From Isoetes taiwanensis (taxonomy: Eukaryota > Streptophyta > Lycopodiopsida > Isoetales > Isoetaceae): 64,000 nt of DNA. The DNA is taken from NCBI GenBank assembly GCA_021234155.1, contig JAJEKV010000077.1:124001-188000 (forward strand), given 5' to 3'. A model generated the notes under the pieces. That model searched no databases. It worked only from the letters and a program-made list of their open reading frames with translations, and was not told where the DNA came from. The stretch's first letter is position 1, and every line of letters starts with the position of its first letter. The position numbers were made by a program, and so were the translations under genes. Of this stretch, positions 1 to 64,000 are shown piece after piece.

Positions 1-3000
1 GAAAGGTATAATCTTTCTGAGTGATCTTTCTTCCTTCTATGCTTTCAAATCTAATTTCTCTTGCATGCGTGTCGAATGTGCGTAATATGGCATTAGTTCC
101 GCTAGGCTTGGCAGAATGAGAGCTAATAAAACCCTCCGCCGACCACCCATCTTATGGTCTTCTTCATTTCCTTTGTATCCTCTGTACCGAGATAATGCAT
201 GGTCAGATGCCATCGCACCAGCAAAGGTTTTTTTGTTCAAAGCGATGGATGTTTCTGTGTGAGAAGATGTGATGTTTCTGTTGTAAAAACTTGATTCAAC
301 AAAGCTTGTTGAGTAAAACTTCTGCATTTCTAAAAAGTTGGTTTAGAAAGACCTAGTGTAAAACTTGAGTTAATGATTTGTTCAGTAACCAGGTATAGGC
401 TTTCAAATTTTAAATCCACGGAATTGGCCTCCCCGCCTCCGCGGACGATAAAAGAACCTTCCTTCCTTCCTTCCTTTCCATTCCGGATTGTAGGGATATG
501 CCACGGGCAACATAAGATTCACTTTCAGCTAACCTTTTCATGTTGTCTTAAGGCATCCCATTAGACATTTTCTTGAAACTTGGGAAGCATTTGGGAATAT
601 AAATAATGCATTATTTGGGCGCGTGTGAAATTATACATTAGTCCAAGAGCCAAGATCAACGGCCAAGATTGTGATCCTGTTCCTGAGTTTCTATTGGCCT
701 ACTATTTCTAACTGACTGATCCCGCGCTTCTCTATCTAATATGTAGCGGCATCTCTGCATCTCTATCCGTCTCTTGCATCTCTCGCTACTCTTCCATCTC
801 TGCATCAAATCATCCGGTTGCATCAAATCCTCCGCCATATCCGTGCATCAAATCGTCAAATGCATCAAAGTTAATCAGTTTATGCATCATGTGGCTTCAT
901 GCCGGTTCTTTGCCGCCTCCGTGCTTCTTGTGCTTCGTTGTTTAGCGGATAAGGAGGTGATGCCCTCTTTCTTTCTATTCACATATTTCTTATCTAGATA
1001 GCGTCCTTGTTGTTTCTTAACAGCTTCTAGATCATGCTTTTCCTTCTAAACCTTATTTTCTACTTTCTTTATGGCATTATGTGTGCTTCACCCTTTTGTG
1101 TTTTGAATCAAAAGGCTAACTGCCTTCACCTAATTGAACAGGTTATATTTTATGGTATTTCTCCTCTTTAGTGGTTGATAAATAAAATTTATAGCCCAGA
1201 AATGATCTTGACGATGTTCTTTCCCATTCTTTCCCAACTCGTTTATGCTTTTTGCAGACTGGATGATGCCTTGTGTTTTTGTTTTAGTAAGATTATCAAA
1301 TGTTCATTAATATTTAAGATTGCTATTTTATGCATGGACTTATTTTATGCTCAAATGGACTATTTGGGTTCAATTCCCAAAATTGGCTTTCTTAAAGCAT
1401 AAGCAAAGCACAAATAAATCAAGATTAAAAACTCAAAAAGAAATGTTGAAGCCGTGAAAATTTAATACATGTAAAACCAAGAGAATACATTAGAAGAATT
1501 TAAAATAAATATATATATGGACATTGTTGAAAAAGCAATACATATTTTCAAATGTTCAATATATTGTTTTTCTTTTAGAGCCATGTAAGAACTTCAGCGA
1601 AAAGATCGCCATTCTTTCTATGCAGTAACCTAAGAAGCTTAAGACTAGAAATCGTTAGTGGTTTGTCAACCTTACAAGTACACCTTGAGTGAAAAAGATC
1701 TCCATGGTTTCTATGCAGTAATTGAAATGCTTTAAACTAGATAACGTTACTAGTTTATAAATTACAAGAAACTTATCGCGGCGGCCAAGGCCGCCGCGAA
1801 CGTTTCTCTTTCCCAACCTTTTTGTATAGGCTCAAAATTTTTAAAGTAGGCGAAAAGGCTCACAATTCTGTGCTATCAATTTTTGCTTATGATTCAATAC
1901 AGAGGTTTATTGTTTGATAGGTCAATTATCTAATGGTTTGCCATGTTCTGATATGCAAAAAACTAGTAGCTTACCTTACTTAAAGCAGAGAGATCGGCTT
2001 CCATCAAGTCTTGCAAGCAGAAGAAACTCTTAAGAATATAGTCATCTATGGCATTGGCTATCCAGCATTTGTATCATTTGATTGTGGGTTTATGTTAAAA
2101 GTGTCGATCACGCGGCAAGAAGTAGGTTAGCAAAAGAAAAAAAACGGGAAAAATGTACAGTCCAGGTGCACAGATTCATCGGGTAGTAGGTTGGATCGAA
2201 TCAGAAGGATTTGGAGCTAGCAGGAGTTATCAGAAGGATAGTGGAAGCCTGCTTTCTTGGAACAAATTGCCCGAACTCTTGAATCCAAATTGAATCGGAG
2301 GATAGCGTAGGATGTTCAAGCCCCGGTTTTTCTAGAACGCCTGCTTTTAGAGCAAGGTTGAATCAGAAGGAGGTCGGGATTCAATTTCAGGAAGGGACTA
2401 GGAAAATTCGCTTATGTAGTGTGCAGGAAGATCGGTGTGTCGATTGGAGCTTTTGTAACAGAAGATTGGGCGCTGTGTACAAATCCAGCAAGCCAGAAAA
2501 ACTGTAAACTATTTACAGAGTGTTGGAGAAATCGATAAAGTCATATTTGAAGCTCTTCTTCGCTTGCTCTGGCTTTTTTAGCTGGTTTTAGAAGCTGATT
2601 ATAGAAGTTTTCGAGCTATGGTGCAGCATCTTACCGGCATTCCGGCACCTGCCTTACTCCCTGATGCATTAAACCGTAGTGGGTTGGAATTTCTCTGCGC
2701 CCATTTCAATTGCAGCTTCAGTTTTGTGGTTACTTTCCCGAGCATTCGCCTTGCACATGGATGGTAAAAATGTTGATTGGAAAGATATGAAGCATGTAGG
2801 TAAAGACCTGTCTCGCATCAAATGCTCCATTGTAATCATTTACATGTCAAATAGACCCACCGCAGTACTTCATTCTAGGAATGTTAATGCAATTGATTGA
2901 GAACACTAAAAGTTTAGACATCTGGTTCCATATAACTTGGTGAAAGAAAATTGAACATATGATGGTTGCAATTGAACATGTCATGTTTAAGTTGCTCTTT

Positions 3001-4300
3001 AAAAAGTGTCTTTATAAAACAATTTCAAATGACTCGATACGTTCAAAACTCCACACCATGAGCTAGAGATTGCAATATTTAATGCATTTCTCGTTTTATC
3101 AACTTCTATTCTGCATTTATTTGCTTTAAAAGATAAGAAATAGCTGCTAACTGATGTTTCTTTCTTCAAGGAAAGATAGCATTTCAAAAAATTTCAAATT
3201 TTAAAATCTTAGTGCTCTTACTGATGTTCTTCAGCAAAGACCATTTTCATTTGGAACAAAGGAGTTTCAAAATGAGAATTTCCAAAGCCTGTGTTCTTCC
3301 ACAGACTTAATCCATTTGCAAATACTTCTTGTGTGCGTTTGAAGTGCCCCAGCTACTTAAAAGGATTGCATACTCTGAATGGGCCACTGATTTTATAGTT
3401 CTCAGTGCACTGCAAGTTCCTCAGTATATAGCCCTTTAATAATTTAGAAAGCTGATAGCAATACTTGAGAAATACTGGCTTTGAAAACTTCTCGAGCAAA
3501 TGCTTTGTTAGAAATGCCTGTAAAGCTGGGGTGATGATTTTTTACATGAAGCTGCATGCAGGAACAACCTCAAACCAAGTGAACGAGAACTAGGTTTCAC
3601 AAAAGTCTACAACTAAACCTATCAGACAAATATCTATCTCAAATGATAATGATGATGTCTTTGAGGATTTCAATCAACTTCCACCATATTCTCGCCAATA
3701 CTTCGCAAAGAGTATTCCGCATTGAACCCATCTCCTATCTGCTGCAGAACTGTTGTTGCATGTGTGCAAGCAGTGGCTTCAAGATGGTATCTATGGATTT
3801 AGAAACTAGCCCCTGCACTAATCTCCCGTGATATTCCCGATACCATTATATGCATTTCTGAAGCCAAACACACGGTGACAAGTAGATAATCCTTCAAAAA
3901 ATGCTTGCACCAGAATGTTATTGTGGAGGATACTTCAAAGCGATATAGAAGGGAGCAATGTATTGGCAAGGGACCACGCACAATGAAGCTATTTTCTCGT
4001 TTTGAGCCCATATAATGCAATTGATCATGGAGGTAGTTTTCCAATTGTTGGAGCAAAATGCTATGAATAAATGGGAACCACAAGATCCAGAACCCATGCT
4101 CAGATTTTTGAAAGCTTGGGAGAAGCTTACGAAAAGAATCAAAGCCCTAAGGGGCTTCCAAAGATCTATACCCATGATCACCAAATAAGTTAGTATGGAG
4201 CAGGGACAAAAATAAGAGGCATGGTTCCATTTCTGGAAGCCCTGGCAAAAGGTGCCTGGTGCCTATGCCGGAACGGGGGCTGGTGCTCTTGCATTTCGAT
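1..4300. other. AT-rich intergenic DNA, no confident gene
   Basis: I see no convincing coding exon here. It holds a short CCTT microsatellite near 460-475, scattered GCATCAAATC words at 800-870, an imperfect tandem pair around 1588-1770 sharing 'tttctatgcagtaa', and a perfect GC palindrome at 1776-1799. Short open frames look random. Confidence 0.5.
1776..1799. repeat. perfect GC-rich palindrome
   Basis: Two 11-base arms (TCGCGGCGGCC and its complement) are separated by AA. It is an abrupt GC island in AT-rich DNA. No ORF or transposon end is visible around it. A similar CGGCGG-rich vocabulary recurs at 23,220-23,290. Confidence 0.7.
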
Positions 4301-4305
4301 GACAG

Positions 4306-4560
4306 TTGCTGAATCGAGCCACTATCACCGAAGGCATGAATCCAAATGAGTTCACATTTGTAGCTATCATTTGTGCATGTAGTGATGCAGGGCTTCTGGA
4401 TGCTGGGTGCTATTATTTTCTTTCTATATCTGCATGTTATGGACTCACACCAATGCTGGATCACTATCATTGTTTTACTGACCTTCTTGGGAGGTCGGGT
4501 CTTGAATATCTGGCTGAGGATTTGAGTACAATAGGCCCCATGGATGTTGAGCTCTTTTGA
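4306..4560 (+). pseudogene. PPR protein fragment (PLS-type), relic
   Basis: The translation contains a recognisable plant pentatricopeptide block: 'MNPNEFTFVAIICACSDAG', then 'YGLTPMLDHYHC' and 'DLLGRSG'. This is the usual order of PPR units in the C-terminal part of PLS-class organelle RNA-editing or processing proteins. Only about 80 residues survive and no ATG begins the frame. The expected continuation after 'LGRSG' (LEEAEDLI..MP) is garbled, and no E/DYW tail follows. I read it as a decayed fragment of a PPR gene, which would normally be several hundred residues long and often intronless. Confidence 0.65.
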
Positions 4561-5250
4561 CATTACTAATGGTAACCAGTAATTGCACCATTTGCTGCCC
4601 GCTTGCTGCAACATAGGCTATTCATCACAAAATTTGTGTTCCTTTTGGTCAGTCATGCTTCCAACAAAATGATCGAATGCAAGCAGGTGGTGCATCAAAA
4701 TCAGCAAATCCAGATCCAGAAAATGCAGCTGTCTTGCATCAAAAAATCCGGATGCTTCCAGACTTCAAAACTTCGATGGAAATATAGGCTAAAAGAATGG
4801 AGCAGGGAACTTCAATGCAATAAATGATGAATAAACAGAAAAAAAATTACCCGATCTTCAATTCTTGTTCCCAAGCAGGTGCCATTCTAATTTCTACTAT
4901 AGTCTTTGCGGTCCAGCTTGCTGCATAATCCTCAGAAGTCGAGCTACTCTACTTAGGGCATCAATCCGCCTTCGTTTTGCTTTTTGCAATCTGGCAGGGA
5001 AGATCTCGTTGACGGCCATCGAAACAGAAGCTGGAGAGCTAAGAGGCGCCAGAAGATGGATCTGCCATAGCCAGATAGCCAGAGCAGAGCAAGGAATCAT
5101 AGACGCAGGGATTGCTTGGAGAGCAAGAAAGGGGGAACCATGACGTCACATGCCAACATCAGCGTTTGTTCCAGGTGTCAAGCCTAGGTTTTTTTTTGCA
5201 TCAAAGAAAATAGAAAAAAACAGAAAAGGAACATGCTTTATATATGTCAT
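4561..5250. other. intergenic stretch, no confident gene
   Basis: A minus-strand open frame at 4897-5100 (basic, with 'RLQKAKRRRIDALSRVARLL') could be a first exon, but I do not recognise it and see no supporting splice or homology signal. Otherwise unremarkable. Confidence 0.3.
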
Positions 5251-5472
5251 GATAACAATGGGCGTAATGTGTTACAAAACCATGCGCATATAGGAAAAAC
5301 ACTTGTTACATCTAAGTTTGATAAACATAACAGTGCTTAAGATAATAACCGATACTAGTTTATAAATGATAACAATAGGCGTAATGGGTTATAAAACCAC
5401 GGACATTTAGGAAAAAAAGAATTACATCTAAGTTTGATAAACATAACAGTGCTTAAGACAATAACCGAAACA
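5251..5472. repeat. two-copy tandem repeat, period about 117 bp
   Basis: Copies start at 5251 and 5368 with 'gataacaat(g/a)ggcgtaatg' and share 'acatctaagtttgataaaca' and 'cagtgcttaaga'. They differ at scattered sites. Confidence 0.8.
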
Positions 5473-6692
5473 CTTTGACCGATTAAATACTGTTGCTTTA
5501 TTGCATATAACACATTGAAAACCGTGTGCATTTACCATGAAAATTAGCCATGCTACTTTTACCACAATAGCCACCACATTAAAATCACATGAAAAGAGCA
5601 CTACATTAAACCATGTCGAGAGCCATCACGTTATACCACATTGACAAACCGTGCACTTCAAACATTATATATATACCATACCATTTACCAACATATAATA
5701 CCACTTTGACAAACACTACATAATAGCCATTTGCAATTACCATGCCATAATACAATCCTACAAGAAAGTTTAGCCACATATGGTTTTTAATGAAATTAAC
5801 CCCCAAACACCCATTGGTTTTGTAGAATGGTTTTATAGTCATAACCATAGGAAAAACCATGTAGTGTTTTAATTTTGGGTGCCTTGTGATTGCTATCCTA
5901 TTGGTGGAGATATGGCTGCTACAGGGGCGAGGTGAGGTGGAGTTGTACAAATGGAATCCTTGAGTCTGCCAGGTTTTTGCGGGGATGATGTCTTTTGTGC
6001 ATATGGTCTCAAGGGCTGTGGCAGCTCATGTCAATCTGTTTTATCTCTTCTTGCCTATTGTGTTTCTGTTCTGCAGGCTTCTTTATGAAGCTGCTTACAT
6101 GTAATTTGGAGTTGCTACATGTAATTTCATTTGTGTCTTATGTCAATATCAATGCAATTTTTCGTCCAATCAATTTCTGTATTTGTATTCTCTTTCTTGT
6201 ATATGTATATGCATATGAATACACGTATGTGGAGCACTGAGTTCTACATAGGTGTAATGTGAAAATTCCTCAATCCTTATTTGGCATATTCGTGGAATTA
6301 TCTTTGGATTGGATCATTAAGCAACAAAGTGGAAAAAGAGAACCCGTCAGACTGCCTGCTGACCTTCAACAGTGATAGAATGGACCACTGTGACGGTCAT
6401 CTATGGTCTACAACTTCCCAAGGAAGTGTAGATCCGGCAATCGCGCTCAAGCCAGCAGGCTTCAATTCATCGTCCGGGTTATGGGATTTGTCTATGCATT
6501 TTCAGCATAGTTCCTAGTACGAACTATAGAACAGATCCTGTTCCGGTATAGTCGTGCTTGTTTTCACTTCATCGATCCTTATATATGTCCTTTACGTTAT
6601 CAAACAATGCCTGTGGGATATTTTTAACCTATCCTTTGCCTCGTCTTCTGTAATCAGCTGGGAGCATCCATTTTTTTCTTTCTGCGCATTAG

Positions 6693-8494
6693 TCTTTGTG
6701 AGATCTCCTGTATCAGCTACGTTATCTCAAATCGCGTCAAGAATTTATGTCACGTGGGGCATTCTTTGGAGTTTTCCTCAGGTACATAGTTCATCATTTA
6801 TTTGCTTTTAATACCAATAGCGTTTGCCTTTCTGATATGTATCCCGTGACAGATACAAAAGCATTGGATCGTCTCAGTTCTCATCCTTAGCTGGTCGATC
6901 ACTGAGGTACATATTTTTACTTGTTTGAAATTAAGGTCTAAATGAATGAGCTCGATGACTTCTATAATGGCGAGATTTAGAACAATCAGGGATACAGTTT
7001 GCAGCTAGTTGCAGTATGTGTATGACCTTGACCAAACTGCTGGTCTCATAAAGAATTGGTGCTGTGTTTTGAAATTAGGTTTTTAAGGATAACAAATATT
7101 CTGCCATCTGCCAATGTAAATAGCAACAATGCTATGAAAGTACTTTAACAGCTAGAAAAGTGATAACAATATGGAACAAACGAACTAAAAGTAGGGCATG
7201 GATATGCCGTTGTGATATAGGTCACATCAGTAGGCAGATAATGAGCTGTCGAGTGACACATCAGCTGAGTCATGTGACAGATAGGTAAAAGGATATATTA
7301 ACAAGCAGACTTCAGCAATCAAAATGAATCAGCAGTTTACGGTACTTCACAGCCCTTCTGAGGATGAGGACATAGACTGTTTAAAAGAAAACCCCTCATC
7401 AAGATATTAGTGACTGAATTCTCAGATTGAGTACTTGTTAAGTCTGAAGTTGTGACCTGCCAAAAGCTATCTATTTGTAGGACATAAATGTAGAGTGATA
7501 TGGCCATTGTCGAGCTGTTCCTTAAAAACAGACCTAACAGAACTGGACTTACCTTTGTGTTCTTTTCTTTTTCTGATTGGCTTATCTCTGCAATGTGAAT
7601 GATGTTTAGGTGATTCGTTATTCATTTTTTGCTCTAAAAGAAGGCGTTGGATGGACCCCTGGGTTTCTACAGTGGTTGCGGTAGGCACATTCCTAGTTGG
7701 ATATAGAAACAAATATACGAGCATGTTCTGAGCCTTTTTATTTTTGCTTTCACAGATACAGTACCTTCATGTTCCTTTACCCATCTGGGATATTTGGGGA
7801 GGTTGGACTTACTTACCTGGCTTTGCCATACATGAAGGTTAGCAGAAATACTTGGGAAAATGGCTGAGGAGTTTTCAAAAGATATTCAAAATGCATAGTC
7901 TAGACATTAGTATGATTTTGTGTGTAGTGATTTAATGCTTTTATGTTTTGTGTTCGATCATGTACTTATATCAAAATTGGGCTTTTTGCAGGTGTCAGAT
8001 TTGTATTGTATTAGGATGCCAAATAAGCTCAACTTTGCTTTTGATTACTATTATGCATCTGTTTTGGTGCTTCTTGCATATGTTCCAGGTAATTAGAGGC
8101 AATGTGCTATTTATGTTTTTAATCAGAAATATCCTTTCTCACATCATGCTCCTCCCTACAATATTAAGAACTTGCAGGGCTTCTTGAGGACTCGGGAGCA
8201 GAGGCATTGTTAGAGCCTAACTGGCAGTTCCAAAGGATATATGCTGAAAGGCCATGTTGCAAGTAAGTTGTTAACTAGGTGCATCAAGCATTCTAACCAT
8301 CCACATGTGCCTTGGAGGAAAGGAAATGCTCAGTTTGAACTATGATAATTGAAATGACTGGACCTCAAAGCTCTGCCCTAAGCAACAATTAGGGAAGAAC
8401 ATTTCATTATATGCAAAAGCATATGCTTTCTGAAATCTTGATTTGCAGGGATGGCATTGAATCGTTGAGTGAATTAACAAACAAATTTCTCTAA
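6693..8494 (+). CDS. PAS2: very-long-chain 3-hydroxyacyl-CoA dehydratase (PASTICCINO2/HACD), multi-exon, 5' exons not found
   Basis: Enzyme of the ER fatty-acid elongase complex; removes water from 3-hydroxyacyl-CoA to give 2-enoyl-CoA. Exons read from sequence: 6693-6781 ('VRSPVSATLSQIASR..TWGILWSFPQ'), 6853-6906 ('HWIVSVLILSWSITE'), 7610-7680 ('VIRYSFFALKEGVGWTPG'), 7756-7837 ('FLYPSGIFGEVGLTYLALPY') and 7992-8088 ('RMPNKLNFAFDYYYASVLV'). Each is bounded by GT/AG with matching phase, about 133 residues in all; family length is about 220. The Tyr and the Glu seven residues later in YPSGIFGE match the known catalytic pair. No stops or shifts occur in these exons. The first roughly 85 residues should lie upstream of 6693 but I could not identify them. 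The usual short C-terminus is not seen. Phase-compatible exons 8178-8261 and 8449-8494 would give a different tail ending '..LTNKFL' and are less certain. The membrane segments are typical of the family. Confidence 0.85.
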
Positions 8495-10500
8495 ACATCA
8501 TTTCTGGAATTTTCATGTTGTATTGCATTGCACCCAAGCCTCAATATTCTTGCACCTAAGAATAGTATGCGAGATGAAGTATGCAACATTGAAAATGTGA
8601 AGATAGGATGCCTTTCATTATTTTCTGAAATTCATATATCACCTTGCAACTCAAGCAGATGTTCTATTTATGGGTTCTATTTCTGGAAAATGGGAAAATA
8701 AGCCTCCACAATAGAAATTCATGTTAAGCTGTACATTGGCAGAAAGTGTTTATCAAAGAGGTCCTTTTGCCTCTCATCTGCAACATTTTCATTGTGCTAT
8801 GCTATACTTGTCTAGAAGCAATGTCAAGATTGGTTTGACAATGATATCGCATTTGACAGAAGCTAACTGGATACCTCATTTCGATAAATTATGGCATTTG
8901 ATCTTAAAGCTTTTCCGTCGAATTGCCACTGTTTGAGTAACTTGCATGTTTGGCTTGTTCTAAGTAACCCTATTGCACACACATAGCTAGTTCCAAGGAA
9001 TTAGGCTTATCAGATTGTCTACTAATGGTGAAGCTTCTCTAGCTTTCTAGAATGCCTCCAATAAGGCAATCTTGTTCTGCAGAGATATGGCATGCTAAAT
9101 AGCCTTCTGGAATTGGTGGAAGACAAATACAACAAGGATCTTTGAAAATTCTCATGGCTACCACACAAAGTCATGGGGGCGATTTAAAGCCACACTTCTG
9201 TTTATAGCATTAGTCTCATCTTGGCACATGCTCTGGTGCCCACTACTCTTGCGAAGGATAAACCTTACATAAATTGGAGTCCTTAAATCCTTTGCTTTTG
9301 AACATGTAAGTCAGCATGTTAACCACTTTATCCTCAAATTATAGAGGTATAATAAGGGTCTTCGTCAACTTGTTTGCTGTGATTTTATCAAAATTGGCTC
9401 TATTACAACAGACCACTTGACCACATTCATGCATAACAAATGCCATGCCCAACTGATCTATTAACTCTTAAGCATCTTAACTATTTTGATGTAATTAAGG
9501 AAGCTGATGTAACTCTTCGTTCTTATTAAAGTTTGGGAAAGAAGATAAGATATTTGTTCCACGTGAAGCACGAAAAAATGAGCAGGAAAGAGTACGCTGC
9601 ATGCAGTAAACATGAGGCATAATGATAATGCCATATCGTGGAGTGCAGATACTATGTCATACACCTCTATTCTGTTTTACTAAATGCTTGTCCTCAAATA
9701 TCCTTTTTGGACACAATTCTTTAACATGGAGTCTTTTAGCTTCATTATCTAAATAATAGATTGCTTATTCTCTTGTGAAATGATTAAGCATTCTTGTCAA
9801 TGATGAAATAAGATTGCAGATTAAGCAATAATTGGTACAAGGTCACAGACAAGAACTATTATGTTTAAAAGTTTTGTTGAGCCCTTTCAAAGAAAAAAAG
9901 GCATCCCAAAAAAAAATGCATATGCCATTATTTGTGGCGAGCACACACGGTATTCTTTAATAAAAGCGAAAGAATAGTTCGCTCACGACATGGTCTGCAT
10001 GAATTTCTCTTTTGTGCTGAAAGCATATATAGAAAATGATTGTTCCTACCTTCAGACATTTTGGAAAAGATGTGCAACATCGAGTTCTAATTTGGAGATG
10101 AAGATAGTCCCCGGTCTGGAATGCAGCCAGCTAAGAATGCATTGAATTGATGGCTTTGAGAAGGACGGTCAAGCAAGGATCTATGAATTGCGAATAAGAA
10201 GTTTACTCCAATTTTTCATGAATCGATCCCACAAGTTTAAATGCCATCACTTACTCGACCATTAATTCTGACCTGCACGAAGCTAAAAGTCCCATGCAAT
10301 ATTGCCTTTCCTAATTGATATAGGGAGTTAAGTAGTTCGTTCCACTAAGAAGATGTTAAAAGCCCTTGTAATTTCTTCAAGTTTTATCTATTTCATCAAA
10401 TTAACCGGCTTTTGCACCTTAGATTGGAGCTGCATAAATTTGTGAGTGTAGAAATTTGGGAAGTGGCTTTTCTACCAAATTATAACCACCAAAATACCCC
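8495..10500. other. intergenic, no confident gene
   Basis: AT-rich DNA. The open frame at 8721-8936 has no recognisable motif. I see nothing else that I can support. Confidence 0.4.
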
Positions 10501-10542
10501 TACGAATAGAATAGAATAGAATAGAATAGTTTTTTTTTTTTA
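10501..10542. repeat. (AATAG)n plus poly(T) microsatellite
   Basis: Five or so GAATA/AATAG units are followed by a 12-base T run. It resembles the pentanucleotide tail of the dispersed retroposon seen at 17.3, 30.9 and 40.6 kb, but lacks that element's conserved block. Confidence 0.6.
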
Positions 10543-11211
10543 AGTGGGATAATTACCATCTTACCCCTATATATTTTAAAATTTATCAAAAAATGCCCCC
10601 TCTAATGCGTTACTTATATACATAACATCAAAACTTTTAAAGTTCGGAATAGGTTGCAGAAAGAATGGTCTTCGACCTACAGTCTCCTTCAGTGGAAGAT
10701 AATTATTTATAGGTAAGAATGAAGTCCTCTTCATAAGTCCCTCCGATGGCCTAAAAGTGTGACCGGGTCGAAACAAGTCATTGTTGTGCATAATTCTTAC
10801 TTCTCCTTTCTTTCATGGCCTCCATGGGGTTTGAGTCGATGAGAATTTTGTTGCACATACTCTTCACTCTTCCATGTGGCCTCTGAGAGTGGTTTTCGAC
10901 CTCGCCACAAGATCAAGTACTTTGCAATAATGCTATTGGCGCAACTTCCAAATGCACGGTCTAGAATCGGCCAGAGTTACCTTAGATCTAAGGACTCAGA
11001 TATTGTCGCCGGAGCTATCACATTGTCCGTGGGACAATATAGCTTTTCTTGAGTTGGTTTACCGTAATATGTAGCATAATAACGTGGGTTTTCTTTGTGT
11101 TTTGTACGCTTTCACTAAGGTTTTCCTATGATTTCGGATGTATTCACGCGGATGTACTAATGCGCACATCTAGAGTGCACCATTTCGAGCCATTGATTTT
11201 AGCCTTTTTTT

Positions 11212-11375
11212 TTCCAATGGTCAACCAATGGCTCACAAAAAAGCCCTTTTTGTGTCAACAACCAATGGCTCACAACAAAAGCCCCTTTTTGTGCGTGTGG
11301 TGCATAATGGTCAACAACCAATGGCTCACAACAAAAGCCCTCTTTTTGTGTGTGTGGTGCATAATGGACACATGA
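11212..11375. repeat. tandem repeat of about 60-65 bp
   Basis: About three units of 'ccaatggctcacaacaaaag' followed by 'ccctttttgtg..tgtggtgcataatgg'. Open frames on both strands are by-products of the repeat. Confidence 0.85.
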
Positions 11376-12007
11376 AGGGGGCTTGAAGGCGCATGTAGAT
11401 GCGGTTTCAGCCGGCAACACATTTCTTATCATTACTTTTAATCTAGAGCTCTGTTTTGAGATGCTTTTTATTGCGTTAGAAAGCTCTCTCCTAGATCTTT
11501 TGATAGTGTATGATATGGATATGTTTGGTTAAGTTATCTATGCTAAAACAACAATTTTTTCTACGGGGTTTGGTAGGCTTTCACATCCTACCGGTGATTA
11601 ATACATGATTGCTTATTGGATATTGTTTTATGGCTCATTCGAATGAAGCTTGCAAAAAATTACCATGCATTTTTTAGATTTTGAGGCAGTTATTAAGCAA
11701 ATTCCAAGGCTTCTAGATCCTTGTGCTAACAAGCGGCCCACTTTTGGTTTCTCACGACAAGAATCCATGGAGGCCAAAGGTCGCATTAAATTCCGTTGAA
11801 AAATGTTTGTGTATGGGTGTTGCAAACTTTATGACTTTCAGAATAATGGGATCAATCCGGCCTATCTTTATGGTAACTTTTACTTATGTTCTATTTGTTT
11901 TATTGTGATGAAATTCAAAAGCTCTCTCTGATGAAAGCCTCAAATGAATTCTAGTTTTTTTCGCTTTGAATTCTAAAACTTTTTGTCACACCTGGGAAGG
12001 AGGGGGC

Positions 12008-12562
12008 GTCCCTAAGGCCCCAAAGGGGCCAACAAATTTTTTGCAACACAAACCATTAACATCCAACATATAAAAATTAAATCCCCAACACATAACAACC
12101 AACACATAACAACCATTGACATTAACAACCAACACATAACTACCATTGACATTAATTAACACAACCATTGGGTTCAAACATTTAAATTAAAATCCCCCAA
12201 AAAACCCCTTTGGTTTGGGTCCATATTCACACGGGTGACGTGAAAATGGTAGAGCCCTCATAATTGTATTTTTTGCACGCACAAAATCAACACCATATAG
12301 TATTCCGCTTGAAATCTTATAGTATTTTCTAATCTTGTTATACAATATAGCAAATTTTTGTACTTGCATACCCTCAAAACGAGGAACTTTACGCATTTGT
12401 AGATTAAGGAATAAGGGGTGAATATGCTCATCCAACTATCTGTTGCTGAGTCACCCCTGTGTGAATATGCATCCAAACCAAAGGGGGGTTTAAGGGGATT
12501 TTAATTTAAATGTGTTGGACCCAATGGTTGTGTCAATTAATGTCAATGGTAGTTATGTGTTA
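12008..12562 (+). mobile_element. foldback/MITE family copy 1 (long terminal inverted repeats)
   Basis: A left arm starts near 'gtccctaaggccccaaag' and runs inward through repeated 'aaccaacacataac' and 'ccattgacatta' units to 'tattcacacgggtgac' (about 12,226). The right arm (12,448 onward) is its inverse ('gtcacccctgtgtgaata') and runs to about 12,562, where it is truncated. The roughly 215-bp core between the arms is shared with copies at 25.4 and 29.2 kb. No coding capacity, so a non-autonomous DNA element. Confidence 0.75.
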
Positions 12563-12639
12563 ATCGGTTTGAGGATCTTTCCTTGACCAATATTTTTGAA
12601 GGTGCCAACCTATAGTGTCAAAGGGTAAATAATTCAGAA

Positions 12640-15600
12640 ATGCATATTCACCTTCCTTGAAGGCCACTTCTCTCGATGTTTGTTGGCACTTACTTTGGTT
12701 AGATCTAAAACCTTCTTTAAGTTTGTCTTACACTAATATAATATTGCTAGTATAGCTTCGATATATGGATAACTAAATTAATTCTTACGGGCTGGTTAGT
12801 CACAATATATGATCTCAAGCTCCTATCCATCTTGTCATAAAGAGATTCATCTTGGTACATATGTGGTACACATTATTATAAAGCGAATTCTACACATAGC
12901 AAATATTCTTCCCATTTAAGTTTTTTTCAAACACAAAACTTCTTAACATATCCTCCGGGATCCTTTTACTTCATTCTCGTTAGATCCATCGGTTTTTGTG
13001 TGATTTCCACTACCCATACCGAGGCTTACTCCTAGCCTCTTCATGAAATCTTTTAAAGAAATACCCTATGAACTTAGAGTCTCGATTGCTTAAAATTCTT
13101 CATGGCGCATCAAACGTAGGGTACACAATTCATAGATACTCCTTTGCCACATCTTGTCCAAAAGAGCATCACCTCGTAATACTAAGAACTTGGCATACTT
13201 TGTCAAATAATCGATCATCGTTAGTACTTGTATGTGTTGTCAATTGATCGAGAGAGTGCAACTATGAAATCCATACTTATGCATTTCCAAAGAATAACAA
13301 TCCATCTCGTCATGATCTTTTTCTGACTTGACACACTTGGCACCGTGGATACATAAGCTTTTACATCTTGTTTCATACCAAGTCAAAAGAATTGTCTTTA
13401 ATGAACATGTTTTTTTTTTCATTCCCCACATGCCCTACTTGTGGGGTATTATGGAACTCGTGAAGAATCTCATTCTAAGGTTCTCTACTAAGGGTACACA
13501 TTAATTCGTCCCTTATAGAACCATAAATCATCATTTTGCACCAAAGATTGTCCTCCCTTTTTTGGTTGGATCTTGATCCTTCTCACATGAACCCGTAATT
13601 TCTTGGAAGCCTAACCCATTTTAGAGATACCATGTCGTTGATGTATTTATTTTGAAGGGCATCTACAACTGGGTTGTCTTTTCTAGGTTGTGTTGAATTT
13701 CAAGGAAATTTATTTAAGAAATCCAACCAGGGGCTCGTGCGGGACTTATTTCTGCTTTGGCTTTGCAGAAATTTCAATGGCTTATGATCTATAATACTAT
13801 AAACTTGGGTGGCTATGCCAAAGCAAGTTTTAAAGCATGAACTATAGCCAACAACTCTTGCAAACCCTCAAGGGCAAATTTAAATCCGTGGATTCTGGGA
13901 CCGGTTCACTTGAGAGCAAGAGTTTAATCTATTCAAAGGCTTTTTTTGCTCTTCCCCCCATAAAAGCTTTGTCCATTTTAAGTAGTTCCAGTAAGGGAGT
14001 AGTTACCTTGAAATTTTTTGGAACAAGTTTTTTTATAATAAGTGGCTAAGTTTAGAAAGCTTCTCATCCGGCACATCTACTAGTTGTGGCCATTCCTTAT
14101 GACTCAGTACTTTGTCTGGGCATGGGGTCAATCCCATTTCAAAGACTGTGTGCGAAAGATATGCCACTTATTGCTTTTTACCAACTCACACTTGAGAGTT
14201 TGGCAAAACGTTTTTGCACTCCCCGAAATAACAATACTTTTCAAGTGTTCCAAATGTTCCTCTTTACTCCATTAGATTAAAGTATCATGCAAAAATATTT
14301 GGATAAACTTATTTAAATACCCCTAAAATATATTATTCATTAACCGCGCATTAGTCAATCCGTATGGCATTACTGTAAACTTAAAGTGCCCTTGGTTGGT
14401 TCAAAAAGCCGTTTTGGGTTCATACCCTTCCCTAATGCTAATTTGATAATATCCACTCCTTAGATCAATTTTAGAGAAATAATCCTAGGCATTGGGTAAC
14501 GATCCATATGGCTTTATTTAAGGCCATAGAGTCAATCCATCCTTTTTCTTTACACGGATCACGGGCCCTTCAAATAGTGAAACTTGCTAGGACTTAATGA
14601 AACCTTTTTGAAGCAATTCTTTAATTTTTTTTTTTTTTTTTTTTTTTTTTTACCTCTTCTTGCTCTGAGCTAATATGGCACCCTGGCTACTGGCTTAGTT
14701 TTCCCATTCGAATTGTATCTCATGAGAGATTTCACGTAATGCTACTCGCTCTGGACACATCCCTATATTTATCAAGCAAACTCTCAAGTTTGTTATCTTT
14801 ATCCATAGCATTTATATGTTTATAGAATCTAGGGGGAGTCAAGAACATAGAAATATATTTTTCATTAATATTCGAATGGAAACAACCTTTGGCTTGCATA
14901 GCCGTTATTGACTTAAGGAAGTACCCTAAACGGCGACCTCCTTTCCTACCTTATAAATAACTAATAAGTATTTCTTCCAATCAATAGGAGGACTAATCAT
15001 TTAAAGCCATTTGATACACAGTGTCACATCAAATCTTGTTAGTTTTGCTAAATCAATAGTCAAGTGCACGCCAATCACCCCGTGGCTCCAATGTTGAATC
15101 TACTTTCCAGCTTTAGTCTTAATCTCATATGGTGCTGCTTGAACCATACCAACTTTAACTCTTGTGCTAAGTTGAGTTGAGCTCTTCCTGGCTATGGAAA
15201 GAGTTACTTCGTTCCTCCCCTTAGCTTAGCTTGCTTGGTTGTTTGAGGCCATCATCTTCTTTCCTTTATGATGTTGTGGCAATCCCCGCAAGAACATGGC
15301 TTAGTGGGTTTATTCCCCGTATGCCTCCCCTTTGTTCTTGTCATTATTTGGAAGATTAGCTTGGCTACCCTAGTCCTTTTCTTTGGTCCTCCTTGGCTAT
15401 TTTCAAGTTCTCTTTTCTTCCATTCTTGGAAGCGGCAGATTTCTTGCTCTCTTCTTCCCTTCTTCCTCTCGGGAACTTGCTATTTTAAATTACTAAGGAC
15501 ATGGCGGACTTAAAATCCCCTTTTGATTTACACCCCTAATGTGTGCCTTGAGGATCTTGATCTCAAAGACCATCCTCAAAATAACTCACTTGCATCCAGT

Positions 15601-16450
15601 TGGCATATCCTCGATCCTTGTAAATATACCCCTTAAAGTGTTGGTGTATTGTTGTAACATGCCTATTTGTCCGATGCTTTTAAGCTGAATCAAGGCATAA
15701 TGTTCATCATGATGAGGGGCATACTCTTGCATAAAGAGTTAACAAAAATCTCCCCAACTATTGATTTCCACCCGCTTCCCATGAGGAGCCCCCACCAAGA
15801 AGCGGCAACTCCCCATAACTAGAGAGCAATGGGCAACACCACGACTACATCTCCCTTTTGGTGGCTCAAAATAGATTTCTAACCAATTAAGCCATTGAAA
15901 TGCTTGTTCTACCAATTCAAGATTTGGGATGACATCTTTTCTAGCCTCTTAACTTCCTCAAGAGATAAGGTCTTAGGGCTTCCACTCCCCTGCATTGGCA
16001 TTTTGGGATTACATCTATCATCCTAGGCCCACCTCATATTAAACAAGCTTGGCTTTTCTTTGCTTTAGCTTGCATTGGCATTTTGGGGTACATGAGAGTG
16101 CCTCTCAATTCTGGCCCTTTTGCCAATAATCGACTTATCATATTAAACAATGTCTTCTTCTTTTTATTCATTTACTATCTTGCTTGACTAATTTAGAACT
16201 TGCAAACCTTTGAGCAAATGGTTAGTATGTGCTTGCTCAATTTTCATTCCATATGAGCCTCTATTGTCCTCTATCAATTTAATGGATCCTTGCTTTTGGC
16301 ATAATCCACACCTAACCTCCTCCTTGGAAGTTTTCCTGCGAAGGATTAAAGTGGATCTTCTTGACGCTTTTAGAGGGTATAAATGGGGATTCTTTCTTAA
16401 ATCTTTGCTTCCTATTCGCAAGCTTGATTCTTCATGATTATTCATTTACT
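12640..16450 (-). mobile_element. old Ty3/gypsy retrotransposon fossil, minus strand
   Basis: Read on the minus strand, decayed pol pieces appear in the usual order. A gag-like part lies around 16.4-15.5 kb. Reverse transcriptase lies around 14.7-14.0 kb ('FSKIDLRSGYYQI', 'EGYEPKTAF', 'MPYGLTNA'). RNase H lies around 14.0-13.6 kb ('IDHKPLKFLQ', 'WLDFLNKFP'). An integrase zinc-finger and core lie around 13.5-12.7 kb ('HEFHNTPQVGHVG', 'CQVCQV'). Order and motifs give the family. It is heavily broken, with dozens of breaks, and I could not find LTRs, so it is old. A 27-base T run at 14,625-14,651 lies inside it. Confidence 0.8.
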
Positions 16451-16528
16451 CATCATCCAACCCTTCACTTTGGAGGACATGACCCACCCAACATTGGCAA
16501 AGACAGCCCCACGTCATCCGTTATCAAG

Positions 16529-16863
16529 AGGTTTGTTTCTATAGTTTCTATTTATGTGTGGTGGTCTCTATAGCCCCATTATATGTTCTAACAATCTAGA
16601 TTCAGATGAATGTGAGGAGGGGATAGTGTGATGAGGGGGGATAGTGTGTTTTTCTATAGTTTCCTTTTGTGTGTGGTGGTCTCTATAGCCCCATTATATG
16701 TTCTAAACAATCTAGATTTAGATGAATGTGAGGGGGATAGTGTGTTTCTATAGTTTCTATTTATGTGTGGTGGTCTCTATAGCCCCATTATATGTTCTAA
16801 CAATCTAGATTCAGATGAATGTGAGGAGGGGATAGTGTGATGAGGAGGGGATAGTGTGATGAT
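16529..16863. repeat. three-copy tandem repeat, about 100-110 bp
   Basis: Units carry 'tgtgtggtggtctctatag', 'ccccattatatgttcta' and 'gatgaatgtgagg', followed by 'ggggatagtgtgatga' short units. It lies directly next to the old gypsy fossil and may derive from its end, but I cannot show that. Confidence 0.85.
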
Positions 16864-17295
16864 CATACGGATATAAATACGAAGATGGTTGCCGCACATA
16901 TATGCAAAAGGCTTATGTCGAAGATGGATTTTGAACCAATGACCTTTTAGCTACAAGTTACCGACTTTCCAAGGACACTATTACCATAATCATGGAGTTA
17001 TGCCAATCATCCTTTTTTATATATTCCAAGTGCCTTTCATGCACCTATGCTAAGTGGCATCGCACATTTACCTATGTTAGGTGGCAGCCATACACTATCG
17101 AAGTTCATGCAATAGGGCACTATAAGTAGAGATTTTCGAGGATGACAAGCCATTCGCTTCGGTTTTTGAAAGCCAAGGATCTTTCTTGCCCAACTTTTCC
17201 TTGCACCCTTCATGGCATTGTACATATGAATGGCATGATGAGAATATGGTATCTCTTGATAATGCTCTATATTTTCTACAATCTCGTTATACAAT

Positions 17296-17335
17296 CTCCA
17301 TGGACGATAAAAACTCTATTCTATTCTACAATCTA
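17296..17335 (+). repeat. 3' end of a pentanucleotide-tailed retroposon (copy c)
   Basis: 'tctccatggacgataaaa' is followed by 'ctctattctattcta'. The same conserved block plus (CTATT)n tail occurs at 40.6 kb (+) and 30.9 kb (-). Confidence 0.55.
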
Positions 17336-17368
17336 GTTTTAGTTGCAAATCTAGATATAAAGTAGATT

Positions 17369-17853
17369 TTGATGCATATATTTATGAGAAAACCGTTGGA
17401 AAATGGAGGGAGTATACTAGCAAGAATAAGAAGAAAATTATATTGCTTAAATGGTCTTCCAAGTATTGCGAGAGTAAGTCCAATAGAATTACAGCATCTG
17501 AGACTTGGTTATGTACATATGACTAATATTAAAATTATGAGCAAATACAAATTGGTAGTTGGTATCCTTACCAATAATTGGAAAGCAGTCCAGGCAGTCT
17601 TTTACACCTCATTTTTTTCAAAAACTCTAGGCATATTATACTTGGTGTATACTTGACGTGTGTGTTTTCATGCGATATAGAGCATCAACAAGGAATTGTA
17701 TTTTGCTACATTTATTTAATGGTTCTCGTGAAAATGAAATGTCATTTTATAAATCAAGGTGAGCGTGAGATCTTTGAGTATTTGAAGCAAATACACTTTG
17801 ACTTGAAAAGAAGAGTAAATTTTTGGAGACTTTTTCATGCAATTTTGTTGTGA
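17369..17853 (+). mobile_element. Ty1/copia fossil scrap (pre-integrase/integrase region)
   Basis: 'LQHLRLGYVHMTNIKIMSK' matches the gag-pre-integrase HLRLGH block of copia polyproteins. 'EIFEYLKQIHFDLK' resembles the downstream integrase part. Only a few hundred bases survive, with several breaks. No LTR was recognised. Confidence 0.55.
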
Positions 17854-17959
17854 AAAGGGGCCAATGTCAATTTATGTGTGGATATACCCCATAGCAAAAT
17901 GGCATTCTTTGAGAAAAGAATATGACATTCGTGAAAGTAGCAAGATGATGGCGTTAGTC

Positions 17960-20327
17960 ACCTTCTCATGCTTGGTATATTCCTTTTAGATCTTCATCAA
18001 CAGTTGCAGTTGTCTCATCACTCGGGATAGTGAGTAGAGTTCTCTCTCTTTCGGTCGGTGTTTGGTGTGCATATATTGTGAAGTCCTCCTCCGAGAATGC
18101 TTTTGATCACACCGCGTCAGATCAACATTCTCCGGAGAGGATGAGCGATATATATTCGGCCTCTTAGAAGTTGTTCTCCATTCAACGTTTTTCTCACAAC
18201 CGTATAGTAGCATTGTGAAAACCCACACTCCAAATTGAGAAATTTTGATTTTGTTTTTCGCTTGGCAAGTGTTATCAGATATTATAAAAATATTTTGTTT
18301 TCCATTTATGTTGTTGATATGTTTTTCGCGGGCCACACCTAACTAACCTCTCTGGAGGTTTTCGGTTATTTTCATGTTTTATTATTTATATTTTGTTCGG
18401 GTGGCATGCACAACCATCCCCTCCTTGTTATAGAGGTCTTTTGTTCGCATGTCATGCGCAACCAGCCGCTCTGGAGGTTTTCATTTTTCATTGACCAGTT
18501 ATTTTCTGTTCGTACTAATGGAGGCTACTTTGTTTTGAGCAATTTATGTTCTTTTTTTTTTGGCGACTCGCAGGGCACACAGATTGAGCTTCATGAGAGT
18601 TATTACATTCATATGTGGTTAGTACTACCGCAATATAGTTTGTTATTTTTTCAGGTCAGAACTCACAGGCACCTACAGACTATGTCTTCCATTGGTCTCA
18701 ATCATCTCCACTCTCATTTGGGCATCACATGCATTACCTCGAGAACATTAGCGAGAAAACCCAAAAGGGCAGGGTTTTCCATCCCGATGAGAAGCCTTTG
18801 TCAATTTTTCTCACTTTGCCTAGCCCTATCATTATACTATTATTTTTTATATGCGGTGATCCAACATTGTTCCTATGGTCGACTACCCCACTCATTTCAA
18901 AAAACCCGATATATATTGTTGTTGCGATGAATGAAAAGCATATCTATCCGGTGTTTGGTGTGCGTATATCGCGAGTCCTCCTTCCAAGAATCTAATTTTT
19001 TAGAATAGATTTGACTGACGTGACATGACATGTGGACAAGCTAGAATTCAAGGAAATCTTGTACTTTGAGTTTGCTGAAAAAAGGACAGAAAACATTTTA
19101 ATTTGATTTTGTCAACATCCTCAATGAAATTTACTTACAAAGCATTTGCTATATGTTATCATTTTTCAGTTAAAGGACTCCATGCATCCCATTACCTTAC
19201 ACTCCAGTAGATCAATTGCACCATCAATCGATTCCATCAATAGTGAAGTGAACTCCAAGATCCAACGAACAGAACAAAGATGGAAGTTCAATATTGTACA
19301 ACATGCTCAAAGTATAATTGTCTTTTTAAAAAGCATTTTGAAGGGCAAAGATGGAAGAAGTTGTGAGCATTTCTATTTTTACTTATGGCATGATAGCTTA
19401 AGAATAAGTTGTAGAATGCCTTTTGTTGCTACATCAAAAAGTATATCAATCATTTAGTAAACTCTCATTCTTATAATCACACTTAAACTGCAATATCCTA
19501 GCACTCAATGCATTTAATTTCATTTATTTCAATTATCCATTGACATGAGTGTTGCTTATTTAATTAGATCTAAGTAAAGTAATATTGTGCAGCCATTCGA
19601 CCTCAAATTTTGACAACAAATCTTACATGGTGCACATAACAACCAAGATTGCACGTGGAATGTTATGCTTTTGTTAACATGCATGTTCTCTCGTCAATTA
19701 CAATGGCTATTTGGATGTTCAACAAGGTTCATGTGGCGTTGTCATTTCATGATGTTGTAGGAGGTGCAATATATGAACAATAAGCAAATTTATGATCATT
19801 TATAGATACAACGATGATCTTATGTACTCAAGAAGGTGCATGGTATGCCATAGCATTTAGATGTTGGTAACTTGCGAAGTCTATTATTATCTTAACCTCC
19901 TAATATTTGATTTTCAAATCTGTAGTAGGTCTACCTACTTACAAGTCCTGCTTACAAATCTTGGTTGGGTTACAAACAAATACGTTGCTTGCCCATCCTG
20001 ACGGTCTTATCTCTTGGAGATGATGATGTATTTAAACCCCATCTTAGATATATGCTCCAATCTTTAGGTGATGGAGCTCCTAGCAATTTGATAGTTTCAA
20101 ATCGTTTGATTCCTTCTCACAATGACCTTTGTCAAGATAGTGGGTAGGGTGGTGCAAGAACCAAAGGCCATGACAAAAGCATATTAGATGCGCCAGCAAC
20201 ATTTTGAAACGAATCAAAAACCAGAACTTCATAAAATAGAACTTATGTGAGAAGTTCATTTCTTTACAATCACAACTCGTTCTTCTCTCGTGAACAACTG
20301 TGAAAGTAGACACATGACGGAAGAGAC
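17960..20327. other. intergenic, with a short direct repeat
   Basis: No gene recognised. A direct repeat of about 43 bp ('ggtgtttggtgtgc.tatat..cgagtcctcc') occurs at 18,056-18,099 and 18,950-18,992. A second word, 'ctctggaggttttc', occurs near 18,348 and 18,469. The spacing of about 890 bp suggests remnants of a decayed element. Confidence 0.5.
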
Positions 20328-20330
20328 TTA

Positions 20331-20528
20331 GGCTACGTTCCCATGAAACAGACCAGACTTCCAAATTTCTTGTCAAGGTGAAGTCGAGCCAGTTCCCATG
20401 TTCATATTTAACTTCAAAATTTGAGGTCAACTTCCAAGGCTGCCTTGGATTTTTCAGAAATGGAGGGGGATTTCTGAACTACTTGCCTTGAATCTTGAGT
20501 CCGGTCGGAGGCGCATGGGAACGTAGCC
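20331..20528. mobile_element. Tourist-like MITE (PIF/Harbinger type) in the tubulin promoter
   Basis: 198 bp with perfect 15-bp terminal inverted repeats GGCTACGTTCCCATG (20,331-20,345) and its complement (20,514-20,528). It is flanked on both sides by TTA, the 3-bp target duplication typical of PIF/Harbinger elements. It has no coding capacity. It ends about 305 bp before the beta-tubulin ATG. Confidence 0.85.
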
Positions 20529-20833
20529 TTAAATTCGTGGATGGATGCCGAGGATGGTTTTAGATCTTTGATTCCCCTTGCTATTTTTTATTAACCTTGG
20601 CGTGAAACAAAGATCACAATGGAAAATTAAAATAAAAATCTAATGGTATGAGATATTCAATCCAAGCCGTAGAGGAAAGCATCAAGATGCGCCAAGGCAG
20701 TTAATGGGATAGACGGCTCGATCTGCGCAACTGCAAAGCTAGGATGGATATGTAAGAGGCGCGTCCCCTCAACCAGCCCGTTCTCTCACCCAATTCTTAC
20801 TCCTAGTTATTTCCGGAGGATCAATCAGCAAAA

Positions 20834-22886
<2,053 letters not shown>

Positions 22887-23005
22887 ATCTTCCACAAAAC
22901 AGAAAAAACTCTTCTGAGTATTTTGCTTAGATAGATACACTGGTTTCCTGTTTTTGATAACCTAGCTTCACGAGGGGTCCTTTTTTGGTCCTTTTTGTTT
23001 GATGC

Positions 23006-23011
23006 AATAAA
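23006..23011 (+). promoter_or_regulatory. polyadenylation signal AATAAA of the beta-tubulin gene
   Basis: Canonical AATAAA 120 bp after the stop codon, within a T-rich 3' region. Confidence 0.7.
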
Positions 23012-23024
23012 GAGTGTTTATTCC

Positions 23025-23182
23025 AGACTTTCTCAGTTTTAACTTGATTTGCAATGTCAACTAGTTAGTTTAATTTCCTTCACGTTTGTAAATGATTTTT
23101 ACAAAAAAATTGGTTGAAAAAAAAAGGTTTTTAATAAAAAATAAGACAAATGCCAAAGCAAGAACAAAAAATAGGACAATTA
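23025..23182 (+). repeat. direct repeat A (about 158 bp)
   Basis: Shares 'ttaacttgatttgcaatgtc', 'aactagtta', 'taataaaaaataagacaaat' and 'gccaaagca' with the copy at 24,017-24,177. It begins in the tubulin downstream region. Confidence 0.9.
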
Positions 23183-24016
23183 GGTGCTAGGGAACCGCCA
23201 CCTTTGAGGGGTTTCCATTTGGAAGCCGCGGCGGCGCCGCCAGCCGGCGGCGTTAGCCCGGCGGCGGCGGCGCCCCCGGTTTCCAACCCGAAACCAGAAA
23301 AAGGGACTCCAGCTCCAGCCATAATCCCCTGCTTCCTGGAAATTCCGTGCATCCCCCCTTTTTTTCTCTCTCCTCTGTTTTGCGATGGCGGAGGTCCGGA
23401 GGTCTACTCCGGCGATCTTCGCGTAGGTCTTGGCGCTGGGCGCCAGATTTAGTTCTTTGGTGATTAATGATGCTCCTCCAACTTCTGAATGAGTTTTGAG
23501 CGCGATTCTACTTAGTTTAGAACTGATTTTTTTCTTTGTTCTTTATTTCTTCAAGATTCGGCGTGTAGCTGAAGGCGCTCGACAGAAATAAGGTAAAGAT
23601 TTATCTTGTTTTAACTTCTGCTTCAAATTTTTATACCTTCTAATGTTTTTGCTTTGTTTCTAGGTTACGAGGCTTTCTAAGTTCAGGTTCCAAGTTAGAA
23701 ATTTGGGCCGAAGATTAAAGCAAGATCAAAACAACATTTCGAGTTGTCGCCAAGATTTCCTAGTTCTTGCAATGCTATTGGGCCAGTTTTAGGTTACGTT
23801 GGATGAGTTTTAGGTTACGGACCGAACATTTCAACATTTTGTGACACAACAAGAGCGTCTGTAGTGGCGGGTTTTGTAAGCGGCGTCGTCGAAAACCCTG
23901 CCTAAAAATACCCAAAAAGAACTTTCACTGGAAATCTTGGCACAACTCGGAAATGTTGCTTTCCCAGACTTTCCCAGACTTTCCGTGTCCAGACTTTCCG
24001 TGTCTTGATTTCCGTG
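23183..24016. other. segment between two direct repeats, with a GC-rich core
   Basis: Contains a dense CGG/GCC block at 23,220-23,290 and then sequence resembling a 5' UTR and first exon with possible introns. The long frame at 23,150-23,452 is Pro/Ala-rich because of base composition. Several 'ccagactttcc' words cluster at 23,965-24,015. No protein is recognised. It may be a captured gene fragment or an inserted element. Confidence 0.4.
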
Positions 24017-24177
24017 TGACTTTCCCAGGTTTAACTTGATTTGCAATGTCAACTAGTTAATTTAATTTCCTTAACGTTTGCAAATGATTTTTACAAAAAT
24101 TTTGGTTGAGAAAAAAAGGTTTTTAATAAAAAATAAGACAAATGCCAAAGCAAAAACAAAAAATCGGACGATTAGGA
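24017..24177 (+). repeat. direct repeat B (about 160 bp)
   Basis: Second copy of the repeat at 23,025, offset by 992 bp and nearly colinear, with scattered substitutions. Confidence 0.9.
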
Positions 24178-25426
24178 AAGCAAAAAAGCTCTCACGTCTT
24201 AAAAGGAGAACTTGTGCAGCCAAGTTCTTTTTACAAAATTGGTGTAAATTCAAAACCCAAGTATGATAGAGGCATTTTATGTTGTATGAAAATTGAACAG
24301 TTCTATGTGAAAAATAACAGTGCGTTTAATGTTGCATAAAATTTATTTAAAATGAAATTTTGTGTTATTTCATCATGAATCTAGACCTGCAACATCCGAT
24401 TCAATTCCACTGCATATAATCAGACCATGCACATCTGATAGAACATCCATCTTAAAGCCTTAGATCTGCATTTGCCAAAATAGCTGCAGTAGTGCATCAC
24501 CCATTCGACCTCAATAAACATGCCTTGACAGTGTAGAATTCCAAAACACTAGACCTCTTCAGGGCATTTTCTTAAAGAGTGCAATGGCCTCTTCTAGATG
24601 GCCATGTTGAGCATAATTGCGTTAAGACATATCCAAGGGGTCACCATTAAAAAACCATATGATACATGTGTGTGACTGGTTAGACGACCGAAGTAGAATA
24701 TGGCTGCACCACCATTTTTTTGTAGGTGGCCGTGAAGGGGAGGTCTAGGCAGGAACTCTTCACCCGTTTGATACATTAGGGGTTCTTCAAGATCCAAGGC
24801 TCTGAATCATAGGGGTTCTTCAAGATCATAGGGGTTTGGAATATTAGATCTCTTCGAGTCTGGTAGCAGATTTTTCAAAGGCTTCTGGTTCTTTCATTTC
24901 TTCATTTGCTTTTTTTAAGGTTTAGGTCTTCAGGAGCATCGTCATTACACCTTAGGCTTCGCATTGCCATTACACCAGGCTGGAGCTTCAACTTCAACTT
25001 CAGGTAATTATTTTTTGACATGGGTGGCTGGTGTATTGCCGTAAAGTTCTTGCCTTTGCTTGATCACAAGTTTTTTCTTCAGGCTTCAGGCTTCAGGCAC
25101 CATCATATTAAAACAGAGGATTTATTCTTTCTTCTCCATGCCCTTTGCCAATAGAGGTATCCATTTTCGGTATGGGTTACGTAAGCTACTCCATTCGAAT
25201 GCTTGTGAAATTCTATTCGGTCCACAAGTCTATTTGATGCAGGTTTGCAAATCTAGGGCTTCAGCAAGGTGTATAAATGGTCTTCTACCACAGTTAGAGC
25301 AACGCCAGCCCTGTTTTCTTCTACCCTGTTTGATTTATATTGCAGGTTTTGTTTTGGTTCAAAGTCAAGTTTTTTGCTACCTGCAAAGCTCCAATACAGA
25401 AGTTTGTGGATGCTCTGGATTAAGGT
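24178..25426. other. intergenic, no confident gene
   Basis: I see nothing that I can support. Short frames only. Confidence 0.4.
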
Positions 25427-25723
25427 AAATCAACACCATTAAGTACATTATCTCAAACCTTATAGTATTTTGCAAACCTTAATATACAGTATACAAAAAC
25501 TTGTACATGCATACCCCACAAACGAGGATCGCTATGTACGGTCCAGATGTTGGAATAAAGGGCAAATATGCCCATCCGACAGCTCTCGTTGCCCCGGGTT
25601 TAAGGGGGTTTTAATTTAAATGTGTTAAATGCAATGGTTTGTGTTAATAATGTTAATGGTAGTTGTGTGTTAATGGTTTATGTTAACTAAAAAAATTTTT
25701 GGCCCCTTCGGGGCCTTAAGGAT
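25427..25723 (+). mobile_element. foldback/MITE family copy 2 (5' truncated)
   Basis: The core 'aaatcaacaccatt..' through 'gcccatccgacagctctcg' matches copy 1. It is followed by the right arm 'aagggggttttaatttaaat' and 'gtgtgttaatggtttatgtt', ending in 'ggccccttcggggccttaag'. That is the inverse of the left end of copy 1, so together they define the terminus. The left arm is missing. Confidence 0.75.
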
Positions 25724-26308
25724 GGTGTAGGGGTGTAGATATAGACATTACCTAATACTCTAATGATGGATGATGTATCATAGCCTCAGATACAATATGT
25801 CATAATATAACCATAGAAAGATAAATTAATATGTGAGGCAACAAGAATTGAGATTTGGAACCATTGTATTGTAGTTTGAAGATATAATCGTGAATCGAAA
25901 AAGCACGTTTTATTCTAAAGGACATGTATCACCTGAAATGAGGCTTCAGCATGCCACTAACTGTATCACACTTCTATGGAATTTATACACCATCAGTAAA
26001 AATGAGAAGAGCATCTACTGAAACGGTACATGCAATTATAGAAGCTTTTTGCAATTACAGAAGCTTTTAACTACATTCTGGAAATGCACAAGAAAGATGG
26101 GAGATTCTTTTACTTGTTGAGATGGTGCAAGAGTCTAGATTCCTGTGTTTGAAAGGTGCACCAGGCGCAATGGCGCCAATAGGACATAGGCGAGGCCCAA
26201 GCCTCAAGGCTGGATTATTCAGGCATAATTGTGTGCGAGACCACAAAACAAGATTTCTAGATTATATGCAACCTCCCCTTGCTTTGAGCATTATTCTATC
26301 AACGTACT
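25724..26308. other. intergenic, no confident gene
   Basis: AT-rich; nothing supported. Confidence 0.4.
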
Positions 26309-27170
26309 GCAAAATTCAAACAACTTAAGAAGGAGCATTATTCTTCAAACAACTTAAAGAAGGAGCATTATTCTGTCAAACAAATAAAAAAAGATTGTGA
26401 TAATGAAGATGTACTCTGTATAAAAATTGTGCAGATCAAGTCTTGTCCCATTTAAAATAGCATCTAGAAATGCTTCCAGGCCAGGAATGAGATGGCCATG
26501 ACGTCATAATGAAGATGTACTCTGTATAGAAATTGTGCAGATCAAGTCTTATCCCATTTAAAACAGCATCTGGAAATGCTTCCAGGTCAGGAATGAGACG
26601 GCCATGACCTAAATTGCATACCATATCTGCATCTAGAGAGCATTTCGCTGACTCAAAATGGTAGCAGAAGCAGCCTTTTGCTTGGCCATATTTTGCCCAG
26701 AAATAGTTTCCTTGCTTCTCATTTCAAGATTGCCTGCACAATTCAAACAACTTAAAGAAGGAGCATTATTCTTCAAACAACTTAAAGAAGGAGCATTATT
26801 ATGTCAAACAAATCAAAAAAGATTGTGGTAATGAAGATGTAGTCTGTATAAAAATTGTGCAGATCAAGTCTTATCCCGTTTAAAACAGCATCTAGAAATG
26901 CCTCCAATCCAGGAATGAGATGGCCATGATGTCATAATGAAGATGCACTCTGTATAAAAATTGTGCAGATCAAGTCATATCCCATTTAAAACAGCATCTG
27001 CAAATGCTTCCAGGCCAGGAATGAGACAGCCATGACCAAAAATTGCATAACATATCTGCATCTATAAGCATTTTGCAAACTCAAAGTGGTAGCAGAAGCG
27101 GCCTTTTGCTTCGCCATATTTTGCCCAGAAATAGTTTCCATGCTTCTCATTTCAAGATTGCCTGCTATAT
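26309..27170. repeat. nested tandem duplication (two units of about 425 bp, each with two sub-repeats of about 97 bp)
   Basis: Units begin with 'caacttaa(a)gaaggagcat' near 26,320 and 26,745. Each contains two copies of 'tctgtataaaaattgtgcag' followed by 'atcaagtc' and 'aatgcttccaggccaggaat', then 'ttgcttggccatattttgcc'. On the minus strand the shared part reads 'GNLEMRS.ETISGQNMAKQ', which looks coding but is not recognised. Confidence 0.85.
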
Positions 27171-27404
27171 CTTCAAAGATATCATTCTTCCAGATGCCAC
27201 ATTTTCCCACAGCAGACTAGTTTTAAAGCATTTCAAGTATTGAATCAATGAAATGGTACCTCATGCAATTATTTTCACGATATGGGCCAAAGAATGTATC
27301 ATTATTGTGGTAATTCTGTGAAATACAACAATACAACAGTAAAAAGTACAGATCGTTAAATAGATAGAAAATTTGATAGAGGAAATTCGATATGTTTTAC
27401 TTAC

Positions 27405-27587
27405 CTAACATGACGCGATTGAACAGTATACAGTTTCCGTCTGCAGTGCCACTCGAAAGGTCTCGTTGGGTGTTGATACTTTGGTATGAAGATAGAACAC
27501 CAGGTTTGAAACCCTATGAGTCTTATATGCGTCTGCAAACTGCAACACAATCAAAATCACTGCGGATGCCAGTAATAAAGCCTTCAT
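27405..27587 (-). CDS. candidate first exon or small ORF of a secreted protein
   Basis: On the minus strand a TATA box (TATAAAAG, 27,644-27,637) lies about 50 bp before an ATG at 27,587. The frame opens with a good signal peptide: MK, then a hydrophobic stretch ('ALLLASAVILIVLQFADA'), then 'YKTHRVSN'. The 60-codon frame ends in TAG exactly at a strong splice donor (AG|GTAAGT, donor at 27,404-27,399). So it is either a short complete ORF or an exon whose frame has decayed. The duplicated, coding-looking blocks downstream at 26.3-27.2 kb could belong to the same gene. I do not recognise the protein. Confidence 0.3.
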   Translation of the reverse strand: MKALLLASAVILIVLQFADAYKTHRVSNLVFYLHTKVSTPNETFRVALQTETVYCSIASC

Positions 27588-27649
27588 CTTCAAACTTTGT
27601 TCCGATGATCTCTCAAGCTCAAGTGACGTCTTACATCTTTTATAGATTC

Positions 27650-29190
27650 AGCTTGCGTGCAAGGATCGTTTTTGGATCACAAATATTCGGGCCCGGATCT
27701 GTGATGCGCAGATACTTTGCAATGAAAGGGTTTCCATGCAACAGCTGATCGTGCCATCGACCCCAACAGAGAGACAGATGAATTCGGCAGCCCTTTGGCA
27801 GCCCTTTCTGTTGCCCTAAAACAGAACGGGCCGATGTTTGCATGGGATGATGTCTACATACCTAACTAGACCATTAGAAAACTGATGAAAAAAAAGAGGA
27901 AGCAAAAGAAAATATGGTGCGCACTCTATTTGTATGGATTAGTAGACCTCATGGAATACGCCGTTTAAATCATAGTAAAACCATAGGAAAGAACGTACAA
28001 AACTAGAAAAAAAAAACCTGTTATAATGCTAGATATTGCATTCATCAAAGATTTCATCTGCTTTAGGTTTGCTTATTTCAAGGTTTGTCCAAAATGCATT
28101 CTGTTTAATACTGTATTTAAATTCATTATAGGTTTGTTGCAGGCCTAGCATATCCATCCAACAACTTCGAGCTAAAAATTGTGTCGCTTTAAATGTATGC
28201 TCTTCTATCTCTTATGCTTTTCTAGTTAGCAGTTCTGCTTGGTAGTTTATGATTTTTGTTTCAATGTTATATTTTAATTTGTACAAGTCTAGTGCATGAA
28301 TATTTAATGAGCTTGATAGTTCCCTCATTAGTGCCAGTAGCCGAGACTGTGATGGGGACTTCTAAGTGAGTTTAAAATCTCGAGTAAGGCAGATGCACAT
28401 TTCTATCCTTTTCATCAAACATTTGAAGCATTTGATGTTGCATTAATTGTTGTTGTCAGAATTTTCCATGCTGGTGTATGCATACATAGAGGTGTATATG
28501 TATATGTTCACGTGAAGAGGTCAAAATTTTGTATATGTTCACATGAAGAGGTTATGGATTTAAGTCTTCACTTTATTCTTGAGTTTAATAGAGTATGTTA
28601 AAGAGGGCTCTTCTTTGGTGTAATAATATTGTTGGTGCAAATAATATATGATGTTTGCAATACTGCTAGAGTGCCATACGTTCTGCATCAGTGTAAGCCA
28701 TAATGAGTAGGTACAAAAAGAGTTCAATCCTCTTCTGAGGTATGCAGGCCATGCCATGATTGCAAATAATTTGCAAATATCTAGCTCTTTAAGCTGCAAT
28801 GTGTAGGCCAAGGAGGAAGAAAGAGAGATGGTCATTCAAATTCTTCATTGTGTATTTTTGGGGAAAGCATTTTCTACTATTTAGTACTTTTACACCAAAA
28901 GGAGTGGAATTTGCAGTAAATACCACTTACATCGTCTGAAGTGAAGAAAATTAAGAGTGAGGCTTTGAGCAAACTGAATAAGTTGTGCGCAAACAACAAT
29001 TTGTACCAAATCTGGAGGATTTCTCTAGAAAACATGCTAAATAAGTTATGCTCTTAATTCTTTGTGTAAACTTTGTTGAAGCTATATTCTCTTCGTCCTT
29101 CATCTTCTATTTTGTTTTTTTAACAGGGAATACAAGCAGAAGCATGCATTATGCCATGGAGTTTTGGATCTTTGAAGGTATAATATAATG
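27650..29190. other. intergenic, possible unrecognised exons
   Basis: Two stretches look exon-like on the plus strand because a good acceptor precedes and a GT follows them: around 28,143-28,194 ('SISIQQLRAKNCVALN') and 29,127-29,178 ('QAEACIMPWSFGSLK'). I cannot link them to a family. Confidence 0.25.
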
Positions 29191-29520
29191 CATATTCACA
29201 CGGGGGGTGACTCCGGGCATCGAGAGCTGTTGGATGGGCATATGTGCGCTTTATTCCTCAATCTAGACCGTAGATAACAATCCTCGTTTGTGGGGTGTGC
29301 TTGTACAAGTTTTGGTATAATGTATAAAGCGGTTTGCAAAGTACTATAACGTTTGAGGCAATGTACTAAATGATGTTGATTTTATACATGTATTATAAGA
29401 TTTTATGGGCTCCCCTGCCCTGTGTCACCCCCCGTGTGAATATACGCCCAAACCAAAGGGGGTTTCAGGGGGATTTAATTTCAAACTGTTAGATGTAATG
29501 GTTTGTGTTAGCTAGAAAAT
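29191..29520 (-). mobile_element. foldback/MITE family copy 3
   Basis: Inner inverted repeats 'catattcacacggggggtga' (29,191) and 'gtcaccccccgtgtgaatat' (29,424-29,444) flank the same core as copies 1 and 2, in reverse orientation. An arm follows to about 29,520 ('ccaaaccaaagggggtttc', 'gtaatggtttgtgtta'). Confidence 0.8.
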
Positions 29521-30900
29521 TCTTACGCACATTCACAAATATCATACAAGCAACAAAAAGAAGGTTCCTCAATACTCCCTTTTGAGAACTTGAACGACAA
29601 ATAATAACTTAAAATAAGAGTATCAAGAAACATTGTACTTGCTTGCTGATGTGTAAAAGCAAGGTAATTGTTGCATAAGGATTCAATGAAATCCCTCAAG
29701 CATAACTTCCAACAAGATACAAGCCTTCGGTTGCGAATAAGAATCTACCCAACTTCCAGAAAGATAGAATCCTGCAATTGCGAATAAAATTATATGTTCT
29801 ATAAGACCGTGTTGGAAATGCGAAAAGTGTGCATCTTAAACTCATTGACTTCCATTAAAACTCTAATATGGCCATAAGAATGATGGGAGTAAACTCAAGT
29901 CCACCCACATAAAATGCAATACTTGAGAAAGCCCACTTTAAGAGGATAATATAATGTGCTAATACATTCATTATATCCATCAAATGCAGCATATCATTAT
30001 CCAGGTTGTGCATGCTGTATCTGCAAGTTCTTCGCATATCTACAAGGTATCACGAAACTGCTATATACTTATGGCAAGGGGGATAGCAATTCCTCTTTGT
30101 ATGTGAACCTAGTGGCTTTTGAAATACATCTTGAAAAAATATTCTTGTTCCCCTCAGTTTTACATGTATCTTCAACTGGTTTCCTACTCAAAATACTCAA
30201 TATTGTTAACACCAGAAGTTATATAAATTCTTAAGCATGAAAGAAGACAAATTTGCAAAGAACCGGGTATGACAATGCTCCGTGTATAAGTTTAAAACAA
30301 AAGGATTGCACCAATATGAAAATGGAGCTGTAGGAGAGCAATACCGCAAGAAAGGTATATGAGGGAACACATAGTTTTTCTTGCATCTTTAAGAAGAATA
30401 TTTGCAGCATAGCCCACTGGAGTAATCCGATTTGCTTCGCGGTTAAAAATTGAATCCATACACTCATCTACAATGGATTGCTGGACAAATGAGCTAGGAA
30501 ACAATCGAAAACAATCAGATAAGGAGCACACAACAATATATTTGACATCACAAGTAGACCGACACTAACTTTAGAATCATAGATGCAGATGGAATAACAG
30601 TCTCTTTCTGTGGCCTATAACCAACTGACAGAGTATAGATTGTTCAATCATTGGTTACAAATAGAGGCCATGCTGCACATCCTTGGTATTAGTGCATACA
30701 ACTCCGATGAATTGGCCACTCATTATTGAGATTTATTTTGTATATTTACACAAAGGGATCTGCAAAAAGAAAAAAAAACGGAAGAATAAGAGAGTTTGTA
30801 CAGTATATGGAGCTAAGACGGAGCTACCATTGCTACCACCGAACTTGCCTTTGCGCAGAGATAAATCAGCATAGCTGGAGAACAACATAAATCAACATGT
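29521..30900. other. intergenic, one exon-like minus-strand stretch
   Basis: On the minus strand around 30,500-30,380, after a 'tttcctag' acceptor, the frame reads 'QQSIVDECMDSIFNREANRI' and then 'ANILLKDARKT'. It looks coding, but I cannot name it and see no clear donor. Confidence 0.25.
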
Positions 30901-30906
30901 CGTGGA

Positions 30907-30962
30907 TTAAGGAATAGAATAGAATAGTTGTTTTAACGTCCACGGAGACCAATAGGTCATGG
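30907..30962 (-). repeat. 3' end of a pentanucleotide-tailed retroposon (copy a)
   Basis: Minus strand: 'gtcccatgacctattggtc', 'tccgtggacgttaaaa', 'caactattctattctattcc'. It is a longer version of the 40.6-kb insert and may extend to about 31,100 on its 5' side, where a 'ggttcaagctc' word weakly resembles a pol III B box. Confidence 0.55.
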
Positions 30963-31109
30963 GACCCATACAATGGGCTAGTACAATCATTACTACTAGG
31001 ATTAAAAAACCCCTGCCTCGAGAGGTTTTCAAGGGAAAAACCTTTGCAGTAATGATGATACAATAATTGCAATAATTGCAGAGCTTGAACCTGCAAAGTT
31101 GTAACATAG

Positions 31110-33075
31110 CTTCTGCAAATCCGCTAGGGCATCTAACCTAAGACATCCAGCCTTTTTTTCCACTTCGTTTTTGTCAAATCCTTGGAAAAAGCCTCTTTCA
31201 CGAACTTGTTGTCTTTGCCCTAAATCATGCAGGTAAACTACCGTTTCTTTTTGGATAAGCTAGTCTCCAACAGGAACTTTGCTTTAATGATTTTTTTCTT
31301 TAAAGCAGTATTTTTTAGGCACCATAGCTAATCTGATCCCCAAGGATTTGTGTTGCCGGAATTGAAATGGCTAAGGGCAAACAAATAGGAAATACATGCA
31401 AAAGGATTTGTCACAGGATTATCCCCTCCTCTGAAATCAATGGCTAAGAAATTACATGCAAGCGAATACGGCGACAATCATAGCAAAACCATGTTGAAAA
31501 ACGTCTAAAAATTTAGAAGAAAACCCCCTGTTATTATGCTAGATATTGAACTGGCGGTATATATTTGACTGATATATTATATATTTGATATATATTCCAA
31601 GACGGTATATATTTGACTGATTCCGTTTTTCCATGGTTGCATCTTATTCTATAGGCTAAGCTCGAGGGCATCCAGTAAACTCATATGTGGAGCTCCTCCC
31701 TTTTTCATATTTTTGTGGATGCTTTGGATGTTTCTTATGGACTTACTACAACTTCTCAAGTTAAAGGAGCTGCTACTGTGGACAATGTTCCAAGCTTCAT
31801 TTTGCTTTTCTGGTTTTCTAAACTTTTAAACATATGGATAAATGCTTTTGAGTCTAGTTTTTTGGTTTATATTAACAATAGGGGCTTACTGATATGACGC
31901 CTTCTAAATGACCAGAAGAACATGTTGTTTCAAATTTATGCTGTGACTCTAAAATCCATATTTTGTGCAGCAAAACTTTACTAAGGATATATAATAGATA
32001 ACATATGCCTTGTCGTTTGTTGATCATGCTTTTACAAAATGGCTTTAATGAATATAGTAAATGCTTTTTTTTTAACGTTTGATGGCTTACACGACCTTAA
32101 AAAGGTTGGTCTATCTCGGGTACCTGGCACTAAAAATAGATGCATATGCACCATGTATTTGGGTGCTTGCTTTTGCCCTAAGCATTAAAAGAACATGCTA
32201 AATGTCTATAAAAAACGTTTTTGTAACATGATAATAGCCCTTTAATCCCATATTTTGTCAGATAGCTCTAATTGAACTGCATCATGTTTAACTTTATTAA
32301 ATGATCATGTTTCCTAAGCCCACTGCATCGCATGATTTGCATCAACTCTTGCAAGCATCAACATTTGCACTGCAAGAATGCCAGGCATTGCGGTCAGATA
32401 CTTGGTTTTAAGATTGGGCATGATAGTTGGCAATCTCATATAGTGTGGGTACATACTGATGTATACTTTTGCAACCTTGTCTTGTGCCCCATGCGTTGTT
32501 CTAGGGCCCCTCTTGTAAATATGCAGTGGTGCAACCTTAAACTAGAAAAATCCTAGGGAAATGCGAGATCAAGATGCGAAAAATGTGTTTAAAAAACATT
32601 GTGAGTTTTCTTCCCTTCTCTAACTCTACATAAGGCTACGGCGCACAAACTCAAGTACAAGATCGGGTAGGGGTATGTAAAAATCAAGATAGCCCGTAAG
32701 TACATCTACGGAAGGGGGCAGGGAAACTGGCTTTTCTTATTTACATATGTAGGGGTTTTTGCACTCCAAAAAGTCGTATACTGGGGTTTTCTAGTGATCC
32801 CTTGCACACATGTGAGGTATCCCATATACCTAGGTGAAGCCCCCGGGAGACATATAAACCTTGCTGAGGCAATAATCTGAAAGATAACCATAAGCTGATT
32901 TTATAGTCATCCAAGCAACAACATCCATTCCAGCCATTATAGCTTAAAAGCCTCTTCAAGCCGCCCTTGCTGGACATTCCACGAGACCGTACCCATATGT
33001 TTAAAGAGTTATAGGGCTTCACTAGTGCGTTTCCTTCTACATATTTCTTGTTTCTTCCAATTGGATTGAGTAAAG
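31110..33075. other. intergenic, no confident gene
   Basis: A plus-strand stretch near 32,335-32,410 reads 'LHQLLQASTFALQECQALRS' and may be an exon relic. Otherwise nothing supported. Confidence 0.3.
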
Positions 33076-33088
33076 TATGTGTTTGTAG
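33076..33088 (+). repeat. left target-site duplication
   Basis: TATGTGTTTGTAG here is repeated exactly at 35,676-35,688, immediately beyond a poly(A) tract. It marks a retroposition event. Confidence 0.8.
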
Positions 33089-35675
33089 GAAGGGCGCTGG
33101 TGATGGCACCTAGGGTTTCAGCCCCGTTCGTTTGCACATAACTTTTGATTCCCATGTCAGATTTGAGTGATTCTGGGCTCATTGGAAAGCTTGTTGCATG
33201 CTCTTTCTGTTGGTATATAGCTTGTATGATGATTAGACTGTTTTGGCAGCGGAAAATCGCCTGACAGCTCCAGCCCTTTATTGGCGGTGTTAGGGTTTGG
33301 CTGCAATATTCTTTTTGCCATAACTCCTACATCTGGTGGCAGTTTTAGGCGTGCTTGGGCTCCTTGGAAAGCTTGTAGAGTGTAATTTCAGTGTTGCTTA
33401 AATTTTTCAGAAGTTATTGGTTCGTGGGGGACTGTAGAGCTCTAAAAATTCGGCCCCCTTTTAGTGGAGATGGCAAAAGCAACTCGTAGTCCTGCCAAGC
33501 GCTCCTTTGGTAATCCTAATAGAATACAGGGCAATGGTGGAAGGGAATATGCTCTAGATTCTCCAAAGATTAGTGTTCGTGATGCCCATAAACTGGCTCT
33601 TGAAGGTGCTCCTTCTTCTCCTAAGAGTTTGGTATCATCAATGGCAGTTGGATCTGAGGGGCAGGAGAGGCAGGCTTCTGTGCACCTCAATCCACTGGCA
33701 TTGCCTCATGCTCCTGTTTCTTCTACTAGCATATGTGTACCTAGTTCAACTGAGGCAGCAGCTTTTGCTCCCTTCTCTTCTCAGCTTGCTATTCTAGTGT
33801 CCAACCCTATGTCTCACGATTATAGAGGTAGTGTGGTACAGGTGACCCTGGAAAGCTCCTCTAGAAAGTTGGCACTTCCAAAGGCACCTCCAACACATGT
33901 TGGAAGTTCTTCAGAATCAGAACAAATGAGATTAGTAGCTCATGCTTAGAAGAATGTAACACAACTTGCATCCCCAACACATGCTGGGGGTCTCTCACAT
34001 GAAGGCGGCCCTTCTGGACAAAAAGAACATCCAACGCACGTTGGAGGTTCCTCAAGGCAGGAGACGTTTCTCCCTCTTCCTTCGAACAAGCCTGGGATAC
34101 CTTTTTCTTCAACCACGCCGCAAGTCTCGACCTCTACACCTTGGAGGTCTTCTGACACAGTAGCAAGGGTTGCAGGTGTCCCCTTCTCTGAGTGGCTATG
34201 CAAAGGTGTGTCATCTTCAGCCACCTCACTTCGTGTCTCAAAGGCCATTGCCACCATGGTGGACAATAATAAGAAAGAAGTTGCATTCTATCTTCAGCAA
34301 TTGCAGGCCAAGCAGGACTCCATGGATCTTTTATTACCACCAGCTGAAATTTTTTATGAGATTTAGGAGTGCAGGTCAACTTTCGAGCGCTTTGGGGCCC
34401 CTGTAGTGCAGATCAATCATGAGACTCACCGTCGTCATGTGACGAAATTAGTTGTATGTTCTGTTCCACTAGCCCCTTCTTGGATCTGAAGCGCATGGGA
34501 TCTTGGTTATCTGGGCATCTACACAAATTAGGGCTTCCTGTGTATCAATCTATCAAGCTCGTGGCCAAAGATCAACGTTGTTTTCTCCTGATGTTCGAGT
34601 CTCCTGAGCCAGTGGCTCAACTCATAGAACGAGGTGTTGATTCTCTATGGAAACATTTCTTGTTATAGTATGTTCCTGGCTGTTTTTCAAGTAAGCCAGA
34701 TGCCCTGTGTGCTCCATTCTGGATTGCTATTGAAGATTTCCCTCCATAGTTTCAGGATTCTGAGTTCATTTCTGCTATTGCTAGTGAGATTGGACTTCAT
34801 CTGCAATATGCTATAACCAACGGCATTACTAAGATTTGTGCAGCACGCCCCATTCATCGTGATCTGCCTCAGACAATTGTTATTCAAAATGGGCCCATGT
34901 TCTTTCCATTCAAGCTACGATTGTTAAATGGCTCAGAGCTGGCTCTCATGTTCCCTAAGGCCCCTCTCTTTGCTCAATTTCGTAAGTCTTACCAGCAGAC
35001 TCCTCCAACTGCCTCTGCTACAAATCCTACTCTTAGCTCGGCTCCTTCTTCAATGGATGTCTCTTGTCCCCCTGTGACTTCTTTTACGTCTATTTCAGTC
35101 ACTGTCCCACGCCTCTGCTGCTGGATCAACATAGGCAAAGGTTGAATGAGATTCAGAGGTCGCAAGAGCAGGTTGAAGAGGCTCGTGGGCAGTACATGGA
35201 CATTGATCGCCGTGGTGCCCACCCTCCACCTAAACATCCACCTGCTCTTCATCAACTTCAAAAGTCAACTAAGGGTTCTAACACCTCTACATCTCAACTC
35301 TCCTCAGCACTTGCTATACGTGATTATGCTCCTTCTGCTGCATGTGGTCGTTTTGCTCCACTTCAGTGGGCTGGTTTGGCTGAAGATAATACTGTCTTAT
35401 TGAAGGACCAAGTTATATCTTCAAACTCTCCTGAGATTCTAGTAGTCACATCGGATTTGATGCCGTTACAGGTTCAATGCGGCTAGACTCTTAAGCAGAG
35501 CCTTATCTCCTTTTACTTATCTAGTATGGAGTAAGCACATGGTGTCGCAGGCTCGTGTTCCAGCAGCACCCTCTTGTGCTTACACAACTAGATGAGAAAT
35601 ACTCATTTTGTACTTATTCTTGCTGATTAATAAACTTTTTGTTCGTCCTTCAAAAAAAAAAAAAAAAAAAAACAC
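33089..35675 (+). mobile_element. LINE-related retroposed unit with DUF4283-like ORF1, poly(A) tail
   Basis: A 2.6-kb unit is bounded by 13-bp direct repeats and ends in AATAAA-like sequence (about 35,629) plus about 21 A (35,652-35,672), the mark of LINE machinery. An ORF starts at ATG 33,470 ('MAKATRSPAKRS'), is Ser/Pro-rich, and stops at 33,949. Homologous reading continues past this stop ('HPTHVGGSSRQ', a repeated THVGG motif) and further stops, into a DUF4283-like region around 34,480-34,820 ('RCFLLMFESPEPVAQLIERG', 'APFWIAIEDFPP', 'AIASEIG'). That domain is common in ORF1 of plant L1-type LINEs. No reverse transcriptase is present, so it is non-autonomous, or a retrocopy of a DUF4283 transcript. 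It carries several stops and at least one frame change. Confidence 0.7.
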
Positions 35676-35688
35676 TATGTGTTTGTAG

Positions 35689-37025
35689 AATGAATGTTTT
35701 TAACTTGGACAACATTAAAAGAAAAAAGGAATATCTTGCCTACACAACATATTCTAAACTCAGATGGACCATAAAAAGCGTTACTTGTTTTATGTTATAT
35801 CAATCGAAGCACATGCATCTTGCTTCTCCAATATCTTGAGTACGAAAATTAATTAATTTTTTGTTGCAGTCCCCAGTTTGATCGATTTGGCTGAGCAAAC
35901 AGAAGTATGTGATCATGCTTCAATAAATGTGAGGACTTGGGTATTAAAAACAAGTTAAGATGGATTTCCAATAGCGGCTATGGCACTTCTAAAATTAAAA
36001 GCGAACCAATGGAGCATTTACAATCATAGCTGCCGCACACGCAGTCTTTCCACCAAGTGTAGTAGGTGCTTCATTGGCAATCCATTTCAATCTGCCATCG
36101 AATTTATATTCTACTGGGCAATATTGCCTGGTAGAGGAAAAAATCGATGGCAATAAGCCTCGTTTTAGGCGGGAACTCTATCCCTCCTTGTTACAGCGAC
36201 CCCAATCATGGCTTCTTAGGAACAAGGATCAACTCAAGCTAACGATTCATGCTGGATAGAATTGGAAAGAATAGTGCAGGTATAAAAATGGCAGGAAACA
36301 GTCAATTTGTTTCGTTTTTTCAAGTCAATTTGTTCGGAGTTTTCTTTTAAACTGCTAAAAAATTTGGGTTCTTAGATCTTACTTGGCATCTATTGATCTA
36401 ACGAGATGGGTTCTAAAATTCAACTTGGGACAACGATGGAATTGAGGAGAATTATCTGATTTGAATCAATCTTGCCAGTAGAAGAACCTTAAAGAAATCA
36501 AGGATCAACAAAGGCGCTCAATAGTCGATAATATGTTATGCCGTTGTTGTTAATGGAACTTCTAAGAGTAGAAAATGCCGGCAACTAGAAGAATTAACTT
36601 GTTGCCATCTGGAAACGATGATGCCATATCATTTTTTAATCTGTCGCTAGTGGAAATCCAGCCTTAGGCAAAAGAAATTTAAATCTATTACACGTCAATG
36701 AGCGGAGAAGATCGTCGTAGCTGTAAGCTCAACGCCATAGCAAAACAATATAGCTTAATATCTGTCAGTAGCTCAAAGTCAACAACCATTTCGTTGTGCT
36801 TATTGCTGGATTGAGTGGATTGTTGCCAAAGTTGGCTTCGAAAGTATTGAGGTATTTTATCTTCTTTGGTACAGTCAGGCTACGAGAAACAGGGGGGTTC
36901 AACCCAGAAAATCCGGTAACTTTTGAAAAAATCTGGTGCCATTACTTATTCCGGGCGTGGTTCCGCAAAAAAAAAGAAAGCGACGGCCGATGCCCTTGTT
37001 AATTTCTGAGGGCAAAAATCGGGTA
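35689..37025. other. intergenic, no confident gene
   Basis: A possible exon at 35,879-35,941 follows a strong acceptor ('PSLIDLAEQTEVCDHASINV'). A minus-strand frame ending near 36,003 reads 'IANEAPTTLGGKTACAAAM'. Neither is recognised. Confidence 0.25.
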
Positions 37026-39054
37026 ACTCTACAAGGGAGTAGAATATTTTTTTTTATACACTAATAATATAATTTATATGAAATATATGACTATATGACC
37101 AATAACAAATAAATAAATATACCAATCAACCAACCAAAAGAAAATCCCAATCCTTTTATGTTATGTGCCCTTTTATTGGTACTATAATAAAGTTAGTTAA
37201 AATCTCCTCTTCTTCTTCTTCTTCTTCTTCTTCTTCTTCTTCTTCTTCTTCTTCTTCTTCTTCTTCTTCTTCTTCTTCTTCTTCTTCTTCTTCTTCTATA
37301 ATAAAGTTAGTTGTGCCATTAATAGTTAATAAAGGTGGGTGGGTGGATACTTTTTGGTCCCTCTAAATTAGAAAAAGAACGTGGATTTGGATATCAATCC
37401 CACCATTCATTCATTTGGAGAGAAAAGTTTGTGGCCTTAGATAGAAGTTAAAGAGGAAAAAAATAAGGAAGAGGAGCGGAACAGACTAAAGCGGTGTCGG
37501 TGCCGATGCCGTTGCTGCCATCGTGGGTCTTCAAGCATTGCTCATTGCTGTTGGCAGTTGGAAAATAGAAGAAAAAGCATGGATGGAAGCTAGGAGGATG
37601 AAGGAGCAACCTAAGGATCGAGCTTCGATGTCACTGCATTGACTTCCTTCTGCATGAATTTTCAATCAACAGCAGATCTCTTTTTATATAAAAGCATTGT
37701 TCATCAAGAAGCAAAGGCTAGTGATGCAAATTGTTTACAGGGAGCATTTTAAAAGTGGGATTTCATATAAGGAAAAGAAATTTGTTTGAGCAATCCCTTG
37801 CCCACAGGTTCTATGCCTTGAAACAGTCCCCTTTTCATTTAATTCAATTGCATCCCGTCTTTGTGACATTGATTATTAGATTTAATCAATGACAAGATCA
37901 AACAAAGCTAAGAAACCAAAGGGTGTTCTTGGCCAAAATGTTTTGGATATGCTTAAAAAAACAAGGAATAAAAAAAGAGATTCAATTAGGTGGGACAACA
38001 ACATCGAGTTCCGATGATAGTGCCTGAGGCATCTACTAAACCTTCCTTTCAATATAAATGGCTGGAGCAACTATAACAAGGACGAGGATGCAATATTTTG
38101 TACTATTTGTGAAGTTTATGGGATTTCAGGTTTTATTTTATCATATCATGTTATTTTGCTCCTTATTTATCCTCTGCAATTTAGTTATTTCCTGTTCATT
38201 GTACAAGGAATACTCCATTTTCTAAAGGTGGCTCACGAAATTTTAAGACCTCAAGTTTCAATGAGCATGCCAGTAGCAAGATGCATGTGTTTGCTTTCTC
38301 AAAGCAAGAGGCTGCCAAGAAACTAATGAAACCTTGCCATCGCTGTTCAAAAATCTCTTGATGCTATTGATGGACTATAGTGAACTTGTTTCGTGCAGCG
38401 TACACTGTGGCATCCAAGTCATTGTCATTCTATGATTTTGAGCATATAATTGAGCTTCTTCAATTGGCAGATTGTCCTTCTATTACGAGGCAACTCTATC
38501 ATACTGATAAAGCTTGTCAAGGATTTATTTCTTGTATGAGTAAGAGCATTGAGGATGATATAGTTGAGAAACTGAAGAGTAGCCCTTTCTTTGGCTTGCA
38601 AGTTGATGAGTCAACTGATATATCCACACAACAACATATTGTGCTGTGTGTTGCTTATTTAGAAGATGGTTGTGAGCGAAAGAGAAGTCTTCTTGGCATG
38701 TTAACGGTAGAACAATTTGATGCAAACTCTTTATGTGATACAATACTTCAACATTTGTCGAAGCTTGGATTAGAGAAACTTACAATGGTGGGATTTGGTT
38801 CGTCTGGTGCTTCTGTGATGACAGGAATAAGAACAGATGTTGCAGCGAGACTTAAAACCAAGTACCCCTTTATGACAGCTACTCATTGCATTGTCCCGGA
38901 CCAATCTTGCGGTCCAAGATACTAAAGTTTGTAACATGGAATGGACATAACATATTGAAAAATTAGTGAATATCTTAGCATATCATTTCTCTTGCAGTAG
39001 CAAAAGATTGACAAAATTACAAGAACTGCTTGAGGATAATGCATGTGAGATTCT
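37026..39054 (+). repeat. left arm of a large inverted duplication
   Basis: The arm matches 39,147-41,125 in inverse orientation over about 2 kb, at roughly 90% by eye. It carries a (TTC)n tract of about 30 units (37,207-37,297) that the other arm lacks. Confidence 0.9.
37207..37297 (+). repeat. (TTC)n microsatellite
   Basis: About 30 uninterrupted TTC/TCT units between two 'ctataataaagttag' words. Present only in the left arm of the inverted duplication. It produces a spurious poly-serine frame. Confidence 0.95.
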
Positions 39055-39115
39055 ACTTCTTGTTCAAGACACTCGTTGGTTGAGCAGGCATGGAGCTATA
39101 AGTAAGGTTTGTTTT
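37889..39115 (+). pseudogene. hAT-type transposase, truncated (left copy)
   Basis: From ATG 37,889 ('MTRSNKAKKPKGVLGQNVL'), then an interrupted zinc-finger region, then a long frame from about 38,380: 'NLFRAAYTVASKSLSFYDFE', 'SSPFFGLQVDESTDISTQQH' and 'VGFGSSGASVMTG', and near the junction 'QDTRWLSRHGAISKV'. The VDESTDI block is typical of hAT-family transposases and their KIAA1586/ZNF862-like relatives. The C-terminal hAT dimerisation domain is absent because the copy stops at the inversion junction. Several frame changes are present. It is the mirror twin of the copy at 39,147-40,349. Confidence 0.75.
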
Positions 39116-39146
39116 GATACCAATGAGTGTCAGAATCTTTTCAAGA

Positions 39147-40349
39147 CGTATCTCACGTGCATTATCCTCAAGCAATTCTTGTAATTTTGTCAATCTTTTG
39201 CTACTGCAAGAGAAATAAGATGCTAAATAGTTCAATAATTTCTCAATATATTGTGTCCATTCCATGTTACAAACTTTATTTGCATCTTGGACTGCAAGAT
39301 TGGTCCAATGGGCAATGCAATGAATAGCCGTCATAAAAGGGGTACTTGGTTTTAAGTCTTGCTGCAACACCTGTTCTTATTTCTGTCATCACAAAAGCAC
39401 CATCCGAACCAAATCCCACCATTCTAAGTTTCTCTAATCCAAGCTTCGAAAAATGTTGAAGTATTGTATCACATAAAGAGTTTGCATCATCTTGTTCTAC
39501 CTTTAACATGCCAAGAAGACTTCTCTTTGGCTCACAACCATCTTCTAAATAAGCAACACATAGCACAATATGTTGTTGTGTGGATATATCAGTTGATTCA
39601 TCAACTTGCAAGCCCAAGAAAGGGCTACTCTTCACTTTCTTAGCTATATCATTCTTAATGCTCTTACTCATACAACAAATAAATTCTTGACAAGCTTTAT
39701 CAGTATGATAGAGCTGCCTCGTAATAGAAGGACAATCTGCAAACTAAAGAAGCTCAATTATGTGCTCAAAATCATAGAATGACAATGGCCTAGATGCCAC
39801 GATGTATGCTGCACGAAACAAGTTCACTATAGCTCCATCAATAGCATCAAGAGATTTTGAACAAGGCGCGACAAGAGGTTTCACTAGTTTCTTAGCAGCC
39901 TCTTGCTTTGAGAAAGCAAACACATGCATCTTGCTACCGGGTATGTTCAACCGAAACTTGACGTCTTAAAATTTCGTGAGCCACCTTAAGAAAATGGAGT
40001 ATTCCTTGTACAATCAACAGGAAATAACTAAACTACAGAGGATAAATACGGAGCAAAATAACATGATATGATAGTGATAAAATAAAACCTGAAATCGCAT
40101 AAACTTCACAGGTAGTACAAAATATTGCATCCTCCTCCTTGTCATAAATATCCACTTCCATTGCTCCAGCCATTTATATTGAAAGGAAGATTTAGTAGAT
40201 GCCGCAGGCTCCTCCTCACTCTCATCGGAACTCGAAGTTGCTGTCCCACCTAATTGAATCTCTTTTTTCTTCCTTGCCTTTTTAAACATATCCAAAACAT
40301 TTCGGCCAAGAACACCCTTTGGTTTCTTAGCTTTGTTTGATCTTATCAT
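39147..40349 (-). pseudogene. hAT-type transposase, truncated (right copy, inverted)
   Basis: Minus strand from ATG 40,349 ('MIRSNKAKKPKGVLGRNVLD', 'SSSDESEEEPAAS'), then a TTF/BED-like finger region ('WLEQWKWIF'). After an intron-like gap it continues with 'MNIPGSKMHVFAFSKQEAA', 'SPFLGLQVDESTDISTQQ', 'FSKLGLEKLRMVGFGSDGA' and 'LQELLEDNARE'. It keeps more of the family's reading than the left copy in the N-terminal part. It ends at the same place as the left copy, so both are halves of one inverted duplication. Frame changes interrupt it. No terminal inverted repeats of a whole hAT element were recognised. Confidence 0.75.
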
Positions 40350-40609
40350 TGATTAAATCTTATAATCAATGTCATAAAGACCAGATGCAATTGAATTGAA
40401 TGAAAAGGGGACTGTTCCAAGGCAAAGAAACTGTGGGCAAGAGATTGCTCAGACAAATTTCTTTTTCTTATATGAAATCCTTTTTAAATGCTCCCTGTAA
40501 ACAATTTGCATCACTAACCTTTGCTTCTTGATGAACAATGCTTTTATATAAGAGTCGAATCGTGCAGAAGGAAGTCAACGCAGTGACATCGAAGCCCGAT
40601 CCTTGGTCC

Positions 40610-40668
40610 CATAAGCCAATTGGTCTCCGTGGACGATAAAAATCCTATTCTATTCTATTATTCATCCT
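40610..40668 (+). repeat. short retroposon insert in the right arm only (copy b)
   Basis: 'ggtcccataagccaattgg', 'tctccgtggacgataaaa', 'atcctattctattctatta'. The equivalent place in the left arm (around 37,600-37,612) lacks it, so it arrived after the duplication. It matches the 30.9-kb and 17.3-kb 3' ends. Confidence 0.7.
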
Positions 40669-41124
40669 CCTAGCTTCCATCCATGCTTTTTCTTCTATTT
40701 TCCAACCGCCAACATCAATGAGCAATGCTTGAAGTCCCACAATGGCACCACCAGCACCGGCACCGCTTTTGTCTATTCTGCTCCTCTTCCTCTTTAACTT
40801 CTATCTAAGGCCACAAACTTTTCTCTCCAAATGAATCAATGGTGGGATTGATATCCAAATCCACGTTCTTTTTCTAATTTGGAAGGACCAAAAAGTATCC
40901 ACCCATCCACCTTTATTAACTATTAATGGCACAATTAACTTTATTATAGGGCTAACTTTATTATAGCACCAATAAAAGGGCACGTAACTTAAAAGGATTG
41001 GGATTTTCTTTTGGTTGGTTGATTGGTATATTTATTTATTTGTTATTGGTCATATACTCAAATGTTTCATACAAATACATATATATTATTAGTATATAAA
41101 AAAATATTCTATTCCCTTATAGAG

Positions 41125-42655
41125 TGTGACGTTCCAGGATAACATACGATCCGAATACATATATTATACTGTCACGTCACACGTACATGTCATCACGACA
41201 AGTACTTGAGAGCCGTAAAGGGTTGCACCTAGGGGGCAACCTCGTATGTTGCGCATGTATATTAAACATATGCAATTAAAACCCCCTTGCCAAGTGGCAA
41301 TACCCCATTTGGTCCCTTCTAAACTAACCCTAAAAGTTCATATATAAGGAACCAAAGGGGAAACCCTAAACCTTTTTCCTTTCGCATTTTGGGGTTTCCT
41401 GAGCCATTCCGGCTAAGGCAGGCTGCCATTTCGCATTGCCAGGCGCCGCTGAACCCGCCTTTGCACATTAGATTCATCAGAAGCAGTAGTCTTCAGCAAG
41501 AACGAAGGCATGGACGCAATCCGGGGAGCTGGAGCTAGCCAAGGATCAGGTAACTTGCGATTCTATTGTGCAAAGCCGGCTCTTAGCCCGGCAATGAGTT
41601 AGGATAATATGTTAGATCAGTCATATCCGCCTTGTAGATCCTAAGATTACCAACCATAACGAAAGAACCTAACCTTGTATGTTTAGGTAAGATAGATTAG
41701 ATCTTATTCAGTATTTCAGTTCTTTGATGTTGATGATGTTCCATTCTATGCTCTCCTGTGTATGTGGGAAGGGGGGTAGAGACCCCGAAACCTTCAGTAG
41801 CAGATGATCCTAGATAGCCTCATTAATTCCTAATTAATGCGGCCCGTGTACAAGAGCCCACCTGGTTGTGAGTGGCGGGGCTAGACCGGTGGAATAAGGG
41901 GGACTTGTCCCATCACTGATTGATCCCTCTGGTGTGTAAAGCCTACTGGGGATCTAAGCTGGCTAGGCTTAATGGTTTGCCACTGCGTGTGGGCAAGGCA
42001 TGAGCTCGACACCTCTTGGGTGATACATCATCTTCAATGAGGTTCAAGTCGAATACGGGCAGTGGCCCTCTAGCCGCCTGTGATGGGCATGCATACCTCT
42101 GGAGGGGAGGTGACTCTCCTCCTGCCTCATCAGGACTGGGGAGATGCAACCCAGCAGTAGCCCTTTTGGCTACACACCCGGCAGGCTACGGTCCGGGACT
42201 CTTCAAACTACTCTGCAAAGTGTGCACGGGAGGGACGGATGGAGTGGACTACCCAACAGCCATGTTTTTATGCCAGCCCAATCCATTTGCCATGAATTCG
42301 TCTACATTGACTTTTGGAGACCCAAGCCGTCAGTCGATCCCCCAGGAGTCTGAGCCTTGGCTAGGATTCCCCTATGTTAGTGTTAAAGATGTTGTTGTTA
42401 CACATGTTATGTTATGGTGCATTCACCCTTCGGGGTGACTTTGTCGATGTATTGATGTCATGCTTATGTTTATTCACGCTTTCGCAGCTAGGACGGTCCC
42501 GAGGGAAGACGGGGCAAATGACCCATCCATTCTTCCTCACTGATCCAGTATTTATGATTGGTATCAGGTGGATGGCCCCTGTCAGTTTGGCTACCAGGGG
42601 GATGAACTCCGCCTTCTAATACGATGGGAGCATCGTAGAAGTAGGGGACGTCACA
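41125..42655 (+). repeat. 5' LTR of the histone-bearing Ty3/gypsy element
   Basis: Starts TGTGACGT and ends ACGTCACA, giving the usual TG..CA ends within a short inverted repeat. It is 1,531 bp long and followed directly by the primer site. Promoter-like elements are a TATA box at 41,341-41,348 and a telo-box AAACCCTAAA at 41,361-41,370. No second LTR lies in the window, so its age cannot be estimated. Confidence 0.85.
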
Positions 42656-42656
42656 G

Positions 42657-42668
42657 TGGTATCAGAGC
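42657..42668 (+). other. primer binding site (tRNA-iMet)
   Basis: TGGTATCAGAGC, complementary to the 3' end of plant initiator methionine tRNA, one base after the LTR end. It fixes the LTR boundary and the element's strand. Confidence 0.95.
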
Positions 42669-42874
42669 ATGATCTTGGTAGACCAAGATCGAGCACTGAC
42701 CATTCCCTGTTAGAACTAACCATAGACTTCCAGTCTTGGGAATAGCACCCCAAGCATGAACCTCGAAAATTAGATTTTTTTTTTCTAATCCTTAGAGCAG
42801 CAAAGTAGAATAATGCTAAGCTAGGATGAATTATGCAAAACCCTGAAAAATTATGGCCAAAAAAGATGTGACCC

Positions 42875-42937
42875 CTCACAGAGTGCACCCTGGGCATTTC
42901 CAAAACTTTTGAGAATGCTTCTCGCGCACTATGTGAG
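42875..42937 (+). promoter_or_regulatory. hairpin element, copy 1
   Basis: 63-bp imperfect palindrome: outer arm CTCACAGAGTGCAC / GCGCACTATGTGAG, inner arm GCATT / AATGC, centre CAAAACTTTTG. First of a pair upstream of the H3-like ORF. Confidence 0.8.
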
Positions 42938-43087
42938 TGGTGGACCCATGTTGACCCAGATAGATGCAAAATTAGAGCAATCGATAGCCTTGGGGCAGCT
43001 TAAACCTTGAATTTGAGCTGGAATTGTATGTTATAACACTAAGAAACTGCTTATAAAATGAAAGTTTAAGTAAAAAAGGGATGACCC

Positions 43088-43150
43088 CTCACAAAGTGCG
43101 CCCTGGGCATTTCCAAAACTTTTGAGAATGCTTCTCGCGCACTGTGTGAG
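43088..43150 (+). promoter_or_regulatory. hairpin element, copy 2
   Basis: Same 63-bp plan as copy 1, 213 bp downstream of it, with outer arm GTGCGC / GCGCAC. It lies 113 bp before the TATA box of the H3-like ORF. Confidence 0.8.
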
Positions 43151-43262
43151 TGGTGGGTACGTTTTTCCTAAACAAACCCAATGTATTAATCTTACAGACA
43201 CTAATGCTTTACAGAATGGTACGACATGAAATTGCAGGTTCAAACCCCAAAATCCCCAGACC

Positions 43263-43270
43263 TATAAATA
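43263..43270 (+). promoter_or_regulatory. TATA box of the H3-like ORF
   Basis: TATAAATA within 'cctataaatag', 112 bp before the ATG. A telo-box-like 'attagggtt' follows at 43,275. The parallel site before ORF2 (45,119) has the same context. Confidence 0.65.
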
Positions 43271-43374
43271 GACCATTAGGGTTCTTCATTTTCACTTTCC
43301 TTCTCCAGCTAGCTGCTCTCCGTCCAACAAGGCGATTTTTAGGCGCTCGGAAGGCGATCAGCTTATTTCAAAAC

Positions 43375-44484
43375 ATGGCCTGCACTAAACAAACCGCTCG
43401 GATGGTAGTGCCAGACGATTATATCAGCGCCCAGGTCCTCGCAGCCCAACAGAAGGCCAGAGAGGCTCAGGAGCGAGCCAAGCGAGAAGAAAACCCTGAC
43501 ACGAATCCTGATGCTGAGGAGGAGGATCAAGAGCAGCAGGACGAGGAAGAACGCCCCCAGAACCCTGAAGAGCAGGAAAACCCCGAGAATCAGGGCGATG
43601 GAGGAGAGGACGAGGATGACGAGGACGAAGCACTACCAGAAGAGCTGGTACGTAAGTTGAAGAAGATGGCGAAGAGGAAGAGAGCGGCAAAGAGGAAAGG
43701 GATTGAAGAGAAGCTGGAGCAGAAGAGATTGAGAGAGGAGCGTCAAAAGTTAAAGGAGGATAAAGGGAAGGATCCTGAGGTGGCCATGAAACCCCGGCGC
43801 AAGACGGAGTCAACACCAACGAAAGGGGTAAGCATAAGGGAGCGGGAGCCCGACAGGCCACCGTCATCATCGGACACTGAGTCGGATGAAGATGAGTCAG
43901 GGGTTCCACGCCTAGCAGAGGGCTCGGGACCTTCGAATATAGATGTTGAGGAGGAGGAATCTGCAACCGCTCCTCCATACCCCAAGTGGCCGAAGCCGAC
44001 AACAGATCCGAAGAAGGGCAGGCCCGCACGTGAGTCATACGTACTCAAGCATGAGCGAGAGTATAGAAAGAAGTTGAAGGAGTACAACGAGTACATGAAA
44101 ATGTACGAGGAGTACTCGAAATACTATGAAGAACACAAGGTAAGGTATGTGGAGGGAGGAAGGCCATCCAAGAAGAACACGTTGAAGCCGCCCCCCGGAG
44201 AGACCCATACCCTCGAAGAAGCCAATGAAGAGAAAGGCGGACTCCTATTTTGCGAGAGCTGCTCGGGAGATCCGTCATTTTCAGAGGAGCTACGGACTGT
44301 TGATACCAAGGGCTGCCTTCGCAAGATTGACCCACGAGATCCTGCAAGAATTCGACAAAACCAAGAGAGTGACAGATGGTATTCTACTCGCGTTGCAGGA
44401 GGCAACAGAGCAGAAACTTGTCCAGCACTTCGAAGACTCACTAGCATGTGCTCTCCATGCAAAGAGAGTAACTTGTATGCCTAG
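43375..44484 (+). pseudogene. accessory ORF1: histone H3-like protein, tail and linker part
   Basis: The first residues MACTKQTARM match histone H3 (MARTKQTARK) at A1, T3, K4, Q5, T6, A7 and R8, with Cys for Arg2 and Met for Lys9. A long linker follows. It is acidic (Glu/Asp runs, about residues 35-85), then basic Lys/Arg (85-135), then Ser/Asp-rich with Pro/Lys patches, then a Tyr/Glu/Lys coiled-coil-like stretch ('EYNEYMKMYEEYSKYYEE'). The H3 fold lies in the overlapping last part of the ORF region (next entry). It sits between the primer site and gag on the element's strand, so it belongs to the retrotransposon and is not a neighbouring host histone gene. The linker makes it far longer than host H3 (136 residues). 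This copy is broken, with about one break. Confidence 0.8.
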
Positions 44485-44527
44485 GGATATGAAATTAGCT
44501 AGGTTTATTAAGAAGGAAGATTGTTAA
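44225..44527 (+). pseudogene. histone H3 fold part of accessory ORF1
   Basis: The translation aligns without gaps to the H3 core from the alpha-N helix to the C-terminus: 'AREIRHFQRSYGLLIPR', 'FARLTHEILQEF', 'LALQEATEQKLVQHFEDS' and 'HAKRVTCMPRDMKLAR'. By my own count about 45 of 89 positions are identical to canonical plant H3. These include the ALQEA, FED, HAKRVT and MP.D blocks that form the H3 dimer interface and DNA contact. It diverges strongly in loop 1 and ends 'KKEDC' instead of 'RGERA'. It is neither a recent host H3 copy nor obviously a centromeric H3. It follows the charged linker of the same accessory ORF. Host origin by capture is inference. Confidence 0.9.
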
Positions 44528-44676
44528 CCTGTTGTAATTACAGAACTTTTAGTAAATATAAAAATATGTTTTGATCAAGTTGAAGTGCAAAATTGTAAGT
44601 AATAAGGTTGTATTAATGATATGTGCATTTGGAATTACCTAATTTGGACAAAAAGTCAGTGTTTTTGACCCCACCC

Positions 44677-44739
44677 CTCACAGAGTGCGCCAGGAGCATT
44701 TCCAAACTTTTTGAAAATGGCTCTCACGCACTGTGTAAG
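44677..44739 (+). promoter_or_regulatory. hairpin element, copy 3
   Basis: Third 63-bp copy (CTCACAGAGTGCGC ... ACGCACTGTGTAAG), just after the H3-like ORF and first of the pair upstream of ORF2. Confidence 0.8.
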
Positions 44740-44879
44740 TGGTCGACTACTGATCTCTGTCCAGACTTGCCCAAATGAAGAAAGTAAGAGCACAAACTGC
44801 CCTAACTCGCCGAGATAGGTAGGATTCTACCCTTAGATTGTAAATTTTGAGCCATCTTGGACCCAAGCGGGGCTTACCC

Positions 44880-44943
44880 CTCACAGTGTCGCCGGGGAGC
44901 ACTTCCAAACTTTTGAAAGTGGCTCTCGCTGGCGGTATGTGAG
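44880..44943 (+). promoter_or_regulatory. hairpin element, copy 4
   Basis: Most diverged copy, 203 bp after copy 3. The inner arm is GCACTT / AAGTG where the others have GCATT / AATGC. The outer arm is CGCC / GGCG where the others have GCGC pairs. Pairing is kept despite the changes. Confidence 0.75.
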
Positions 44944-45118
44944 TGGTCGAAAAAAATGGCCCAAACTCATCCCAAGTATCTCAGAATTAGATGAAATTTG
45001 TTGTAATAGGATCATTAGGATGCACTCTTTAACCTAGATTACCTATGATTTGCATAGCAGCACCTCAAAGTGATAGATATCTCCAAACCCTAAAATTTTC
45101 TCAAACTAGGGTTTTGCC

Positions 45119-45126
45119 TATAAATA
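45119..45126 (+). promoter_or_regulatory. TATA box of ORF2
   Basis: TATAAATA within 'cctataaatagg', 119 bp before the ORF2 ATG. A telo-box AAACCCTAAA lies upstream at 45,085, and 'actagggtttt' just before it. Confidence 0.65.
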
Positions 45127-45237
45127 GGACCACAACCCTCATTTGCACCCTACTCTATTGCTCCTCACTCCAAGGTGATTTTTCAGTTCCCAGAGGCACT
45201 TCCATATCTGTTTGATAACCCCAGCAGCTCTAGCATC

Positions 45238-46759
45238 ATGGCAACATCTGCATTCAACAACGCCATTGCTCATGTGGCTGACGCTGACATCGACTCGGTC
45301 TTCGCTGTCTTTCAGAAGGGGATCGATGTGGATGCCACCATCAATGCTACTCCTTACTATCAAGAGGTCATGACCGAGTTCCATGCCAAGATAGTGCCCT
45401 CTCTGATAGAACTTCCCCCTTGCATAGGATACTTTGCACCTAGCATGGCCCTTCGTGCAGCTCTGCGGACATTCCAAAGATAGACAAGTACCTAGAAAAT
45501 AAGGCTACCCGCATGCCAAACTACATGTCTGTAGCTGTAAATAGGAGGAAATATTTCTCTTACACTGCAGCTAGCTATAGCTATGTCCTTGTCCCAAAGA
45601 GCCCAAACCCAGATAGAAGAACCCTCTGTTCAACCCCTAGAGCTTGAGCCCATGGCCATGGAAGCATGTGAAGAGGAACAGATGCTTCTGGAGTACGAAG
45701 AGGCGGAGCAGGAGGAAGGACATGGGTCTGACATGGAAGACATCATCGACGTCGACCCCACACAGGAAAGGCAGCAAGCCGAAGAAGACCTCCCGAGCTT
45801 CGAAGAGGGATTAAGAGCAACAAGGACAGCCCCAACACTTGGGTTAGGCATCACAAGTCTAACCCCGGTCATCATTCAAGGAGAAGCATACCTGATACTT
45901 CACGACATGAAGAACCTCCCCGAGTGCAGGGACAGGGGTTACGTATGAGCTCCTACACCTCCTACGCCAGCAGCCCGGCCTCGATGACTTCATCGACTAG
46001 GAGACTTAGGACTTCCCCATCAGTATAAGGGAGGCCCGGACGTACACTGTCCAGTCATCAACAGATATAGAAGCCTACACCGACATTAGGTAGATGACGG
46101 CACAACAAGATTAACCTCAGAGGAGGAGTTCATAGCGCTCCAGGAGCGGATGGGAATCAGAGGGAAAACAACGAGTGCACTCCTACCCAGCACCTCTGCA
46201 GTAGCACCAGTCGGACAGGAAAGAGGCGGTATCAACTTGACCTCTTCTAGGTCCATGTTTGGCGACTACAGGGAGATGATAGCAGTACCAGTGGACGAAT
46301 ACTTCAAAAGACCACGGGGGCTCCAATCAGGTCGAGGAGGAGGAGGGGGAGTTAGGGCACGACAAAGCCCTCAGGTTCTACTTACCACTGCTCACTGATG
46401 GAAGGATAGCAGTCATACACTGCCAATTCAGCCCATGGGGAGAAGAAGGGGTCTTCATGCTGGTTGCCCTCTCAGGATTCGGAAGACATGCCCGGATGGC
46501 CCCAAACATCGACCATGTCATCCTGGTCAAGAGGACAATAGCTTTAAGCATCTTCGACTTTGTAGTTCCCTATAAGCAACAGGGCAGATTGGCCGTCACC
46601 ACAGCCTACACATCGGAGAGAAGGGTCGAAGACTTGATAACAGCACTCCAAGGAGGCATGGCCACCAACATCCTTAGGAACTTGGGGCGAACAGTCGGCA
46701 CGACCCAAGTGAAGAAGTTCTTGGAGGACAACCCAGCTTATAGAAGATTCCAAGAATAG
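45238..46759 (+). pseudogene. accessory ORF2 of the element, unknown function
   Basis: Starts at ATG 45,238 ('MATSAFNNAIAHVADADIDS'). It continues through an acidic Glu-rich part (about 45,640-45,800) and a later hydrophobic/basic part ('LVALSGFGRHARMAPNIDH', 'RTIALSIFDFVVPYKQQ', 'LRNLGRTVGTTQVKKFLEDN'). I recognise no domain; it is not a histone, envelope or chromodomain by eye. It has its own upstream hairpin pair and TATA box, parallel to the H3-like ORF. Broken, with about three or more breaks. Confidence 0.55.
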
Positions 46760-46921
46760 AATTAAACTTTTTAATTGTCTATCTCTATTATTGAATGTAA
46801 AAATATTATATCTTATGAATATAAGTGATGGTATTACGCATGTTCTTTTGATATATTTTGTCCCCACAACTATATCATCAAATAAACAAATGCAATAACA
46901 AACAAAAAGCTAATCATCGGA

Positions 46922-48046
46922 GTGCAATCTAATGTGTATGCAGCTAGAGCACCCTGGAATGTGGAACAAGATAGACAACCTCTGGAAGACCAAACACCCG
47001 CAAGGCAATTTCAGCCAAGGAACATGTTTCAGGAGTTCGAGGCACCAACCTCAGAAGAAGAAATATTGCAGATAAGGTCGGATATCCACGAAATAAGAGC
47101 TTTGCTGGCAGGGGCGGTAGCAATGGCACCAGACCAGAATGTCCAACCGGAAACACCGGCCGGCAGAGCAGTCAAAGCAAAGAAGAGAAGCCGGAGAAGG
47201 AGATCACCTAGCACGGATTCCTCCAACTCTAGTTCTGACTCTGACTCCGAATCCAAGGAGCAGGAGAACAATCGATGGGACCGCCGGGAAGGTCCCAACC
47301 GTGATAGAGGCAGAATGGAAGCCAACTATCAGAAGAGAGTCGACTCGGCACTGAGCAATGTGTGGAAAGCCAGAAAGTTAGAATAGTTCTCAGGAGACAA
47401 CAGGTCTGGAATGGAAGCCGAGGCATGGTTGGATGAAATGAGGGAGTATGGGAATGCTTATAGCATGAAGGATAAGGACAAGGGCAGGGTAGCAACAACA
47501 AACCTCAAGGGAGCAGCCAAAATTTGGTGGAAAGGCTATGCCAAAGCCCATGGGTTAAGCAGAGATAGCTGCAGATTCAAGAAGTTCGTCAAAACATTTA
47601 AGCGTCATTATGTGCCAAGGGAACACAAGTGTCATATGATGCAGCAGTTCTATAGGTTGGAGCAGGGCAATAAGACAGTCCAGAAGTACACTGAAGAGTT
47701 CATGAGGCTGAGGCTCTATGTGCCAAAATTGAGTGAAAGACATGCAGTGGAGGGGTACATTGAAGGCTTGAATGAGAAGATCAGGAAGCTAGTAAGAGCA
47801 ATAAACCCCAGAACAGTGTCAGAAGCAGAGTCTAAAGCTGCAAGCTTGCAAGGAACGGGACCTCAAGGGAGTGGGCCAAGGCAACAGTACTATCAGGACA
47901 ATGGAAAGGCTACAGGAAGCTACAGCCCAAGAGCAACAAGCCCAGCAGCTACCAGACCTCAGTACAATGCAAGCTATGGGAAGCAAGGCAACAAAAATTT
48001 TGGCAAGCAGGACAAGAAGCATGTCAGTTTCAAGGACAAGGAATAA
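46922..48046 (+). pseudogene. gag of the Ty3/gypsy element
   Basis: The N-terminal part has a Ser/Asp-rich stretch. It is followed by the retrotransposon gag domain: 'EAWLDEMREYGNAYSMKD', 'LKGAAKIWWKGYAKAHG', 'FVKTFKRHYVPREHKCHMMQ' and 'LEQGNKTVQKYTEEFMRLRL'. This is the typical capsid-forming region of Ty3/gypsy elements. A Gln/Ser/Pro-rich tail leads into the zinc knuckle. Broken, with about one or two breaks. Confidence 0.9.
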
Positions 48047-48122
48047 GGAGGTGGTTCAAACTACTCCAAAGCAGTGAAGCAGTTCTTACAGGGAGAAGAG
48101 ACAGGAATGTATTGAAAAGCAG

Positions 48123-49155
48123 TTGTGCTTCAGGTGCTTCCAGCCAGGACATTGGATACATAACTGCCCATTTGTGATGAATGCGGCATTGGCAGAGCTA
48201 GGAGGATGGGAGAGACCCCCAGAGATCGGCAAAGAAGATGCTCGCGACTACATCCAGGGTGAGTGCCACATCTTTGCCGCTATTGACTCCGAGAATGCTG
48301 AGAGTCAGTACCAAGTCATTTCGACGATTGGGAATGTCCGGGCCAAGTCCTTCATAGTGTTGATAGACACAGGGAGTACCCACAATTTTGCTTCGCCAAG
48401 GATGGTAGAGATGTTGAAGCTCAAGCCTTTGAAGTCCAAACCTAGACCAATTGTGTTGGCGAGTGGGGCAATCCGACACACAGCAGGGAAGAGGATCAAC
48501 TTCGACATAGACTTGTCAGGTATCAATGTTGGAATGGGAGCAGAAGTGATGAACATCGGCAAGTATGACTTGATCATAGGCATGGAATACCTTGGACCAG
48601 CGGGAGCCGTGATTGATTGTGGGAAGCGGAAAATAACCTTAATGACACCAGCGGGCAAGGTCATTGAGATAACAGGTAAAGAAGTCACCCCAATCATGCA
48701 ATGTATGTCTAGTAAGAAGCTACTTAAATGGATAAGGAAGGAGCAAGTGGCCTATGTCTTTAAACTCAAAGTCGACGAGCAAGAGGCAGAGGAGGACAAA
48801 GAGGCCAAAGCGTTGAGCAAGCTCCCAAAGCCGATAGCCAAGTTGCTGAAGGAATTCCATGATTTGTTCCGAGATGAGATTAAGCAACTTCCACCTTACA
48901 GAGGAGTCGAGTGTGAAATAGCACTTGAGCCAGGAACGAAGCCAACAAGTAAGGCGCCCTACAGAATGTCACCTCAGGAATTGACAGAATTGAAGAAGCA
49001 ATTGCAAGAGTTGCTAGACCTAGGATTTATAAGACCTAGTGTCTCCCCATTTGGAGCACCAATACTCTTACGTCAAAGAAGAAGGATGGGAGTCTTAGAA
49101 TGTGCATTGACTATTGTCAATTGAACAAGCACACCATCAAGCACAATTATGCATA
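48123..49155 (+). pseudogene. pol of the Ty3/gypsy element: zinc knuckle, protease, start of reverse transcriptase
   Basis: CCHC knuckle 'CFRCFQPGHWIHNC' at the start; aspartic protease with 'LIDTGSTHNF' (DTG at 48,366-48,374) and 'DLIIGMEYL'; linker; then RT N-terminus 'EFHDLFRDEIKQLPPYRGVE' and 'APYRMSPQELTELKKQ'. Sequence similarity stops at about 49,155, inside RT. The catalytic YxDD region, RNase H and integrase are not present. The long open frame indicates limited decay up to that point. Confidence 0.9.
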
Positions 49156-51167
49156 CGGTTTTCCTTTTTTCTTCCCCCTTTTGTATCGGATCTGCCCTTT
49201 GTCTTTGATGAGGCTCTTGCAATGGCCCCGCCAAATCTCTTGAGTTAGGCCTTGCTTTTCGTTTCTATTTTGGATTTGCTTTTGACGGTTTTGGCTGGTT
49301 GATCTCTCAAGCTTCCAGTCTTGCAACCTGTTTTTGTGCAAGATGAGTATTCGATTTTGCCTCTGTCAGATCGATTGGTGGTAGGGCTCCACTTAGAACT
49401 TTCTTTTTTTGCCTTCCTGGGCTTTCCTGATTTGGTTGCAATCATTTTCCTTGTGCGACGATTTTTGCATGATTTCTCAAACTTCCAGTTCTTACTTGAA
49501 TCAGTTATGCTTGATTGCTCAAACTTCTAGTCTTGCAATCGTCCTGGTTGTGTCAGTCTGCTGTGTTGGATTTCGAATCGACCTCCTTTAGCCAAATCGA
49601 TTGGGTTTGTTGGATGGATTTCGCTACTTATAGCCTCACCTTCTGTATCTCGTCGTTAGTCCCGGATCCTCAGTCTCCATCTTGGCCTCAAAAATTTCCC
49701 TTTCTAATCTACCTTGGTTGCGTAACTGGAAGCGCCTTTGCCTCTGTTCTGCCTTTGCGCCATCGCAGGTTCTTTAGGAAAGGGTTACCTGGCCTTGGTT
49801 TCCCTTGTCCCCTTGGCTGGGGGATACCAGTTCCCACTTCCCCCTATTTAGTTTTGTTGATTCTAATGGTTTTTTTACATCATCTAGTAGCTTGCCTTAG
49901 TAGACATCAATTTTTTGGGCTCTGGATAATCTGCTTTACACTAAGGAGAGTGTGTTCTTCTCGTTGCTAATATCTACGACAGTTTATGAATGAATTGTTG
50001 GATAGTTGTTCCACAGTTAAGCAAGATTAGGCCAAAAGTTGAATCTGGATTGTTATTGGTCGTTTGTTGAGAGTGCTTCTCCATTGTCATGGAGATCAAG
50101 ATTTGTGGGTAAAAGCATGGAGGTGGGGGACACTTTTTGTGTCAGCGACACATGGTGCTTAGTGGGTGCTTTCTGGGGCTATTTTCTTTGTATTTTTGAA
50201 AAATATTTTTCTTTTATTTTTTTTTGATATTTTTTCCTAAAACGCATTCATATTGCGCCTTGTAATACAAAATTTCAGCTTCATCGAAGTTATAGAAAAA
50301 AAGATAAAAATAAGTAAAATTTTCAATATTAGGTGCTTAGAGGGTGCTGGGCTGGCGCAAAAATGCCCCCCATCTCCATGCTTTGACTCTTGTATCCTGT
50401 GTAAATTAGTGAGTTTTTTGTGCACTACAAACTGTTGTAGGTCATTATAAGCTTGTGCACCCAACAAACTTTATATCCCCACTGTGATGTTTCTATATAA
50501 ATCTCACTGCGAGTTTGCGATATAAATCCTCACACTAACGTCGTTTTTGCACAGGAAAGTTCGATAGTTATTTTTTGTTCTTTCCATGAGATTCTACTAG
50601 AGAAGCGGCTCTGAAGTGTTTTTCATATTCCATTTAATTCGTCCTAGCAATGCCAATGTAGGTCTTGTACATGGTTCCAGGGTAGTTTCATGAAGGGTGC
50701 CCTAAGGTGTTTTCACATTCTGGTTTTCTTCATACATGTATTGGGATTTGGTTCTTGTTTATATCGTAAAATCTTACTCACATGGTGTTGTTTGAGAAAT
50801 TTTAAAAGTGGTCATTGGTCCATTAACTAAGCTGTTGGCTCTCTAACTTGATGTGCAGTTAGTTGGGGCATGGGTCAACAACATACTCGGAAAGTGCTTA
50901 TTATTCAATTTAGGTTACATTGCACATGTTAACTAGGGTTTGGATCTAGTCTAGGTAATATCATGTTTGCTGTATTCTGATTGCAGGTGATGTTTTACGT
51001 ATATGTGGTAGGTGGTATTCACCGTAGATATTCTCATTTCATCAATTCTTGAGATTTTACAAAGTCTCTTTCATTTAGTTTTTCTGTGGTTTTCGACATT
51101 CTACACGGTATCTTTGATGCAGATTTTGGTCTTTTAGTATAATGCTTGTACTGCATAGCTTTTACGG

Positions 51168-51310
51168 TGCCTTAAGCCTTTACATGTGCCTAGATGGCTT
51201 CATCTAATACATGAGCTTCATGCTTTAAGCTTTTACATGTGCGTATATGGTTTCATCTGTTGTGCCTTAAGCCTTTACATGTGCCTAGATGGTTTCGGCT
51301 TCTCCATACA
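51168..51310. repeat. three-copy tandem repeat of about 60 bp
   Basis: 'gccttaagcctttacatgtg' followed by 'cctagatggcttcatct', repeated with variation. Confidence 0.8.
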
Positions 51311-52657
51311 TGAATGAGCATTAGATCCGGTTTAGTAGTGGTTTCTTTTATAGCTCATTTGTTGCATTTTGATCTTTGGATCCGCGCTTGGAATTTCTTA
51401 TATATCGTTCGTGGCCTTTTTTGGTTCAACCTTCGTATATTTTTATGTTCATCTGAAGTCATCCATCACCCCTCCATTGAAGTCACATTGAAGTTTCGCA
51501 TTTGTACTGCTTTGCTGGCACTTGCTAATTTTGTATGTTGGTTGATGTCGGCAGTTCAGTTTCCCATGGCTAGTAGATTGATGGTAGTTATCATATCACG
51601 ATTTTATTTCTAGACTAGATTTCTTTGGGGGCTCAATATAACGTCCTTCTTGTCATGTTTTGGATGGCATATACTACATGTTCATTTTACTTGGTCTCAT
51701 CTGGTCATCATATTTACTTCTACCTCTAGTGCATTACATGGTTGCTTTTTTCCATGTAGGGGAATATGTGTTGGAGACTGTCCAGAGCATTGCAAGCTGT
51801 GGTCGTTTTTTGACATTGCTTTGTTGGTTTGGTACACACATTTGGATCCTTTTTTAGACTACTTGCGTCTGGGATAGGTGTGGTTGGATACGTCATTCAC
51901 AGCACACGGTCATGTTTATTCTTGTTCTTTTTGTTCTTTGTTCCTTTTTGTCCTATTTGTTCTATTTATCTTTGTCGTTATTCATTTGCCTTGTTTCTCC
52001 TACTGTTTCATTTGCTTTGCATTGTTTCTCCTACGGTTTCATTTACTTTGCATTGCTTTGGTTTTGGTTCGATGTGCTCCAGTGTTCATGTCTGTTCCAT
52101 TCTAAGCAGTTTTTATGTTTCTAGGTGTTTTTTACATGATTGTGACTTGAGATCTCTTTTGTCTGCGTTACTGTTTTCTACGTTTCTATTTTTGTTTTCG
52201 CTTTGGCCCAATTTGTAGTAATTTCTTGTTCGTGCTGGTTATGTTCCAAGCACTCTGTCGAGATTGCTTATTGGGCATTTATATGTGTTTTGCTCTTGTT
52301 GCACCTCTCGTCATTTTTCGTGCTCCTTGGCTTTGTTTGCACTTGTTATTAGATTCACCCATTTTGTTCTAAGTATCTTGTTTGCCCCATCCCTCCTAGA
52401 CTTAACACCCCCTTGTACATCTAGTCTTTTCAAGAATCTCGTAATAGTTGGTACTATTCTTCGGTTCAAGTTACATCATTATTTCCATTACTTCTATTGG
52501 TATTTTATGGCTTTATTTTGTTCCTTTGTCTCCTTTTTCATTCCATTGTCGCACTTTGGCATGCTTCTTTAATGTTGTTCTACATTTCGTGTCTTTTGTT
52601 GTTTGTGTCTTGACAACCTCTAGTGCTACTTGTCCCATCTAATTTGTTATGGATTGT

Positions 52658-52690
52658 CCTTCCCTCCCTCCCTCCCTCCCTCCCTCTCTC
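52658..52690. repeat. (CCCT)n microsatellite
   Basis: About six CCCT units, then CTCTCC and CCTT units. Confidence 0.9.
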
Positions 52691-53939
52691 CTTCCTTCCT
52701 TGTCGTTGCCATTTTCACCCTCTTCATTTCATGATTCCCTTGTTGGGTTTGTTATTGGATTTGTTTTAATAGTTCGGACATGTTCCATTTACTTCTCTTG
52801 TGTTGCTGTTTGTTGTTGTTTGATTGTCGTTTTCATAGATTTGTTTGAACTTTTTCATCTTCCACTATATTGTTTCATTTGTTCACTTGATGTTTTTCGT
52901 TGGTTGCACCCTCTACCTCATTCTTTTCTTTTGCCTTCGTTGTCTCATTTATCACTGTATGCTCCTCATTGTTCCAGTCTTCTAGCCCTCTTTTCTTGCT
53001 CCTCTTCCTCGTTCTCCGTGTTCTCTACTGGCTCCTTTTCACTACATTTTGTTTGACCCTTGTAGCCTCGTCTCTTCCTTTGATTTCTACATTTCATGTT
53101 CATCTCTTTTTCAGGTCCTCTATTTGGTCCATGATGTGCCACATCTGCTTGCCTCATCTAGCTCTCCTATTTGACTGCTTTTTATATCCCATCGATTCCT
53201 AATGTTCTTTCAGATCCTTCCTGCTACAAAAGCTTCATCTTTTCCACTTCTTGGTGTCCCTTTAGCTTCTGAGTACTCCTTGCCTTGTTCACGTTGGCCT
53301 TTTGTGCTCTGTCCGACGACTCTTTTATCTAGCCCTCCTATCCCATTGTTCCCTGTTCCTAGTTTTGGCTTGTTCGCTTTATCCCCTTATTATCCATTTT
53401 ATATTTTCTTTGTTCTTCCATTCGTTAGGCTGTGTATTTCGAGATGTGCCCCTTTTGATATCATTTTTCCGCTTCTGGTCCATGAGTCATTTGAAATCTT
53501 TAGCTTGTTAATATCATCATGATCGTGGCATTATTTGTCCTTATCCCATAAGTACGTCTCCCATCTCGAACTGCATTGTTTGTATCCCTCATTTTTATGT
53601 TCCCTCTTTCAGCTTTCTCTACAGTATTACGTTGTGTCCTTCATTTTTATGTTCTGTTTTCCATCTTTCTCTTCATTGTTACATCGTGTCTTTCATTTTC
53701 ATACATCCCATCATTCGACTTCCGGCTTCCTTGCTCCTTCTACTTCTTTCTTGCTTCATTGTCTCTGTCTTCTCATTTTATTCCTTTTTGCTCCAATTCT
53801 TCTCGATCTCCTCTTCCCCCATTTACTCTGGTTGCCTTGGGTCTCATTTGCGCTCGATGAACCATCTTCTCTGGTTCTCTGAGAATCATTGCTTGCCCGT
53901 TCTGCCTCGTTTGTCCCATTGCTTTACTATGGGGTTGTC

Positions 53940-53961
53940 TTTTTTTTTTTTTTTTTTTTTT
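53940..53961. repeat. poly(T) run, 22 bases
   Basis: Marks an abrupt change from pyrimidine-rich DNA on its left to ordinary AT-rich DNA on its right. It could be the tail of a minus-strand retroposon extending rightward, but no such element was recognised. Confidence 0.7.
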
Positions 53962-55380
53962 AAATTATATGTGTGCATTGTAGTTTTTTATCCTGATACA
54001 TATGGAATCATGAGACATGCACAAGTGGATTGGTGCAAAAATATTCTATGGTATAGCCTAGACTACATAATAAACATTGTAATACGGATGAATGGGTATT
54101 TGTACAATTATTTATTTGCATGCAATATTTGGTTTAGAGTTTTTCTAACAGCTAATACAGGGGAATGTCATCTACCAGAACCATTTACAAGGAACGGTTG
54201 CAGATGAACGTGTGCAGACACTCTGTCTACTGCCTTGAGAAGGTACTTTTCTCTTTTCAAGAATAGGTTTATCCAAGGGACCGAATGTCTAAGAACACTG
54301 CCGAAAAAGGAAAGGCTATTTCTTGTGTTGCATTCTGTTGATGGGAAGGAAGAAGGGTGACCTGAATATGGCCATTAGAAAGAGGTTAGAGTTTGAGAAA
54401 ACAACTGGTCCTAAGAGTAAGAAGCTGTTTGATTTTAGAAGAGCTGCTAAAGGGCCTGCTGGTGGGAATAAGAGTGGCCAGACCAATGGAGGGAAAGAAG
54501 GGAATACAATTGCTGTTAAGGTGGGAAATACTAAGGAAATGATGAAACAGAAGGCCATTGATGCAGATCCGGGCATGCTCTGAAGGTGGCTGAAACTATG
54601 AATATGGCAACAATTACAACTCCACATCTGGGCGATTTGCAAAATTCGAAGTTCATTCAGGTTCTTATTTCATATTTTAGAGCTGAAATGGTAATTTGTA
54701 AATAGATCACCCATAGGAAGGTTAAATATGGATACATTATGCTTGTATGAGATCCAAGATAGTTGGATGACTTAATAACTATTATTATTATGATTTGATT
54801 GAAGATTTGTGAATATCTATGAATGCAAAGATGATAAATACATAATATGGGAATGTAGATCTTAGGAATAGTTAATGACAAGGTAAGATCTGAGATACTT
54901 CATGAATAATATATAAAAATGAAATCCATCAGATCTGAGTTAGGGATGTCTGGCTGGATACCAGGTTGTGGGCCATAATGGGCATAGAAATCCTTGATGC
55001 ATAATATTAAAAGATTTGAGTAGGCTTATGCTTTGATTCTGAGGAATGGTAAGATTTGTGTATTATATGAGTATAATGTGGGATTCTCCATGATCTACAC
55101 ACACTAGGGGTTTTTCATAGCAAAATTATAGAAGATTTACAAGTTATAAGCAGGAACATCTAATCACTATATCTAGTTTTAACTGATTTTGAACATAGGC
55201 TAGGAAGCTTGCTAGTTTGTTTGCACCATATGGCTGAAAGTATATAAGGCTAAAAGGTGAAGACTTCATGGTAAAGAAGTTCAGCTGGTAATGGGGAACA
55301 GGAGGGACTAAGCAGATCCTAAAATTTAACTTGCACATTTATGTCATCAAACATTGTGGTTTGGTGAAGGGGATGAACCC
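53962..55380. other. intergenic with an unrecognised open frame
   Basis: A plus-strand frame from ATG 54,341 to 54,583 is Lys/Gly-rich ('LFDFRRAAKGPAGGNKSG') and may be a relic of the copia element downstream. I cannot assign it. Confidence 0.3.
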
Positions 55381-56079
55381 AAGAAAACCTATAGCTTACC
55401 TGTCAGTTCTGCCTTAATTACCCTACCCTGGCTAATGTTTGGCTGTTTAACTGCAGGTAAGCAGGTTTTCTTGCTCCAAGCTTTGATGTTTATTAAGCTA
55501 TGGTTATATATTTCAAGATATCAAGTAAGCACGTTTCATCTGGAATTCTATACAAACTTACAGATTGCTGATATTTTTACTAAAGCACTGGTGGAGAAAA
55601 AATATACAGGGTTCAGAAGTAAATTGAATGTGATTGACCTGTGTGCTGAAGGAGGAGTGTAGAATATGTTGACATATCATCACACAGGTTGTCAGATAAT
55701 AATTGTGCAGACAATCTGTGAAGATACAATGGTCTATACTATTGCATTATGTGAAGGTTGAAAACAATGTTTAAAACAATGGTTCATACCATTGTATCTT
55801 ATTACTTATACATCAGATATTAAAGCAATGGTTTATACCATTGTATTGCGAAGAATGAAAAAGTATCTGAAATCGAAGGAGGCAAATAAGAATTCAAATT
55901 TTAGTATCTCCTAAGAGCAAGGAGAAATGACCACGAAATCCTTAGAGGCCAGAACCATGCCGTAGCGGTCGGATCCGGCCCCATTAAACTAAGATGTACA
56001 GTCGATTGTAACATACAATGAAAAATCAGGTTGGAGGTTTGAAGCACGAATAGCAAACAGGTTTTCTATTATATCTTCA
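55381..56079 (+). mobile_element. Ty1/copia fossil, 3' end with LTR
   Basis: The last pol part reads 'LQIADIFTKALVEKKYTGFR', the RNase H C-terminal signature of copia elements, and ends at 55,662. A purine-rich tract and then TGTTGACATATC at 55,667 start the 3' LTR. The LTR probably ends at 'atatcttca' near 56,079, giving about 413 bp. The upstream part of the element is missing or unrecognisable. Broken, with several breaks. No partner LTR was seen, so age is unknown. Confidence 0.65.
55667..56079 (+). repeat. 3' LTR of the copia fossil (end inferred)
   Basis: TG start after a polypurine-like stretch ('ctgaaggaggagtgtagaat'). The CA end at 56,079 is chosen by analogy with copia LTRs ending in pyrimidine-rich sequence. 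Confidence 0.5.
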
Positions 56080-56143
56080 TGGTTCATAAATTTATAATGT
56101 AATGTTTATGATAGCCTTTGGACATAAATATGAAGATCAAGTT

Positions 56144-56329
56144 CTAAACTCTTATGGTTGAAATATCTTTATGCACCATTTGAATTGCATTGCTAAATGA
56201 TGCAACCTTGATAGGTGCTTTGCATATAGTGAATGTCTGAACATCAGTTAAATTGCTAATAGTGCTTCTTAAATTTTTCAAGCAAGTCGAATCTAGCCTC
56301 AGGTATCTCAAGAATGTCAAATTCTGCAT
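56144..56329 (-). pseudogene. leucine-rich-repeat fragment (NLR-like), relic
   Basis: Minus-strand reading 'QNLTFLRYLRLDSTCLKNLR' then 'STISNLTDVQTFTI' fits the LRR pattern of plant NLR resistance proteins (LxxLxxLxLxxT.., 'ISNLT.LQTL'). Only about 60 residues survive, with stops on both sides and no NB-ARC domain nearby. Confidence 0.4.
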
Positions 56330-56339
56330 GACACTTTAA

Positions 56340-58052
56340 GATCACGCAACCCAAGCTCATAATTAGTAATAGACTAAATTAAGAACTTGGTCGTAGATTA
56401 GAAATTGTACCATTATTTCACCTTAATTTTGTACTTGTGTTCACTTGAAAACATGACCTCATTTTAAGAGAGAGATAGATAGAATTTTTTACATCATGCC
56501 ACATTGGCATCATCCATAAGGACGCTTAGAAAACTCACCCTAAAACAACCTCAAAATCTCACTTTAGGATTCTGTTTTTTTTTTCGAGTTTTTTTTAGAG
56601 TTTGCTAGGAGCAGGCATGGAGTGACACCTCTTAGCTCACATCACTTTCTTCGTACTTCTTAAGGCTGGATTCATATGCGCCATCAAAGCCAGCACCATT
56701 GTGTAAAATGTCTTGCCCTTTTACGCCCATCGTCATGGTCCACCCTCAATTTTCACAATGTATAACTGAGCCCCTCTCCACCGACTGTCACATGCGAACC
56801 CAGTCTAAGGACTCATTATAAATCCAACATATGGGATGGGAAATAATACATTATTAAGGTGAGGATCTAGATATAGAGGAAAATATTGCCACTATCGGCA
56901 TTATCATTTTTTAGAGGAAAGTTACCGTCAATATCTTTTTCTTTCTGGTTAAAATTATCCATTAACTATATTTTCTTAGTTGGAAAGGACTTTTGAACTA
57001 ACATTGTATACTCTCACCGTGTCCACGGATGAAATTGTCAACCACGGATGACATTGTCAAACAAGCATAAAGTTGGACCAACTTAATAATCATTTTGTAC
57101 TTATAATTGCTCCATAACAAACATTGTTGTTCAGTCGGAGTGACTTGAGAAACCAAATTAATATTCAAAATAATTAATTCAGATAATTAAATTGTTCGTA
57201 ATGGCATGTAGATGACAATTACAGTGGAAGCTATAAAGGATGGAAACATATAGGCCATGTGAAATTGGTTATTTGACAATCTTAATCTATGTGGGGTGTC
57301 CCAATGGCTTTTGACCAGCAACTTGAAATGCATATCTCTGTGGGGTGGCCCAATGGTCTTCTTCCATCAACATCAGATCATGCATGCATTCTATCATGCA
57401 TTAGAGAAATTGTATGAAAGTTTCTGAGCTGCAATGAAGGAAGCTTTCTTTGTTGTGGATATGCCATTGGGGGAAAAAAGGTACCGCAAATGATACATGC
57501 AAGTGAATGTGGGCGAATAAGCTCAAGCAAAATGACAAGGGAATGACATTAACAGAAAGAGGAAGGTAAACTACAATGTGACAGGTAACACTGAAGATGA
57601 AGAAAATGTGAGGCTGAAATGCATAAATGGAGGGCAGAGGAAGGAGAAAAGGAAAATTGCGAGCCACGTAGAGGTATACCGACTATAGATGGGTGGTCTA
57701 AAAAGGATAGTAGTCTACAAAGTGGGGGCTTTGATGCTATGCCAACTTTGATACAACGTCATCTAAGAAAATTTATCTAAGAAAATTTATAGTAGAGTAG
57801 AATAGAATAGAATAGATTACAGTGCTAGTGCCAGCTTGCGGCTTATGATTGATAGGAAGGCGCAAAAGGAGACACGTGAAAGGGGATGTACCCTTGGATG
57901 GCTAGGCCGCGTTCTATGGGGGCTAGAAAATGGGCGGTGTACACAGTCGTCTTAGCATCACCTTTTCATACAACAAAAAATGTCAGCGCCTTTGACAATT
58001 TGGAATATCTAAAGTATTGAATACACGCCATCTCAAAATGTCAAGCATTATG
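56340..58052. other. intergenic, no confident gene
   Basis: Contains a short (GAATA)n tract near 57,790-57,820. Otherwise nothing supported. Confidence 0.4.
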
Positions 58053-58374
58053 GAAGCATTTATAGTCTGTTGCATGCAATGCAATCATCCTCAGCATTGC
58101 ATCCTTCCCAACGCGCCTTGCGTCCCATATTTATTATGTATCTCAGCCTTTCTCATTCGATTCAATTCCAGTTCAGTTCATTCAATAAGGAGGGGCCTCT
58201 GGACTTGGACTCCGATCTCTTGCGTCCCTCCGCATTGATTTGATCTTGGACATTTATGTGTTGCTGTCGCTCGATCATAAGCATTCATAGTCTGTTGCAT
58301 GCAAAAACATCCTCAGCATTGCATCCTACTGACGCGCCTTGAGTACCATATTTATGTATCACACTCTTTCTTAT
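58053..58374. repeat. two-copy direct repeat, offset about 226 bp
   Basis: 'aagcatt(t/c)atagtctgttg', 'cctcagcattgcatcct' and 'acgcgccttg' occur at 58,053-58,154 and again at 58,279-58,374. Confidence 0.85.
58158..58265. repeat. flanking repeat, left copy
   Basis: 'ggaggggcctctgga' (58,191) and 'ctccgcattgatttgat' plus 'ttggacattt' (about 58,226) reappear at 60,007 and 60,167, on the other side of the SANT-like gene. Confidence 0.75.
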
Positions 58375-58571
58375 AGGCGGTTCATATGACGGGGCTTTTT
58401 ATAAGCCCCGACCCAGTGCTGAATCAGCATTGAAATCTGCCCTCAGCACGGAGTCAGCATCGCAAGATGCTCTTTGCGCGGGCTGATGCCCCAGAATTCG
58501 TCGAACTGATACCCCGCTGAGTCCGCCGCTTACTCAGCCATGAATCATTCACATGCTCAAACAAAAAGAGA

Positions 58572-59737
58572 ATGGGCTTTCCTCACCAACGACACAATTC
58601 CAGAAGCTCTACCGTGGAGATTTCTGCCCCATCAGGTATGGCTTTGAATTCTGTTCCATCTAATTTTTCTGAGTATGAGGAGGATTACGATGTGGTTCCC
58701 TCCACCCAAATCCCAACACCCTCTCAAGAATCTTTTCCTCAAACAGCCCCAAATGCCTCTGATATACTTCGTAGTTCTGCACCAGAGAAGAAGAAGCAGC
58801 TATGGCCACCGAATGCAACAGACAATTTGCTTGATGAGTTTGCTGATGTGGAGCTGAATGTGATACGAAATGGAAACCTTGGCTCCAAGCATTATGATCT
58901 TATTGCAGAGAGGATCAACAGGTATTTATCGGCATCATATACAGGAAAGCAAGTAAAGAATAGGATGGAATTTATGATGAGGAGGTATAAGCGAGAAAAG
59001 GATAAAGAAAACAAAACAGGAGGCACTCCTAGTACTTGGCAGTATTTCGATCAGCTTTATCAAGTTTTGGGCTCCTCTGCAAAATGTGTCGGACTTCCCG
59101 GGGGATCCACAAATGAAGGATTTAGATCAGGGGACACATCCACATCTCAAGGTGCTAAGAAGAAAAAATGAGTAGAAATATTGCAGCAAATGGATCCAAA
59201 GAAAATCAGGTTACCGTCATTGAAGATGATGAAGAAGATAGTAACGATGATGGCCAAGATACTCCATCGAGGGAATTGAAAGAGAAGTTGCCTGTTGTTT
59301 CCAGCAAGAAGGGTAGTTCTAGTTTGAATGGCAAGAAAACAAAGTCAAGGCGACTGGAAGACGGTGTTCGTGGAGCTGCGTCAATTCTAGCTGGAGCTTT
59401 GAAGGACATAACTGTCATTCAAAAAGACCTCTAGCTAATGGAGTTGCAGGCAAAAAAGGATGCAGCTGAGCGTGCAGAACAATTACAGTTGCAAATTGCT
59501 GAGAGGAAAGAGACATTGAAATTGCAACTTGCGGAGATGCAAATGAGACTTCAAATAGACTTGCAGGCCCGACTACGATCCAATCCAGTTGGCAATATAT
59601 CAGCTCCATATGAAAACACATTCAATGGTAGCCACTTTTCTACAGAAGAAGACCCGTATCACCCCTCTGGCCTTGTACGATGCATTGAAATAGTTGCTCA
59701 AAAGCATCCTCCCCATCTTCCCGTTCATTGTAATTGA
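58572..59737 (+). CDS. SANT/trihelix-like DNA-binding protein, interrupted frame
   Basis: Frame one runs from ATG 58,572 to 59,171. It has a Ser-rich N-terminus, then a three-helix Myb/SANT or trihelix-like domain at about residues 75-165 ('LLDEFADVELNVIRNGN', 'IAERINR', 'GKQVKNRMEFMMRRYKREKD', 'TWQYFDQLYQVLG'), then a Lys tail. The reading continues in another frame from 59,168 (acidic 'VIEDDEEDSND', basic 'GKKTKSRR') to 59,434. After one TAG, in the same frame, a coiled coil follows (59,438-59,737, 'RAEQLQLQIAERKETLKLQL'). One extra A in the run at 59,163-59,168 would link the first two parts, so a homopolymer sequencing error is possible; the later TAG is a separate defect. Proteins of this design occur as host transcription factors and as the Myb-like partner of PIF/Harbinger transposases. 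No transposase is present here. Confidence 0.6.
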
Positions 59738-59974
59738 GCACAGAAGGATGATCTTGAGCCATGGAGAACTCAGTAAAGGGAAGAACAAGCCGGAGGAGAT
59801 ATATTTCAGGGAATATCGATTGTTTTTTAAGCTAGCTGAACGGCGGTCGGAAATCTGATGACAAAAACACCTGGCCGCATGTGAATACGTGGCTGAATAA
59901 AACTGTCAGCGCTGACCATGACGTATTAGCCGGGAGTCAGCCGGATATAACCATCTGAACCCTACATTATTCTA

Positions 59975-60205
59975 TTCAATTCAATTCAATTCATTTCATT
60001 CAATTAGGAGGGGCCTCTGGACCCCTATCTCCACGACTTTACAGCCCCCCTCCACATGACGTGGCATGGATCCAGACCATACAATTTGCAAATCAAGGGC
60101 TGACATAATGCCACGTCAGAGGGGGCTGCCTTCCGAAGACTACCCGACATTTCATCTACTGGCCCCTCCGCATTGATTTGATATTGGACATTTCATCTGT
60201 TGCCA
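59975..60205. repeat. flanking repeat, right copy, with (TTCAA)n
   Basis: 'ttcaattcaattcaattca' then 'ggaggggcctctgga' (60,007) and 'cctccgcattgatttgat' (60,166), matching the left copy near 58.2 kb about 1.9 kb away. Confidence 0.75.
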
Positions 60206-61170
60206 CCCTATCTGTTGCTGTGTTCCTCCTCATTTGCAGCACCGCTTTGAGAAGATTTCATGGGTTTTCCCTTAACCTTCATCGGCCCATGTGAATAGAA
60301 CTTGCAGCCTGCTGGCACCGCCAGAAGAAAGTCGCGCAAAATAAACCACCGAAGAAAAACCTCATGTGAATCCCACATAAATGCTTGTTTTCTGATCTTC
60401 TTCCAACACTTCAGAGCCTCTTCACAGGCATTCGCAAATCAACACTCAGGTTTTAGAAACAGAGCCGCCCCTACTGACCAGCAGAATCCAGACTCAAAAT
60501 CCTGGCTCCACAACAGCAAATCTCTGCACTGCCTACAGAAAATCGGATTTGCTCCACGATTGCTTCACGCTGCAATTAATTGCCGCTGTTCTTCTGCAAT
60601 CCGAATCACACTGAAATGATTCGTCTCAGATTAGTCTACTGCCACGATATCGGCGTCTTCGCGATTTCTACACCAACAAGCCCGACTCCAGTTTTATGCG
60701 CGCCAAAATTCTCAGTGGCAGATCAAAACATTGCCGATTGAGCTCCTGCATCAATCCGACCCCAGCACCGCTATTCCGATGCTCCTCTGTACCTGAATCA
60801 ATTCCGCCCTTTTACAAAATCTTAACCATTATAGCTAGCGTTCTAGATTTGTTACACGTGTCGCGTTCTTGATTCCACATGGCATGACCCATGATTCAGG
60901 ATTGCAACCTGGTGACGTGGCAGCTGAATTCGTGAGCAGTGCTGAGCAGGCCTCCAGATTAGATTTTGCTTAAACCCGCAAAATGCCGTGCTTTGTTGCT
61001 ACTTACTGGATTTTTTAGAAAATATCCTCTAATTTGCCGGATTTAACAAGCATTTTACAAAATTTTGACCAGGAAATTTTAGGCATCTATTAAAGAAAAC
61101 CGGATTTTAACAACTTCAACCCGGAAATTAGGGAGGAACCTCCCAATCACGGAACTTCTTCTGGCGAGCT
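60206..61170. other. intergenic / upstream of the lipase pseudogene
   Basis: Nothing coding is supported. The frame at 60,302-60,619 has random-looking composition. Confidence 0.4.
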
Positions 61171-62575
61171 ATGGCTATGGCTATGGCGATGGCGCCGAGT
61201 TACCCAGCCATGCCGAGAGCGCTCCCATTTTGCAGCCTCAGCTTTGTGCAATGCAATGAAAGGGTGAGCATGAGCATGAGCATGGCAAAGGATCTGGTGC
61301 AGCCAATGCATAACATTTCGGCACCGGAAATATCAATTCAGCAGGATCTGGAAAATGAGATCGCAGCAAAGGGGCTAAAACTAAGCAGCCTCAGCTTGAA
61401 ATGGAGAGACATACAAGGGGAGAGGATTGGGGCCGGGTTGCTTCACCCTTTGGACATTGATCTAAGGTCCGAGATAATAAAATATGGGGAATTTGCACAG
61501 TGCTGTTATGATTGCTTGACGGTTTGCCCATATTCACGATACCATGGCACATGCAAATCTGACCTCGGGGATTTCTTTGGAGCGAGGTTGGTCTCGAGGA
61601 TACAAACTATGAGGTAACCAAATATATTTATGCATCTTGTTAAGGAATTCGGGGTTTGTCCAACAAATCCCCATAAGGGGTTGCAATTGGATGGGATTTG
61701 TAGCGATGTCTAATTCAGAAACCAGCCAAAACTCGGAAGAAGAAATATAGTAGTTGCTTGGAGGCAGCGTGCTTTCGATATTGAATGGCTGGAAAATCGA
61801 GAGGATTTTCTCGGCCCTTGCGCTGAATCGAAAATTGATGATGTGAAAGCGGAAGCGGGTTTCCTTCATCTCTATACTTGCAAAAACCAAGCTAGCAAAA
61901 GTGCGGAGAGCGAGGTCATGGAAGAATTAACCCAGTTTGGTCCACGTGTATCCCCATGAAGATCTCAGTGTTACCATCACTGGCCATAGCTTGGGTGGAG
62001 CTCTTGGCCTTATCAATAGTTATGACATTGCTGAATCTGGCCTCAGTTCCCAGGGGTTGATACCGGTTTCGGTTATCTCCTTTGGTGCTCCTAGAGTAGG
62101 TAATGAAGCCTTTAGCAAAAGAGTTGAAGAGCTAGGGGTTAAAGTCCTCAGGGTTGTTAATGAAAAGGATCTCGTTCCTAAAATGCCTGGGCTTTTTATC
62201 AATGAGAGCCTCAACCCTTGTCCTGAATTTGTAAAGGGCCTTCCCTGGTCCTATTCTCACGTTGGTGTCGAGCTCAGCCTCATCAGTGATGACTCTCCAT
62301 ATCTTAAGCCCTCTTCTGACCCTTGTAACCACCATAACCTTGAGGCTTATCTCCATCTTGTGGATGGCTATCAAGGGAGAGGTAAACCTTTTAAATCTAC
62401 AATGGGTCGAGATGTTGCCCTTGTAAACAAGTTCTCTGATTTTTTGAGAAAGGAGAACAACATTGTAGCTAATTGGTGGCAGGAGGCTAATAGTGGACTT
62501 GTTCAAGATGAGCGTGGATGGTACATCCAACCTCCTCGTCCTCTTGATCACTGCCCCTTCCCTTCAGCATTTTAG
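61171..62575 (+). pseudogene. DAD1-like phospholipase A1 (PLA1-I gamma type), plastid lipase pseudogene
   Basis: Members hydrolyse sn-1 acyl groups of plastid lipids. ATG 61,171 opens a repetitive 'MAMAMAMAPSYP' leader that could be a transit peptide, then 'LKWRDIQGERIGAGLLHPLD' and 'SEIIKYGEFAQCCYD'. The frame is lost near 61,575-61,585, after which 'GLEDTNYEVTKYIYASC' reads in another frame. About 20-30 residues are replaced by unrelated sequence near 61,640-61,670. The frame changes again before 'LGRRNIVVAWR' (about 61,733) and near 61,941. From 61,950 the C-terminal half is intact to the stop at 62,575: 'VTITGHSLGGALGLI' (catalytic Ser), 'LRVVNEKDLVPKMPGLF' (Asp), and 'HHNLEAYLHLVDGYQG' (His). 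At least three frame changes plus the lost block indicate a pseudogene; poor assembly is less likely. Intronless here. Confidence 0.85.
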
Positions 62576-64000
62576 TTTGTTTACTTCAACAAATGTACAT
62601 ATCCTACATGTCAACAAGTAATGTAATAGAAATATCAAGAAGAACAAGGTGCTGCGCACGGAGGGTTGCCCTCCCTGGCCAGAGGGTGAAGTGGCTTAAA
62701 TCATACTTGAAAGTCATGTTTTTACAGTAAATCAAAATTGCTATTTTAAAACATTGATATTTTGTGAAGGTGATGGTACCCATTTGCATCACTAACTCCT
62801 CCTTAGATGTTGAGCTCTTACCTTTCCTCCCAAGACCTTTCCAAAAGGTGACTTGGCATATAAGGCCTACATTCTTTTAGGCCTTTATGGGCTATGCTCA
62901 AGGAGCCCTCCCCAAGCGGCTACGACTGCTAGATCTTTCATAGATTCTAGCTCAAATCGTAATAGTCTACTTGTAACGATCATATAAGTGGCTGAACCAT
63001 ACACATAATCAACATGCCCGTCCACCACCGCGACTCATTAACCACCTGCGGGTTCACCATACGGCTCTACCACAAAGACCATCTAGCTCCACTACAAAAA
63101 TCCACCATACGGGTCCCATGATCTCTCTACATTCAAATCCACATATCCTTGATTCATCACATAGACCACTCATCTCCACCACAAGGCACCGCGGTGTGTC
63201 GTTTATCCGTCTACCGCGGATCGGATCCATTTATCCTTCGTGGATTTGCATTTTAGATCATAATTGTAACAACCCAGAGATAAAAAACAAATGGCCTCAA
63301 AAGGCGGTAGCTCGGTTATAAGATCCATATATCCTTGCTCCACCACCTGCGACCACACATCTCCACCACAACACCACCGCGGCTTCACTACCACGGGCCC
63401 CTTGATCTTTTTGCCTGATTCAAATCCATACATCCTTGGTGGCGTATTTGGATCATAATTGTAACAACCGGGGGATAAAGACAAGCGGCCTCAATTCTTA
63501 CGACAAGGCTGAAGAGCACTAGATGGTTCCGCCCCATCACTTGTTGTTGGTCATTCATCTTCATGTAGACAATCTCTAGCAATATATCCAAGGCATCTCC
63601 AATTTATGATACTTCATATCACTCTTACCCCATTTTACATTAACTGATCCACCTTCAGATGCGAGGTCGCCAGAGACCTCGGTTGTCGCAGATGATATGT
63701 ACCCTGCTTCCCCATTTCTTCATGTTGCATGGCATCTAACAACAGCATTGGGTATAGCTACTTGCATTGAGATAATAAATGAAAAGTTGTTACGGTATAA
63801 TGTAACGACCTTCAACTTGATGATTCTTCAAGAGAGGAGTATCACCATCTAGCTTATGAAGTCACGTATTGGAGAACAGATAAGCCAAATTTGGACATAT
63901 GAAGAAAATTGGATTCCAAAATCCAAGTGTCAAAATTGCTGAATAGGTGTCATACTTAAATGTAGTATATTTGTTTCCTCCAGGCACTTGTATACATTCA
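62576..64000. other. intergenic with a two-copy repeat
   Basis: A repeat of about 75 bp occurs at 63,226-63,303 and 63,426-63,500 ('gatcataattgtaacaac' with 'cctc' and 'ccat.catcctt.gtgg' around it). Words such as 'catctccaccacaa' recur nearby. No gene recognised. Confidence 0.5.

Follow-up and report, generated by a model that had tools for sequence, protein, structure and literature searches.

A probable histone H3-like accessory gene ahead of gag in a truncated, chromovirus-like Ty3/gypsy retrotransposon copy of Isoetes taiwanensis

In this work, we analysed a window of 64,000 nucleotides from the lycopod Isoetes taiwanensis (GenBank assembly GCA_021234155.1, contig JAJEKV010000077.1, positions 124,001 to 188,000 of the forward strand), in which all coordinates are counted from the first letter. 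On one strand, and in this order, the window carries an LTR, a primer site, a cassette, an ORF, a second cassette, a second ORF and gag. The likeliest reading of this arrangement is a truncated, decayed, chromovirus-like Ty3/gypsy copy in which two accessory genes, the first of them H3-like, separate the primer site from gag. The features are as follows.

41125-42655, plus strand: 5' LTR of 1531 bp, starting with TGTGACGT and finishing with ACGTCACA; matching TG..CA ends, judged by eye on one LTR only
42656-43374, plus strand: cassette U1 (719 bp), with two hairpins, a TATA box and a leader, before the H3-like ORF
42657-42668, plus strand: primer binding site TGGTATCAGAGC, one base past the LTR end
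42865-42945, plus strand: hairpin 1 (z -4.23; repeat D1)
43078-43158, plus strand: hairpin 2 (z -4.06; 93% to hairpin 1)
43263-43271, plus strand: TATAAATAG box; ATG of the H3-like ORF 112 bp downstream
43375-44481, plus strand: H3-like accessory gene, first frame, with the H3-tail start and charged linker; stays open beyond the start of the fold
44186-44527, plus strand: H3-like accessory gene, second frame, with the H3 histone fold to the stop codon (Pfam, PDB, model)
44528-45237, plus strand: cassette U2, 710 bp long and related to U1, before the second accessory ORF
44667-44747, plus strand: hairpin 3 (z -3.57; 83-85% to hairpins 1 and 2)
44872-44952, plus strand: hairpin 4 (z -3.23; 82% to hairpin 3)
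45119-45127, plus strand: TATAAATAG box; ATG of the second ORF 119 bp downstream
45238-46759, plus strand: second accessory ORF, interrupted by several stops and by a change of frame
46886-47386, plus strand: probable N-terminal part of gag, with a stop at its end; its Pfam matches are weak, non-gag and below cut-off
47387-48046, plus strand: gag capsid (Retrotrans_gag 2.5e-17, Ty3_capsid 1.6e-15; the match itself covers 47387-48043)
48078-49124, plus strand: zinc knuckle, aspartyl protease (RVP_2 2.5e-11) and apparent start of the reverse transcriptase (by eye)

An LTR bounded by TG..CA, a tRNA primer site, and a gag and protease of Ty3 type occur together in the element, as is characteristic of Ty3/gypsy retrotransposons. 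Its primer site, TGGTATCAGAGC, which we take to be the complement of the initiator tRNA-Met 3' end and thus the usual tRNA-Met primer site, lies exactly where the original prediction, made from the sequence alone, had put a tRNA-iMet site (42,657). Gag, which had been placed at 46,922, is indeed downstream, with the capsid match found at 47387-48043. After the capsid, zinc-knuckle models match below their own cut-offs (zf-CCHC_2 5.2e-05), and the reverse transcriptase, by eye, seems to begin in a broken frame and to be lost near 49170, where the copy is cut. Neither self-BLAST nor a direct-repeat search found a second LTR within the window, and in this truncated copy the frames of the H3-like gene, the second ORF and gag-pol are all broken. 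We call the element chromovirus-like because of its tRNA-Met primer site, the sole pointer in a copy without integrase; such a site is attributed, in the available excerpts of PMC6317226, to most plant chromoviruses and not to non-chromovirus Ty3/gypsy elements.

The surroundings have features of their own. Upstream, a palindrome of about 4 kb (37026-41125) contains two DUF4371 ORFs; positions 37296-40949 self-pair at 86% and the outer arms (37026-37196 and 40952-41125) at 90%, and the outer arm finishes at the base where the LTR starts. Past the loss of the reverse transcriptase, 49170-54300 is pyrimidine-rich, with long low-complexity open frames on the plus strand (by eye). Elsewhere in the window there are tandem copies of about 430 bp at 26307-27165, 93% alike and with shorter repeats inside, as well as two host genes, represented by a tubulin exon (22173-22886, Tubulin_C 1e-41) and a class 3 lipase (61931-62575, 9.3e-25), and a Myb/SANT-like ORF (1.5e-12).

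That the H3-like gene ends in a histone fold is borne out by the Pfam histone profile: on the plus strand, 44186-44524 matches PF00125 Histone at 4.7e-21, with 75.7 bits against a cut-off of 26.4, and the same translation matches solved H3 chains in the PDB at 7e-21. Over 89 residues it aligns without gaps to plant H3.1 and H3.3 (hand-entered references), with 45/89 and 46/89 residues identical, so that the gapless fold with 45 of 89 identities claimed at the outset was recovered on recounting (45-46/89). In an AlphaFold model of the fold with 19 relatives, four helices follow each other in H3 order (mean pLDDT 74, with 91-93 at residues 41-70; pTM 0.47), and Foldseek places nucleosome H3 chains at the top of its PDB matches (best 2hio_C, 2.4e-06, 49% identity, TM 0.53). 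The rmsd of 7-12 in the rows shown reflects a poor global superposition, and the model therefore backs the order of the helices more than their packing.

Compared with plant H3.3, the fold carries 43 changes in 89 positions. Residues R49, R69, R83, C110, H113, A114, K115, R116, T118, D123 and L126 are unchanged, and these presumably include the main DNA contacts and the H3-H3 bundle, while R63 (R63P), R72 (R72H), F84 (F84V) and R129 are changed; with the first three, we assume, residues that contact DNA have been lost. In a protein search with the fold, 37 of the 41 scored candidates matched, none above 54% identity over most of the fold; one match reaches 66%, over a short stretch only. A long protein with the fold was found once among 59 scored candidates, with 224 residues, 49% identity and a CENP-A-like appearance.

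At the other end of the gene, the ORF opens at 43375 with MACTKQTAR, in which eight of nine residues are those of the H3 tail. The next best of the 2976 ATGs on both strands of the window reaches 5/9, and the tail-like opening noticed in the original prediction therefore stands alone. Residues T3, K4, Q5, T6, A7 and R8 are kept, and R2 has become C, K9 M and S10 V. Beyond these first nine residues the sequence does not read as an H3 tail; the K27 region and the remaining tail are gone and the context of K4 is kept (by eye). What follows is a linker as charged as had been described and slightly shorter than the 280 residues then estimated, at about 270 (272 counted), with 69 acidic and 57 basic residues, KRKR at residue 100 and acidic blocks. 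Read through to the end of the fold, the product would be about 383 residues long, with helices predicted at 14-39, 89-130 and 218-255 and low-confidence stretches between them, in a model (mean pLDDT 64.5, pTM 0.26) to be trusted for local helices only. A protein search with the tail-linker frame gave no match among 8000 scored candidates, low-complexity words having perhaps swamped it.

Tail, linker and fold had been described as one ORF region. All three are present; they do not, however, form a single H3 chain of about 136 residues, as tail and fold lie some 270 residues apart and in different frames. No one-piece product would therefore be expected from this copy, and to read the three parts as one ORF we have to infer a frame change. 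Both frames bear the marks of coding sequence. The linker frame (285 codons) was open in 0/2000 dinucleotide shuffles and the fold frame (113 codons) in 1/2000, and the GC content is lowest at codon position 2 in both (0.385 and 0.396, respectively), as it is in gag and in the tubulin exon. Position 2 GC also shows the coding frame switching with the fold, as nearly the same stretch that gives 0.396 in the fold frame gives 0.566 when read in the linker frame. Decay, splicing or recoding could each explain the frame change. Near it lies a splice-donor-like AAGGTAAGG at 44137, within a plant-like donor AAGGTAAGGTATG at 44137-44149; under an intron reading, the best-looking acceptor (by eye) would remove the conserved first helix.

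The original prediction went on to propose that the element had captured and remodelled an H3 gene. An H3-derived sequence with a long charged insert does sit in a Ty3/gypsy element; the part that did not hold up as firmly is H3 as the source, since CENH3 scores equally. Against hand-entered references, the fold is identical to H3.3 at 46/89 positions and to rice CENH3 at 48/89, and small profiles built from such references give 84.2 bits for H3 and 84.4 bits for plant CENH3. A tree of 20 rows gives no supported placement, with an end branch of 2.34 changes per column; the nearest row by path is P0002, followed by H3s. Had the source been CENH3, the element might have used its histone to reach or stay in centromeric chromatin, like centromeric retrotransposons. 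The near-equal identities and profile scores would agree with this, as would the long N-terminal extension and the LLIP and RHFQ motifs, which the fold shares with plant CENH3. We nevertheless consider it quite improbable. Loop 1 has the length found in H3.3 and lacks the CENH3 insertion, four CENH3/CENP-A references being 1 to 3 residues longer there; the C-terminus is of H3 length, without a terminal W; the tail reads TKQTAR and not the TKH of CENH3; the FED and MP.D motifs are H3-like; and the nearest rows in the tree are P0002 and then H3s, in a placement without support. Judging from the sequence, we lean towards H3 as the source on account of loop 1 length, C-terminus and tail, with the qualification that CENH3 could equally have been that source.

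Whatever its source, the fold has not changed evenly. Five reference sequences, all entered by hand (H3.3, two plant CENH3, human CENP-A and yeast Cse4), agree at 32 positions, and the fold keeps 25 of these. When H3.3 was mutated neutrally to the same overall identity, in runs modelled without indels, 16.8 +/- 2.3 such positions were kept, 25 or more in just 2/3000 runs, and 25 kept positions together with an open frame in 0/3000. The open fold frame by itself was rejected as proof of selection, as 288/3000 neutral runs stay open (84 and 96 of 1000 in earlier ones). The conserved columns of the match alignment, of which 16/17 are kept, were also set aside as evidence of selection, because the matches had been picked for words in common with the query. 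The sequence thus probably diverged for a long time as a histone fold and decayed afterwards, rather than merely rotting from H3.

These figures bear on a simpler account, in which this copy, or a few, acquired a host H3 transcript or a piece of the gene without the element ever profiting from it. Captures of this kind are frequent, with 672 LTR-captured genes counted in rice, 1,343 in sorghum and 424 in maize in the excerpted text of PMC3726574, and transduced ORFs sit in one or few copies according to that of PMC7264820; in line with this, a second copy was not found in our protein, viral and prokaryotic contig searches. The viral contigs and prokaryote genomes held no relative, in collections that were not made for plants and whose silence says little, and a phage collection gave no match. 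Separately, an 18-base pattern in four stretches of bacterial genomes was taken as chance. We regard a useless passenger as rather unlikely, however, given that the divergence is very deep (2.34 changes per column) and yet 25/32 core positions are kept, an outcome seen in 2/3000 neutral runs, that the linker, a long insert, stays open and has a base pattern like that of coding sequence, and that a related cassette serves the second accessory ORF.

The strongest argument for the H3-like ORF being part of the element comes from this repeated layout of promoter-like cassette and gene, because the ORF is one of two genes arranged in the same way. The original prediction correctly located the H3-like ORF past the primer site and upstream of gag; the second cassette and the broken second ORF (45238-46759), which lie there as well, went unmentioned. 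Pieces of this second ORF match no Pfam or NCBIfam model above its cut-off. The TATA box TATAAATAG occurs just twice in the window on either strand (43263 and 45119), once for each ORF. Hairpins are spaced by 213 or 205 bp within the cassettes and are 82-93% alike (BLAST pairs), and a local alignment of 43159-43374 with 44953-45237 scores 69, against 32.5 +/- 5.7 for shuffles, none of 500 of which scored as high. The kinship of the cassettes is drawn from this local alignment and the hairpins, as an alignment of the whole cassettes leaves the TATA boxes apart. Pairing is kept in the hairpin alignment, where 89.7% of cells pair, compared with 34-56% when it is slid, and covariation does not go beyond that of shuffles (shuffled columns were as good in 442/500), part of hairpin 4 being seemingly misaligned. 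No Rfam family was found for the hairpins at E up to 0.5 (36000-56000), and comparison of the LTR with the cassette ends revealed no homology. On these sequence features, we infer that the cassettes are internal promoters, of which the hairpins may be parts; alternatively, the hairpins may be landing or target sites for a protein, or RNA signals.

An integrated accessory gene fits this arrangement better than one chance insertion does, because related promoter-like cassettes precede both ORFs. An unrelated insertion, or a host gene that by chance ended up within this particular copy, would suit the fact that only one copy is known, and hairpins 2 and 3 are direct repeats flanking the H3-like ORF, through which a repeat-mediated insertion is conceivable. 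Other than the hairpins, however, no repeat of at least 60 bp flanks the ORF, its strand and order are consistent with the element, and each of the two ORFs is preceded by a hairpin pair and a TATA box; we hold such an accident to be very improbable. That the H3-like ORF was an integrated accessory gene of the element is, in our view, likely.

For what such a gene might have done, the evidence allows us to go less far. We would give even odds to its product having been an accessory H3 variant with a function in host chromatin. Plants silence retrotransposons largely through H3 marks, and the following sequence of steps can be envisaged. The tail stub, the acidic and basic linker and the fold would once have been one protein, made from its own promoter; the basic stretch would bring this H3 variant into the nucleus, where it would pair with host H4 and enter host nucleosomes. 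With M instead of K at residue 9, and with the K27 region lost but the K4 context kept (by eye), variant nucleosomes could not receive H3K9me2, the plant silencing mark, and nucleosomes free of H3K9me2 would weaken silencing and favour expression of the element. We offer anti-silencing as the job of the H3 variant only tentatively, and lean against it. Less probable again, and decidedly speculative, is the fuller picture of a chromatin kit of this lineage, comprising a K4-capable, K9-less long-tailed H3, a second protein, hairpin or palindrome landing sites, twin promoters and nucleosomes resistant to H3K9me2.

VANDAL elements, which are not LTR elements, offer a model for what the H3 variant and the hairpins might do. 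As described in the excerpts of PMC10398659, VANC of Arabidopsis VANDAL is encoded by the element, removes silent marks and acts on the element's own repeated noncoding motifs; unlike the H3 variant, it is a sequence-specific protein on noncoding DNA and not a histone.

Transposon-borne H3 genes are known in outline. The excerpted texts of PMC3538342 and PMC6710886 describe hAT transposons with H3, namely H3L in Pyrenophora tritici-repentis and also in Cercospora, Pseudocercospora and Sphaerulina. There, too, an H3-like gene accompanies the genes of a transposable element and is multiplied by it. The hAT carriers, however, are fungal DNA transposons, for which a long linker, an LTR or paired cassettes are not described in these excerpts, and where hAT elements have terminal inverted repeats, the H3-like ORF here sits in an element with an LTR, gag and protease. 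In plants, the closest parallel in the setting of the gene is an accessory ORF of AlkB type (2-ODD) in Ty3/gypsy elements of Phalaenopsis, in which a host regulatory domain was likewise captured as an extra ORF; as far as the excerpts of PMC9289625 go, the orchid ORF is an RNA demethylase, and its carriers are giant Tat/Ogre-related elements with an Ogre-like tRNA-Arg primer site. Gene23 of Grande resembles the H3-like gene, as read here, in being an accessory gene that is driven by an internal promoter of its own and yields a nuclear product; together with the genes of Retand and others, it differs in its antisense orientation and its location after pol and ahead of the 3' LTR, with no clear protein similarity reported in the available text of PMC7264820.

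The H3-like gene shares the fold, core residues and tail start with plant H3.1/H3.3 and CENH3, from which it is set apart by its length (about 383 residues as against 136 to about 178), by a residue 9 that is not lysine and by a fold of which about half has changed. A screen covering 121 angiosperm genomes and 25,565 consensus sequences, in which a domain counted only if it occurred in five or more consensuses of a given species, reported 15 extra domains, with no histone among the nine named in the excerpts of PMC9289625. The word histone is absent from the main texts of PMC7264820, PMC3726574 and PMC5408684, and the matches listed from the open-licence literature include no H3 gene carried by an LTR element of plants. 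As far as those matches show, the combination found here is new.

If the reading of a working accessory histone is true, a remodelled H3 encoded by the element itself would act directly as a weapon against silencing, and this gene would be a natural experiment on what an H3 tail needs in order to be silenced. It would also mean that internal transcription units can be accommodated upstream of gag in LTR elements. Beyond this copy, the locus hints that some transposable elements may have carried a chromatin-shaping tool of their own.
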